Origin: Methanosarcinales archaeon
GTDB lineage: Archaea > Halobacteriota > Methanosarcinia > Methanosarcinales > Methanogasteraceae
DNA: 48,494 nucleotides
Assembly: GCA_004211975.1 (NCBI GenBank)
Contig: RXIK01000115.1
Span: forward strand, 1-48,494
Reading direction: 5' to 3'
Positions 1-48,494 of the stretch are shown piece after piece. Each line of letters opens with the position of its first letter. Position 1 is the first letter of the stretch. Under the pieces are notes generated by a model. It did not search any database. It was not told the DNA's origin and saw only the letters and a program-made list of their open reading frames with translations. Position numbers and translations under genes: made by a program.

Positions 1-66
1 GTTGAGTAACGGTCATCCGAATGCCCCGTTCGCAGTATTCGGTAAGTACCACAACTCCGCACTCCT

Positions 67-165
67 GTCAAGTAAAACTCATAACACACCTCTTGCATTG
101 ATGTGACCGCCCAAAGTTAGGATCCCTCACAAAACCGGACCTGATGATTTCTCCGGATCCGGCTC
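67..165 (-). other. Putative group II intron 3'-end remnant (domain V-like 34-mer at 132-165 plus possible domain VI ending ...TTTTACTTGAC near 67)
   Basis: Reverse complement of 132-165 is GAGCCGGATCCGGAGAAATCATCAGGTCCGGTTT: 34 nt, AGC near the 5' end, 9-bp lower stem, GAAA loop, 2-nt 3' bulge. The upper stem is degenerate. No maturase ORF is present. Confidence 0.4.
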
Positions 166-190
166 TTCAGAAAACCCCCGCTCCTTCTTA

Positions 191-373
191 GGATAGGTTG
201 TGGGTGCGGGTTTGGTGGACCTTCCGAATGCGGATGCCTGCCTTGAGGCTATCTGGTTGTTTGCAGATATTAACAATGCCCTGATGGCACTTCCCAACCT
301 GATATGGTTGATTTTGCTGAACCGGATCGCGGGGGAATGGTTAAAGACTATTTTAAAGCGTGAGTATGGATGA
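191..373 (+). pseudogene. C-terminal remnant of an alanine/sodium symporter (AGCS family)
   Basis: Frame from 215 reads VDLPNADACLEAIWLFADINNALMALPNLIWLILLNRIAGEWLKTILKREYG*, matching the conserved AGCS C-terminus (aDi.NalMA.PNL). The rest of the gene is absent. Confidence 0.6.
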
Positions 374-826
374 ACCAGCGCCAGATCCTCAAAAAACCAG
401 CCATACAGCGATAAAACCGAGAGCCGCGAATAACTACCCGGTTATGTGTGCCTATTGTGATGTTACACACATTGACGTGCTCATAAGCTTGCGAGGCTGG
501 CGGAAAACAGAGATCGGTTAGGTTTAAGTACCATAGCGGTGGGATTATGGTATCGTTGTTGCTTTGTACCAGTGGACTTGCCGGAGCAGACGGTACGGCA
601 AACATGGAATCACTATGTATAGGCTCTGGACTTAAGTCCGGGGTTTAGTAACTGCGGGATGGGGAATTCAGGTGTTGACGTATCGATTAATAGGAATGTT
701 TAAATGCGAGGTCTATCATTCTCATTGGAAAATAGTTGCGTATTATGAAACAGTTTGAATCTTCGATAAATGTTTAATTAGTTTGTATTACAAAATTAAA
801 ATACTTACCGAAAGGAGGAACAGATA

Positions 827-2083
827 ATGAATAACACAACAAAAAAAGAGAAATGGTGGATATATCTCATATTTTTATTTGTAGGCATTATATCAGTATT
901 TGCCGGTTTTTTTATAGGTAGTTTTCCATTATTTGATGGGGGACTGTTAGTAATGTTACTCCCATTACCGATTTGTTCGTTATTATTACACCGTGCTATT
1001 GAAAAGTATGGCACCGAAAAGTACCCTTATACTTTTGTATCTATGGCACTAACTGCATCCATTCTCATTTTCTTAATTGGTTTATTTGGAGGATTCCTTG
1101 CACCAATTGAGTATTTTGGATCTTTTGGGCCTTTCTTTTTACTTTTAATTATATTTGCTATAAGTTTGATTATTTTTAAAAATGATCACCATAAAAAATT
1201 CGCAATAACAGCATTTACAATCTCATTTGCATCAATATTCCTTATCTTTGGTGCCGCTTTTGCATTGAGTGGGTACAATCACGAAATGGCGGCGTGGATC
1301 CATATCCGGGAGATTACCACAATTGATGAGAACACCCCTTACATGGAAATCCATGAACAAGAACTGGAAGCCTTCCCCGGATTTAAAGATGCACTGAATC
1401 AGTACAGGGAATCTGGAGAATGCTATCAGCCTCTTCTTCCTGATGAATGGGGAAATTTAAAGGAATTTTTTGATGAGAAGGATCATAAACACAGATATTT
1501 GTTCACCATTTCACCGGGAATAGACAACAAACTACCTATTACTGATTATGACCAGGATATGAGTCCGATACAATCCAAAAATATTCCGGTGGACTTGAAG
1601 CTCATATTTGAATCCAACAATATTTCCCTTCCGGAAATTGCCTCGATTGGTTATAACGATTACAACCAGAACTGGCGGATACATGAACGGACGTTCCTGT
1701 TCGTCATCGATAATCCGGAGTTGATCGACAATTTGAAAACCATGAAGATCTACGATGGAGACGGTAGTCTGGAAGAGATGGACCTAATAACACTACCTGA
1801 ATTAAACAATACCTTCGAATCAAATGGCTTTTCCACCCAAGAACAATACGGGTTGCACAGGTATGCACAAAATTGGCATATTATCCCGCATACTCCTGAC
1901 GGAGGGTACTTTTACATCTGGGAAGAGAACGGGAATTTAAATGTATATACTAATGAAAATATAACCTATGAGATCTGGAAAGAAGATGGAAACTTGAATG
2001 TATATAAGAAGGACGTGCATGGTAATCCTACAATTTTTGAGGTAGGAGATGACTATTATACCTTTTCATTTTCGCTGGCTTAG
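827..2083 (+). CDS. Hypothetical membrane protein: N-terminal multi-TM region, C-terminal soluble domain
   Basis: 418 aa ORF with strong RBS (gaaaggagg) just upstream of ATG; hydrophobic N-terminal half; no family recognised. Confidence 0.8.
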   Translation: MNNTTKKEKWWIYLIFLFVGIISVFAGFFIGSFPLFDGGLLVMLLPLPICSLLLHRAIEKYGTEKYPYTFVSMALTASILIFLIGLFGGFLAPIEYFGSFGPFFLLLIIFAISLIIFKNDHHKKFAITAFTISFASIFLIFGAAFALSGYNHEMAAWIHIREITTIDENTPYMEIHEQELEAFPGFKDALNQYRESGECYQPLLPDEWGNLKEFFDEKDHKHRYLFTISPGIDNKLPITDYDQDMSPIQSKNIPVDLKLIFESNNISLPEIASIGYNDYNQNWRIHERTFLFVIDNPELIDNLKTMKIYDGDGSLEEMDLITLPELNNTFESNGFSTQEQYGLHRYAQNWHIIPHTPDGGYFYIWEENGNLNVYTNENITYEIWKEDGNLNVYKKDVHGNPTIFEVGDDYYTFSFSLA

Positions 2084-2344
2084 TGAATAATATGTAAAAG
2101 TATTATATTCCCGTTTTTATCCAAAATGCCCGGACAAAGCATAACGCCGTCCGGGGTCTTTGACTTAGAAAGGTGGTAATAAAAGCATGAAAAAAGGAGA
2201 AACGTCCAAATGTATGCCTGTGCGCAGTACTGCGGATACACCACCAAAATGGAAGGATATGTACAATGCAGATATACCTAAGTTATGTTAAATTCCAAAC
2301 TTTTTAATAATGAAAAACAAAAAAAAACAAGATTAACGAAGGAA

Positions 2345-2415
2345 AGCATAAAAACAAGCCCCGCCCGAAGGGCAGTTTTTGATAAAACTTTTGTGAAAAG
2401 TTTTCTTGAGAACTG
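2345..2415. repeat. Dispersed GC-core hairpin repeat, copy A
   Basis: aagccccgcccgaagggcagtttttgataaaacttttgtgaaaagttttcttga; matches in inverted orientation a segment at about 36007-36070. Confidence 0.55.
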
Positions 2416-2585
2416 TGGAGTTCGGCGACCTGTCGTGTGATTTGGGGTGCTGTCACGAATTGCATTGTGGGTCAATCATTATGTTTTGACTGTGCGTATT
2501 TCAAACCGAAATCTATTTATGCCAGTCTTTTCATGGACACCATGATTCACCTGATAGGGGGTGAATCGAAAGGAGGTAGACCGAA

Positions 2586-4709
2586 ATGAGAAAATGTACA
2601 ATATTAACAATGCTGCTTTGCATTGTCATGATCGGCTCGGCGGTGCCTGTATTGGCAGCGACGACAGAGGTGAACGTAACAAAGTATGCCTCGGATGAAA
2701 TAATGGTTTTGAACGAAACAACAGTAGCATACCGGTGGATGGAGACGAATCTGGCGGTGCAGGGTGATGGTGCAGCCGAGTATTTCCATCAGGGACCTGT
2801 ATTTGAGGGGGATCCCTGGGATCCGGCTGAAACCTTGAATATTAAGAGTAAGGGAATTGTGAAGGGAACCGATGTTAGGGACCTGTGTGATCTGGTTGGC
2901 GGGATGTCTCCGGGTGATGAGATCGGGATTATCGCATCGGATGGGTTCAGCAAGCGGTTTGGCTACGAAAATGTGTATGATCCGAAATCCCTGCAGGGAC
3001 CGATGGTTCTCTGCTGGTATAATGAGGGAACTTATGTTCCTGATTACGATGTGGGGATGCAGCTTGTCTTCTTCGCGGACGATTACACATTTGGCAATTG
3101 GGACATGCATGAATGCATGGCTCCGGAATACCGGTACAATTACAGTGGTGTTTCCCCATCCTCAAACGGACTATCAGTAAGGGATGTCTCGGATATAGCG
3201 ATATACAGCAATGAAACAGCAGAAACCGCGTGGAGTCTTGAACTTAGCGGGGCGATAGACGAGACAATGAGTAAAGCAGCGTTTGAGAAGGGCGTGGCTT
3301 GTCACGACGACTTTTCGTACACTGACTCTGAAGGTATGACCTGGACTGGTGTTCCGCTCTGGTACTTGTTGGCAAGAGTGGATGACACCGATGCTCATGG
3401 CAGCGGTTCGTTTAATGATGCGCTTGCAGGTGAGGGATACGACGTCATAATCACGGCGTGTGACGGATACAGTAAGACTTTCAGTTCAGTAGATCTGGCA
3501 AGAAACGATAGTTATATTGTTGCGTGTTACCTGAATGGCTCGGATCTGCCAGAGCTAACCGACAGTGGAAAGCCGCTGGCGCCGCTCAAGCTTGTTGGAT
3601 CCGGTCTTAGCAGCGGACAGATGATCGGGAACATCGCAGAGATCGTGCTGGATGTGGGGGCTGCCCCGGCTAAAGCAGATCTCACCCTGATTGGTAATGG
3701 GACAAAGACCTACAGCCTTGATGAGGTCAGGGCGATGCCATCATACGCCGCAGGCGGCGGATTTAAGAAATCAACAGGTGTGGTGGTTGGACCATTTAAT
3801 TATACTGGTGTTAACATCACGCATCTCGCGGATATTGTTGGCGGGATTGCGCCTTCGAACAGCATGAAGATAACAGCCTCGGATGGCTATTCGATGACCT
3901 ACACGTACGAGCAGGCGATGGGTGATATTGCCACGTACGAGGGAACCAACGGACCCATGACCATGGTCATAGCGTATGCGGAGGATGGAAATCCAATATT
4001 GTCTGATGGTGGTGGACCGCTCAGGATTGCTTTTGTGGGGTCTGATTCGCCAATTACCGATGGGCATTTCTGGTGCAAATACATAAATAAGATCGAGATT
4101 CTGGGCGGTGTTTCTGACTGGAATCTGACGCTGACAGGCGCAATCAGGGACATATCTGACCGATCAACGATTGAGTCCTGTGTGGGATGCCACAGAACCA
4201 GCTGGACCGATGGTAGCAGTCAGGAGTGGAGCGGGATACCGCTCTGGTTGCTTGTTGGTGTTGTGGACGATAGCATGAATGAGACCGCTAAACACTACTT
4301 TAACGACACGGTCGCAGACACCGGGTACAATGTGACCGTCGCAGCGGGCGATGGGTACTGCAAGACATTCAACAGCACAATTGTCACCCGCAACGATGAA
4401 CTCATCCTCGCAAATGAACTGAATGGAACAGCACTTCCGCAGGAGTGCTCGCCACTTAAACTCGTTGGACCTAATCTTACGAAGAGTGAGATGGTAAGCG
4501 GCGTTGCTGAGATGCGCATCCCTGAGTTGATGGTGCGTGGCGACGCCAACCATGATGGAGAACTCACGACTGCTGATGCGGTGCTTGCCATGCGGATGGC
4601 TGTTGGCAGTGTCAAGACCGATCTTGTGGCTGATATGAACAGGGATGGAGAGGTCACACCTGTGGACGTACTGATGATTTTGCAGACGGTGTACCTGCAG
4701 TCGAGTTAG
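2586..4709 (+). CDS. Secreted multidomain protein: repeated Moco-oxidoreductase-like (PF00174-like) domains, one CxxCH motif, C-terminal dockerin-like EF-hand pair
   Basis: Signal peptide MRKCTILTMLLCIVMIGSAVPVLA; repeated motifs VRDLCDLVGG...ASDGFSKRFGYENVYDP and SGVPLW; ESCVGCHRTSW; tail RGDANHDGELTTADAVLAM...ADMNRDGEVTPVDVLMIL. Confidence 0.8.
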   Translation: MRKCTILTMLLCIVMIGSAVPVLAATTEVNVTKYASDEIMVLNETTVAYRWMETNLAVQGDGAAEYFHQGPVFEGDPWDPAETLNIKSKGIVKGTDVRDLCDLVGGMSPGDEIGIIASDGFSKRFGYENVYDPKSLQGPMVLCWYNEGTYVPDYDVGMQLVFFADDYTFGNWDMHECMAPEYRYNYSGVSPSSNGLSVRDVSDIAIYSNETAETAWSLELSGAIDETMSKAAFEKGVACHDDFSYTDSEGMTWTGVPLWYLLARVDDTDAHGSGSFNDALAGEGYDVIITACDGYSKTFSSVDLARNDSYIVACYLNGSDLPELTDSGKPLAPLKLVGSGLSSGQMIGNIAEIVLDVGAAPAKADLTLIGNGTKTYSLDEVRAMPSYAAGGGFKKSTGVVVGPFNYTGVNITHLADIVGGIAPSNSMKITASDGYSMTYTYEQAMGDIATYEGTNGPMTMVIAYAEDGNPILSDGGGPLRIAFVGSDSPITDGHFWCKYINKIEILGGVSDWNLTLTGAIRDISDRSTIESCVGCHRTSWTDGSSQEWSGIPLWLLVGVVDDSMNETAKHYFNDTVADTGYNVTVAAGDGYCKTFNSTIVTRNDELILANELNGTALPQECSPLKLVGPNLTKSEMVSGVAEMRIPELMVRGDANHDGELTTADAVLAMRMAVGSVKTDLVADMNRDGEVTPVDVLMILQTVYLQSS

Positions 4710-4738
4710 AGGAGTTAAACGGGTCAGGAGCAACAGTG

Positions 4739-6202
4739 ATGAAACGAGCGACATTAGCAATACCGGTGCAGTTGATACTGTGCGGTATTGCGCTCCTGCT
4801 CTTAATCTTGATCTCAATGCTTCCGCTTCCAGCGCAGGCAGCAGAATCAACAACCAATGTCAAGGTGGTAAAGTACGCCTCTGATGGGACAACCGTTCTC
4901 GGGAACACGACTGTGACCTCCGGCTGGATGGAGGAGAATCTGCCGGTTTACGGGGATGGTGTTACGCATTACTTCCATCAGGGACCGATATTTGACTCGC
5001 CGCCCGGACCGTGGGATGAGAACGAGACCGTGAACTACAAGGACAAAGGTGCCGTAAAAGGAACCGATGTGAGAGACCTCTGTGATCTGGTCGGGGGCAT
5101 GTCAGACGGAGATGAGATAAAGATCCGAGCATCTGACGGTTTTAACAAGCGGTTTGGCTACGAGAATGTCTATGACCCGCCATCGGGACAAGGACCGATG
5201 GTTCTCTGCTGGTACAAAGATGGAACTTACGTTCCTGATTACGATGCTGGGATGCAGATCATCTTCTTTGCAGATGACCACATATTCGGCAACTGGGACA
5301 TGCACGAATGCATGGCTCCGGAATACCGGTATAATTACAGCAGCGAATATCCTTCCGCAAACGGATTGTCTGTACGGTTCATCTCCGATATAGTGGTGTA
5401 CAGCACGATGGAACCGCCGGAACTACGCTCAATTGAGGTTTCACCAGCCAGCGTGACGCTGGATATTGGTGGCAAGCAGCAGTTTGCAGGAACCGCTTAT
5501 GATCAATACGGAAAAGAGATTACAGGAATTACCTTAACATGGACAAGCAGCAGCGAAACTGTAGGGACTGTTGATGAAACCGGTTTATTTACCGTGATCG
5601 CTGCTGGCGGGACTGTGGTGACCGTAGAGAATGGTGGCATAACAGGAACAGCAGACGTGACTGTGAAGAGTCCGGCGGCAACACCTACGCCGACCCCAAC
5701 CCCCACCCCGGTCCTGACGACAATCACGGTCTCGCCGGCAAGGGCAACACTGAATGCCGGTGAGACACAGCAGTTCATGGCAGCCGCACGCGATCAGGAC
5801 GATCACGAGATCTCCAACATCGATTTTACGTGGACAAGCGAAAACAAGACCGTTGGAACGGTTAACCACGCAGGAATGTTCACTGCAACCGTATCTGGCA
5901 AGACAATGGTAGGAGCGGAGGCGGGAGGTATGACCGGAGTTGCGGACGCGATAGTGACAGGTCCGGAACCCGCACCAACCGAAACGCCAACCGCGGTAAT
6001 ACCGGCGCCGACACCAGCACCGGCTGAAACATCACCTGCATACGAAACACCCACTTCAAATACCCTGCCACCACCCACAACACCCCCCGCACTAAAAGCA
6101 ACGCCGGAATCAACAGGATTCGGGTCGCCCGGATCCGGGGGTATGCTTACGATCATAGGGATGCTGGCGGTGGCTTATGCAGTCAAGCGAAGGGGCGCGT
6201 GA
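4739..6202 (+). CDS. Secreted surface protein: Moco-oxidoreductase-like domain, two BIG2-like domains, Thr/Pro linker, PGF-CTERM-like anchor
   Basis: Paralog of upstream protein (GPMVLCWYKDGTYVPDYDAGMQIIFFADDHIFGNWDMHECMAPEYRYNYSS); ITVSPARATLNAGETQQF-type BIG2; PTPTPTPT linker; C-terminal TM then KRRGA. Confidence 0.8.
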   Translation: MKRATLAIPVQLILCGIALLLLILISMLPLPAQAAESTTNVKVVKYASDGTTVLGNTTVTSGWMEENLPVYGDGVTHYFHQGPIFDSPPGPWDENETVNYKDKGAVKGTDVRDLCDLVGGMSDGDEIKIRASDGFNKRFGYENVYDPPSGQGPMVLCWYKDGTYVPDYDAGMQIIFFADDHIFGNWDMHECMAPEYRYNYSSEYPSANGLSVRFISDIVVYSTMEPPELRSIEVSPASVTLDIGGKQQFAGTAYDQYGKEITGITLTWTSSSETVGTVDETGLFTVIAAGGTVVTVENGGITGTADVTVKSPAATPTPTPTPTPVLTTITVSPARATLNAGETQQFMAAARDQDDHEISNIDFTWTSENKTVGTVNHAGMFTATVSGKTMVGAEAGGMTGVADAIVTGPEPAPTETPTAVIPAPTPAPAETSPAYETPTSNTLPPPTTPPALKATPESTGFGSPGSGGMLTIIGMLAVAYAVKRRGA

Positions 6203-6275
6203 GTGGCTCTAAAACGCTCACTTAAAAATCATAATAAGAGAACTGAGAGGTCAGATAGCGCTCACAGAAATACGG

Positions 6276-6446
6276 ATGAAGATTGTTGAGTACATCCATG
6301 GGAATAGACAGATTATAACAGGAGAATCGGTAAAGATGTTTAATATTTCAAGGCATGTAGTTCTTAGAGCGTTATCCCGGCTCGCTCTGTTGGAAGTGAT
6401 CGAACCGGAAGGCAGGGTGCGAGGTGCTTATTATGCCGTCGCTTAG
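6276..6446 (+). CDS. Small winged-helix/MarR-like DNA-binding protein (56 aa), not in supplied ORF track
   Basis: MKIVEYIHGNRQIITGESVKMFNISRHVVLRALSRLALLEVIEPEGRVRGAYYAVA*; helix-turn-helix plus wing-like pattern; overlaps the start of the next gene. Confidence 0.45.
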   Translation: MKIVEYIHGNRQIITGESVKMFNISRHVVLRALSRLALLEVIEPEGRVRGAYYAVA

Positions 6447-7266
6447 TGGTTGTCATTCTGGTTGTCGTTTATCCGGACTCCGCCCCCTCAAACACACTCA
6501 AAGAACGCTTTCGCTCTTCCTGCTCCTGCTGCTGCTGTTCTGCGCAACATCACTTGCAGCCGGGCAGACTGAAGCGGTTCGCGTGGTGCTGTGTGCTGAG
6601 GACGGATCGGTCATGAACGAGACAACTGTAGCATATCAGTGGATGGAGGCGAATTTACCGGTTTATGGGGATGGAACAACGCATTATTATCATCAGGGAC
6701 CGGTTTTTGAGGGTGATAAATGGGATCGAAACGAAACAACAAATTTTAAGGATAAGGGTGCCGTGAAAGGAACTGATATCAGAGATCTCTGTGATCTGGT
6801 GGGCGGGGTTTCGCCGGGTGATGATGTCATGGTCCATGCAGTGGATGGTTATCATGTGGAGTTCTGCTATGAAAACGTTTATTCTCCGCAGCAACGGCAG
6901 GGACCGATGGTTCTCTGCTGGTATGATGGTGAGACTGGGTATCCGCCTGACTATTTCGCGGGGTTGCGCATTGTCTTCTTTGCAGATGATATGGTCTTTG
7001 GGAACTGGGACATGCATGAGTGCCTGCCTCTGAAGAGCCAGCATTTCTTCGGAGACCTTAAGCCATCGACGGGCGGGCTTTCGGTGAGATGGGTTGATGA
7101 GATTGGGATATATGCGGGTGGGTACACGGGCGAGCATGGGGGTCCGGCAAAGTCGATGCCCACGCAGACACCGGGATCAAGTCAGGCGCCTGGTTTTGGA
7201 GCTGTGTCCGCAACCACTGGGTTGTTGTTGGTCGCGTTCATCTTGAGGTGGGGGAGGGTGCGATGA
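6424..7266 (+). CDS. Secreted Moco-oxidoreductase-like fold protein with PGF-CTERM anchor
   Basis: Same conserved core (GTDIRDLCDLVGGVSPGD...GPMVLCWYDGE...FFADDMVFGNWDMHEC); C-terminus SQAPGFGAVSATTGLLLVAFILRWGRVR. The true start may be an internal Met. Confidence 0.8.
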   Translation: MLIMPSLSGCHSGCRLSGLRPLKHTQRTLSLFLLLLLLFCATSLAAGQTEAVRVVLCAEDGSVMNETTVAYQWMEANLPVYGDGTTHYYHQGPVFEGDKWDRNETTNFKDKGAVKGTDIRDLCDLVGGVSPGDDVMVHAVDGYHVEFCYENVYSPQQRQGPMVLCWYDGETGYPPDYFAGLRIVFFADDMVFGNWDMHECLPLKSQHFFGDLKPSTGGLSVRWVDEIGIYAGGYTGEHGGPAKSMPTQTPGSSQAPGFGAVSATTGLLLVAFILRWGRVR

Positions 7267-7811
7267 AACCCCCAATTCCAATTCTTATTATGTGCATCGT
7301 TGCAATCGCTGCAACTGCATGTCTGCACCCATCCGGAACTGAGGATGAGATGATCGAGTGCAACCTGACATTGGTTGGTGATTGCACGCGGGTGCTCTCG
7401 TATGATGAGATCCGTGCGATTCCGTCCTGTGAGGGGCGCGGTGGATTCTTCACGACCGTTGGCATCGTAAACGGACCGTTTGAATGCAGAGGAGTTTCTT
7501 TGGAAGAGCTGTGTGACCTTGTTGGTGGAATCAACGCAACCGACACCGTGTGGATACGTGCGTCTGACGGATACCTGATGGTCTTCAACCGCGATCAGGT
7601 CCGGGGTGATTTTATCACCTACAATCCTGTGACGATGAGGGAGGTTCCGCACATCGAGCCTGAGGTGATGCTGATGTATGAGCAGGACGGGGGTTTGCTT
7701 TCCATGGATACGGGCGGACCGCTCAGGGTTGCCATCGTTTCAAGGGGCGAACTCTTAACAGAAGGGCATTACTGGGTTCAGTGGGTGGACACAATCGAGA
7801 TTATGAAATGA
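7263..7811 (+). CDS. Lipoprotein with Moco-oxidoreductase-like fold
   Basis: MKPPIPILIMCIVAIAATAC lipobox-like signal; LVGGINATDTVWIRASDGYLMVFNRDQVRGDFITY...GGPLRVAIV similar to domain 3 of the 2586 protein. Confidence 0.75.
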   Translation: MKPPIPILIMCIVAIAATACLHPSGTEDEMIECNLTLVGDCTRVLSYDEIRAIPSCEGRGGFFTTVGIVNGPFECRGVSLEELCDLVGGINATDTVWIRASDGYLMVFNRDQVRGDFITYNPVTMREVPHIEPEVMLMYEQDGGLLSMDTGGPLRVAIVSRGELLTEGHYWVQWVDTIEIMK

Positions 7812-8842
7812 AAGCAACACCAATAGTGGTTCTGGTATTAATCATCGCTGTGATTGTTGCAGCCATATTCCTGCCAGACACTACTGAGAAAACAGAACTG
7901 CTGGTTGTCCATGCGGGAAGTCTGATCATACCCTTTGCAGAGATGGAAAAACAGTTTGAAAGCCAGAATCCGGGTGTTGATGTGCGGATGGAAGGGCACG
8001 GCAGCATCCAGGCGATCAGGCAGGTGACAGATATCCACCGACAGGTGGACGTGCTCGTGGTTGCAGATGAAAACCTGATTCCCGACATGATGTATCCTGC
8101 ATACGCGGACTGGCACGTGCGGTTTGCAACAAACCGGATGGTGCTTGCGTACACTAACAGGAGCAGATACGCAGGTGTGATCAACGGCTCAAACTGGCAC
8201 GAGATTCTTATGCGCCCTGAGGTCACGTTTGGATTCTCAAACCCCATGCTTGATGCATGTGGGTACAGAACGCTGATGGTGGCACAACTGGCTGAATCAT
8301 ACTATGGTAATCAGACGATCTTCCGGAACCTGATCGCATGCAATTTCAACCCCACATTCTCTGTTGTTAGGGATGGCGACACCGCAACCGTGGTTGTGCC
8401 CGAGATACTTGATCCGCGAGCAAAAAAAGTTGTTATCAGGGGTGGAAGCGTGCAGCTCCTGGCGCTACTTGAGCTTGGGGAGATTGACTACATCTTCGAG
8501 TACCGTAGCGTTTCAGAGCAGCATGGACTGCGGTTTGTTAAGCTGCCCCCCGAAATTGACTTGAGCACCCCTGATAACGAGGCTATGTATGAGAATGTCG
8601 GCGTTGATCTTGGATTTCGGCGTTTCACATCGGTTGGAACCAGACGAACCGGCAAACCAATCTTTTATGCGATAACAATCCCAAAAGACGCCCCACACCC
8701 CAAACTTGCTATGGAGTTTATGGAGTTTGTGACAAGCGAAGAAGGACGGAGAGTGCTTCAGGCGATGGGGCAGCCCACCGTTCCTCCGATTGCGGATAAT
8801 CCGGATAAGATGCCTGCTGGGCTGAGAGGCGCGGACGAATAA
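7808..8842 (+). CDS. wtpA: Tungstate/molybdate ABC-type solute-binding protein (WtpA/ModA-like), apparently TM-anchored
   Basis: LLVVHAGSLIIPFAEMEKQFESQNPGVDVRMEGHGSIQAIRQVTD...VDVLVVADENLIPDMM...ATNRMVLAYTNRS...FGFSNPMLDACGYRTLMV: typical WtpA pattern. ATGA overlap with upstream gene. Confidence 0.85.
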   Translation: MKATPIVVLVLIIAVIVAAIFLPDTTEKTELLVVHAGSLIIPFAEMEKQFESQNPGVDVRMEGHGSIQAIRQVTDIHRQVDVLVVADENLIPDMMYPAYADWHVRFATNRMVLAYTNRSRYAGVINGSNWHEILMRPEVTFGFSNPMLDACGYRTLMVAQLAESYYGNQTIFRNLIACNFNPTFSVVRDGDTATVVVPEILDPRAKKVVIRGGSVQLLALLELGEIDYIFEYRSVSEQHGLRFVKLPPEIDLSTPDNEAMYENVGVDLGFRRFTSVGTRRTGKPIFYAITIPKDAPHPKLAMEFMEFVTSEEGRRVLQAMGQPTVPPIADNPDKMPAGLRGADE

Positions 8843-8921
8843 CACGGTCTAATCAATTTTTTTTGAGAGTTTCTTTGCTTTTCAGCTCTGGTTCTGGCAG
8901 ATCGCTCTTGACAAGGGTTGA

Positions 8922-9089
8922 ATGCAGATGTGCGGATTCAACTATGTTGGGTCTGCTGTGGAAGATGGCTCAGCAACAGAAATTAGATATAAGGATGAGA
9001 ATACTGTTTATATGTTCTGTTTTATTAATCAAACTCCTTTGAAGGTATCTGATCCGGAGCACGACCGGGATTGTGGGATATGCGGATGA
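8922..9089 (+). CDS. Possible small Cys-containing protein (55 aa)
   Basis: MQMCGFNYVGSAVEDGSATEIRYKDENTVYMFCFINQTPLKVSDPEHDRDCGICG*; weak RBS; ORF-only evidence. Confidence 0.2.
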   Translation: MQMCGFNYVGSAVEDGSATEIRYKDENTVYMFCFINQTPLKVSDPEHDRDCGICG

Positions 9090-9146
9090 ACGGGAATTTC
9101 TGGGGGGGTGTTTGCATATCCCATTTTCTCGGGGTTAGCCAAGCAC

Positions 9147-10445
9147 TTACAGCCGGATGATCCGCGACGGGTTCTCAAGACTGAGCATAACAAGAAGATA
9201 ATCCTTAAGATGCCTTGTTATCAGGAAATTGTTTCTGACATGCTCTCGCCCGTTCTCCCCAAGTTTTCGGGCGAGTTCCGGATCCTTCAGGAGATTTGCG
9301 ATCTTGTATGCTGCACCCTCAACTGAGTGCACAAGGTAACCTGTGACGCCGTTGATGACCTGCAAGGGGATTCCGCCGGTTGCTCCGCCGATCACGGGCT
9401 TTCCCTTCCATAGCCCCTCGGAGACCACAAGCCCGAATCCTTCTTTCAGCGATTTCTGCATGATTACGGTGGACGCACGCTGAAACGCGTTGATATCGAT
9501 GTCAGAGAATGGCGGTGATCCGAGTAGCAGGTGGATGTCATCCTCGCCTTCTGCTTTCTTTAAGACTTCCTGGTAGACCTCCATTCCCTCCGGGTCGTCT
9601 GCTGCAACGCCTCCCGCGAGTATTAGCTGACAGTCTATCCGCTTTTTCACCAGTTTGTATGCATCAATAACTCCGGGAAGGTCTTTTAATCGGTCAAACC
9701 GTGATATTTGCGTTATGATCGGTTTATCGGTGACAATCTCGTATTTATCAAGGACTGTATCGATCTCGCCCTGTGTAAGCTCGATGTTCTTGTCGCTCAG
9801 CGGATCAATGGAAGGTGGCACAAGGAACTGCCTGATCCCGAGGTCAGGTCTTGAGAACAGCGGTGTTGAGAAGATCGATGCATCATATTTTGAGACAAAA
9901 TCCCTGAGAAAGTTCCAGACAAGCGGCTCAGGGTTTGAAACGTCGATGTGGCATCTCCATATCCAGTGTCCCTTCTCTTTTGTGCGTATTAGTGCTGCTG
10001 GCTGGGGGTCGTGCATGAATACAAAGTCCCCGTCGTTGTTCATCTCACTGGCATTCACATCACTCCAGTGCATATAGGTCTCAAGCATCCGTTTCTTCGT
10101 GTTTAGATCCTTGATCTGCGCATCGAGATCATCCATCACGCTGACCTGCTCATGTGCCTGAACATCAACCGGACCGCCTACTCTACCGTGAAGCTGGTTG
10201 TGGAAGCTTTTTGTGACTGCAAAGAACTCATCGTCGCCCCGTATCAGGTTCCATTCCGTTTCAATGTCAAGCCCCTTAAACAGCGGGACCAACCTATTCA
10301 GAATCTCTGCCACGCCTCCGCCCGCGTAAGTGGAATTGACGTGCTGAACCTTGCCTGAGATGTTTCCTGCAAGCAGTTCAAGGTCCTCGAGAAGACCTCT
10401 TCCAACAATATCCTCATAATCCCAGACCGATCTCTTTTTGTTCAT
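9147..10445 (-). CDS. treT: Trehalose synthase TreT-like glycosyltransferase (GT4)
   Basis: VQHVNSTYAGGGVAEILNRLVPLFKGLDIETEWNLIRGDDEFF...; KEGFGLVVSEGLWKGKPVIGGATGGIPLQVINGVTGYLV. Confidence 0.85.
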   Translation of the reverse strand: MNKKRSVWDYEDIVGRGLLEDLELLAGNISGKVQHVNSTYAGGGVAEILNRLVPLFKGLDIETEWNLIRGDDEFFAVTKSFHNQLHGRVGGPVDVQAHEQVSVMDDLDAQIKDLNTKKRMLETYMHWSDVNASEMNNDGDFVFMHDPQPAALIRTKEKGHWIWRCHIDVSNPEPLVWNFLRDFVSKYDASIFSTPLFSRPDLGIRQFLVPPSIDPLSDKNIELTQGEIDTVLDKYEIVTDKPIITQISRFDRLKDLPGVIDAYKLVKKRIDCQLILAGGVAADDPEGMEVYQEVLKKAEGEDDIHLLLGSPPFSDIDINAFQRASTVIMQKSLKEGFGLVVSEGLWKGKPVIGGATGGIPLQVINGVTGYLVHSVEGAAYKIANLLKDPELARKLGENGREHVRNNFLITRHLKDYLLVMLSLENPSRIIRL

Positions 10446-11092
10446 AGCTGCTCCCAGAAATGTTTCTCGATGATCTTAACGATCTCGATTCTCATGGCAT
10501 TTATGTTTGCGAAACCATACGGGCAGATCGCATTCAGCTTCTCCATCAGCTCATAGCTGTTATTCTCAGTTACCCATCGTGAAAACGCTTTGTAATGCTC
10601 TCCACCAAGCATTCGGCTTGCAATAAAATAATAGAAGATTGAGTCAAGGTCAATAACTTTCAGGACCTCCAGCGCCTCACCGATATTTGATGCAAAATGC
10701 CTTGTTGGGAAGATGACGCTGATACTCTTGATGAAATGGAATTCCTGCCCGACTCCAGCCATGCCGCTCACGTCATTCATGTTAACATAGTCCTCGAGGA
10801 TATTCACAATCCTTGCCCTGAGCGCGTCCAGATCATGGATCTCGCGCAGGTCAGGGTCTGCAAGTCGCTCGGCAAGAGCAGGCTCGTGCAGCACGTCAGC
10901 GATCCAGTATGCAAAGTCGTTTGGATACTCCATCGGGAGAAAATGGTAATCCAGCAGCGCATGGTATATGTGGTGGAAGATCGAACTTTCATCCACGGTT
11001 TTCATGGCTGAAATCAACTCGGAAATATCTCGTGCGCTCTTTCCAGTAAGTTCGGATTGGTATCTTGCCTTATAGAATGTGAAATCTGACAT
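10442..11092 (-). CDS. DUF5752-like helical protein linked to trehalose genes
   Basis: 216 aa, FYKARYQSELTGKSARDISELISAMKTVDESSIFHHIYHALLDYHFLPMEYPNDFAYW; overlaps treT by 4 nt. Family assignment from memory. Confidence 0.6.
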   Translation of the reverse strand: MSDFTFYKARYQSELTGKSARDISELISAMKTVDESSIFHHIYHALLDYHFLPMEYPNDFAYWIADVLHEPALAERLADPDLREIHDLDALRARIVNILEDYVNMNDVSGMAGVGQEFHFIKSISVIFPTRHFASNIGEALEVLKVIDLDSIFYYFIASRMLGGEHYKAFSRWVTENNSYELMEKLNAICPYGFANINAMRIEIVKIIEKHFWEQL

Positions 11093-11100
11093 TTTGCCCC

Positions 11101-12456
11101 CTAATGTGTGAAGTCGGTCATAACATCATCGAATACATCTGTTATTAATTTTACACCTTCTTCTATATAACATTGTCTTGCAGTCTCATGTCCTCGCTCG
11201 CCCAGCTCTTCTGAATCAGCCGGGTTTTTAAGGATCGTGTTAATCTTCTCTGCAAGTTCTTCGTGGTTTCCCGACTCGAATCGGTACCCGTTCACGCCAT
11301 CCATCACCAGTTCGGAGACGCCCGCCCCGTCGCTCACGACCACCGGTTTCCGGTACATCCATGCCTCCAACACAACCAGACCAAATCCTTCTTTGCGGGA
11401 CGGGAAGACCAGCGCATCACAACGCTTGTACGCCGCTTTCACGATGTTATTCGGGATATATCCGGTGAATATAACTCGGTCTGCCACTCCAAAGTCTCTC
11501 GCAAGCTTTTTTAAGTATGTACCCCACATCGTCGCCTTTGGATGTGCCAAACCGCCTCGATCGCTACTTGTGAAGCTACCATTTCCTATAAGTATCAACT
11601 TTGCATCAGCAATCTGTGAGAGTGCTTTGATCGCAACATCCTGACCTTTTATTTGATCCATCCGGGCTACAATCACGAGGAGCTTGTCATCATCTGTTAT
11701 CCCAAAACGGTCGCAAAACTCGTCAAACTCCCTGTCTGATGGCTCGGTCCACTCGTACTGGTTGATATAGGGGTATGCCTGATATGCTCTGCCATTGTAT
11801 CCTGCTCGTATCAAACCCTCAAGATCGCGCCTGCAACTGACGATGACCCCGTCAAACGACTCGATGCACCGGACAATGAACCGCCTGACATAGCTTGATG
11901 TGTTGTCCAGATCAAACGGGATGTGCCACCTGAAAACCGTTGGTGCAGCAAGCCCGAGCATGCCCCCGACAAGCAACTGCTGAAAATCATGGATATAGAA
12001 AATATCGATCGGTGACAGCTCAAACATCTTCTCCGCACAAAGCCAGTTATACCTTGCGTATGCAGAGAACTCAACCACACCAATCGGTTTTCGGTCGATA
12101 TTGTGAATATCCGCCCATATTCGCTCCTTAAATCGGGAATATGGCGCGACATACTTCTGCTCAAGCACGATGTTATGGATGAGTATATCATCAACAAGCA
12201 CGCGCTCAGGTCCCATCATGTTAAGTGATATCCAGTGCACACTCTCCACCAGATTCTTCTCAATCAACATCCTTTGCAGCGGGTAAACCATCTTCGGAAC
12301 CCCGCCCGGGGTAAACTCGTAATCTTCCCCCTCTTCAAGGCACGTAAACGGCACCGGATCAGGAAGCGAACCATATTTATCAAGTAACTCGCTGTACTGG
12401 AGTTTAAGCCTGATCAGCGGCGTTTGCGTAGCCAAACATACTTTTGGTTGGGTCAT
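11101..12456 (-). CDS. GT4 glycosyltransferase, second TreT-like paralog
   Basis: FVSSR-type donor site ...DALVFPSRKEGFGLVVLEAWMYRKPVVVSDGAGVSELVMDGVNGYRF; internal Met (MTQPKVCLAT) preferred over 12492 to leave room for the promoter. Confidence 0.8.
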   Translation of the reverse strand: MTQPKVCLATQTPLIRLKLQYSELLDKYGSLPDPVPFTCLEEGEDYEFTPGGVPKMVYPLQRMLIEKNLVESVHWISLNMMGPERVLVDDILIHNIVLEQKYVAPYSRFKERIWADIHNIDRKPIGVVEFSAYARYNWLCAEKMFELSPIDIFYIHDFQQLLVGGMLGLAAPTVFRWHIPFDLDNTSSYVRRFIVRCIESFDGVIVSCRRDLEGLIRAGYNGRAYQAYPYINQYEWTEPSDREFDEFCDRFGITDDDKLLVIVARMDQIKGQDVAIKALSQIADAKLILIGNGSFTSSDRGGLAHPKATMWGTYLKKLARDFGVADRVIFTGYIPNNIVKAAYKRCDALVFPSRKEGFGLVVLEAWMYRKPVVVSDGAGVSELVMDGVNGYRFESGNHEELAEKINTILKNPADSEELGERGHETARQCYIEEGVKLITDVFDDVMTDFTH

Positions 12457-12648
12457 GCTTTTCTCGTGAAAGTGTACATGCGCGATATACACACGTCACG
12501 TATCACATATAATACCTGCCCATGCATGCATTACATACGTGACTCTCACACAAAACACCGCGAAGATCGATAAGGCATGGGAAGATCGATAGAGTAATAA
12601 ACGACTAAAATGATATAGGATGTACGGTAGTACAGAGGGAGTCAACTC

Positions 12649-13695
12649 ATGAAAATTGCAATAGTAGCGCCACCATGGATCAAGATTCCTCCAGCGCGTT
12701 ATGGGGGTATAGAGGCGGTTATAGCTCTGCTCGCAGATGGACTCGCCAAAAGAGGGCATGACGTGACACTGTTCACAGTCCTTGAGTCTGTGTCAGATGC
12801 TCATGTCCGCCACTTCTTTGAACACGAACAGTGCAGCCTCCTGGCAGGACAGACATCAATATTTCTGAATGCCGCGATCACGCACTCGCTTGGATCATAT
12901 ATTGAGATCGCAGATCAGGGCAACTTTGATATAATACATGACAACACCTGGAAAGAGGGTCTGGCAAGTGCATTCTTCATAGACCTCCCGGTTGTGCACA
13001 CACTCCACAGCCCGCTTGACGAGTCAAATAAACATTTTTACGAGCTGTTTGTTGGCAGAAAAGATATTCATTTCACAACGATCAGCGACTTCCAGCAGAC
13101 CGTCCTGCCAGGTCTTAACTATGCCGGAACCGTCTATAACTCGATCGAAATAGAGAGTTACCCATATTCTGAGGAGAAAGAGGACTACCTGTTGTACTTA
13201 AGCAGATTCAACCATGAGAAAGCACCACACATCGCATGCGAGGCTGCGAAACGTCTTGGAATGCGACTGATTCTGGCAGGTAAGGTATCAGAGCCTGACG
13301 AACACGAATACTTTGATACAATGATAAAGCCGTATCTGAACGATAAGATCAAGTACGCCGGCGAAGTCAGCGATAAGGAAAAAAAGAGTTTGTTTGCGGG
13401 TGCAACTGCTTTTGTCTACCCGCTCCAGTGGGAAGAGCCGTTCGGGATTGTTATGATCGAGGCAATGGCATGCGGCACACCCGTCGTAACCTATAAACGT
13501 GGCGCTGCACCTGAACTGGTTGAAAACGGAGTGAACGGCTATCTAGCAGATGATTTTGAGGATCTTCTTGATTGTATCGGGAAAGTGCAGGATATCAAGT
13601 CTAAACAATGCCGGGAATACGTGGAGAAACATTTCAGCGTGGATGCAATGGTTAATGGCTATGAGCAAGTCTACAGGCAGATTCTAAAAGGTTAA
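12649..13695 (+). CDS. GT4 glycosyltransferase
   Basis: MKIAIVAPPWIKIPPARYGGIEAVIALLADGLAKRGHDVTLFT...WEEPFGIVMIEAMACGTPVVTYKRGAAPELVENGVNGYL; divergent from 11101 gene. Confidence 0.9.
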   Translation: MKIAIVAPPWIKIPPARYGGIEAVIALLADGLAKRGHDVTLFTVLESVSDAHVRHFFEHEQCSLLAGQTSIFLNAAITHSLGSYIEIADQGNFDIIHDNTWKEGLASAFFIDLPVVHTLHSPLDESNKHFYELFVGRKDIHFTTISDFQQTVLPGLNYAGTVYNSIEIESYPYSEEKEDYLLYLSRFNHEKAPHIACEAAKRLGMRLILAGKVSEPDEHEYFDTMIKPYLNDKIKYAGEVSDKEKKSLFAGATAFVYPLQWEEPFGIVMIEAMACGTPVVTYKRGAAPELVENGVNGYLADDFEDLLDCIGKVQDIKSKQCREYVEKHFSVDAMVNGYEQVYRQILKG

Positions 13696-13708
13696 GGAGA
13701 GGTGAACA

Positions 13709-16063
13709 ATGGTATCAGACGATGAATGGCTAATTCAGGAACGTGGTTTTAATCCTGACCGACAAGCCAAATATGAATCTGTTTTTTCGTTTGGAAACGG
13801 TTATATGGGTAGCCGCGCTGTCCTTGAAGAGCTGCCCGCCGGCAGCAGTCAGGGAACATACGTCGCAGGGATCTTTGATAAATCAGAGGCTGAAACAGTT
13901 GAGATCGTGAATCTACCGGATCCCGTGGGTCTTCGGCTATATGCAGACGGAGAACCGATCGCAATAGATCAGATGGACGTGACCGGGTACGATCGCACCC
14001 TCGACATAAGATGCGGAACGCTTGCCCGCAGAACCAGCTATCAATCAAAGAAGGGCGGGCTATATGAGTATGAGTATTGGTCGCTTCGTGCATTCAGTGC
14101 GGCTGATGAGCACATCATGCTGATGCGAGTTTATTTCATCGCTGTGGACTCAGACGTTGATATCCTCGTGGAAAACAGCATTGATGGATCAACGCTGAAC
14201 ATAAGGAAGGAAATGGGCACCAGGATTGCGCACTACAGCGTTGTGGAAGCTGACCATGCAGACGATGTCGGTTGTCTGGTTGCAAAATTAAATGATTCCG
14301 GACGCAGTGTTGCTTATGCGGCAAATCTCTCGATAGGGACTGGCAGCAATGATAACGAGGTGGTTGACGGCGTTGTTCGCACATCTGAGTTTGCCGACGG
14401 AAAACTAACCGAAAGCGTGCGATTTAAAGCCCGCAAAGGAACGCTCTACACCTTCAAAAAGATCGTCTCAATATATACCTCACGCGACGTTCCGCCGGGA
14501 GATACCCGCAATATCCGTGATGTGGCGGTTGATGCCCTGAAACAGAGTCTGAAAACAGGCTTTGACAGAATGCTTACAGCACACACAGATGCCCGGGATA
14601 AAATGTGGTCTATGTCAGATATTGTGATTGACGGCGATCCCGATGCAACAAAAGCATTACGGTTCAACCTGCATCATCTGATGATGGCAGGCAGCAGATC
14701 CGATGATCAGGTCAGCATAGCACCCAAAGCACTGACCAGTAGCTGGTACAACGGGCATTTCTTCTGGGACACCGAGCTTTTCGTGCTCCCCTTCTTTACA
14801 TTCACCTATCCTGCTATTGCAAGAAATCTGCTGATGTACCGGTATCACCGGCTGGATGAAGCCCGGAAAAATGCAAGAAAACAGAATCTATCCGGCGCAC
14901 TCTTTCCATGGGAGTCAGCAGAGACTGGAGAAGAGGTCACTCCAAAAACATGGGTGAATCCGGAAGGAACAATCATCGACGTGCATACAATGGAGCGTGA
15001 GCACCATATCACAGGCGACGTCGCGTATGCCGTGTACCAGTACTACAGGGCAACGGCTGATACCGAGTTCCTGCTGGATTATGGAGCTGAGATCATCCTC
15101 GAAACCGCTCGGTTCTGGGCGGGCAGGGTAACATATAACAATACTTCCGGAAAATACGATATAAAAGACGTGATCGGTCCAAACGAGTATCAGGAGTGCG
15201 TTGATAACAATGCATACACCAATTACCTTGCCAGATGGAATCTGCGGTGTGGCATCATGCTGTACACCGAAATTCTCAAGAGGTATCCTGACAAACGAAC
15301 AATCCTCTGCGAAAAAATTGGTCTGAAGCAGTTGGAGATCGATGAATGGCGGAAGATCGCAGACAACATCGAATTTACAGTTCTCGATAACGGGATGATC
15401 GAGGAGTTCTCAGGATACTTTGAAAAGCTTAATGTGACGATTGAGAAGTGGAACGAACGCGGAATGCCAATATTTCCGGATGCAGTGCCGCTTGAGCGCG
15501 CGCACGAGTCGCAACTGGTGAAACAGGCAGATGTAGTACTGTTGCTGCACCTATTTAACGAAGACTTCACGCATAACGTGAAAACAGTGAACCTGGACTA
15601 TTATGACCACAGGACTACTCATGAGTCCTCGCTCAGCCCAAGCATATACACGATCCTGTGCACGGAAGCCGGAGAGGTGGATCGGGCATATAAATACCTC
15701 AAACACTCATTATACGGTGATCTTTCTGACAACTATGGCAATGTGAAGCACGGCATTCATGCAGCCTCGCTCGGAGGCGTCTGGCAGGCAGTGGTCTTCG
15801 GGTTTGCCGGCGTACGTATGAAAAGTGGCAATGGTAAAACCAGCGAAATACTCGCTGTGAACCCGAGATTACCGGAAAACTGGACGCATCTTCAGTTTAA
15901 CCTGTGCTGGCAGGGGTTCAAGCTCGAACTTGACATATCAGCAGGCAACGTGGGCATATTCTTTGAATCAGCAGGTGATGGCGTCACGGTTCCCGTTGAC
16001 ATAGAGGGCGTGTCGTACGAGATCCCCGGAAACAAGAGGACGGTGATAACGTATGGCGATTGA
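13709..16063 (+). CDS. GH65 family glycoside phosphorylase (trehalose/kojibiose phosphorylase-like)
   Basis: ESVFSFGNGYMGSRAVLEE...GHFFWDTELFVLPFFTFTYPAIARNLLMYRYHRLDEARKNA...GAEIILETARFWAGR...VIGPNEYQECVDNNAYTNYLARWNL. Confidence 0.92.
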   Translation: MVSDDEWLIQERGFNPDRQAKYESVFSFGNGYMGSRAVLEELPAGSSQGTYVAGIFDKSEAETVEIVNLPDPVGLRLYADGEPIAIDQMDVTGYDRTLDIRCGTLARRTSYQSKKGGLYEYEYWSLRAFSAADEHIMLMRVYFIAVDSDVDILVENSIDGSTLNIRKEMGTRIAHYSVVEADHADDVGCLVAKLNDSGRSVAYAANLSIGTGSNDNEVVDGVVRTSEFADGKLTESVRFKARKGTLYTFKKIVSIYTSRDVPPGDTRNIRDVAVDALKQSLKTGFDRMLTAHTDARDKMWSMSDIVIDGDPDATKALRFNLHHLMMAGSRSDDQVSIAPKALTSSWYNGHFFWDTELFVLPFFTFTYPAIARNLLMYRYHRLDEARKNARKQNLSGALFPWESAETGEEVTPKTWVNPEGTIIDVHTMEREHHITGDVAYAVYQYYRATADTEFLLDYGAEIILETARFWAGRVTYNNTSGKYDIKDVIGPNEYQECVDNNAYTNYLARWNLRCGIMLYTEILKRYPDKRTILCEKIGLKQLEIDEWRKIADNIEFTVLDNGMIEEFSGYFEKLNVTIEKWNERGMPIFPDAVPLERAHESQLVKQADVVLLLHLFNEDFTHNVKTVNLDYYDHRTTHESSLSPSIYTILCTEAGEVDRAYKYLKHSLYGDLSDNYGNVKHGIHAASLGGVWQAVVFGFAGVRMKSGNGKTSEILAVNPRLPENWTHLQFNLCWQGFKLELDISAGNVGIFFESAGDGVTVPVDIEGVSYEIPGNKRTVITYGD

Positions 16064-16826
16064 TTTTGAAAGCGAGGTTGGTTTTATCTGGGATGTTGAT
16101 GGAGTCATCGTCGACAGCCCCCATGAAATGGCATGGCGGCTCACCGTGGAGATGGCGCCGTGGAGTGTTGATGTGGGTAGGCTTGATTCAGGATTCTACC
16201 ATGATCATGTCTCCGGGCGACCCAGATATGAGGGCGGAAACGAGATTCTTGATCGTTTAGGGGTGTATGAGCGGCTCGGCGCAGAAACAGACGATGCGAA
16301 AGAGGAGATGCTTGAACAATACTGCACCCGCAAGAACAAACTGTTCACAGAACTGGTTGGCAAGGGCAAATTCAAGGTCTTTGAGACATCGGTTGCGATG
16401 ATCATTGAAGCGCATACCCGGGGGGTGTACCAGGCGATGGCATCAGCCTCAAAGAATGCAAAAAACCTGATCACCATGATAACCGGCGAACACATATCCG
16501 GAATACCTGATACGCTTTACTCACTCTTTGAAGTGGACGCATCAGGACTATCTGGAAAAAGCAAGCCAGAACTATTTGCGTTTGCGGCAAACAAGATGCA
16601 GGAGTTATCCGGTGGCAGGATCAAGCATTACATCGTGTTTGAGGATGCGCCGTCCGGGATAGAGGCTGGTAAAGAGAACGATATGTTTTGCGTTGGGATA
16701 CGGAGGATCGGGGATCGATCCACCCTCACCAGAGCTGGTGCGGATATCGTGGTCGATGATCTTGGTGAACTGAGTTATGATGCGCTGAGATCACAGTTTA
16801 TAGGGGCGAGACATCAGGCAGTATGA
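16053..16826 (+). CDS. HAD hydrolase, beta-phosphoglucomutase-like
   Basis: GFIWDVDGVIVDSPHEMAWR (DxD motif); KSKPELF; FEDAPSGIEAGKENDMFCVGIRR; overlaps the GH65 gene end. Confidence 0.85.
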   Translation: MAIDFESEVGFIWDVDGVIVDSPHEMAWRLTVEMAPWSVDVGRLDSGFYHDHVSGRPRYEGGNEILDRLGVYERLGAETDDAKEEMLEQYCTRKNKLFTELVGKGKFKVFETSVAMIIEAHTRGVYQAMASASKNAKNLITMITGEHISGIPDTLYSLFEVDASGLSGKSKPELFAFAANKMQELSGGRIKHYIVFEDAPSGIEAGKENDMFCVGIRRIGDRSTLTRAGADIVVDDLGELSYDALRSQFIGARHQAV

Positions 16827-17128
16827 GCGTCTCTGATCGTCCTGCATATCCCAAATATCCCATGAGCTGGTTAATCACTTAGTTACCCGAGGGCACCCAT
16901 ATAGCGCGACCACGCGTATGTTGTCTGGCAGATTCGCCCGCATGGGCGGGTGGGATGTATGGCGCACCCCCATTTTTCGCATGAACAAAACATATCTCCA
17001 ATCTTTTCCGGTCCAGATAGGCATCACCGCCACCCGTCACCACCACCGAAACAAACGATACCTTGAAGCATAAGATACTTCAATACTGCACTACAAGGCA
17101 ATTGCAAAGACATGGAGTATGTAACCTG

Positions 17129-17407
17129 ATGAATCTGAAGATCCTGAATAAAACAGACACCGAACTGGAGATGGAGCTTGCAGGCGAAACGCACACCCTG
17201 TTGAACCTGCTAAAATCCACCCTTTTAGAAGATGATGCGGTTGAGATTGCGAGCTATGATATCAGGTATCTTGGCATCAGCGAACCGGTCATGTATGTGC
17301 GCACAAGCGGCGTAGATCCAATACAGGCGGTACGCAGCGCACTTGCTAAAGTGACTGCGATGTGTGATGAATTCAAGGCAGTGTTCCTTGAGCAAGCAAA
17401 CATCTGA
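17129..17407 (+). CDS. rpoL: DNA-directed RNA polymerase subunit L
   Basis: MNLKILNKTDTELEMELAGETHTLLNLLKSTLLEDDAVEIASYDIRYLGISEPVMYVRTSG.DPIQAVRSAL: RpoL signature. Confidence 0.93.
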   Translation: MNLKILNKTDTELEMELAGETHTLLNLLKSTLLEDDAVEIASYDIRYLGISEPVMYVRTSGVDPIQAVRSALAKVTAMCDEFKAVFLEQANI

Positions 17408-17449
17408 AACGAAGCATTTATCATGGTACATGCACCAGTGAGGAAATCG

Positions 17450-17794
17450 ATGAGTGAAAGCGAAATCCTTGAACGGATCAAACAAGCAGAATCCGATGCA
17501 AAAGCAATGCTTGCGCAGGCACACGAGGACACACGGAAGATAATCGCCGATGCCAGAGCAGAGGCGCGTGGAATCTCAAACAGTGCCGAAGAGCGCGCAA
17601 GAGATCATGCTGATCACCTGATGGATACTGAAAAAAATAGGATAGCTGAAGAGCGAAAAACAATCCTCCAAAAGGGGGAGGCTGATGCAAAAGCACTGAA
17701 GGATGTTGCATCAGGCAGGATCGACACAGCGGTTGATTTTTTACTTGCAGAATTTGAGAGGACGGTTCATGCTGAAGCCAAAGCAGATGAGTAG
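17450..17794 (+). CDS. ahaH: A-type ATP synthase subunit H
   Basis: Alpha-helical MSESEILERIKQAESDAKAMLAQAHEDTRKIIADARAEARG directly upstream of subunit I. Confidence 0.85.
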   Translation: MSESEILERIKQAESDAKAMLAQAHEDTRKIIADARAEARGISNSAEERARDHADHLMDTEKNRIAEERKTILQKGEADAKALKDVASGRIDTAVDFLLAEFERTVHAEAKADE

Positions 17795-19700
17795 GGTGCT
17801 GTTCGTTGGTCACAAGGATTATCTTGAACCGACCATAGAGGTCATGCACGACATGCATGTTGTGCATATCGAGGAATACAACGAAGAGGATTATTTCAGC
17901 ATCGGCAAACCACTTGCCGGCGCGGACCAGGACTCAAAAACGCTGCTTAAACTACGCTCAATAGCAAACTTCCTCGGCATCAAAAAAACATATCTTGAGC
18001 CAACCAGCGCCGAAAAAGTATCGTCAGAACTCGTTGGAAAACTCGATGAGCTTGATTCCGCGGTCTCGGAAAAACTGAAGAGAAAATCCGAGATTGAGTC
18101 AAATATAAAGGACACAGAGACAAACATACAAGAAATTAAAGTTTTTTCAGGAGTTCCTTTAAATTTCGATCTCTGCAGAGGGTATGAAACGCTTCACGTT
18201 TTTGCCGGCACAATCAAGAAAGATGCAGAGATCGAAGCTAACCTGAACCGGGTCACAACTGATTACCAGTTGTATGTCGGTGCCACAGGCACTATTGTGC
18301 TATTTGTTCCGGCTAAACACACTGACGAGGTCGCCGAACTGCTGAATGACGCGCTCTTCAATGAGGTTACTATACCAGCGATGTCTGGTGTGCCTGATGA
18401 ACTGCTTGGCGAACTTAAGACCCGGCGCGACATGTTTGTAAACGATCTTGAATCTCTCTCTTCTGAGATCGATTCGATGAAAGCACAGTATGAGGAGTTC
18501 ATTCTCACAAGCGAGGAACTGCTCTCCATCGAGACCCAGAAGAAGGAGGCACCACTATTCTTTGCAACATCCGAGCATGCGTTCATAGTCGACGGATGGG
18601 TTCCGGACGACGAGTTCGAGACACTGGAATCACGGGTCAAAGAAGCAACCGGCGACCGGGTTCATGTCACACTACACGAAGAATCAACTGACGGGGTTGC
18701 CGCTGACGACGCAGATATCCCGATTGAATACGACAACCCGAAGATCGTGAAGCCGTTTGAAGCGGTCATGAATCTCTATGCCCGTCCAAAATACCACGAG
18801 ATAGACCCAACTACATTTGTGTTTATAGCATTCCCGCTCTTCTATGGAATGATCCTTGGAGACATTGGGTATGCATTAATCTTACTTGGAATAGCTCTCT
18901 ATGGCAGATCCAAACTACATGGTGAAGGATGGAACTCACTATTCACCGTCCTGATCTACTGCAACATATCCACGCTCTTCTTCGGGATATTATATGCGGA
19001 ATTCCTCGGGTTTCCGCTGGCAGGGCTTCACGGGCATCCGGGATTGATTCCGGGATGGGAAACCATTGAACTCTTCTCCGGTCTGGGTGGTGAGCATATC
19101 ACATACCCAATCCACAGAACACACCTTGTAACCACCCTCCTGGTCGCGACCCTCTTAATCGGCGTGATACATATCAACACAGGGTTTATCCTTGGGTTCC
19201 GAAATGTGCTTACGAAACACGGAATGAAAGCGGCGATACTTGAAAAGGGCGGCTGGATGGTGCTGCAACTTGGCATATTCCTCCTCCTGTTCGGGATGAT
19301 GGATATTGTGCCAGGCATGTTGCCCGGTGCAGCCGTATTTGTGGTTGCGGTCATCATGCTGATTGCAGGAGAGGGCGGCACCGCAATAATTGAGATACCA
19401 TCCATCCTGAGTAACATCCTTTCGTACTCAAGGCTGCTTGCAGTCGGTCTATCATCAATCGGCATCGCGTCAGCAGTCAACATCATGGCAGGAATGATGT
19501 GGTCAAGCGGAGGTGTCTTCATAATCGTAGCAGTGCTCATATTCATACTTGGACATACGATCAATACCGCACTGAGCGTGATTGCCCCCGGACTTCATGC
19601 GCTCAGGCTGCAGTATGTGGAATTCTTCACCAAGTTCTATGACGGTGGGGGCAGAATATACGATCCATTCGGATATAACAGAACATACACAGAGGAATAA
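17769..19700 (+). CDS. ahaI: A-type ATP synthase subunit I (a-subunit homolog)
   Basis: MLKPKQMSRVLFVGHKDYLEPTIEVMHDMHVVHIEEY...FPLFYGMILGDIGYALILLGI...SYSRLLAVGLSSIGIA...GHTINTALSVIAPGLHALRLQYVEFFTKFYDGGGR. Confidence 0.95.
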   Translation: MLKPKQMSRVLFVGHKDYLEPTIEVMHDMHVVHIEEYNEEDYFSIGKPLAGADQDSKTLLKLRSIANFLGIKKTYLEPTSAEKVSSELVGKLDELDSAVSEKLKRKSEIESNIKDTETNIQEIKVFSGVPLNFDLCRGYETLHVFAGTIKKDAEIEANLNRVTTDYQLYVGATGTIVLFVPAKHTDEVAELLNDALFNEVTIPAMSGVPDELLGELKTRRDMFVNDLESLSSEIDSMKAQYEEFILTSEELLSIETQKKEAPLFFATSEHAFIVDGWVPDDEFETLESRVKEATGDRVHVTLHEESTDGVAADDADIPIEYDNPKIVKPFEAVMNLYARPKYHEIDPTTFVFIAFPLFYGMILGDIGYALILLGIALYGRSKLHGEGWNSLFTVLIYCNISTLFFGILYAEFLGFPLAGLHGHPGLIPGWETIELFSGLGGEHITYPIHRTHLVTTLLVATLLIGVIHINTGFILGFRNVLTKHGMKAAILEKGGWMVLQLGIFLLLFGMMDIVPGMLPGAAVFVVAVIMLIAGEGGTAIIEIPSILSNILSYSRLLAVGLSSIGIASAVNIMAGMMWSSGGVFIIVAVLIFILGHTINTALSVIAPGLHALRLQYVEFFTKFYDGGGRIYDPFGYNRTYTEE

Positions 19701-19702
19701 TA

Positions 19703-19963
19703 ATGACAATACCAGTAGATATAGCAGCAGCATCAGTTGACAATCTGATAGCAAATCAGAAAGGTTTGATCGCGATCGGCGCAGGACTTGCAGTTGGACT
19801 TGCAGGACTTGGCTCAGGTCTCGCTGAGAAAGACATCGGTTCCGCAGCGGTCGGAGCATTCACCGAGAAAGAGGAGCTCTTTGGTAAGGGCTTAATCATG
19901 ACCGTTATCCCGGAAACCATCGTGATCTTCGGATTCGTTATCGCGATTATGATGATCATCTAA
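19703..19963 (+). CDS. ahaK: A-type ATP synthase proteolipid subunit K
   Basis: 86 aa two-TM hairpin; GLAGLGSGLAEKDIGSAAVGA...VIPETIVIFGFVIAIMMII. Confidence 0.95.
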   Translation: MTIPVDIAAASVDNLIANQKGLIAIGAGLAVGLAGLGSGLAEKDIGSAAVGAFTEKEELFGKGLIMTVIPETIVIFGFVIAIMMII

Positions 19964-19965
19964 CC

Positions 19966-20523
19966 ATGGGACTGGAAAACGTTGTTTCTGACATCCTGAA
20001 GAGCGCACAGGACGAGGTCACTGCAATCACTGCGGAACGTGACAGCGAGGTCTCAAAAATCATCGAGGAGGCAAAGCGCACAGGCGAGCGGACAACCGGC
20101 GAAATGGTTGCATCCGCCGAGACTGAGGCCGGTCGCATCAGCAAGCAGGAACTCTCAGGCGCAAATCTTGAGGTGAGACGGATGATCCTGAACATGCGAA
20201 AAGAGGTGCTGGACGAGACCTATCATCAGGCACTTGAGCGTATTCGCAAGCAGGATAACACCGCGCTCCTGCAGTCACTAATCAATGCGAAGAGCAATAA
20301 TGTCACCCGGGTGTACTCAAGTTCGCAGGATCGATCGACCGTTGAGCAACTCTGCACAGATCAATCGATTAAATATGCAGGTGACATCAACTGTATAGGT
20401 GGAATCATCCTTGAAACAGAGGATAAAACTGTGAGGCTGGATTATACGTTTGACACCATCATGGATGAGGTCAGCGAGCGGTCAATGAAACAGGTATCAC
20501 ACATCCTGTTTGAACAGGCATGA
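19966..20523 (+). CDS. ahaE: A-type ATP synthase subunit E
   Basis: MGLENVVSDILKSAQDEVTAITAERDSEVSKIIEEAKR; position after K. Confidence 0.9.
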   Translation: MGLENVVSDILKSAQDEVTAITAERDSEVSKIIEEAKRTGERTTGEMVASAETEAGRISKQELSGANLEVRRMILNMRKEVLDETYHQALERIRKQDNTALLQSLINAKSNNVTRVYSSSQDRSTVEQLCTDQSIKYAGDINCIGGIILETEDKTVRLDYTFDTIMDEVSERSMKQVSHILFEQA

Positions 20524-21185
20524 TCATTGTCCTGTCGGTCGGCGGCTCGGTGATCTGCCAGAGTCAGCACCGGTTCGCCGAATATTCACAGGTACTTAAG
20601 AATCTGTCATCGGATCACACGGTCTTTGTGGTGGTCGGTGGCGGGGCAACCGCCCGCAAGTATATTGAGAAAGCCCGCACATTCGGGGCAGACGAGGCGT
20701 TCTGTGACACAATCGGCATCGGGGTCACCCGGTTAAACGCACGCCTCCTTATCGCCGCTATAGGGTGTGATGCATACCCTGTTGTTCCTGAAACACAGGA
20801 GGCTGCCGTGGTTGCAGCGCTCTCCGGGCGGATCGTTGTTATGGGTGGAACAACCCCGGGGCACACAACCGATGCGGTTGCCGCCATACTTGCCGAGTGC
20901 GCACATGCCGACCTCCTGATCAATGCCACAGCAACAGATGGGATATACACGAAAGATCCGAAGAAGTATCCTGATGCGGTGAAACTGGACGAGATCTCGC
21001 CTGAACGGTTGGTCGGGCTTATCGCTGCTGAAAAGATGGGTGCTGGAGCGAACCTGCCGATTGACATGCTTGCAGCAAAGATCATTGAGCGGTCAGGAAT
21101 TCTTACGGTTGTGATCGATGGGAGCGATCCTTCAAACGTTCTTGTCGCTATGCGTGGGATGCAGATCGGGACGTGTGTGCGATAG
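20520..21185 (+). CDS. pyrH: Archaeal UMP kinase
   Basis: MIIVLSVGGSVI...VVVGGGATARKYIEKARTFGADEAFCDTIGIGVTRLNARLLIAAIG...INATATDGIYTKDPKKYPDAVKLDEIS. Confidence 0.92.
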   Translation: MIIVLSVGGSVICQSQHRFAEYSQVLKNLSSDHTVFVVVGGGATARKYIEKARTFGADEAFCDTIGIGVTRLNARLLIAAIGCDAYPVVPETQEAAVVAALSGRIVVMGGTTPGHTTDAVAAILAECAHADLLINATATDGIYTKDPKKYPDAVKLDEISPERLVGLIAAEKMGAGANLPIDMLAAKIIERSGILTVVIDGSDPSNVLVAMRGMQIGTCVR

Positions 21186-21370
21186 TGGCGTTACCTACAG
21201 AATAGTGAAGTTATCATCCGGACTGGTGAGGTAGGATGCGCCCCGGAGTTTTTAGAGCAATATTCTGCTGGATATCCTGTTCGGGTGGTGGAACTCACCG
21301 GGGGGGACTCGTAAAGTGATGGTGTGGTTGGCTGAGTAGTATTGTCCTAAATCCCGGATCATACGAAACC

Positions 21371-21380
21371 TTTATATATG
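21371..21380 (+). promoter_or_regulatory. TATA box for gar1-tfb operon
   Basis: cctttatatatgg about 45 nt upstream of the TTG start at 21421. Confidence 0.5.
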
Positions 21381-21420
21381 GACAATATACAATATATAGT
21401 ACTTTCGGTGAGGTGCATAA

Positions 21421-21663
21421 TTGCGACGACTTGGTATTATTCAACATCGATTCGGTGCTATGTTGATTGTGAGAAATAGCAAACAAACTCCAGCAATCGG
21501 TTCAACTGTGGTAACTAACACAATGAAACGGATTGGAACTGTACAGGAGATCTTTGGACCCGTATCTCACCCGTATATCTCTGTTAGAATCAATAAAAAC
21601 AGCGTAAAGCATAATGATCCGGAATTAGCCATATCCGAAAACCAGAAATTATATACACTATGA
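21421..21663 (+). CDS. gar1: H/ACA RNP component Gar1 (TTG start)
   Basis: VGSTV..T-like: PAIGSTVVTNTMKRIGTVQEIFGPVSHPYISVRI; adjacent to tfb. Confidence 0.8.
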   Translation: MRRLGIIQHRFGAMLIVRNSKQTPAIGSTVVTNTMKRIGTVQEIFGPVSHPYISVRINKNSVKHNDPELAISENQKLYTL

Positions 21664-21672
21664 GGGGTGGAC

Positions 21673-22662
21673 ATGACAGAAGCTGAACGAGTAATTGAAC
21701 GTCCTGAAAGGATAAAGGAACGCATAAAACAGCGCAGAGAACGTGAACAAGAGCGTGAGGTCTCCGAGTGTCCGGAGTGCCATAGCCGCATTCTTGAACG
21801 TGATTATGAGCGTGCCGAACTTGTCTGTGGTTCGTGTGGGCTGGTCATCGAGACAAACATCATCGATCAAGGACCTGAATGGCGGGCATTTGACAGCGAT
21901 CAACGTTTGAAGCGAGCAAGAGTCGGGTCGCCAATGACCTACACGATACATGACAAAGGGCTTTCGACCATGATCGACTGGAGGAATCGGGACTCGTATG
22001 GCAGAACGATCTCCACAAAGAACCGGGCTCAACTATACCGACTCAGGAAATGGCAGCGCAGAATTCGTGTTAGCAATGCGACCGAGCGAAACCTTGCATT
22101 CGCATTATCTGAGCTGGACCGGATGGCGTCTGCGCTCGGACTACACCAGAACGTCAGAGAAACTGCTGCCATGGTCTACCGCAAGGCAGTTGAGAAGAAC
22201 CTGATTCGGGGACGGAGCATCGAGGGTGTGGCTGCATCAGCACTGTACGCCTCATGCCGCCAGTGTTCTGTGCCAAGAACGCTTGACGAGATCGGAGAAG
22301 TGTCAAGAGTGACCCGCAAGGAGATCGGGCGAACCTACCGTTTTGTTGCACGGGAACTCGGGCTGAAACTGAAGCCAACGTCACCAATCGACTACATCCC
22401 AAGGTTCTGTTCAGGTCTTGGGCTTGGTGGGGACGTGCAGGCACGCGGCATCTCAATCCTTCGAGCTGCGACAGAACGGGAACTGACCAGCGGGCGCGGA
22501 CCCACAGGGGTTGCGGCGGCTGCAATATACATTGCATCTATCCTCTGCGACCAGCGCAGAACCCAGCGAGAGGTGGCAGAGGTGGCAGGCGTGACTGAGG
22601 TAACGATCCGCAATCGGTACAAGGAGCTTGCCGAGGAACTGGATATCGAGATCGTGCTCTGA
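21673..22662 (+). CDS. tfb: Transcription initiation factor TFB (TFIIB)
   Basis: Zn ribbon [37 protein letters not shown]; cyclin repeats [46 protein letters not shown]. Confidence 0.97.
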
Positions 22663-22783
22663 TACTGGTTTAACATCCAGAGCTTGCAGGGAATGGGCGG
22701 TCACCTGCCTTTTCCTCATTTTGTGCGTGTTTAACACCATATAATCACAATGATTTCTGTGTTAAAATATGCACATCGTTTTT

Positions 22784-22959
22784 GAGACTTTTTAATTTGT
22801 TCTGGTCGGTTGAACAACATGATGCCAATCCTGTAAACAGTGACATGGTATGACTTCCGAAATACGATATAAATGACTTTTCAGATCGATAGCGCTCAAT
22901 TTTATCAGTTGTGATTACGCAAGACAACCCCGGGTAACCAGAAAATAATAAAAAGTCTC
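22784..22959. mobile_element. MITE-like element copy 1 (imperfect TIRs GAGACTTTTTA..., 8-bp TSD TCGTTTTT)
   Basis: Left GAGACTTTTTAATTTGTTCTGGT, right reverse complement GAGACTTTTTATTATTTTCTGGT; flanked by TCGTTTTT at 22776-22783 and 22960-22967; homologous to 48105-48351. Confidence 0.8.
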
Positions 22960-23046
22960 TCGTTTTTTTAGAGATGGTTGCCGGTAGTCCTGGCGGCAGT
23001 TGAAATTCCGGTGTGCGGGGCGAACCTCAATAATTTCTCCGGGTAG

Positions 23047-23583
23047 TCATACCTGCATGCCATCCATTGCGTTCAGGATGATTCCTGCAACCCTGCGTTG
23101 ATCCCATTTTGCCGAGTTAATCACAAGATCGTATACGCCCATATCATCAACATTAATTCCGTAATACTCCAGATACCGCCCGGCTTCGCATGCCTCTCGC
23201 TCTTTTACCTGGCTGATCGCATCAGCTATCACGACATTTTCACGATGCACAATCCGGTCCGCCCGGATATCAAGCGGAGCTGTGATGAGCACGGCGAGAT
23301 CCGGTTCTGCCATCCATGCCGAGAGCCTGCCCTCAACAATCAGGTTCTTTCCAGCGTCCTTTGCGTCTGATGCGATCTTCTTCTGGTGGCGGTCGATCTG
23401 CTGATCGATAGCTGTGTCCGACGCAGCGAGTTCGCCGAATTCTTTGAGCGTAAGCCCTCTTTCTTCTGCTATTTCTCGGAAGATGTCTCCGGCGGACACA
23501 ATCTTAAAACCGGTACAACTTGATAGTATGCCTGCCACTGTGCTGGTTCCGCTTCCGGGCAGACCGCTGAGCGTTATGATCAT
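23047..23583 (-). CDS. cmk: Cytidylate kinase
   Basis: MIITLSGLPGSGTSTVAGILSSCTGFKIVSAGDIFREIAEERGLTLKEFGELA...VIADAISQVKEREACEAGRYLEYYGI. Confidence 0.92.
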   Translation of the reverse strand: MIITLSGLPGSGTSTVAGILSSCTGFKIVSAGDIFREIAEERGLTLKEFGELAASDTAIDQQIDRHQKKIASDAKDAGKNLIVEGRLSAWMAEPDLAVLITAPLDIRADRIVHRENVVIADAISQVKEREACEAGRYLEYYGINVDDMGVYDLVINSAKWDQRRVAGIILNAMDGMQV

Positions 23584-23716
23584 CAGTACAAAGATCGTTT
23601 CACGTGTACTTATTCGTTACTTACCTCTTTTTCAGTATCCTGTAAGAAATCATCCGGGTTGTGAACCGGGGGGTGGTTCCACCAACCGGAATATATTGAG
23701 AAGTCTCGCAGATCAG

Positions 23717-24088
23717 CTACATTGCTTCGATCAGTTCTTCGATCTCCAGCAATAGGTCGCTCACGGGGAATGGTTTTGATAGAAAATCACGCGCGCCTGC
23801 TGCAAGCGCATCATCTTTGACTGCTTTATCAGCACTTGCAAATACAATTTTCAGGTTTGGGTGGATCGCCAGCAGTTCTTTTGTGGTCTCGATCCCGTCC
23901 TTGCCCGGCATTCGGTGATCCATAATCACGATCTCAGGTGGTTCGTCCATTGTTTTGAGTATTTCAACTGCCTCGTCGCCGTCATACGCGTTTGCAACGA
24001 TGTCATGTCCGCTCATCTCAAGAATGTCACCATATAGTTCGTGAAGCATCGGTTCGTCGTCCACAATGAATATCGCTGCCATAATCAA
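23717..24088 (-). CDS. Response regulator (CheY-like receiver)
   Basis: IFIVDDEPMLHELYGDIL...EIVIMDHRMPGKDGIETTKELL...VFASADKAVKDDALAAGARDFLSKPF. Confidence 0.93.
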   Translation of the reverse strand: MIMAAIFIVDDEPMLHELYGDILEMSGHDIVANAYDGDEAVEILKTMDEPPEIVIMDHRMPGKDGIETTKELLAIHPNLKIVFASADKAVKDDALAAGARDFLSKPFPVSDLLLEIEELIEAM

Positions 24089-25536
24089 ACCCCTTTTGGA
24101 AGCCGCATGACAAAGTTGCTGCCCATCGTCCGATCTCCACTGACTCGATCTTCCACTTTGATGCTTCCGCCGTAGCTCTCGACGATGTACTTAACGATAG
24201 TGAGTCCAAGTCCGGTGCCCTGCGCACTCTCGCCAGCCCGTTCCAGACGGTTAAATATAATCTCCTTATAGTGATCTCCGATGCCGCGCCCTCTATCCTT
24301 AACCTCGAGCTTCCAGTACCGGTCATCATCTGACGGGCTGATATTGACATCGATCTTGACGATCTTGTGTTGATCGAACTTGACGGCGTTGGTCAGGAGG
24401 TTTGAGAAGATGCTGAAGAGCATCGTGTTGCCATGGATAAAGTATCTGCCTTCAGTTATGTCTGAGTTGATCTCGACATTCGCTGGTTGCGAAATCGCGG
24501 TTTCAACTGCGCTTGCAAGCGCCGGGTATATGTCGATCCTTGCAAGTTCAGCCTCACCGGACTGAAGCTCTGAGAGTGTTTTTACGTCGGATATGATATT
24601 AGCGCTTTTTTTAACATGGTTAAGTGCGATCTCCACATGTTTCCTGAATTTGGTGGGGAACTCCGGCGTTTGGAGTAGTAGATCAAGATATCCGCTCGCG
24701 ACCTGACTTGCGTTGTTTATGTCATGGCTCATGAGGTCAATATAGAATTCTGCACGGCGATATTCATCTTTGATACGCTTCTCTGCTTGTTTTCGCCCGG
24801 TAATATCTATAAGGACTCCCCTCAAGCCAACATGTTTGTTTTCGTGAATAATAGGTGTGGAATATATGATAGCAGAGAACGTGCTTCCATCTTTCCTTCG
24901 CATCAAGTATTCTATGTCATGTAGATGTTCTCCCTTTATGACCTTCTCGATATTTTTTTTAGCTCTATCCCGGTCTTCCGAGGATATCATTTGAATGACG
25001 GTTAAACCCTCATCAAAGTCGTCCCGGGTATAGTTAAAACAGTTAAATCCGGCATGGTTGGCAAATGTGAGATTGCCTTGTTCGTCTGTTTCAAAGACGG
25101 TTTGTGGCAGTAACTCGGTTAGATCTCTGAATTTTGCCTCGCTCTCTTTTAGTTTTTTCTCTATCTGGCTTTTATAGAGAGCCATCTCGATTGATGCGAA
25201 GAGCTGTCCCTCCTGAAACGGTTTAACGATGTATGCGTAAGGCTCGGTGCTCTTGGCTTTATCGACCAATTTAAGATCGGAATATGCTGTTAAAAATATG
25301 ACGGGGATGTCAAATTTCTCTTTTATTTCGTGGGATGCGTCTATGCCGTTTTTCTGCCCTGAGAGGACGATATCCATCAATATCAGGTCTGGGTTAAGTT
25401 CACTTGCGGCATTTACGGCAGCATCTGCACTGTCGGCGCGCCCGACCACATCATAGCCACCATCGGTGATCACCATCGCCAAGTTTTCAGCTACAACCGC
25501 CTCATCCTCAACAATCAATATCTTCGCTTCCCGCAT
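24085..25536 (-). CDS. REC-PAS-histidine kinase hybrid
   Basis: LIVEDEAVVAENLAMVI...DLILMDIVLSGQKNGIDASHEIK; PAS; DLMSHDINNASQVASGYLDLLL; ERAGESAQGTGLGLTIVKYIVESYGG. Confidence 0.93.
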   Translation of the reverse strand: MREAKILIVEDEAVVAENLAMVITDGGYDVVGRADSADAAVNAASELNPDLILMDIVLSGQKNGIDASHEIKEKFDIPVIFLTAYSDLKLVDKAKSTEPYAYIVKPFQEGQLFASIEMALYKSQIEKKLKESEAKFRDLTELLPQTVFETDEQGNLTFANHAGFNCFNYTRDDFDEGLTVIQMISSEDRDRAKKNIEKVIKGEHLHDIEYLMRRKDGSTFSAIIYSTPIIHENKHVGLRGVLIDITGRKQAEKRIKDEYRRAEFYIDLMSHDINNASQVASGYLDLLLQTPEFPTKFRKHVEIALNHVKKSANIISDVKTLSELQSGEAELARIDIYPALASAVETAISQPANVEINSDITEGRYFIHGNTMLFSIFSNLLTNAVKFDQHKIVKIDVNISPSDDDRYWKLEVKDRGRGIGDHYKEIIFNRLERAGESAQGTGLGLTIVKYIVESYGGSIKVEDRVSGDRTMGSNFVMRLPKGV

Positions 25537-25547
25537 TCAACACTCCC

Positions 25548-28118
25548 TTAGTATCCTACGTTAAATTCTATATTAAAGGTTGTGCCTTCCTCACTGATAA
25601 CCTTTAGGGTTCCATGCAACTGGTCTTCAGTGAGAATCTTTATCAGGCGCAAGCCAAGCGTTCCGGTTTTATCGATATCGAACCCGGCAGGCAGTCCCAC
25701 GCCATCATCGCGTACAGTCAGGTTGATCCTGCCTTCTTCTGATGCGGTGAGACTGATATTGATTGTTCCTTCTTTTCTGCCGATAAAAGCGTGTTTCAGG
25801 GTGTTTGAGAGCAGTTCGTTAACGATTAGCCCAACAGGCACCGCCATCGATATCGGAACGGGATAATCTGCTACGGAAACAACCGGGGTGATCTCTGTGC
25901 CCTGAACCTGATAGCTCCGGAGCAACTGTGAGAGCAACTTACTTACAAACCCCTTCATGTTGATCTCTGACAGATCTCGGCTTTCATATAATTGGGAGTG
26001 GATGAGTGCCATGGCATTTATCCGGTTTTTGGATTCGGTGAGCACACCGATTGAGTCTTCGGTTCTGGCATGTCTTGCCTGCATATCAAGTAGACTCGAT
26101 ACGACCTGGAGGTTGTTCTTTACGCGATGGTGAATCTCCCGCAGAAGTACTTCTTTTTCATTCAGAGATGTTTTTATCAGGTCTTCTGCTTTCTTGCGCT
26201 CGGTGATGTCGCGGATGACTACACATACTGTTTTACGACCGCCTAACTCAAAGAAACTGGCTGATATTTCTGAAGGGAATATAGTGCCGTCTTTTTTGCA
26301 GGAGTATCGCAACGGCACGATCAGATCATTATCGATCTTCCCGCTATAGATCTTCTTCACAGTTTCTTCAGGTTCGGCAGAGATATCGGTAGAGTGTAAC
26401 GTAAGGAATTCATCCCGATCATATCCAAAAAGTTTTAAGGCTGCATCGTTGGCATCCCGGTGTTGCATCGTCTCTGCATCTATTAGGAAGATGGCGTCCG
26501 GTTCAGCGGCGAATAAAGAGCGATATTTCTCTTCACTCTCTCGCAGCGCTCTCACCGCCTTTTCATGTGCCTCTTCCGTCTTCATGTTGTGAAGAGCAAG
26601 TGCTATGTTATAAGCAACCTCTACCAGGAGCCCTTCTTCCTCAGCATCGAGGGCGACATCGGCTGCAAGCGATATTGCAAGCAGTCCGAAGAGCGCACCT
26701 GCGTATTCGATTCGGATGACCACAGTTTCCCTGCTGGCATGCAGGTCTTTGAATCTGCACGCCCTGCACTCCCTGCATTCTTCGGGTTTGCCCATGACCA
26801 CAATCATCTCCTTTCCGGCGAGTGTTTTTTCGATGCAGGGAATGTGATCTCCGCCCCTCACACTTTCGCAGAAACGATCGGCATCTTCCCTGAAACCAGA
26901 ACCCACAATCGTATCGAAAGTTTCACCATCGCTTAAGTATCCGAGCCATGCTGCTTCGTAGCCCCGTGCCTCCACCAGGGCATCGCCGGCTTTCTTTAGC
27001 AGGAGGTCCCGGTCTTTTTCTGTCATGATTAACTGGTTGACATCCCCGATGGCTTTAAGGACGCTGTTTAAGTGATCGATGCGTTCTTCCGCCTGCTTGC
27101 GAGTGGTGATATCCCTCACTACCGATACAGAACCCACTAATTCACCATCTATAAACTTTGGAGAATGTTTTGCAGAAAACCATAGAATCTTGCCATCAAT
27201 ATTGAGCCAGTAATCATATTCAGCAACGTCCCCTTTCTTGATCGTATCAAATGCATCGGAGAATATCTTGTTGAGGTGAGATGGCAGCACTTCGGCAGGT
27301 TTTTTCCCTATAAATGTATCTGGTGTCGTGTATAGCTGCTCGGGTGTAGGTTTTTGGGTGAATGTGAACCTGCCTTCTTGATCGAACACAAAGACCAGAT
27401 CGTTGATGGACGATAGTATGCTGTTAAGCTTGCTTTCAGATTCTTTTAACGCCTCATCTTTTTGGGCAACATCTTCCAGGATGATTAGCAGTGACTTTCT
27501 GGCTTGTTCGGATTCTCCATAAAGTCTTTGAAGTTCTTTCTCGCTGAAGGTTAGTTGCTCGGTCTTCTTTCGTAGTTTCTTCTCTGCTTTCTCTCTCACC
27601 TGTATTTCTCTGATGACATTTTCATGAGTCCTGCACGCTTCTATAGCAACGCTTAACTTTTTAGAAAGACTGGCAAGCAGATTTGCTAAAGGTTTATCTG
27701 CTATTTCCCTGCTGGCATAGACCAGATAAAGAATCGCCACATTGGTTATGGGCACGACCAATACGGATTCTTCTTTTCCTGTTAGAACAGGACAATACTG
27801 CAAAAAATCGTTGTCGTCTTTGTTTATGATCGCAAACTGCTGTTTTTTTTGTATTTGATTTAGAACATCCAGGAGATCCGTTATTTTGCCTTGTGCCAGC
27901 ACATATTCGGTATTAATTCCGGCATTTGCCACAGGTTGGAATTCTTGCGTTCCATTTTTTTTGACCCAGATAATACCGCGATGAGCATTTGTTTTATGCA
28001 CCACCGTGCGAATAACTTCTTGAAGCATTTCTGGCAGGCTCAAACTGTTGCCAATGGCAAGTGCACACTCATAAGAGATACTGAGATATTGAAAAGAAGA
28101 TCTCACGGGTTTTTCCAT
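25548..28118 (-). CDS. GAF/PAS sensor histidine kinase (HisKA_2 type)
   Basis: Repeated PAS ([48 protein letters not shown]) and HATPase ([37 protein letters not shown]). Confidence 0.93.
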   Translation of the reverse strand: MEKPVRSSFQYLSISYECALAIGNSLSLPEMLQEVIRTVVHKTNAHRGIIWVKKNGTQEFQPVANAGINTEYVLAQGKITDLLDVLNQIQKKQQFAIINKDDNDFLQYCPVLTGKEESVLVVPITNVAILYLVYASREIADKPLANLLASLSKKLSVAIEACRTHENVIREIQVREKAEKKLRKKTEQLTFSEKELQRLYGESEQARKSLLIILEDVAQKDEALKESESKLNSILSSINDLVFVFDQEGRFTFTQKPTPEQLYTTPDTFIGKKPAEVLPSHLNKIFSDAFDTIKKGDVAEYDYWLNIDGKILWFSAKHSPKFIDGELVGSVSVVRDITTRKQAEERIDHLNSVLKAIGDVNQLIMTEKDRDLLLKKAGDALVEARGYEAAWLGYLSDGETFDTIVGSGFREDADRFCESVRGGDHIPCIEKTLAGKEMIVVMGKPEECRECRACRFKDLHASRETVVIRIEYAGALFGLLAISLAADVALDAEEEGLLVEVAYNIALALHNMKTEEAHEKAVRALRESEEKYRSLFAAEPDAIFLIDAETMQHRDANDAALKLFGYDRDEFLTLHSTDISAEPEETVKKIYSGKIDNDLIVPLRYSCKKDGTIFPSEISASFFELGGRKTVCVVIRDITERKKAEDLIKTSLNEKEVLLREIHHRVKNNLQVVSSLLDMQARHARTEDSIGVLTESKNRINAMALIHSQLYESRDLSEINMKGFVSKLLSQLLRSYQVQGTEITPVVSVADYPVPISMAVPVGLIVNELLSNTLKHAFIGRKEGTINISLTASEEGRINLTVRDDGVGLPAGFDIDKTGTLGLRLIKILTEDQLHGTLKVISEEGTTFNIEFNVGY

Positions 28119-28121
28119 ACG

Positions 28122-29255
28122 TTATTCTCCCATGCCAATAACTATGGTCTTATTGTATAGTTCAATATATGTATCTCCGGTTGAAGCAATTTCGCCCAAA
28201 CTTAACAACCCAAATAGAAAGACATCACTTCCTGCTTTGTTTGCGATGATGTTTAACTCATCATTAATTTTGTCTTCTAAAAACAAGGCTCTGACAAGAC
28301 AGTCCACAATTAGCGCTTTGCCCGGGGCTATCTTCTTTTTGCTTTCAAAAGCAATTTTAGCTTGTTCGGCAGCTATTCCTGCGGCTGCTATTAATTTATC
28401 AGGGTGCGCTTTCGTAACCACCAGCACAGAGTTTTCAGGCATTTCACTGGCAAATACAAGGCTGTTGTCTTCATTAACACTTATAGGAACACGCAGAATG
28501 ATCTCAGTATCATATTTCAGGATTCCAAGCGGATATGATTTAGCCACATCAAGAAAACCATCTGCAGTTAACTTGATGCCGGCATCTTGCTCAACGATAT
28601 TTTTGTAATATTCAAAGGCAGGTCCCCAGTTAATTGATTTTAAAATATTTTTATTCACGCTGCTGGCAATAGCAGGGTCAGAAATAGGCTGACAACCATG
28701 GTTTATTCCCACTGACATGAAGTCTTGAGCAGCAGCGATAATAGCCCCTCCCGCGAAGATGCAATCACGCGAAAACAGAGATGGCCGATCAACATTTATA
28801 ACACTTCCAGCACTGCCCCCGATAAACGCCATTTCCCTGAAAAATTTTTCGTATAATGTCTCTATAAGCAGCGGAATATTGTCTGTGTATGCACTGGTAA
28901 AGATCAGAAGGGTCCGGGTATTTTTCGAGACAAAATCTTCCGGGAAGTCGCCTTTGAATGTGCTTAGATCTTTAATCACTTCAATTGAGACCGGGGACTT
29001 AAAGGCGCAACCCACCACCCCCTGCGTATACAGCGAGCCGTCATAGATCACTTCAGGGAAAATACCTCCCCATACCTCAATATCCATCGTTTTTAGTAGA
29101 GGTTGTAGTTGTTTGTAATCAAACGGCGTTTCTTCTCCAACAAACAAGAGAATGCCTTTAGCATTGTCGTTACTTAGTTCCTTCAGGAATGGCTGCCATC
29201 CTTCCGGTTCTCGCCCATCATAGAACTTTACTTTTTGAAACATAATCTTCCCCAT
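28122..29255 (-). CDS. FIST-domain sensory protein
   Basis: Pattern KGILLFVGEETPFDYKQLQPLLKTM...GGIFPEVIYDGSLYTQGVVGCAF...FIGGSAGS...FLFGLLSLGEIASTGDTYIELYNKTIVIGMG is FIST_N/FIST_C-like. Confidence 0.8.
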   Translation of the reverse strand: MGKIMFQKVKFYDGREPEGWQPFLKELSNDNAKGILLFVGEETPFDYKQLQPLLKTMDIEVWGGIFPEVIYDGSLYTQGVVGCAFKSPVSIEVIKDLSTFKGDFPEDFVSKNTRTLLIFTSAYTDNIPLLIETLYEKFFREMAFIGGSAGSVINVDRPSLFSRDCIFAGGAIIAAAQDFMSVGINHGCQPISDPAIASSVNKNILKSINWGPAFEYYKNIVEQDAGIKLTADGFLDVAKSYPLGILKYDTEIILRVPISVNEDNSLVFASEMPENSVLVVTKAHPDKLIAAAGIAAEQAKIAFESKKKIAPGKALIVDCLVRALFLEDKINDELNIIANKAGSDVFLFGLLSLGEIASTGDTYIELYNKTIVIGMGE

Positions 29256-29618
29256 TCAACTTTCAATTATCTGCTGTGATCTCCATATCTCTTGTTTTAG
29301 CTCAATAACACGTTTCTCTCGACCCGGCGTGGCACGATAAACCATTTCAAGCTCGTCCATTCCATCTGTATGATTCTTACTTGCATCCACTGCATCTTTA
29401 AAGGTGTTTACTGCTGTTATCATGCCAGCGGACTCTTTACACCACCCTAACACCGTCGTGATATGGTGCTCTCTTGGTTGTGCGGTGGTCTCCGGATGAT
29501 TGCCAACCTGTTCCTTACTGATGTTTGTTGAAACGGTTCTGCTAATCCGGATTGTAGCCATGCCTGTGATCAAAACAAGCGATAACATGACTGCAAGAAG
29601 CTTTGTTTGGATATTCAT
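29256..29618 (-). pseudogene. Truncated N-terminal duplicate of the 29735-31972 sensor kinase
   Basis: [38 protein letters not shown] mirrors [38 protein letters not shown]; ends after 120 aa. Confidence 0.7.
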
Positions 29619-29734
29619 TTGTGTATCCCTGTGTTAAGCTGTTCAGGCATCTTGTAAAGTGGTTTTTTCCCTGGATTCCTGAAGAAAACTGTTGATCTTC
29701 TTTGTTGATTCCACCATTTTAAGCGCTCTACCTG

Positions 29735-31972
29735 CTAATCGTCTATGTCAAACTTGATGTTAAAAGTTGTCCCGTTTTTGCTGATGACCTTCAGGGTCCC
29801 GTCTAACTGGTCTTCCGTGAGGATTTTTATCAGGCGCAAGCCAAGCGTTCCGGTTTTATCGATGTTAAACCCGGCAGGCAGTCCCACGCCATTGTCGCTT
29901 ACCGTCAGGTTGATTCTGCCTTCTTCTGATGCGGTGAGATTAACCTCGATTTTTCCTTCTTTTCTGCCGACAAAAGCATGTTTCAGGGCGTTTGAGAGCA
30001 GTTCGTTAACGATTAATCCAACGGGCACCGCCAGCGATATCGGAACGGGATAGTCAGCTATGGAAACAACCTTTGTAATCTGTGTATCAGGGACCGGATA
30101 ACTCTGGAGCAATTGCACAAGCAACTTATTCACAAAATCATTCAGGTTGATCTCTGATAAATCATCGCTTTCATATAATTGGGCGTGAATGAGCGCCATA
30201 GCATTTATCCGATTCTTGGATTCGGTGAGCACATCGATTGAGTCTTTGTTTTTAGCAGCTCTTGCCTGCATATTGAGCAGGCTTGACACAACCTGAAGAT
30301 TGTTCTTTACGCGATGGTGAATCTCCCGCAGAAGCACCACCTTTTCCGCTAAACTTGCTTTAATCTGGTCTTCCGCCTTCTTGTGCTTGGTGATATCAAG
30401 CATCATCCCAACCATGCCAATAACGACGTTATTAGAATCAACAAAAGGCGTTTTGCTTGTGGACGTCCACCTCGGTTTGCCGTCTGCCCGGGTGGTGAGT
30501 TCCTCAATATCATATATTGGTTCGCCGGATTCCATTACTTCCCGATCATGCGCCTTGTACGAGGCTGCCTGCTCATCCGGGAAAAAATCGTAATCGGTCT
30601 TACCTGCTATTTCATCCACCAAAACCCCGACCATGCCTGCAAAAGCCTCGTTTGCTGCAACATAATTACCATCCCTATCCTTAAAATAGACAAATGCCGG
30701 AATGGTTGAGAGTAAAGCCTTTTGTTCCTCGGATTTCTGCCTCAGTTTCGCCCCGGCAAGCGCCAGATCATCTTTTGCCTCGGTAACGTCAGCAAGCATG
30801 TTAGATATCGCAACCCTCTGCTGCTCACTCTCCGCGAGTAGCTCATCCAACCTCGCAGTTCTCTCCTCCACTTTATCCTCAAGACCTCTGCTATACGCCT
30901 CCAGCTCCCTTCCGGATTCTTTCAGGTTGGCAGTCATCGTATCAAACACCCTTGAGAGCTCCCCAACCTCATCACCGGTTCTGGTGCCGACTTTATAGTC
31001 GAGGTTCCCCCTCATTATCTCTTCAGTGCCGTGCTGTAATTTTACAATTGGTTTTGCTATTGTGCCTGATACTATGACGCAGATTACCGCGCCAATAAAT
31101 AACAGACCGGCAAGAACCGAAAACACCGTGGTAGTCAGTCTGGTGACCGGTGCAAACGCTTCCGCCTCCTCAATCTCTGCCACCAGACACCAGTTCATTG
31201 CAGGTATGTGTGCGTGTGCGCCCAGTACGTCCACACCACGATAATTCCGGTATAAAGCCGCTTCCGGTTCATGATTCCCTGCGGCGACAAAATGCTCAGG
31301 ATTAACGTCCGGTGTCGGGATCGTGTCATTAATAACTCTTGAAGGGGTTATTATGTAGCCGTATTCATTCAGGATGTAGATCTCACCAGTCTTCCCAAGA
31401 CCCGTTCTATCGGTCGCTATCTCAAATATTTTTCTTGCATCAAAATCCACAATAATAACCCCTGAAAACTCGCCATCCACCAAAATCGGCATTACCACAC
31501 TCACAACATCATCTCCGGTGAACACAGATGTACGGAGGTCTGTCGCAAGGATCTCTCCATCTTCTATCCTGAAAATTTCGCTCGTGTTATCATCAGACTC
31601 GGTGTCCATGTGACCGGAAGCAACCACGGTGCCATTCTTATCCAGAATTCTGATCCCTGAAATATCTTCGTGTGCTTGTATCGTATTATTTATCCGGAGA
31701 TTAGCAATCCCTATGCAATGAGTGCGATTTCTGCGTTTATCCACTATATTTCTAAAAGAAGTTCCTACTGACAGCGTTCCGGTCTCATGGTTATACGCAC
31801 CCAAAACAGTCCCGATATGGTTCGCTCTTGATTGTGCGGTGGTCTCTAAGTTGATGCTAACCTGTTCTTCGATGATACTCGTTGAAACAGTTCTGCCAAT
31901 CAGAATTGCAGCCATGCCGGTAATCAACACAAGCGAAAGCATAACAACAAGAAACTTTGTTCGGATGTTCAT
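29735..31972 (-). CDS. Cache-HAMP-PAS-HisKA_2 sensor histidine kinase
   Basis: Cache-like extracellular region ([15 protein letters not shown]...[20 protein letters not shown]), HAMP, PAS ([24 protein letters not shown]), HisKA_2/HATPase. Confidence 0.93.
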
Positions 31973-32017
31973 TTCACCCCTCTTCTACCCTTTCTCTTTC
32001 GTTCATCTCTCTATTAA

Positions 32018-32375
32018 CTATTCGGGTATCTTATAGCGAGGTTCCTTCCCCATCCCCTGAAGTAAGTCGTTTATTTTCTTTTTTAATTCCACCATTTTTA
32101 GCTCCCGGTCCACCGCCATTTCGTTAAATCTTTTTAGTTCCCCTATTTTCCTTTCGAGTGCCTCCTGCGCCCTCTTGCGTTCGGTGATGTCATGGAATAT
32201 CTCCAGCTTTGATATGCTGCCATCCGGGTTCTTCAGGGGAGTATCAACGAGATCATACGTCCTCTGATTTTTGGGGGAATGCCATTCCCAACGAACGGTT
32301 TCTCCCGCGAAAACCTCCGGATTCGTGCACCATGGGCAGGCACCATTCCATTTTGTGTTGGTGCCAGTCGGTGGG
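32018..32375 (-). pseudogene. Truncated PAS-domain/kinase C-terminal fragment abutting rnpB
   Basis: Minus frame reads TPPTGTNTKWNGACPWCTNPEVFAGETVRWEWHSPKNQRTYDLVDTPLKNPDGSISKLEIFHDITERKRAQEALERKIGELKRFNEMAVDRELKMVELKKKINDLLQGMGKEPRYKIPE*; no start. Confidence 0.8.
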
Positions 32376-32692
32376 GTTTGAGTGAGGAGAGTAAGCCCCC
32401 TTCTGTTCTTAGCAGCATTCGACTAAAGCGCCATTACCAGGGAAATACAGCCGGACGCTGCCAGCAATTTCTCGCTGTTCCCATGCAGGCTTGCACCCAT
32501 GGGGTTTCACCGTTTCATCCACAATATGTGACCTCAGCCTTCCGGCATCACAGCATTGCCATATCGCGGTATCGTTTCTGTGTCAGAGCCAGAACTCTCG
32601 CCCTACGCCATTTCGGCGTCCATGTGTCCGGTGGTGGAGGGACTTTCCTCACGACACGAATGTCGCGGCGGCTGCTCTTCCTCTCTCAAGCC
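32376..32692 (-). ncRNA. rnpB: Archaeal RNase P RNA
   Basis: Minus strand carries GTGAGGAAAGTCCCTCC (CR-I), CTGACACAGAAACGATACCGCG, GGTGAAACCCCATGGGTGCAAG, AGAACAGAAGGGGGCTTACTCTCC; ends pair as P1 (TTGAGAGAGGA / TCCTCACTCAA). Confidence 0.88.
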
Positions 32693-32774
32693 ATGGAATT
32701 ATCCTCAGGTGTTATTATGTCTTTGGATGATTTTTCGGGGTCAGCTTCTCTGACATCATGACTTCATTTGGGCA

Positions 32775-32824
32775 GTTGTGCTTCATACGACAAACCTGGG
32801 TTACCAGAAAATAATAAAAGGTCC
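32775..32824. mobile_element. Truncated right end of the MITE-like element (copy 3)
   Basis: gttgtgcttcatacgacaaacctgggttaccagaaaataataaaaggtcccc aligns with gttgtgcttacacaagacaaccccgggtaaccagaaaataataaaaagtctc at 48300-48351. Confidence 0.7.
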
Positions 32825-32887
32825 CCGATTGTTTGTACCATGCATATCCTGCAAGAACTGCCGGAATTGTCTTTGCCAGGCGAACCA

Positions 32888-33649
32888 TTATTTTTCAGCA
32901 ATAACCAGCATTTCAAAATCCTCAGTTGTAAGTTTATTGTTCCTTGAGAAGGCTCCGATTTTTGCTCCATAGATATCGATCTTTTTAAAGCCCAGCATTT
33001 TTAATAACCATGTAATTTCAGATGGTGCATAATATCTTTCATCACATTCCAATTCCTTCTTATTCCCAAAATCATCTTCTACTGTGGTGATATTGTGATC
33101 TCGGAACGTCATTAAATCAAAAGTATTACTTCTATAGGTCGCATTCCCTGCTTCTGTTGTTGATGCGCAAACCTCTTCAACCAAATGATACAGTGGGAAT
33201 AACCCATTTAGTGTTGTGAAAATCAGTTTGCCATGATCATTTAATGATTTTGTAACATTTATTAGTATTTCATAGTTCATTTCATCTGTTTCCATCAAAG
33301 GAAATGCCCCTTCGCAAAGCATTATTGCCAGATCAAATTCATTCTTAAATGGTAAATCCCTTGCATCATGTTTCTGGAAATCTATTCGCAGGTTTTGAGC
33401 TTTTGCTTTTGTTTTTGCTCGCTCCAATTGTGATTCTGACAAATCAATTCCTGTAACCCTGTAACCTCTTTTTGCCAGTTCAATCGAATGTCTACCGGTA
33501 CCACATCCAACATCAATTATTTTCAGCGATTCATCATAATTAATTTCTTTTCCGATAAAATCACACTCGCCAATTGTGCCATGCGTAAAACTTTCATCAT
33601 CATATTTTTTACCGTAGTCTTCAAACAGTGTTTCATACCATTGTTTCAT
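32888..33649 (-). CDS. Class I SAM-dependent methyltransferase
   Basis: LKIIDVGCGTGRHSIELAKRGYRVTGIDLSESQLERAKTKA...FDLAIMLCEGAFPLM; overlaps tgtA stop. Confidence 0.88.
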   Translation of the reverse strand: MKQWYETLFEDYGKKYDDESFTHGTIGECDFIGKEINYDESLKIIDVGCGTGRHSIELAKRGYRVTGIDLSESQLERAKTKAKAQNLRIDFQKHDARDLPFKNEFDLAIMLCEGAFPLMETDEMNYEILINVTKSLNDHGKLIFTTLNGLFPLYHLVEEVCASTTEAGNATYRSNTFDLMTFRDHNITTVEDDFGNKKELECDERYYAPSEITWLLKMLGFKKIDIYGAKIGAFSRNNKLTTEDFEMLVIAEK

Positions 33650-35121
33650 TCTATTTCTCCATGCTCCGGGGTCGCTCTTTCACACAACATCATGATATCA
33701 GCAATCAGCGGGTGCTCCCACTCGCAGACAAACGTGAACCGTGCATCCGGATTGAGCTTGATCAGGCGAAGCACGTTTCCAAGCGCAACAAAAGCCGCCT
33801 CCCAGTCCGGTTCTGACCGCTCTGGCACCTCTGCATTAAACGGATATGTCTCGCTAAGCTCAACCGGATACGCGCCAAACGGTGCTTTCAGGTTGAGCAC
33901 ATGGTCAAACACATCTTCCCCGCGGGTTTTTCGTGTGCGGATGAGCACCGTTCCGTGCAAGTCGAATCGGTCAAGTCGATCTCCAAATCGCAGAACCTCT
34001 GCACGGCGTGCGGATTCGCTTCCGCAGTAGAAGAACGTTGATTTCCGGATCGGATCAAACCGCTCAATCCAGTCCGCGTGGCTGACCGCACGCTTGAGTC
34101 CATCAAGCAACCTTGGATGCGCCCTGCACCTGCGTTCAACAAGCTCCCAGAGGTTTCCTTCAATGATGCATTGTTTTATCAGGTTGATTTCCGCAAAAGT
34201 CGCATAAAGATTGTGTTTTGCAAGTGAGATGTAGTTTTCACTTCGAACTTCCTCTTTTAATTCATCTGCGGTGTATGCTGTGCACACCGGGCATGAGCAC
34301 GGGAGATGCTGGAGATCGCTCAGATGATATGTCCCGTCAGTAGTGAAATACCGCCCGTCCTTAGCATAGAGTGCGTAAGCAGCCGAATCAAAGAGATCGC
34401 ACCCGAGTGCAACCGCAAGCGCAAACATCGCGGGGTGTCCTGCACCAAAGAGATGAACCGGTGCTGCCGGAGAAAGCCCCTTCTTTGATGCGACGATCAC
34501 GTCCACCATCTCCGCAAACCTGTAATTCGCAAGCAGCGGCACAACCGCACCAATCGGGTAGACATCAAAACCAACCCCTGAAAGCGTGCGTGCACACTCA
34601 TTCCGTAAATCAGAGTAAGTTGCTCCCTGCACAGGTCCTGCAAGAAGCATAGAACTCTTCGCCATCCCACGCGCATCCTTGCACCGTTCAATCGTTGTTC
34701 TCATCTCGGATTCTGCCTGTTCGTGCGATACGTCTGGCGGCGTCGGGATATCAAGCGGCACACCAATGTCTGAGCCGATGTCCTGCTGAAACCGGACAAT
34801 TTCATTAGAGGTGATCTCAATATCATGATACACCGAGAGCTGGTACGACCCGGAATCGGTCATGACCGCACCACCAAAATTAATCAGGGAATGCACACCA
34901 TTCTCAATTGCATGCGCCCTTAATTCGGGGTTACGGTATATGATGTATGCGTTGGTGATAACAATCTCTGCTCCGAATTTCGCAAGTTCAGGTGCATCCA
35001 CCATCGATATATTCGGATTAATCACGGGCATAACGGTCGGAGTCTCAATTCTCCCGTGGCTGGTGTAGAGCCTGCCGATTCTGCCGGCTGAGTCCTTATG
35101 CGCAATTTCGAAGCAAGACAT
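33646..35121 (-). CDS. tgtA: Archaeosine tRNA-guanine(15) transglycosylase
   Basis: GRLYTSHGRIETPTVMPVINPNISMVDAPELAKFGAEIVITNAYIIYRNPELR...GGAVMTDSGSYQLSVY...CSCPVCTAYTADELK. Confidence 0.92.
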   Translation of the reverse strand: MSCFEIAHKDSAGRIGRLYTSHGRIETPTVMPVINPNISMVDAPELAKFGAEIVITNAYIIYRNPELRAHAIENGVHSLINFGGAVMTDSGSYQLSVYHDIEITSNEIVRFQQDIGSDIGVPLDIPTPPDVSHEQAESEMRTTIERCKDARGMAKSSMLLAGPVQGATYSDLRNECARTLSGVGFDVYPIGAVVPLLANYRFAEMVDVIVASKKGLSPAAPVHLFGAGHPAMFALAVALGCDLFDSAAYALYAKDGRYFTTDGTYHLSDLQHLPCSCPVCTAYTADELKEEVRSENYISLAKHNLYATFAEINLIKQCIIEGNLWELVERRCRAHPRLLDGLKRAVSHADWIERFDPIRKSTFFYCGSESARRAEVLRFGDRLDRFDLHGTVLIRTRKTRGEDVFDHVLNLKAPFGAYPVELSETYPFNAEVPERSEPDWEAAFVALGNVLRLIKLNPDARFTFVCEWEHPLIADIMMLCERATPEHGEIE

Positions 35122-35570
35122 AACGACACGCTTTGTCGGGTGGCATCTATAGTCTTTCTGCTCTTTCATCCCATGTTCTCCAGCATCACCCCTCAAATTC
35201 ACTGTTTTCACCCCATAAATAATTGGGACCAGTATCAATTTAGGGCACTGGGGATCCAACCGAAAAACCCAGTAACACTAACCGGGATCCAGGATGCCCA
35301 ATAGCACACGTTCCAAACCGGCACCTATGAGATTATCTGCCAGATAGCATTCACCATAATTTCCAGATTTTTATGGTATATACACTATAACCCCAGACCC
35401 CCCTACATACTCCTTTTTACCAAGACCAACTATACATACGCCCGGTGTACCTTGACATCCCCTCACCCAAAATCTACCTCATTACATTTCTCCTCTGCAT
35501 CCTTGCAGATACCCCTCTCACCGCCCGACACATTTTTGAGGACAATAGCAACTGGGGTGCGTTTTGCATA

Positions 35571-35740
35571 GGGCTTGCCAGAAAACAATCTGTTAAAATT
35601 CGTGGCATTCGGCACATTCGTGAAATTCGTGATAAAATCAGCATAAAGGATCACGAACGGCACGAATGAACGAATCGCACGAATGTCGGGGATGTAGCGT
35701 GACATCAGCCAACTTTGCTACTTTATTTTTCGGTAAGCAC
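35571..35740. repeat. TTCGTG-type long hairpin / IS end, copy A
   Basis: gggcttgccag...attcgtg repeats...gtcacgctacat...cggtaagcac; inverted near-identical copy at 42342-42468. Confidence 0.8.
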
Positions 35741-36707
35741 ATAGTGGAAAAGGACCATCTCAGAGACGTTGAGATTAGTGAAGTTAACAAGATGCTCTCC
35801 TGCAAGGATGAGAGTCGCGGCTTTTTCACATACCTGTGTGAACGTTGTGGAACCATGTTAAGGGTTCATTTTGGATGTAACCGCCGTATCTGCTCGAATT
35901 GTGGCAAAAACCACACAGACAAATGGGTAAAATCTCTCCAAAACGCGTTATTCAACGTACCGCATCGACACGCAGTACTTACAATCCCGAGCGCTCTGTG
36001 GCAATCGTAAAAAACGATTTTTTCACAAAAAATCGAGTAAAAACTGCCCTCTGGGCGGGGCTGGCGATATATTTTTCGTAAGTGTAAAACAACCGTTTCC
36101 TCCGGAAAGTCTTGATGGATGCTGCGATTGTAGCAATCAACAATACGATCTTGTACAGGCACAGAGGCGGGAGATTGGTGGCAGGTGCCATTGTTGTGTT
36201 GCACCCATTTGCAAAGATTATGGGGTTCAACCCTCACCTCCATATACTTGTGACAGAAGGTGGATTTGACAAACAGGACAATTTTATCCATCAAAAGTAC
36301 ATTTCTTTCAGTGCTATGTGAAAAACATGGCAGTATCAGGTGCTTACCAGCTTCAAAGCAGCACTTCCAAAAGAAGCTGTATATTCGGTGCTCATAGACC
36401 AGCTTTTCAAGAGATATCGCAAGGGCTTTTACGTATATCTACCAAAAGAAGCCAGAATCACGAACAAAAAAGGATAGTAAAGTATGTGGCCAGATATATC
36501 AGACACCCAGCTGTTGCAAACACACAATTGAACCAATATGATGGAAAAACGGTCACATTCTGGTACGGAGACCATGGTGGCACGAGACACTTTGTGCCAA
36601 TAACGGTGCGAGAGTTCATCCAAGCACTGATCCAGCATATTCCAGATCGGAATTTTAAAATGATACGGTGTTACGGTGCATACAGCCGCAGAATCAAAGG
36701 AAAATGA
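35666..36707 (+). pseudogene. Disrupted IS91-like (HUH) transposase
   Basis: Zn-finger CERCGTMLRVHFGCNRRICSNCGKNHTDKWV; HUH NPHLHILVTEGG; frame with stops reads KTWQYQVLTSFKAALPKEAVYSVLIDQLFKRYRKGFYVYLPKEARITNKKG; IVKYVARYIRHPAVANTQLNQYDGKTVTFWY. Interrupted by an insert, a TGA and a frameshift. Confidence 0.85.
36007..36100. repeat. Palindromic repeat inserted within the transposase (copy B of 2345-2415 repeat)
   Basis: aaacgattttttcacaaaaaatcgagtaaaaactgccctctgggcggggct lies between TIPSALWQ and RFLRKVLMDAAIVAI of the transposase. Confidence 0.65.
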
Positions 36708-36934
36708 GGTTTTCGGATGAAAATTACCTGATTGGAACCACCCGATGCTTAGCCAGAGCTACAACTGATTTGCGCCAGCCGGATGCTTTCTTGTTGCGAT
36801 TATAGGTGTCATGGCAATAAAGATAACCGCGGGGGACGTGAAAGGTTTGAAGATGGGGATATTCACCTCCGCGTCTCTCTCTCTCACACTCCGCGGTTAA
36901 AGTCTCTGTTCGGTGATCTTCGAAAAGCCTCTTT

Positions 36935-37855
36935 TCACGCGTAACCAACCGATAGAAAGACGGATGTGTTGTTGGCGGGTGGTGTTGGTCGGATTCTCTG
37001 GTATTCTTTGAGGTTTTTTGGTAGTTCGTAGCGGGAGAATGTGTCTAGCAGTCGTCGGAGTCCTTTTTCGTAGATGCGGTAGGATATCTTTGTCCCGGTG
37101 GGTGTAGCCTTTGCCAGATGGTTGAAGATCACGTCTTTTGGTTCTGCCTGGGCAGCCACCATTATTAGGTCGGTTGGTTCTTTGATTGGTAGTGTCAGAT
37201 GGTTTCCTTTGATTATCTTGATTTGATCGGAAAGCCCGAGTCGTTCAATCACTCTTCTTGAGAGTTCTACTCTGTCTGGCTCCTGCTCAATTCCGATTCC
37301 TTTGAGCCCGTGTTCGCGGCAGAGGACGATTAGGCTGAGTGGTAGTGGTCCGCTTCCAAGGAATAGAACCGTGTCGCCTGCTTTTAGCCTGGCGCCTCGA
37401 AACTCGGTTCTGGCAAGCTCTATATAATTTTGGAAGTATGCGAAGTTTTTGAGCGATTGCCACGGGTCACTGCTCTTTAGTATGGCGTTTGCCTGTTCGA
37501 TCTCCAGTTCCGCGGTGTAGTGACTTCTGAACCCGGTGATTGCGTCAAATGCAGAATTAAACCCGGAACTGGACAGAATCGCCTTTGCGGTTGTGTCGTC
37601 TACATCCAGCGCAATCACCTGGTCCAGTCTTTGAAAAAGGGTCTTTGGATGGTTTGATGGGTTGTAATATAGCTCCTTGCGATCAAAATCCACGACCCTC
37701 GAATAAATATCCATAATCTCTCCCGCTATCGTGTCTGCACAGGAATCATGGGAGGTGCCAAGGCCGGGTATGATCTTTTCATGAATATCGGAACTATGGG
37801 TGAAAGCGGTCGGTTTGCTTGTGTAAAGTTGGGTTGTACAGGTCATATTTATCAC
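36935..37855 (-). CDS. Nicotianamine synthase-like protein (metallophore biosynthesis)
   Basis: 306 aa; GDTVLFLGSGPLPLSLIVLCREHGLKGIGIEQEPDRVELSRRVIERLGLSDQIKIIKGNHLTLP; SRVVDFDRKELYYNPSNHP: matches archaeal NAS-like pattern. Confidence 0.8.
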   Translation of the reverse strand: MINMTCTTQLYTSKPTAFTHSSDIHEKIIPGLGTSHDSCADTIAGEIMDIYSRVVDFDRKELYYNPSNHPKTLFQRLDQVIALDVDDTTAKAILSSSGFNSAFDAITGFRSHYTAELEIEQANAILKSSDPWQSLKNFAYFQNYIELARTEFRGARLKAGDTVLFLGSGPLPLSLIVLCREHGLKGIGIEQEPDRVELSRRVIERLGLSDQIKIIKGNHLTLPIKEPTDLIMVAAQAEPKDVIFNHLAKATPTGTKISYRIYEKGLRRLLDTFSRYELPKNLKEYQRIRPTPPANNTSVFLSVGYA

Positions 37856-38101
37856 AATACAGATGTAAGTCAGGTCTGATACTTAAAAGCTCTGATGTGC
37901 ATGGGTTAATTTAAGATCAAAGTTCAATCATCACGCAAAATTTCTGACGATCCCCGGATATGTGGGATTAAGTATTATCTTTATTGGTTTCGTGATATTC
38001 TGGCGTTGTGTTGGCTCCGGACTACCGGTCTCCGGGCGATACTGGTATTTCTCGCGCGGCGCGTCAGCAAATGGTTATATATGAGTTATGAGCACTGTCA
38101 T

Positions 38102-38133
38102 GTATCGAGATAACACCAGTATATATCTCGTAC
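38102..38133. promoter_or_regulatory. Dyad near the nik operon start site (candidate metalloregulator operator)
   Basis: GTATCGAGATA-N11-TATCTCGTAC about 25 nt downstream of a TATA-like ggttatatatg (38073-38083). Confidence 0.4.
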
Positions 38134-38161
38134 ATACAAGACAACATAGGAGATAACATAC

Positions 38162-39190
38162 ATGAACAAGAACATAACAATAATGACGCTTGCCGCGATC
38201 CTTTTGATAGGGTCCGCTGGCATGGCGTGTGCGCATTTCACGATGGTCTTTCCGAGCGACAGTGAGGCTACCGTGTGGGATGTGACACCTGAGGACTACA
38301 TAGCAACGATGGGCGAGACAAAGACCGTGTATATGATGTGGGGACACCCCTACGAGCATATACTCTTTAGCATGGCGTCTGCGCCTGAGGTCTCTGTCAT
38401 GAAGCCTGACGGAACCATCGAGCCGCTCACACCGACAGAAATCACGGTCAGCGGACAGGGCGAGGACGGAAATCCTGGAGATTTTAAGGGTTACAAAGCA
38501 TCGTTCACCGTTGATCAGCCTGGCGATTCTGTTGTCTTCGTGAAATACGAGGATGATGGCGAGAATTTGATTGACTACACCAAGGCAGTGATCCACTGCG
38601 GTGAAGAGGCATGGGTTGGCTGGGATTCCGAAGTAGAGCAGCAGACCGAGGTCATTCCATACATGCGACCTTACGGGATGGAGGCTGGTTTTGTCTTTGG
38701 CGGAAAGGCACTTTACAATGGTGAGGCTCTCGCAGGCGCACCTGTAGAAATCGAGATATACCACACACTTGATCTTGGTAATGAGATCGTGGGGCTCGCA
38801 GAGGAGATGTTCGAATACGACCCTCCAATGGTATTCACACGACTCACCAAGTCCAACGACAACGGCGAATTTGTGTACACGCTCGATGAGCCCGGAATAT
38901 GGTTTGTTGGCGCAACAATGGAACCGGAAAGTGAGTCCGAGCGAAACGTGAGAGGCGTCTTCATCGTCCCGATACTTGAGCCGTTCCCACCAGTGGAAGC
39001 ATCTTCAGGAACATCCATATCATCTTCAGAACTGACAAAGGCAGTAGATGATGCAAAGGCAGCAGCAGCCGAGGCAAAAACGGCGGCAGAGCGTGCAGCA
39101 TCATCTGCAACATCTTCGCCAGGATTTGGAGCGATCTTTGTAGCAGTCGGGCTGCTTGCAGCGATTGCACTTTTGATGCGGCGGAAGTAA
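38162..39190 (+). CDS. nikK: NikK-like DUF4198 periplasmic/surface protein with PGF-CTERM anchor
   Basis: AHFTMVFPSDSEATVWDVTPEDYIA...MMWGHPYEHILF; C-term SSPGFGAIFVAVGLLAAIALLMRRK; first gene of ECF operon. Confidence 0.75.
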   Translation: MNKNITIMTLAAILLIGSAGMACAHFTMVFPSDSEATVWDVTPEDYIATMGETKTVYMMWGHPYEHILFSMASAPEVSVMKPDGTIEPLTPTEITVSGQGEDGNPGDFKGYKASFTVDQPGDSVVFVKYEDDGENLIDYTKAVIHCGEEAWVGWDSEVEQQTEVIPYMRPYGMEAGFVFGGKALYNGEALAGAPVEIEIYHTLDLGNEIVGLAEEMFEYDPPMVFTRLTKSNDNGEFVYTLDEPGIWFVGATMEPESESERNVRGVFIVPILEPFPPVEASSGTSISSSELTKAVDDAKAAAAEAKTAAERAASSATSSPGFGAIFVAVGLLAAIALLMRRK

Positions 39191-39316
39191 CGAGACTGTA
39201 ACCGATAAACCGGGTGGATCAACAGGGGTTTTAGAACCCCTGCCACTCATTTATAATGGTGAACTATATAGTTGGTCCGTTGAAATATGTTCCATGGTGG
39301 TGTTGAAGTGAAACCA

Positions 39317-39802
39317 ATGAAAAGACTGAATATAATGCTCTTACTTGTCCTGTGCATAGTACTCGTGTGCCCGGTTGCATCAGCGCACAGGGTGGTCGTG
39401 CAGGGCTATGTGAACGAGATCACGGTCAAGGCATATTACGGTGGGGGAGGCATGGACCCCATGGCTTATGCGGACGTCGAGATCTACGCAATCAAGGACG
39501 GGCAGAAAGATGAATTGTACATCACAGGCGAGACAGATGAGGATGGCATGTACTATTTTACACCGAAGATTGGCATATCCAAGTACAACGTAGAAGTTTC
39601 ATCTCTGGGACATAGAGGCAACGAGACTGTGAACCTTGCAGAAGGTGCAGGACTCTCAGACGCAGAGCAGAAAGAAGCAGAAGATGAGGCACAGCTGCCG
39701 CTCATGGAAATGATCGCTGGATTCGGGTATCTAACAGGACTTATCGGGGTATCAATGATCCTCACAGCCCGGAAGATGAAGAAACAACATGAAAACAAGT
39801 AA
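39317..39802 (+). CDS. nikL: NikL-like accessory membrane protein
   Basis: Signal peptide, carboxypeptidase-regulatory-like beta domain (VEIYAIKDGQKDELYITGETDEDGMYYFTPK), C-terminal TM; between nikK and nikM. Confidence 0.7.
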   Translation: MKRLNIMLLLVLCIVLVCPVASAHRVVVQGYVNEITVKAYYGGGGMDPMAYADVEIYAIKDGQKDELYITGETDEDGMYYFTPKIGISKYNVEVSSLGHRGNETVNLAEGAGLSDAEQKEAEDEAQLPLMEMIAGFGYLTGLIGVSMILTARKMKKQHENK

Positions 39803-39815
39803 CAGGAGGGAATAA

Positions 39816-40433
39816 ATGGTACACATATCAGACGGGGTTCTTGCGGAGTGGTTATGGGGTGGCGGCTGGGCGGTAACAGCCATAATCCTTGCGTATGCAC
39901 TCTCAAAAATGAAGACCGAGGATGTGCCACGACTTTCAGTCATCACAGCCGCGGTCTTTGTCTCATCACTCATCCACCTGTCAATTGGACCCACGAGTGT
40001 TCACTTCATATTAAACGGCTTTGCAGGCGTGATGCTCGGGATACTTGCGTATCCATGCATCTTTGTGGCGCTTGTCCTGCAGTGTTTCCTTTTCGGGCAT
40101 GGCGGAGTTACAACAATCGGGATCAACACCGTCAACATGGGCGTTCCCGCACTCGTTGCATACCTGATATTCAGAGCCGGAACCGGTCTTGACATCCGAC
40201 CGGAAACAAAGAGTGTGGCATCGCTGTTTGGCGCGATCGCAGGAGGGGTGGGTGTAGTGCTTGCGCTCCTGTTTCTTGCGGTGGAACTGATCACAACCGG
40301 CGAAGAGTTCATTGAGACAACGGTGCTTGTCATGAGCACGCACGTCCCGATCATCGCAGTCGAGGCGATCTTCACCGGAGTGATTGTCGGGTTCATCGCA
40401 ACAGTCGAACCTGAACTGTTCGGGAAGAAGTGA
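39816..40433 (+). CDS. nikM: CbiM/NikM ECF substrate-binding component
   Basis: MVHISDGVLAEWLWGGGW...IHLSIGPTSVHFILNGFAGVMLGILAYPCIFVALVLQCFLFGHGGVTTIGINTVNMGVPA. Confidence 0.92.
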   Translation: MVHISDGVLAEWLWGGGWAVTAIILAYALSKMKTEDVPRLSVITAAVFVSSLIHLSIGPTSVHFILNGFAGVMLGILAYPCIFVALVLQCFLFGHGGVTTIGINTVNMGVPALVAYLIFRAGTGLDIRPETKSVASLFGAIAGGVGVVLALLFLAVELITTGEEFIETTVLVMSTHVPIIAVEAIFTGVIVGFIATVEPELFGKK

Positions 40434-40459
40434 TACGAGCGATATGGTAGTGATCCGGC

Positions 40460-41260
40460 ATGATTTCAGAGATCGATAGATATGCAAGTCTTTCCTCACC
40501 GATTCACCGGTGGGACCCACGTTTCAGGCTTGTATCAATCTTCACGCTGATATTCTCAGTCGTGCTTCTTTATAACCTGCAACTGGTCATAATCGGCATG
40601 ATATTCGCAGTTATTCTGACCTGCACATCAAAAATACCGTTTTCCTTCGTTCTCGCCCGCATGAAACTGGTATTCATCTTTGTGATACCATTCTTCATCA
40701 TTATCCCGTTCACAATCATAGGGACCGGGGTCGAGATAGCAAGCTTCAGCGGAATCACGCTGAGTTACAGAGGGATCGAATACGTCCTGTTCGCAGCGAT
40801 GATTGTGCTAAAAGCTCTCACCGCCGTGATGCTGATCTTCCCGATGATTGGCACATCCCGGATGGACATCACGATCAAGGCACTTGAGGGTCTGCACCTG
40901 CCAAACAAGCTGGTCCAGATGTTCGCATTCACATACAGGTACATCTTTGTGCTGGATGATGAATTCATGCGGACAGATCGTGCGCTTGCAGCAAGAGGAT
41001 TTAAAAAACGAGGCAACATGTACACACTCACAACAGTCAGCAAGGCGATTGCGATGCTCTTTGTGAAGAGCTACGAACGAGCGGACCGCGTATTCTATGC
41101 GATGCGATCGAAGGGTTACACAGGAACAATCGCCACACTCCATGAATTTCACGCAAGAAAACAGGACTGGGTCAACACAGCAGTCGTCATCGGGTTCGCG
41201 CTTCTTTTGCAGGTAGCAGCAACATCTGACACGTTCATCGCAACAAGAGGTTTTATATGA
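40460..41260 (+). CDS. nikQ: CbiQ/NikQ ECF transmembrane (T) component
   Basis: HRWDPRFRLVSIFTLIF...YRYIFVLDDEFMRTDRALAARGFKKR...YERADRVFYAMRSKGYTG. Confidence 0.9.
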   Translation: MISEIDRYASLSSPIHRWDPRFRLVSIFTLIFSVVLLYNLQLVIIGMIFAVILTCTSKIPFSFVLARMKLVFIFVIPFFIIIPFTIIGTGVEIASFSGITLSYRGIEYVLFAAMIVLKALTAVMLIFPMIGTSRMDITIKALEGLHLPNKLVQMFAFTYRYIFVLDDEFMRTDRALAARGFKKRGNMYTLTTVSKAIAMLFVKSYERADRVFYAMRSKGYTGTIATLHEFHARKQDWVNTAVVIGFALLLQVAATSDTFIATRGFI

Positions 41261-42189
41261 CCGATAAAGCGACAAAAGCTGCGATACACGTCCACAACCT
41301 AAATTACGCGTATCCTGATGGAACGGTTGCACTCGAGCAAGTCTCATTCGAGATACAGAAGGGTGAATCCATAGCACTCGTCGGACCAAACGGCGCAGGC
41401 AAATCAACACTCATCCTGCATTTAAACGGCATTCTGCATAGCAACAAATCACGCGGAGCAGTTAAGATCCTTGGCGAACCCATCGATCCAAAAAAAGTGC
41501 ACAAGATGCCGAGAAAGATCGGGATCGTCTTCCAGGACCCTGATGACATGCTCTTTATGCCGCTTCTCTTCGACGACGTTGCATTTGGTCCAATTAACCT
41601 CGGCTTTGCGAAAACTGAGGTGAACCGACGGGTCAAGGAATCGCTTGAGCGGGTCGGGCTTGCCGGCTACGAGACCCGAGTCTCACACCATTTGAGCGGC
41701 GGCGAGAAGAAGCGAGCTGCGATCGCAACGGTTCTCTCAATGAATCCTGAGATCATAGCGATGGACGAGCCCACCGCAAACCTGGACCCAAAAAGCAGAG
41801 CTGAACTGATAGAGATTCTGAAGGGGCTGAAAAACGAAGGAAAAACCCTTATCATCATCACCCACGACGTGAACGCCATCCCCGAACTTGCAGAACGCGT
41901 CATCGTCCTCAACAAGACGGTTGTTGCGGACGGAACCACCCGCGAGGTCTTCGCAGATACGGAGATGCTTCTGGCGGCAGGACTCGAGGTCCCAACGATC
42001 ATGCAGTTCTTTGAGGTGCTTCAGGCGTTTGGGTACCCGTGCGATGTGCTCCCGCTATCACTTGAGGACGCGGTCAGGAACCTGACACAGACAATCGAGA
42101 ACGGATCCGGGCACGTACACCTGCATATTCACAAGCACACGCACAGCGAGGTTAATTCTTCCAGAAACAAGCATCAGCATCACCGCTAA
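41257..42189 (+). CDS. nikO: CbiO/NikO ECF ATPase with His-rich C-terminal tail
   Basis: Walker A GPNGAGKST, signature LSGGEKKR, Walker B IIAMDEP; tail HVHLHIHKHTHSEVNSSRNKHQHHR. Confidence 0.95.
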   Translation: MTDKATKAAIHVHNLNYAYPDGTVALEQVSFEIQKGESIALVGPNGAGKSTLILHLNGILHSNKSRGAVKILGEPIDPKKVHKMPRKIGIVFQDPDDMLFMPLLFDDVAFGPINLGFAKTEVNRRVKESLERVGLAGYETRVSHHLSGGEKKRAAIATVLSMNPEIIAMDEPTANLDPKSRAELIEILKGLKNEGKTLIIITHDVNAIPELAERVIVLNKTVVADGTTREVFADTEMLLAAGLEVPTIMQFFEVLQAFGYPCDVLPLSLEDAVRNLTQTIENGSGHVHLHIHKHTHSEVNSSRNKHQHHR

Positions 42190-42341
42190 TGATTGCGCGA
42201 TCACAACTACCCGGGCAGTACTCCGGATTATCACACAGAGATCGGGGGCGTTCACGACATTTGGTGTTGTGCACACCTGACTTACATGGACGCTTATATA
42301 AGGAGGGATTCTGATTTAATATCTGGGGGATAGGGAACTTA

Positions 42342-42468
42342 GTGCTTACCGAAAAATAAAGTAGCAAAGTTGGCTGATGTCACGCTACATCCCCGACATT
42401 CGTGCGATTCGTTCATTCGTGCCATTCGTGATCCTTTATGCTGATTTTATCACTTTTCTGGCAAGCCC
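42342..42468. repeat. TTCGTG-type hairpin / IS end, copy B (inverted, left arm deleted)
   Basis: gtgcttaccgaaaaataaagtagcaaagttggctgatgtcacgctacat... is the reverse complement of 35571-35740 apart from a ~40-nt deletion. Confidence 0.8.
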
Positions 42469-42517
42469 TTAGGAAAAAAGATGGATATCTGACAAATATG
42501 GATTCAGGAGAGAAAAT

Positions 42518-42965
42518 ATGGTCAAGCACTATCAGCACACACAAATCGGATATTTACTTATAATTGCGTTAACCATCGTGCCGCTTTTCTTTGCGTATCG
42601 CATGATTGTTCATGGTTTCAGTTGGATTGAGTTTTCAGTCATAGTTCTCATTGGGGGTTTTCTGGTGTTATTCGCCACGATGACTGTGGTGATTGAGGAA
42701 GATGTTCTACGAATTCGATTTGGACCCGGGAGTGCTCCGAAAGAATTTTTCCTTGAAAGACGTTGAATCATGCCATGTCGTGAAGAATCCCTGGTACTAT
42801 GGATGGGGAATTCATATAACCCCTCACGGTTGGCTCTATAATGTTTCTGGCTCTTATGCCGTTGAAATTAAGATGAAAACGGGTACGAAATATAGAATTG
42901 GCACCGATGTTCCGGATGACCTTGAGACAGCTATTCGACAATCGCTGGAGAGAACGGTGAAGTGA
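42518..42965 (+). pseudogene. Small two-TM plus beta-rich protein split by a +1 frameshift at CCCGGGA
   Basis: Frame 1 ...VVIEEDVLRIRFGPG and frame 2 GVLRKNFSLKDVESCHVVKNPWYYGWGIHITPHGWLYNVSGSYAVEIKMKTG join seamlessly if one G is removed. Confidence 0.7.
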
Positions 42966-43078
42966 CGGCATATAAGCAAGTGTTTGCAGTTCGCAACGCT
43001 TCACCAAAATGCCGGCGACACAACCACATTCGCAAAAACGTTATCAAGCTCCGCGCCAACCCAAACGAGCCTGATACC

Positions 43079-45640
43079 TTACTCTTCCATATTGTTCTCA
43101 GGGTGTCTATCAACCATTTCCACAGCAACCGCATGGTCGTCCGCATCCACTACTGCCGCATCTCGATCTCGCAGCTTTCCGATTCTTGCAACTGCGACTG
43201 CCCGATCCCCTTTGTTAAGTCGCATGATCCTGACGCCCTGCGTGTTTCGCCCCTGCATCCTGATATCGCGCACAGGAATCCGGATGATGTTTCCTTTCTG
43301 GCTGGTGACAAGGAGTTCGTCATCATCATAAACGGTTTTGATCGCTATCACAAGCCCGTTTCGCAGACTCTGGATTATTGTGATGATTCCCTTTCCGCCG
43401 CGTCTTGTGATGCGGTATTCATCAAATTCTGTCCGCTTCCCATATCCATTCTCAGTCAAGGTCAGGAGCGCAGCGTTCTCCTCTACAATCCCCATAGCAA
43501 CGACATAGTCGTCAGCCGAAAGACGGATTCCGCGAACGCCACGTGCAGCTCTGCCCATGCTGCGAACATCCGGAGCATGGAACCGGATCGCCTTTGCATG
43601 TGCGGTGCCGATTATGAGGTCATTAGAATCGTTGACTCGCCTCACCGAGACCAGTTCGTCGTCTTCATCCAGTTTGATTGCAATGATCCCGCTTTTTCGG
43701 GGGCGGCTGAACTCTGATAGCGGCGTTCGCTTGATAATTCCGCGTTTTGTCGCCATTGCAAGATAATGCTCGGAATCAAATTCGGCAACCTTGACAAACG
43801 CCGTGACGCTCTCGTTGCCGGACAGTTCCAGAAGATTCACGATCGCCTTTCCTTTTGACTGCCTGCTCCCCTCCGGAATCCGGTAGACCTTGAGCCAGTG
43901 AATCCGCCCCTTATTTGTGAAAAACAGGATGTAATTGTGAGTATTTGCGGTGAAGATGTCCTCAACGACGTCCTCTTCCTTTGTTCCCATGCCGATGACC
44001 CCGCGTCCACCACGCCCTTGCTTCCGGTACGTGTCAAGGGGCACGCGCTTGATGTAGCCGGTGTTTGAGATCGTGAGGATCACGTCCTCAGACGGGATTA
44101 AGTCCTCATCCTCAAACTCTTCGTGCGCCTCCAGGATCTCGGTTCTCCGCGGGTCTGCGTACTTATCCTTAATCGTAAGAAGCTCCTCTTTTATCAGGTC
44201 AAGGACTTTCTGCGGGTTTGCAAGAACGTCACGCAGGAATGCGGTCGTCTCTTCGAGCGCCGCATATTCAGTCTCGAGTTTCTCGCGCTCAATCCCTGTT
44301 AAGCGGCGGAGCTGCATCTCCAGAATTGCTTTTGCCTGCACCTCGGAGAGCCCGAAGTTCAAGATTAATCCTTCTCGTGCCGCTTCCGCCGTCTTCGATG
44401 ATCGGATCAGCTTGATCACAGCATCGATGCTGTCAAGCGCAATCTTCAGCCCGTCAAGGATGTGCAGCCGGTCTTCCGCCTTCTTAAGATCGTGCTTGCT
44501 TCTCCTAACGATTATCTCCTTTCTATGATCGATGTAACACTGTATAAGCCCTTTTAACGGGAGAACTTTTGGCTCGCCGTCCACCAGCACAAGGTTGATG
44601 ATTCCAAAGGTGCTCTTCAGTTGCGTGTGCTTGTGCAACTGGTTCAGGATAACCTGCGAGTTTGCACTCTTCTTAAGATCGATTACAACCCTGATCCCGT
44701 CCTTGTCTGACTCATCCCTCAAATCAGAGATTCCCTCGATCTTCTTATCCTTCACAAGATCCGCGATGCTCTCAACAAGTTTCGCCTTGTTCACACGGTA
44801 TGGAAGCTCGGTTACGATGATTCGCTCCCTGTCCTTCCGCGTTTCAATCTCAGTTCTTGCAACCATGCCCACAATACCGCGCCCGGTCGTGTACGCAGCC
44901 CTGACCCCGGAAAGCCCGGTTATCGCAGCCGCAGTCGGGAAATCGGGCGCCTTGATAAGTGTCATCAGTTCATCAACGGTCGCATCAGGGTTGTCGATCA
45001 CATGAACGATCCCGTCCACAGTTTCGCCAAGGTTGTGCGGCGGCATGTTGGTCGCCATGCCAACAGCAATTCCAGTGGAGCCGTTAATCAGGAGATTCGG
45101 GAGGAGCGCGGGGAGAACAGAGGGTTCTTTCAAGGAATCATCATAGTTCGGGACGAAATCAACGGTCTCCTTGGTTATGTCAACAAGGATTTCTTCTGCG
45201 ATCTTCGCCATCCGAGCCTCGGTGTATCGCATGGCTGCGGCTGAGTCGCCGTCGATTGAACCCCAGTTTCCTTGCCCGTCGATAAGCGGATACCGGAGCG
45301 AAAACTCCTGCGCCATCCGAACAATCGTTTCATAGATCGCAGCATCGCCATGCGGGTGGTACCTGCCCATCACGTCACCGACGATGCGTGCCGATTTGCG
45401 GTGCGGCTTCGTTGATACAACCCCACCCTCAAGCATCGCATACAGGATGCGGCGGTGCACAGGCTTCAAGCCATCACGAACATCAGGAAGCGCACGCCCA
45501 ACAATCACGCTCATCGCATAATCAAGATACGAAGACTTCAGCTCCTCAGTGATTGCGACCTGACGGACCCTGGCAGCTGGCTCAGCTGGTGACAGGGGGT
45601 CGGGTTGGACGGTGGTTTGAAGGTCGGGCGATGTGGTCAT
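43079..45640 (-). CDS. gyrA: DNA gyrase subunit A
   Basis: [29 protein letters not shown]...[28 protein letters not shown]...[17 protein letters not shown]; GyrA box QGRGGRG. Confidence 0.97.
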
Positions 45641-46003
45641 TATAGTCTATGTAATATGTTGTCCTGTTACGACTTAAGTATTATCAAGACGAGAAAATAT
45701 AACCTTAAAACAATAGAAATATCTTTATGAACTGTGACTCTTTGATATTGGTCCATATAGGTTCTCGCCAAGCACTTGTAAACTTTATAGATAGAAGAAT
45801 AAAAAATACATGAGGACGTTGGTCGATGATCCTGAGGGAATTTACATGAGAATACAAAAAAGTATGCGTTCAGTCCCCCACCTAACCACCCACTCGAGGG
45901 TTAGTTTTCGTACCGGCATGTACAATTGAACTGGTGCGGTGGCGATTCATCCCCCCTGTCGGAAGGGGGGGGGGTTTCGCCAAGGGGTTAAATTTGTAGC
46001 GGT

Positions 46004-47212
46004 TTACTGGGGATCAACAATTGCCTCCCCTGCTTTACAGATCGCATATTTCGACAGGGGTGGTGCAATGAGTTCGTTTATGATGGTTGATGCCAGTACC
46101 GCATTTAACATCACATTCCCAAAGCTAGGAAATTGTATGGATGCCATAAGAACCAGACCTATAGCAACCCCTGCTGTCGGTAATAGCGCAAAACCCAGAT
46201 AATTTTTCACGCTATCCGGTGCGTGGGAAATCTTGGCACCTGCTCTTACCCCCATGTATTTACCCAGACATCTGGTTATGACTATCAACAGCGTCAGTAT
46301 ACCAGCAGATTTCATCACACTTAAATCAAAGTGCAATCCTGCCAGTACAAAAAATATCACATAAACCACGTCCCCAATTTCTTCGATTACACTAAACAGT
46401 TCTCTTCTCTTCATCTTATTTACTATGATAAAGCCTGCAATCATATTAGCTATGATCAATGAGAGACCCATGTAACTAGCAACGCCAGTACACAGCAAGA
46501 TCATTCCGAAAACCACGACCAATAACAATTCGCGAGTTCTCGCAAGTCCAATCAGATACATCAAAACAATGGCAAAAATGACACCAATTGCTACAGATCC
46601 AAATATATTTAAAAGAGGAATGCCAAGCATCTTGTAGAGGGACATACTTTCAGCAGTATTCACCAGTGGTCGGGATATGCCTGAAGCGATAGCAAATGCT
46701 ATGACCGCAATTACATCATCAAGCCCAACCACCGCCAGCAGCGTTGTGGTGAAAGGTCCTTTCGCTTTGTATTCACTGATTATCGCCATTGTTGCTGCCG
46801 GAGCAGTTGCACAGGATATCGCACCTATGATAAAAGCCATGGGAAAATAAGTCTGCCAGAACGTTTCGCCTGGAAGGATTAAACTGCCCAAACTGGCTAA
46901 AACCAGGGTAACCAGAAACCACGCCCCCAGACTTTCAAAAGGTACTATCCAGGTGATGTTCTTCGCTAATCGTTGTAAGTCCGCCCAGTGAAGACTGCCA
47001 CCGATTAAATATGCGATAATTCCGAGAGCAACGTCAGTAATTAAATTCAACTCCCCTACAGTCTCTCTTGGTATTATGTTCAGAAGGGAAGGACTCAACA
47101 AGACACCGATGATGATATAGCCAGTAATCATAGGAAATTTGAGTTTTGTCGATGCTAACCCACCGAAAAAACCGGCAAAGATCATTATTCCAACTGCTAA
47201 TATCAAGTTCAT
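46004..47212 (-). CDS. CPA2-type cation/proton antiporter (Kef/NapA-like)
   Basis: 402 aa, ~11-12 TMs; PMITGYIIIGVLLSPS; GAISCATAPAATMAIISEYKAKGPFTTTLLAVVGLDDVIAVIAFAI. Confidence 0.87.
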   Translation of the reverse strand: MNLILAVGIMIFAGFFGGLASTKLKFPMITGYIIIGVLLSPSLLNIIPRETVGELNLITDVALGIIAYLIGGSLHWADLQRLAKNITWIVPFESLGAWFLVTLVLASLGSLILPGETFWQTYFPMAFIIGAISCATAPAATMAIISEYKAKGPFTTTLLAVVGLDDVIAVIAFAIASGISRPLVNTAESMSLYKMLGIPLLNIFGSVAIGVIFAIVLMYLIGLARTRELLLVVVFGMILLCTGVASYMGLSLIIANMIAGFIIVNKMKRRELFSVIEEIGDVVYVIFFVLAGLHFDLSVMKSAGILTLLIVITRCLGKYMGVRAGAKISHAPDSVKNYLGFALLPTAGVAIGLVLMASIQFPSFGNVMLNAVLASTIINELIAPPLSKYAICKAGEAIVDPQ

Positions 47213-47231
47213 CGCTTTTAAGACCTTTGTT

Positions 47232-47774
47232 TTATTCCTTGCTGAAGGTTTTTATGAACTCATAAAATTTTCCTATCAGGTGATGCAGCGTTATCTCCCC
47301 TATTATTTCATCATTTTCTACCACTGGAACTTTTGTTATTCTATTGCACACCATGCTATTCAACGCGTCTTCCACTTTGTCATCAGGTTCACATTTTATC
47401 GGATTTTCTGACATGATCTGTTCCGCTTTTTCAAAGGTTTCATAATGTAAAGATCTTTTATCTGGTAATCCAAAGTACAAAACTTTTTTTGCTGGAGAAA
47501 AAATATTTAAAATGTCGTGTTCTGTTATTATTCCTACCAGCTTTCTGCACCCTTTACTTTCAACAACCCAGACATGATCTCTTTCAGCCAAGATGGATAA
47601 AACGCTGTCTATGCTCGCATCTTCTTCTATCAAGGGCAGATCATCCCCCCGCTTACCCATGATATCCTTAGCAGGGATTTCGTGAAATTCCGGTATCAAC
47701 TTTCTCCCTCCTGTTACTGTTTCGTAAAACGAATTTCCGATCTCACCCGGGTATGTATTTCCGTCCTCTGACAT
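47232..47774 (-). CDS. Two-CBS-domain protein
   Basis: AKDIMGKRGDDLPLIEEDASIDSVLSILAERDHVWVVES...LVGIITEHDIL; IMSENPIKCEPDDKVEDALNSMVCNRITKVPVVENDEIIGEITLHHLI. Confidence 0.85.
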   Translation of the reverse strand: MSEDGNTYPGEIGNSFYETVTGGRKLIPEFHEIPAKDIMGKRGDDLPLIEEDASIDSVLSILAERDHVWVVESKGCRKLVGIITEHDILNIFSPAKKVLYFGLPDKRSLHYETFEKAEQIMSENPIKCEPDDKVEDALNSMVCNRITKVPVVENDEIIGEITLHHLIGKFYEFIKTFSKE

Positions 47775-47879
47775 AGGAAAAAATGTCTCAATGGTATAAA
47801 ACACTTTTGCCAGAATAATGCTCTGGGACGAAATTCACATACACACTCTGCGCCAGTACGGCACCACAGCACCCAGAAC

Positions 47880-48023
47880 CTCCGGACACCCCACTCTTCG
47901 GATATTATGCCCCACAAGCTTAGAGCCGCGTCTCAGTTTTCTTCCGTGAGTCGAGTCACTTCCTCAAGCGGCTGCGCCAAACCGGCATTTCACCATTGAG
48001 TTAACCGTTTCCAAGATCGAACG
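47880..48023 (-). pseudogene. C-terminal remnant of a DDE (IS4/IS5-like) transposase
   Basis: Minus frame: RSILETVNSMVKCRFGAAA*GSDSTHGRKLRRGSKLVGHNIRRVGCPE; ETVNSMVK.RFG and LV.HNIRR are typical. Confidence 0.55.
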
Positions 48024-48104
48024 CATACAATAATTTTTCTAACCACTCCTGAGGATCTTTCCAGAGCAAATATTGCAGGTTACACCATCCAAGAGCCCCA
48101 ATAC

Positions 48105-48351
48105 GAGACTTTTTAATTTGTTCTGGTCGGTTGAACAACATGATACCAATTCTGCAAACAGTGGCATGATATGACTTCCGAGATCAGTGTAATCAGTGTT
48201 AATCTGTGGCAAATAAAACTTTTAGCCACAGATTAACACTGATTTCACAGATTAACGATATAAATAACTTTTCAGATCGATAGCGCTCAATTTGTATCGG
48301 TTGTGCTTACACAAGACAACCCCGGGTAACCAGAAAATAATAAAAAGTCTC
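48105..48351. mobile_element. MITE-like element copy 2 with nested hairpin insertion
   Basis: Same ends as 22784-22959; extra ~72 nt (about 48183-48254) with a perfect 20-bp hairpin AATCAGTGTTAATCTGTGGC / GCCACAGATTAACACTGATT. Confidence 0.85.
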
Positions 48352-48494
48352 ACAATTTGATCAGAGAATTGAAAGCTATACTCGGCACCGGCATAAACTG
48401 CGCTTTTTTTCAGTGGTAGAACGTAACTACTCAGGTACCTAAAACCACTATCAGGGGACTTCGCTATGCAGGAACTATCCGGGATGTGGTGAAT

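Follow-up and report, generated by a model that had tools for sequence, protein, structure and literature searches.

A conserved surface cluster of SUOX-fold domain proteins and a variant WtpA in methane-cycling archaea, probably tied to molybdenum or tungsten import

We analyzed a cluster of five consecutive genes, all on the plus strand, at positions 2586 to 8842 of the window, that is, the whole 48,494-nucleotide stretch of a Methanosarcinales archaeon genome studied here (contig RXIK01000115.1). The cluster is probably an undescribed system that catches scarce molybdenum or tungsten, or a pterin cofactor, outside the cell for an importer. Its first four genes encode surface proteins built from three types of domain (N, D, and L) with the sulfite oxidase (SUOX) fold, which ordinarily houses the molybdenum cofactor, the fifth encodes a tungstate/molybdate-type binding protein of the WtpA family, and the order of N domain, L domain, and WtpA is kept across many relatives. 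In methane-cycling archaea, the formylmethanofuran and formate dehydrogenases depend on molybdenum and tungsten, two metals in short supply in sulfidic sediments. If our interpretation is true, these archaea would scavenge a cofactor or metal extracellularly, a function would be available for a large surface family that sequence searches can call only molybdopterin-binding oxidoreductases, and SUOX-fold domains acting as receptors, not enzymes, would have a concrete and testable case. Dockerin-bearing binding proteins of ABC transporters have been noted earlier in ANME archaea (PMC9012536); the open-access literature, to which our search was confined (subscription papers and preprints lay outside its scope), yielded no description of the N-L-WtpA block.

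Domain composition and fold of the cluster proteins

The largest protein, P1 (2586 to 4709; 707 amino acids, secreted), has four SUOX-fold domains in the order N-D-L-D: an N domain (2655 to 3209, residues 24 to 208, 294 bits), a first D domain with the conserved Cys and His discussed below (3228 to 3644, residues 215 to 353), an L domain whose homologue is the lipoprotein P4 (3678 to 4100, residues 365 to 505, 137 bits), and a second D domain (4116 to 4511, residues 511 to 642). These are followed by a C-terminal dockerin-like domain (4539 to 4679, residues 652 to 698), which is weak, with a Dockerin_1 score of 23.1 bits barely above the Pfam cut-off of 22.9. P2 (4736 to 6202) joins an N domain (4847 to 5404, 302 bits) to two Big_2 stretches (57.6 bits in Pfam), a Thr/Pro linker, and a PGF-CTERM signal scoring 19.0 against a cut-off of 18.8, and P3 (6424 to 7266) consists of an N domain (6565 to 7113, 315 bits) and a PGF-CTERM signal scoring 21.5. 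P4 (7248 to 7811, with a likely true start at 7263) is a lipoprotein with a lipobox-like ATAC motif (7311 to 7322) and one L domain (7362 to 7802; Pfam PF00174, 27.3 bits), and P5 (7808 to 8842) is a WtpA of a clade specific to the cluster. All five open reading frames and all modules claimed by the earlier note, made from the letters of the sequence, were thus recovered, the dockerin marginally, and the surface location that it proposed is borne out by the signal peptides, the PGF-CTERM signals, the lipobox, the dockerin, and the SLH domains of one relative. We discounted a candidate wHTH gene lying between P2 and P3, as it reached only an E value of 0.04 in Pfam and, outside its own locus, matched relatives over merely 19 residues.

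The N domain, about 185 to 190 residues long, is common to P1, P2, and P3, whose copies are 54 to 73% identical over ∼190 residues (BLAST E values of 1e-79 to 1e-103), far beyond chance. P4 carries only an L domain, which is related to N (profile probability of 98.6 in hhalign) and closest to the third domain of P1 (40% identity, E value of 1e-40). The sequence core running from VRDLCDLVGG to FGNWDMHEC, said to be shared by all four proteins, is accordingly complete in P1, P2, and P3, but P4 has only its LCDLVGG...ASDGY part. Likewise, the description of the cluster as four paralogs with a molybdenum cofactor oxidoreductase fold was right about the fold but not about the count, since the cluster holds seven SUOX-fold domains, four of them in P1 alone.

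Sequence-only searches of the PDB were insufficient to assign this fold, with no significant match for the N domain (best hit 1vhk, E value of 0.35) and only Ig-like proteins for P2, through its Big_2 stretches; the assignment rests on profile and structure comparison. PF00174 scores above its Pfam cut-off in P1 and P4, and L and D match SUOX proteins with hhalign profile probabilities of 99.1 and 98.4, respectively. For the N domain of P3, AlphaFold2 gave a model with a mean pLDDT of 93.8 from an alignment of 61 sequences, and the best PDB matches of this model are the PruR pterin-binding proteins 7kom, 7rkb, 7kou, and 7kos (Foldseek probability of 1.00), followed by the MsrP/YedY structure 1xdy, with TM-scores by target that are moderate, at 0.56 to 0.65. 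The P1 model (mean pLDDT of 83) has a pTM of only 0.44, and the packing between its domains is therefore unreliable; it too retrieves PruR first and sulfite oxidases next, the PruR structures best matching N and P1 being 7kom, 7rkb, 7kos, 7kou, and 7kp2. The predicted structures thus place N and P1 in the SUOX fold, rather than in an unrelated one.

The position of the Mo-ligating Cys bears on what such domains could do. Alignment and profile comparison revealed no conserved Cys at the Mo-ligating position of SUOX enzymes in the L domains, the N domain fails to align at that position, and the Cys of the DLCDLVGG motif in N and L sits after the W-x-G region. This lack of the Mo-ligating Cys suggests that N and L are probably binding domains rather than redox enzymes.

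Conservation of the block and its variant WtpA

A seed search with the N domain only returned 69 loci from Methanosarcinales, Methanophagales, and Methanomicrobiales, plus a few records labelled as bacterial. Among the 44 loci with a separate L gene and room downstream of it, WtpA follows L directly in 42, all but one of which carry the GHGS motif (41 of 42), and N lies just upstream of L in 39, some of the exceptions being artefacts of ORF calling. Nine further genomes all have L adjoining WtpA, with N beside them; in L171, one of these, an antisense ORF call covers one N. Within a sample of the phylum, strong matches to N and to L were each found in 24 of 199 genomes, 23 of which have both, and in those genomes in which WtpA was searched as well, it lies immediately downstream of each full-length L. 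The distribution in the window's own class is patchy (15 of 240 genomes), and carriers span methanogens, ANME-related archaea, and two bacterial lineages. Culturable carriers include Methanoculleus sp. FWC-SCC1, Methanocalculus chunghsingensis, and Methanogenium marinum (loci L026, L034, and L075/L076). The bacterial records L048 (Peptococcaceae), whose large protein carries SLH domains, and L049 (Dehalococcoidia) look genuine; L024 (labelled Omnitrophota) and L027 (labelled Clostridiaceae) are likely misbinned contigs, because they fall inside archaeal clades of the WtpA tree. Surface proteins of the relatives also include CARDB and SLH modules, and the largest repeat protein reaches 2200 amino acids. 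The link between such surface proteins and a binding protein of the tungstate/molybdate type, which the earlier note had read from this one cluster, therefore recurs in 42 of 44 loci, and the neighborhood is widely kept in relatives.

P5 passes both NCBIfam equivalog models for WtpA (373 bits against a cut-off of 355, and 357.8 against 242.75), and the solved structures closest to it are those of MA_0280 and AF_0094, both archaeal WtpA/ModA proteins. It has the GHGS motif, a Ser at the Glu-218 column, and the Asp-153 column kept. We built a WtpA tree from 81 rows, 46 from the cluster (a few of them copies of one another) and 35 others, and a single branch with support of 100/99 separates all 46 cluster rows from the others. 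The column of the tungstate-ligating Glu, which we take to be 218 or 220 (AF numbering), is acidic at neither candidate in any of the 46 cluster rows, whereas all 35 others have an acid at one or both; column 218 is Ser in all 46, and column 220 is Q, Y, F, or V. We had considered Glu218 strictly conserved in ordinary WtpA, a claim dropped upon finding Ser there in 16 of the 35 noncluster rows, and the difference is therefore stated as neither 218 nor 220 being acidic. Similarly, the His of GHGS at column 68, present in all 46 cluster rows, is not exclusive to the clade, as 2 of the 35 others have it. Cluster rows further replace Asn151 by Met, Leu, or Arg and Pro154 by Ala or Ser, and Asp153 is kept in all 46. 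WtpA has been described as binding tungstate octahedrally with one Glu and one Asp (PMC4139814), a carboxylate pair that is incomplete in the cluster WtpA, where only the Asp is left. From these alignments, we infer a changed ligand or coordination; with a pocket unlike that of true tungstate binders, the protein may bind something other than simple tungstate and would then be a case of a WtpA with a rebuilt ligand site.

The earlier note had also remarked that WtpA lacks neighboring permease and ATPase genes, which is true in the window but does not hold across relatives: WtpB follows the cluster WtpA in 13 of the 35 relatives with enough downstream sequence, the other 22 having no adjacent WtpB. 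For the two WtpB-WtpC pairs that we tested, the best-matching models are those of the tungstate WtpB and WtpC, with three of the four proteins, including both WtpBs, scoring below the equivalog cut-off. Elsewhere in the window's genome, a permease on contig C233 groups with cluster-type WtpBs (54 to 55% identity), and another on contig C166 groups with canonical ones (69% identity); a second, canonical WtpA lies on contig C241. The second WtpC of this genome (contig C129, 434 bits) is 53% identical to a cluster WtpC (locus L021) and 52% to a canonical one, and its gene adjoins that for formylmethanofuran dehydrogenase subunit B. Given the cluster-type WtpB on C233, the permease of this system has most likely moved rather than been lost, and the missing permease and ATPase reflect a rearrangement at this locus and do not define the system as a whole.

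Extracellular capture and its alternatives

We give roughly even chances to the explanation that the cluster carries out extracellular capture and relay of molybdenum or tungsten, as an oxyanion or bound to a pterin, coupled to an ABC importer of the WtpABC type. Proteins with N, D, and L domains, anchored at the surface by dockerin and PGF-CTERM (and by SLH in one relative), would bind the cargo, and the membrane lipoprotein, with its single L domain, would take it from them and deliver it to the variant WtpA encoded next to it; this WtpA would dock on WtpB/WtpC. Our analysis shows the domains and their SUOX fold, the kept gene order and the joint presence in genomes, the distinct WtpA clade with its changed pocket, and WtpB/C downstream in many relatives; the binding of cargo by the three domain types, the identity of that cargo, and the direction of the hand-off are parts of this proposal that we infer. 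Sequestration of the oxyanion or of a pterin, as proposed before, is possible, and the gene context favors binding tied to import. Genes scattered around the block in relatives may also point to Mo/W metabolism: MobB and DUF364 in locus L019, an aldehyde:ferredoxin oxidoreductase in locus L014, a MOT1-type molybdate transporter near the block in 4 loci, an amino-acid-kinase-family protein in 8, and canonical Wtp genes. Several points speak against this explanation. A metallophosphoesterase family adjoins the block in 25 of the 69 loci without an explained role, WtpB and WtpC are not adjacent in the window nor WtpB in those 22 relatives, the pocket of the cluster WtpA departs from that of true tungstate binders, and a structural role in the S-layer is conceivable for P2 and P3. 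A bolder version, which we regard as tentative and rather unlikely, is an undescribed uptake class in which surface SUOX-fold domains capture pterin-bound or otherwise complexed molybdenum or tungsten that other cells have released and pass it via the lipoprotein to a retooled WtpABC.

The resemblance to PruR raises the possibility, doubtful but the one among the alternatives that survives best, that N and L are archaeal PruR-like binders of pterins (perhaps methanopterin-derived or molybdopterin), with the WtpA variant acting as a sensor or binding a pterin-metal complex, not a bare oxyanion. PruR, the top Foldseek match of both N and P1, has a SUOX-type fold without the Mo-ligating Cys and binds pterins (PMC13259868), and N and L share this lack. 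The remodelled pocket of the cluster WtpA is consistent with such a role, as is the metallophosphoesterase, which resembles purple acid phosphatases, occurs as a fusion with an N domain in locus L014, and could trim a phosphate or pyrophosphate from a cofactor. However, PruR contacts its pterin through Trp160 and Tyr104 (A. tumefaciens numbering), and in PDB sequence searches the alignment to PruR stopped short of the Trp160 region, with no pterin-pocket residue mapped in N or L. Moreover, no DcpA- or DTB-type regulator or other PruR-type partner was identified among the recurrent neighbor clusters, and the downstream WtpB/WtpC argue for import, not signalling.

Surface redox chemistry, which the earlier note had entertained, would require the D domains to carry a molybdenum cofactor or its tungsten form, with the transporter supplying the metal. 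Cys is present in 93% and His in 95% of 114 D copies, shortly ahead of the W-x-G motif, in the stretch that holds the Mo-ligating Cys of SUOX enzymes. D also matches SUOX profiles well, as described above; yet when the profiles are aligned the two Cys residues do not coincide, that of D lying ∼3 to 4 residues too distant from W-x-G. The redox reading is less supported, given that the Mo-ligating Cys is missing from N and L and that D is unclear in this respect, and it is in our view improbable: Pfam matched no Mo-co dimerisation domain in P1, no electron-transfer partner was recognised, and the cofactor would have to be exported. It is equally improbable that these are structural or adhesive proteins with a dead SUOX fold as scaffold and WtpA kept nearby for independent reasons. 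Big_2, dockerin, Thr/Pro linkers, CARDB, SLH, and a repeat protein of such a size would suit a surface scaffold, but unless the genes share a function it is difficult to see why N, L, and WtpA keep so strict an order in different archaeal orders and in two bacterial lineages, or why the cluster has a WtpA clade of its own.

Comparison with known systems

In layout, the capture and relay that we propose resembles the NEAT-domain/Isd haem relay, where repeated paralogous binding domains on surface proteins lead to a lipoprotein and an ABC importer, and NEAT domains are described as transferring haem (PMC4684392). The comparison is one of working principle only: the relay in the cluster is proposed by us, the cargo is presumably different, and the folds are unrelated, with no Pfam match to NEAT in the cluster proteins, whose fold is SUOX. 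With sulfite oxidase and MsrP (YedY), the cluster proteins share the fold and can be recognised by profile (L by PF00174), but N and L lack the Mo-ligating Cys of these enzymes, the Cys/His pair of D is slightly displaced, and no dimerisation domain was found.

PruR is closer, in that N and L likewise have the SUOX fold, are exported, and lack the Mo-ligating Cys. However, PruR is a periplasmic protein of Proteobacteria, whereas the cluster proteins are multidomain, surface located, and mainly archaeal; the N domain, at ∼190 residues, is longer than PruR (134 to 149 residues in the solved chains); and the PruR operon carries DcpA-type c-di-GMP or kinase regulators, of which none was recognised among the recurrent neighbors of the cluster, whose operon has Wtp transporter genes. 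Finally, the cluster is like WtpABC in that P5 passes the WtpA equivalog models, with WtpB and WtpC adjacent in some relatives but not in the window, and it differs in that its WtpA forms a separate clade, with GHGS and no acid on the Glu-218 strand, and has SUOX-fold surface proteins and a lipoprotein attached.

WtpA phylogeny and pocket residues

In the WtpA tree, two relatives' loci whose genomes are labelled as bacterial, L024 (Omnitrophota) and L027 (Clostridiaceae), were placed within archaeal clades, and this position suggests that both are misbinned contigs. Among the ordinary WtpAs, that is, the 35 rows of the alignment that are not of the cluster type, the pairing of Glu 218 with Ile 235 is about as frequent as that of Ser 218 with Glu 235 (19/17 and 16/17 rows; columns in AF numbering), a pattern that hints at two canonical types of pocket.

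Related genes and a short frame

On the contig of the window's genome that carries the second WtpC (G000:C129, locus L179), the gene for this WtpC-type ATPase lies immediately downstream of that for formylmethanofuran dehydrogenase subunit B. At L014:7831-9549, a relative fuses a purple-acid-phosphatase-like metallophosphoesterase and the N domain, the SUOX-fold domain common to P1, P2, and P3, in one protein. Between P2 and P3 in the window, a short winged-helix-like ORF (6234-6446) runs into the annotated P3 start; its winged-helix match has a weak Pfam score, and the frame itself is hardly conserved.

Other gene groups in the window

A carbohydrate gene cluster (9147-16826) encodes a TreT-like glycosyltransferase, a DUF5752 protein, GT4 glycosyltransferases, a GH65 phosphorylase-like protein, and a HAD hydrolase, and a FIST-domain protein (28122-29255) lies next to large sensor-kinase-like proteins. 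A second metal-uptake operon (38162-42189) comprises genes for a secreted DUF4198 protein with a PGF-CTERM, a 171-aa protein, and CbiM, together with genes that are CbiQ-like and CbiO-like by sequence; it is a further case of a surface protein adjoining a metal transporter.
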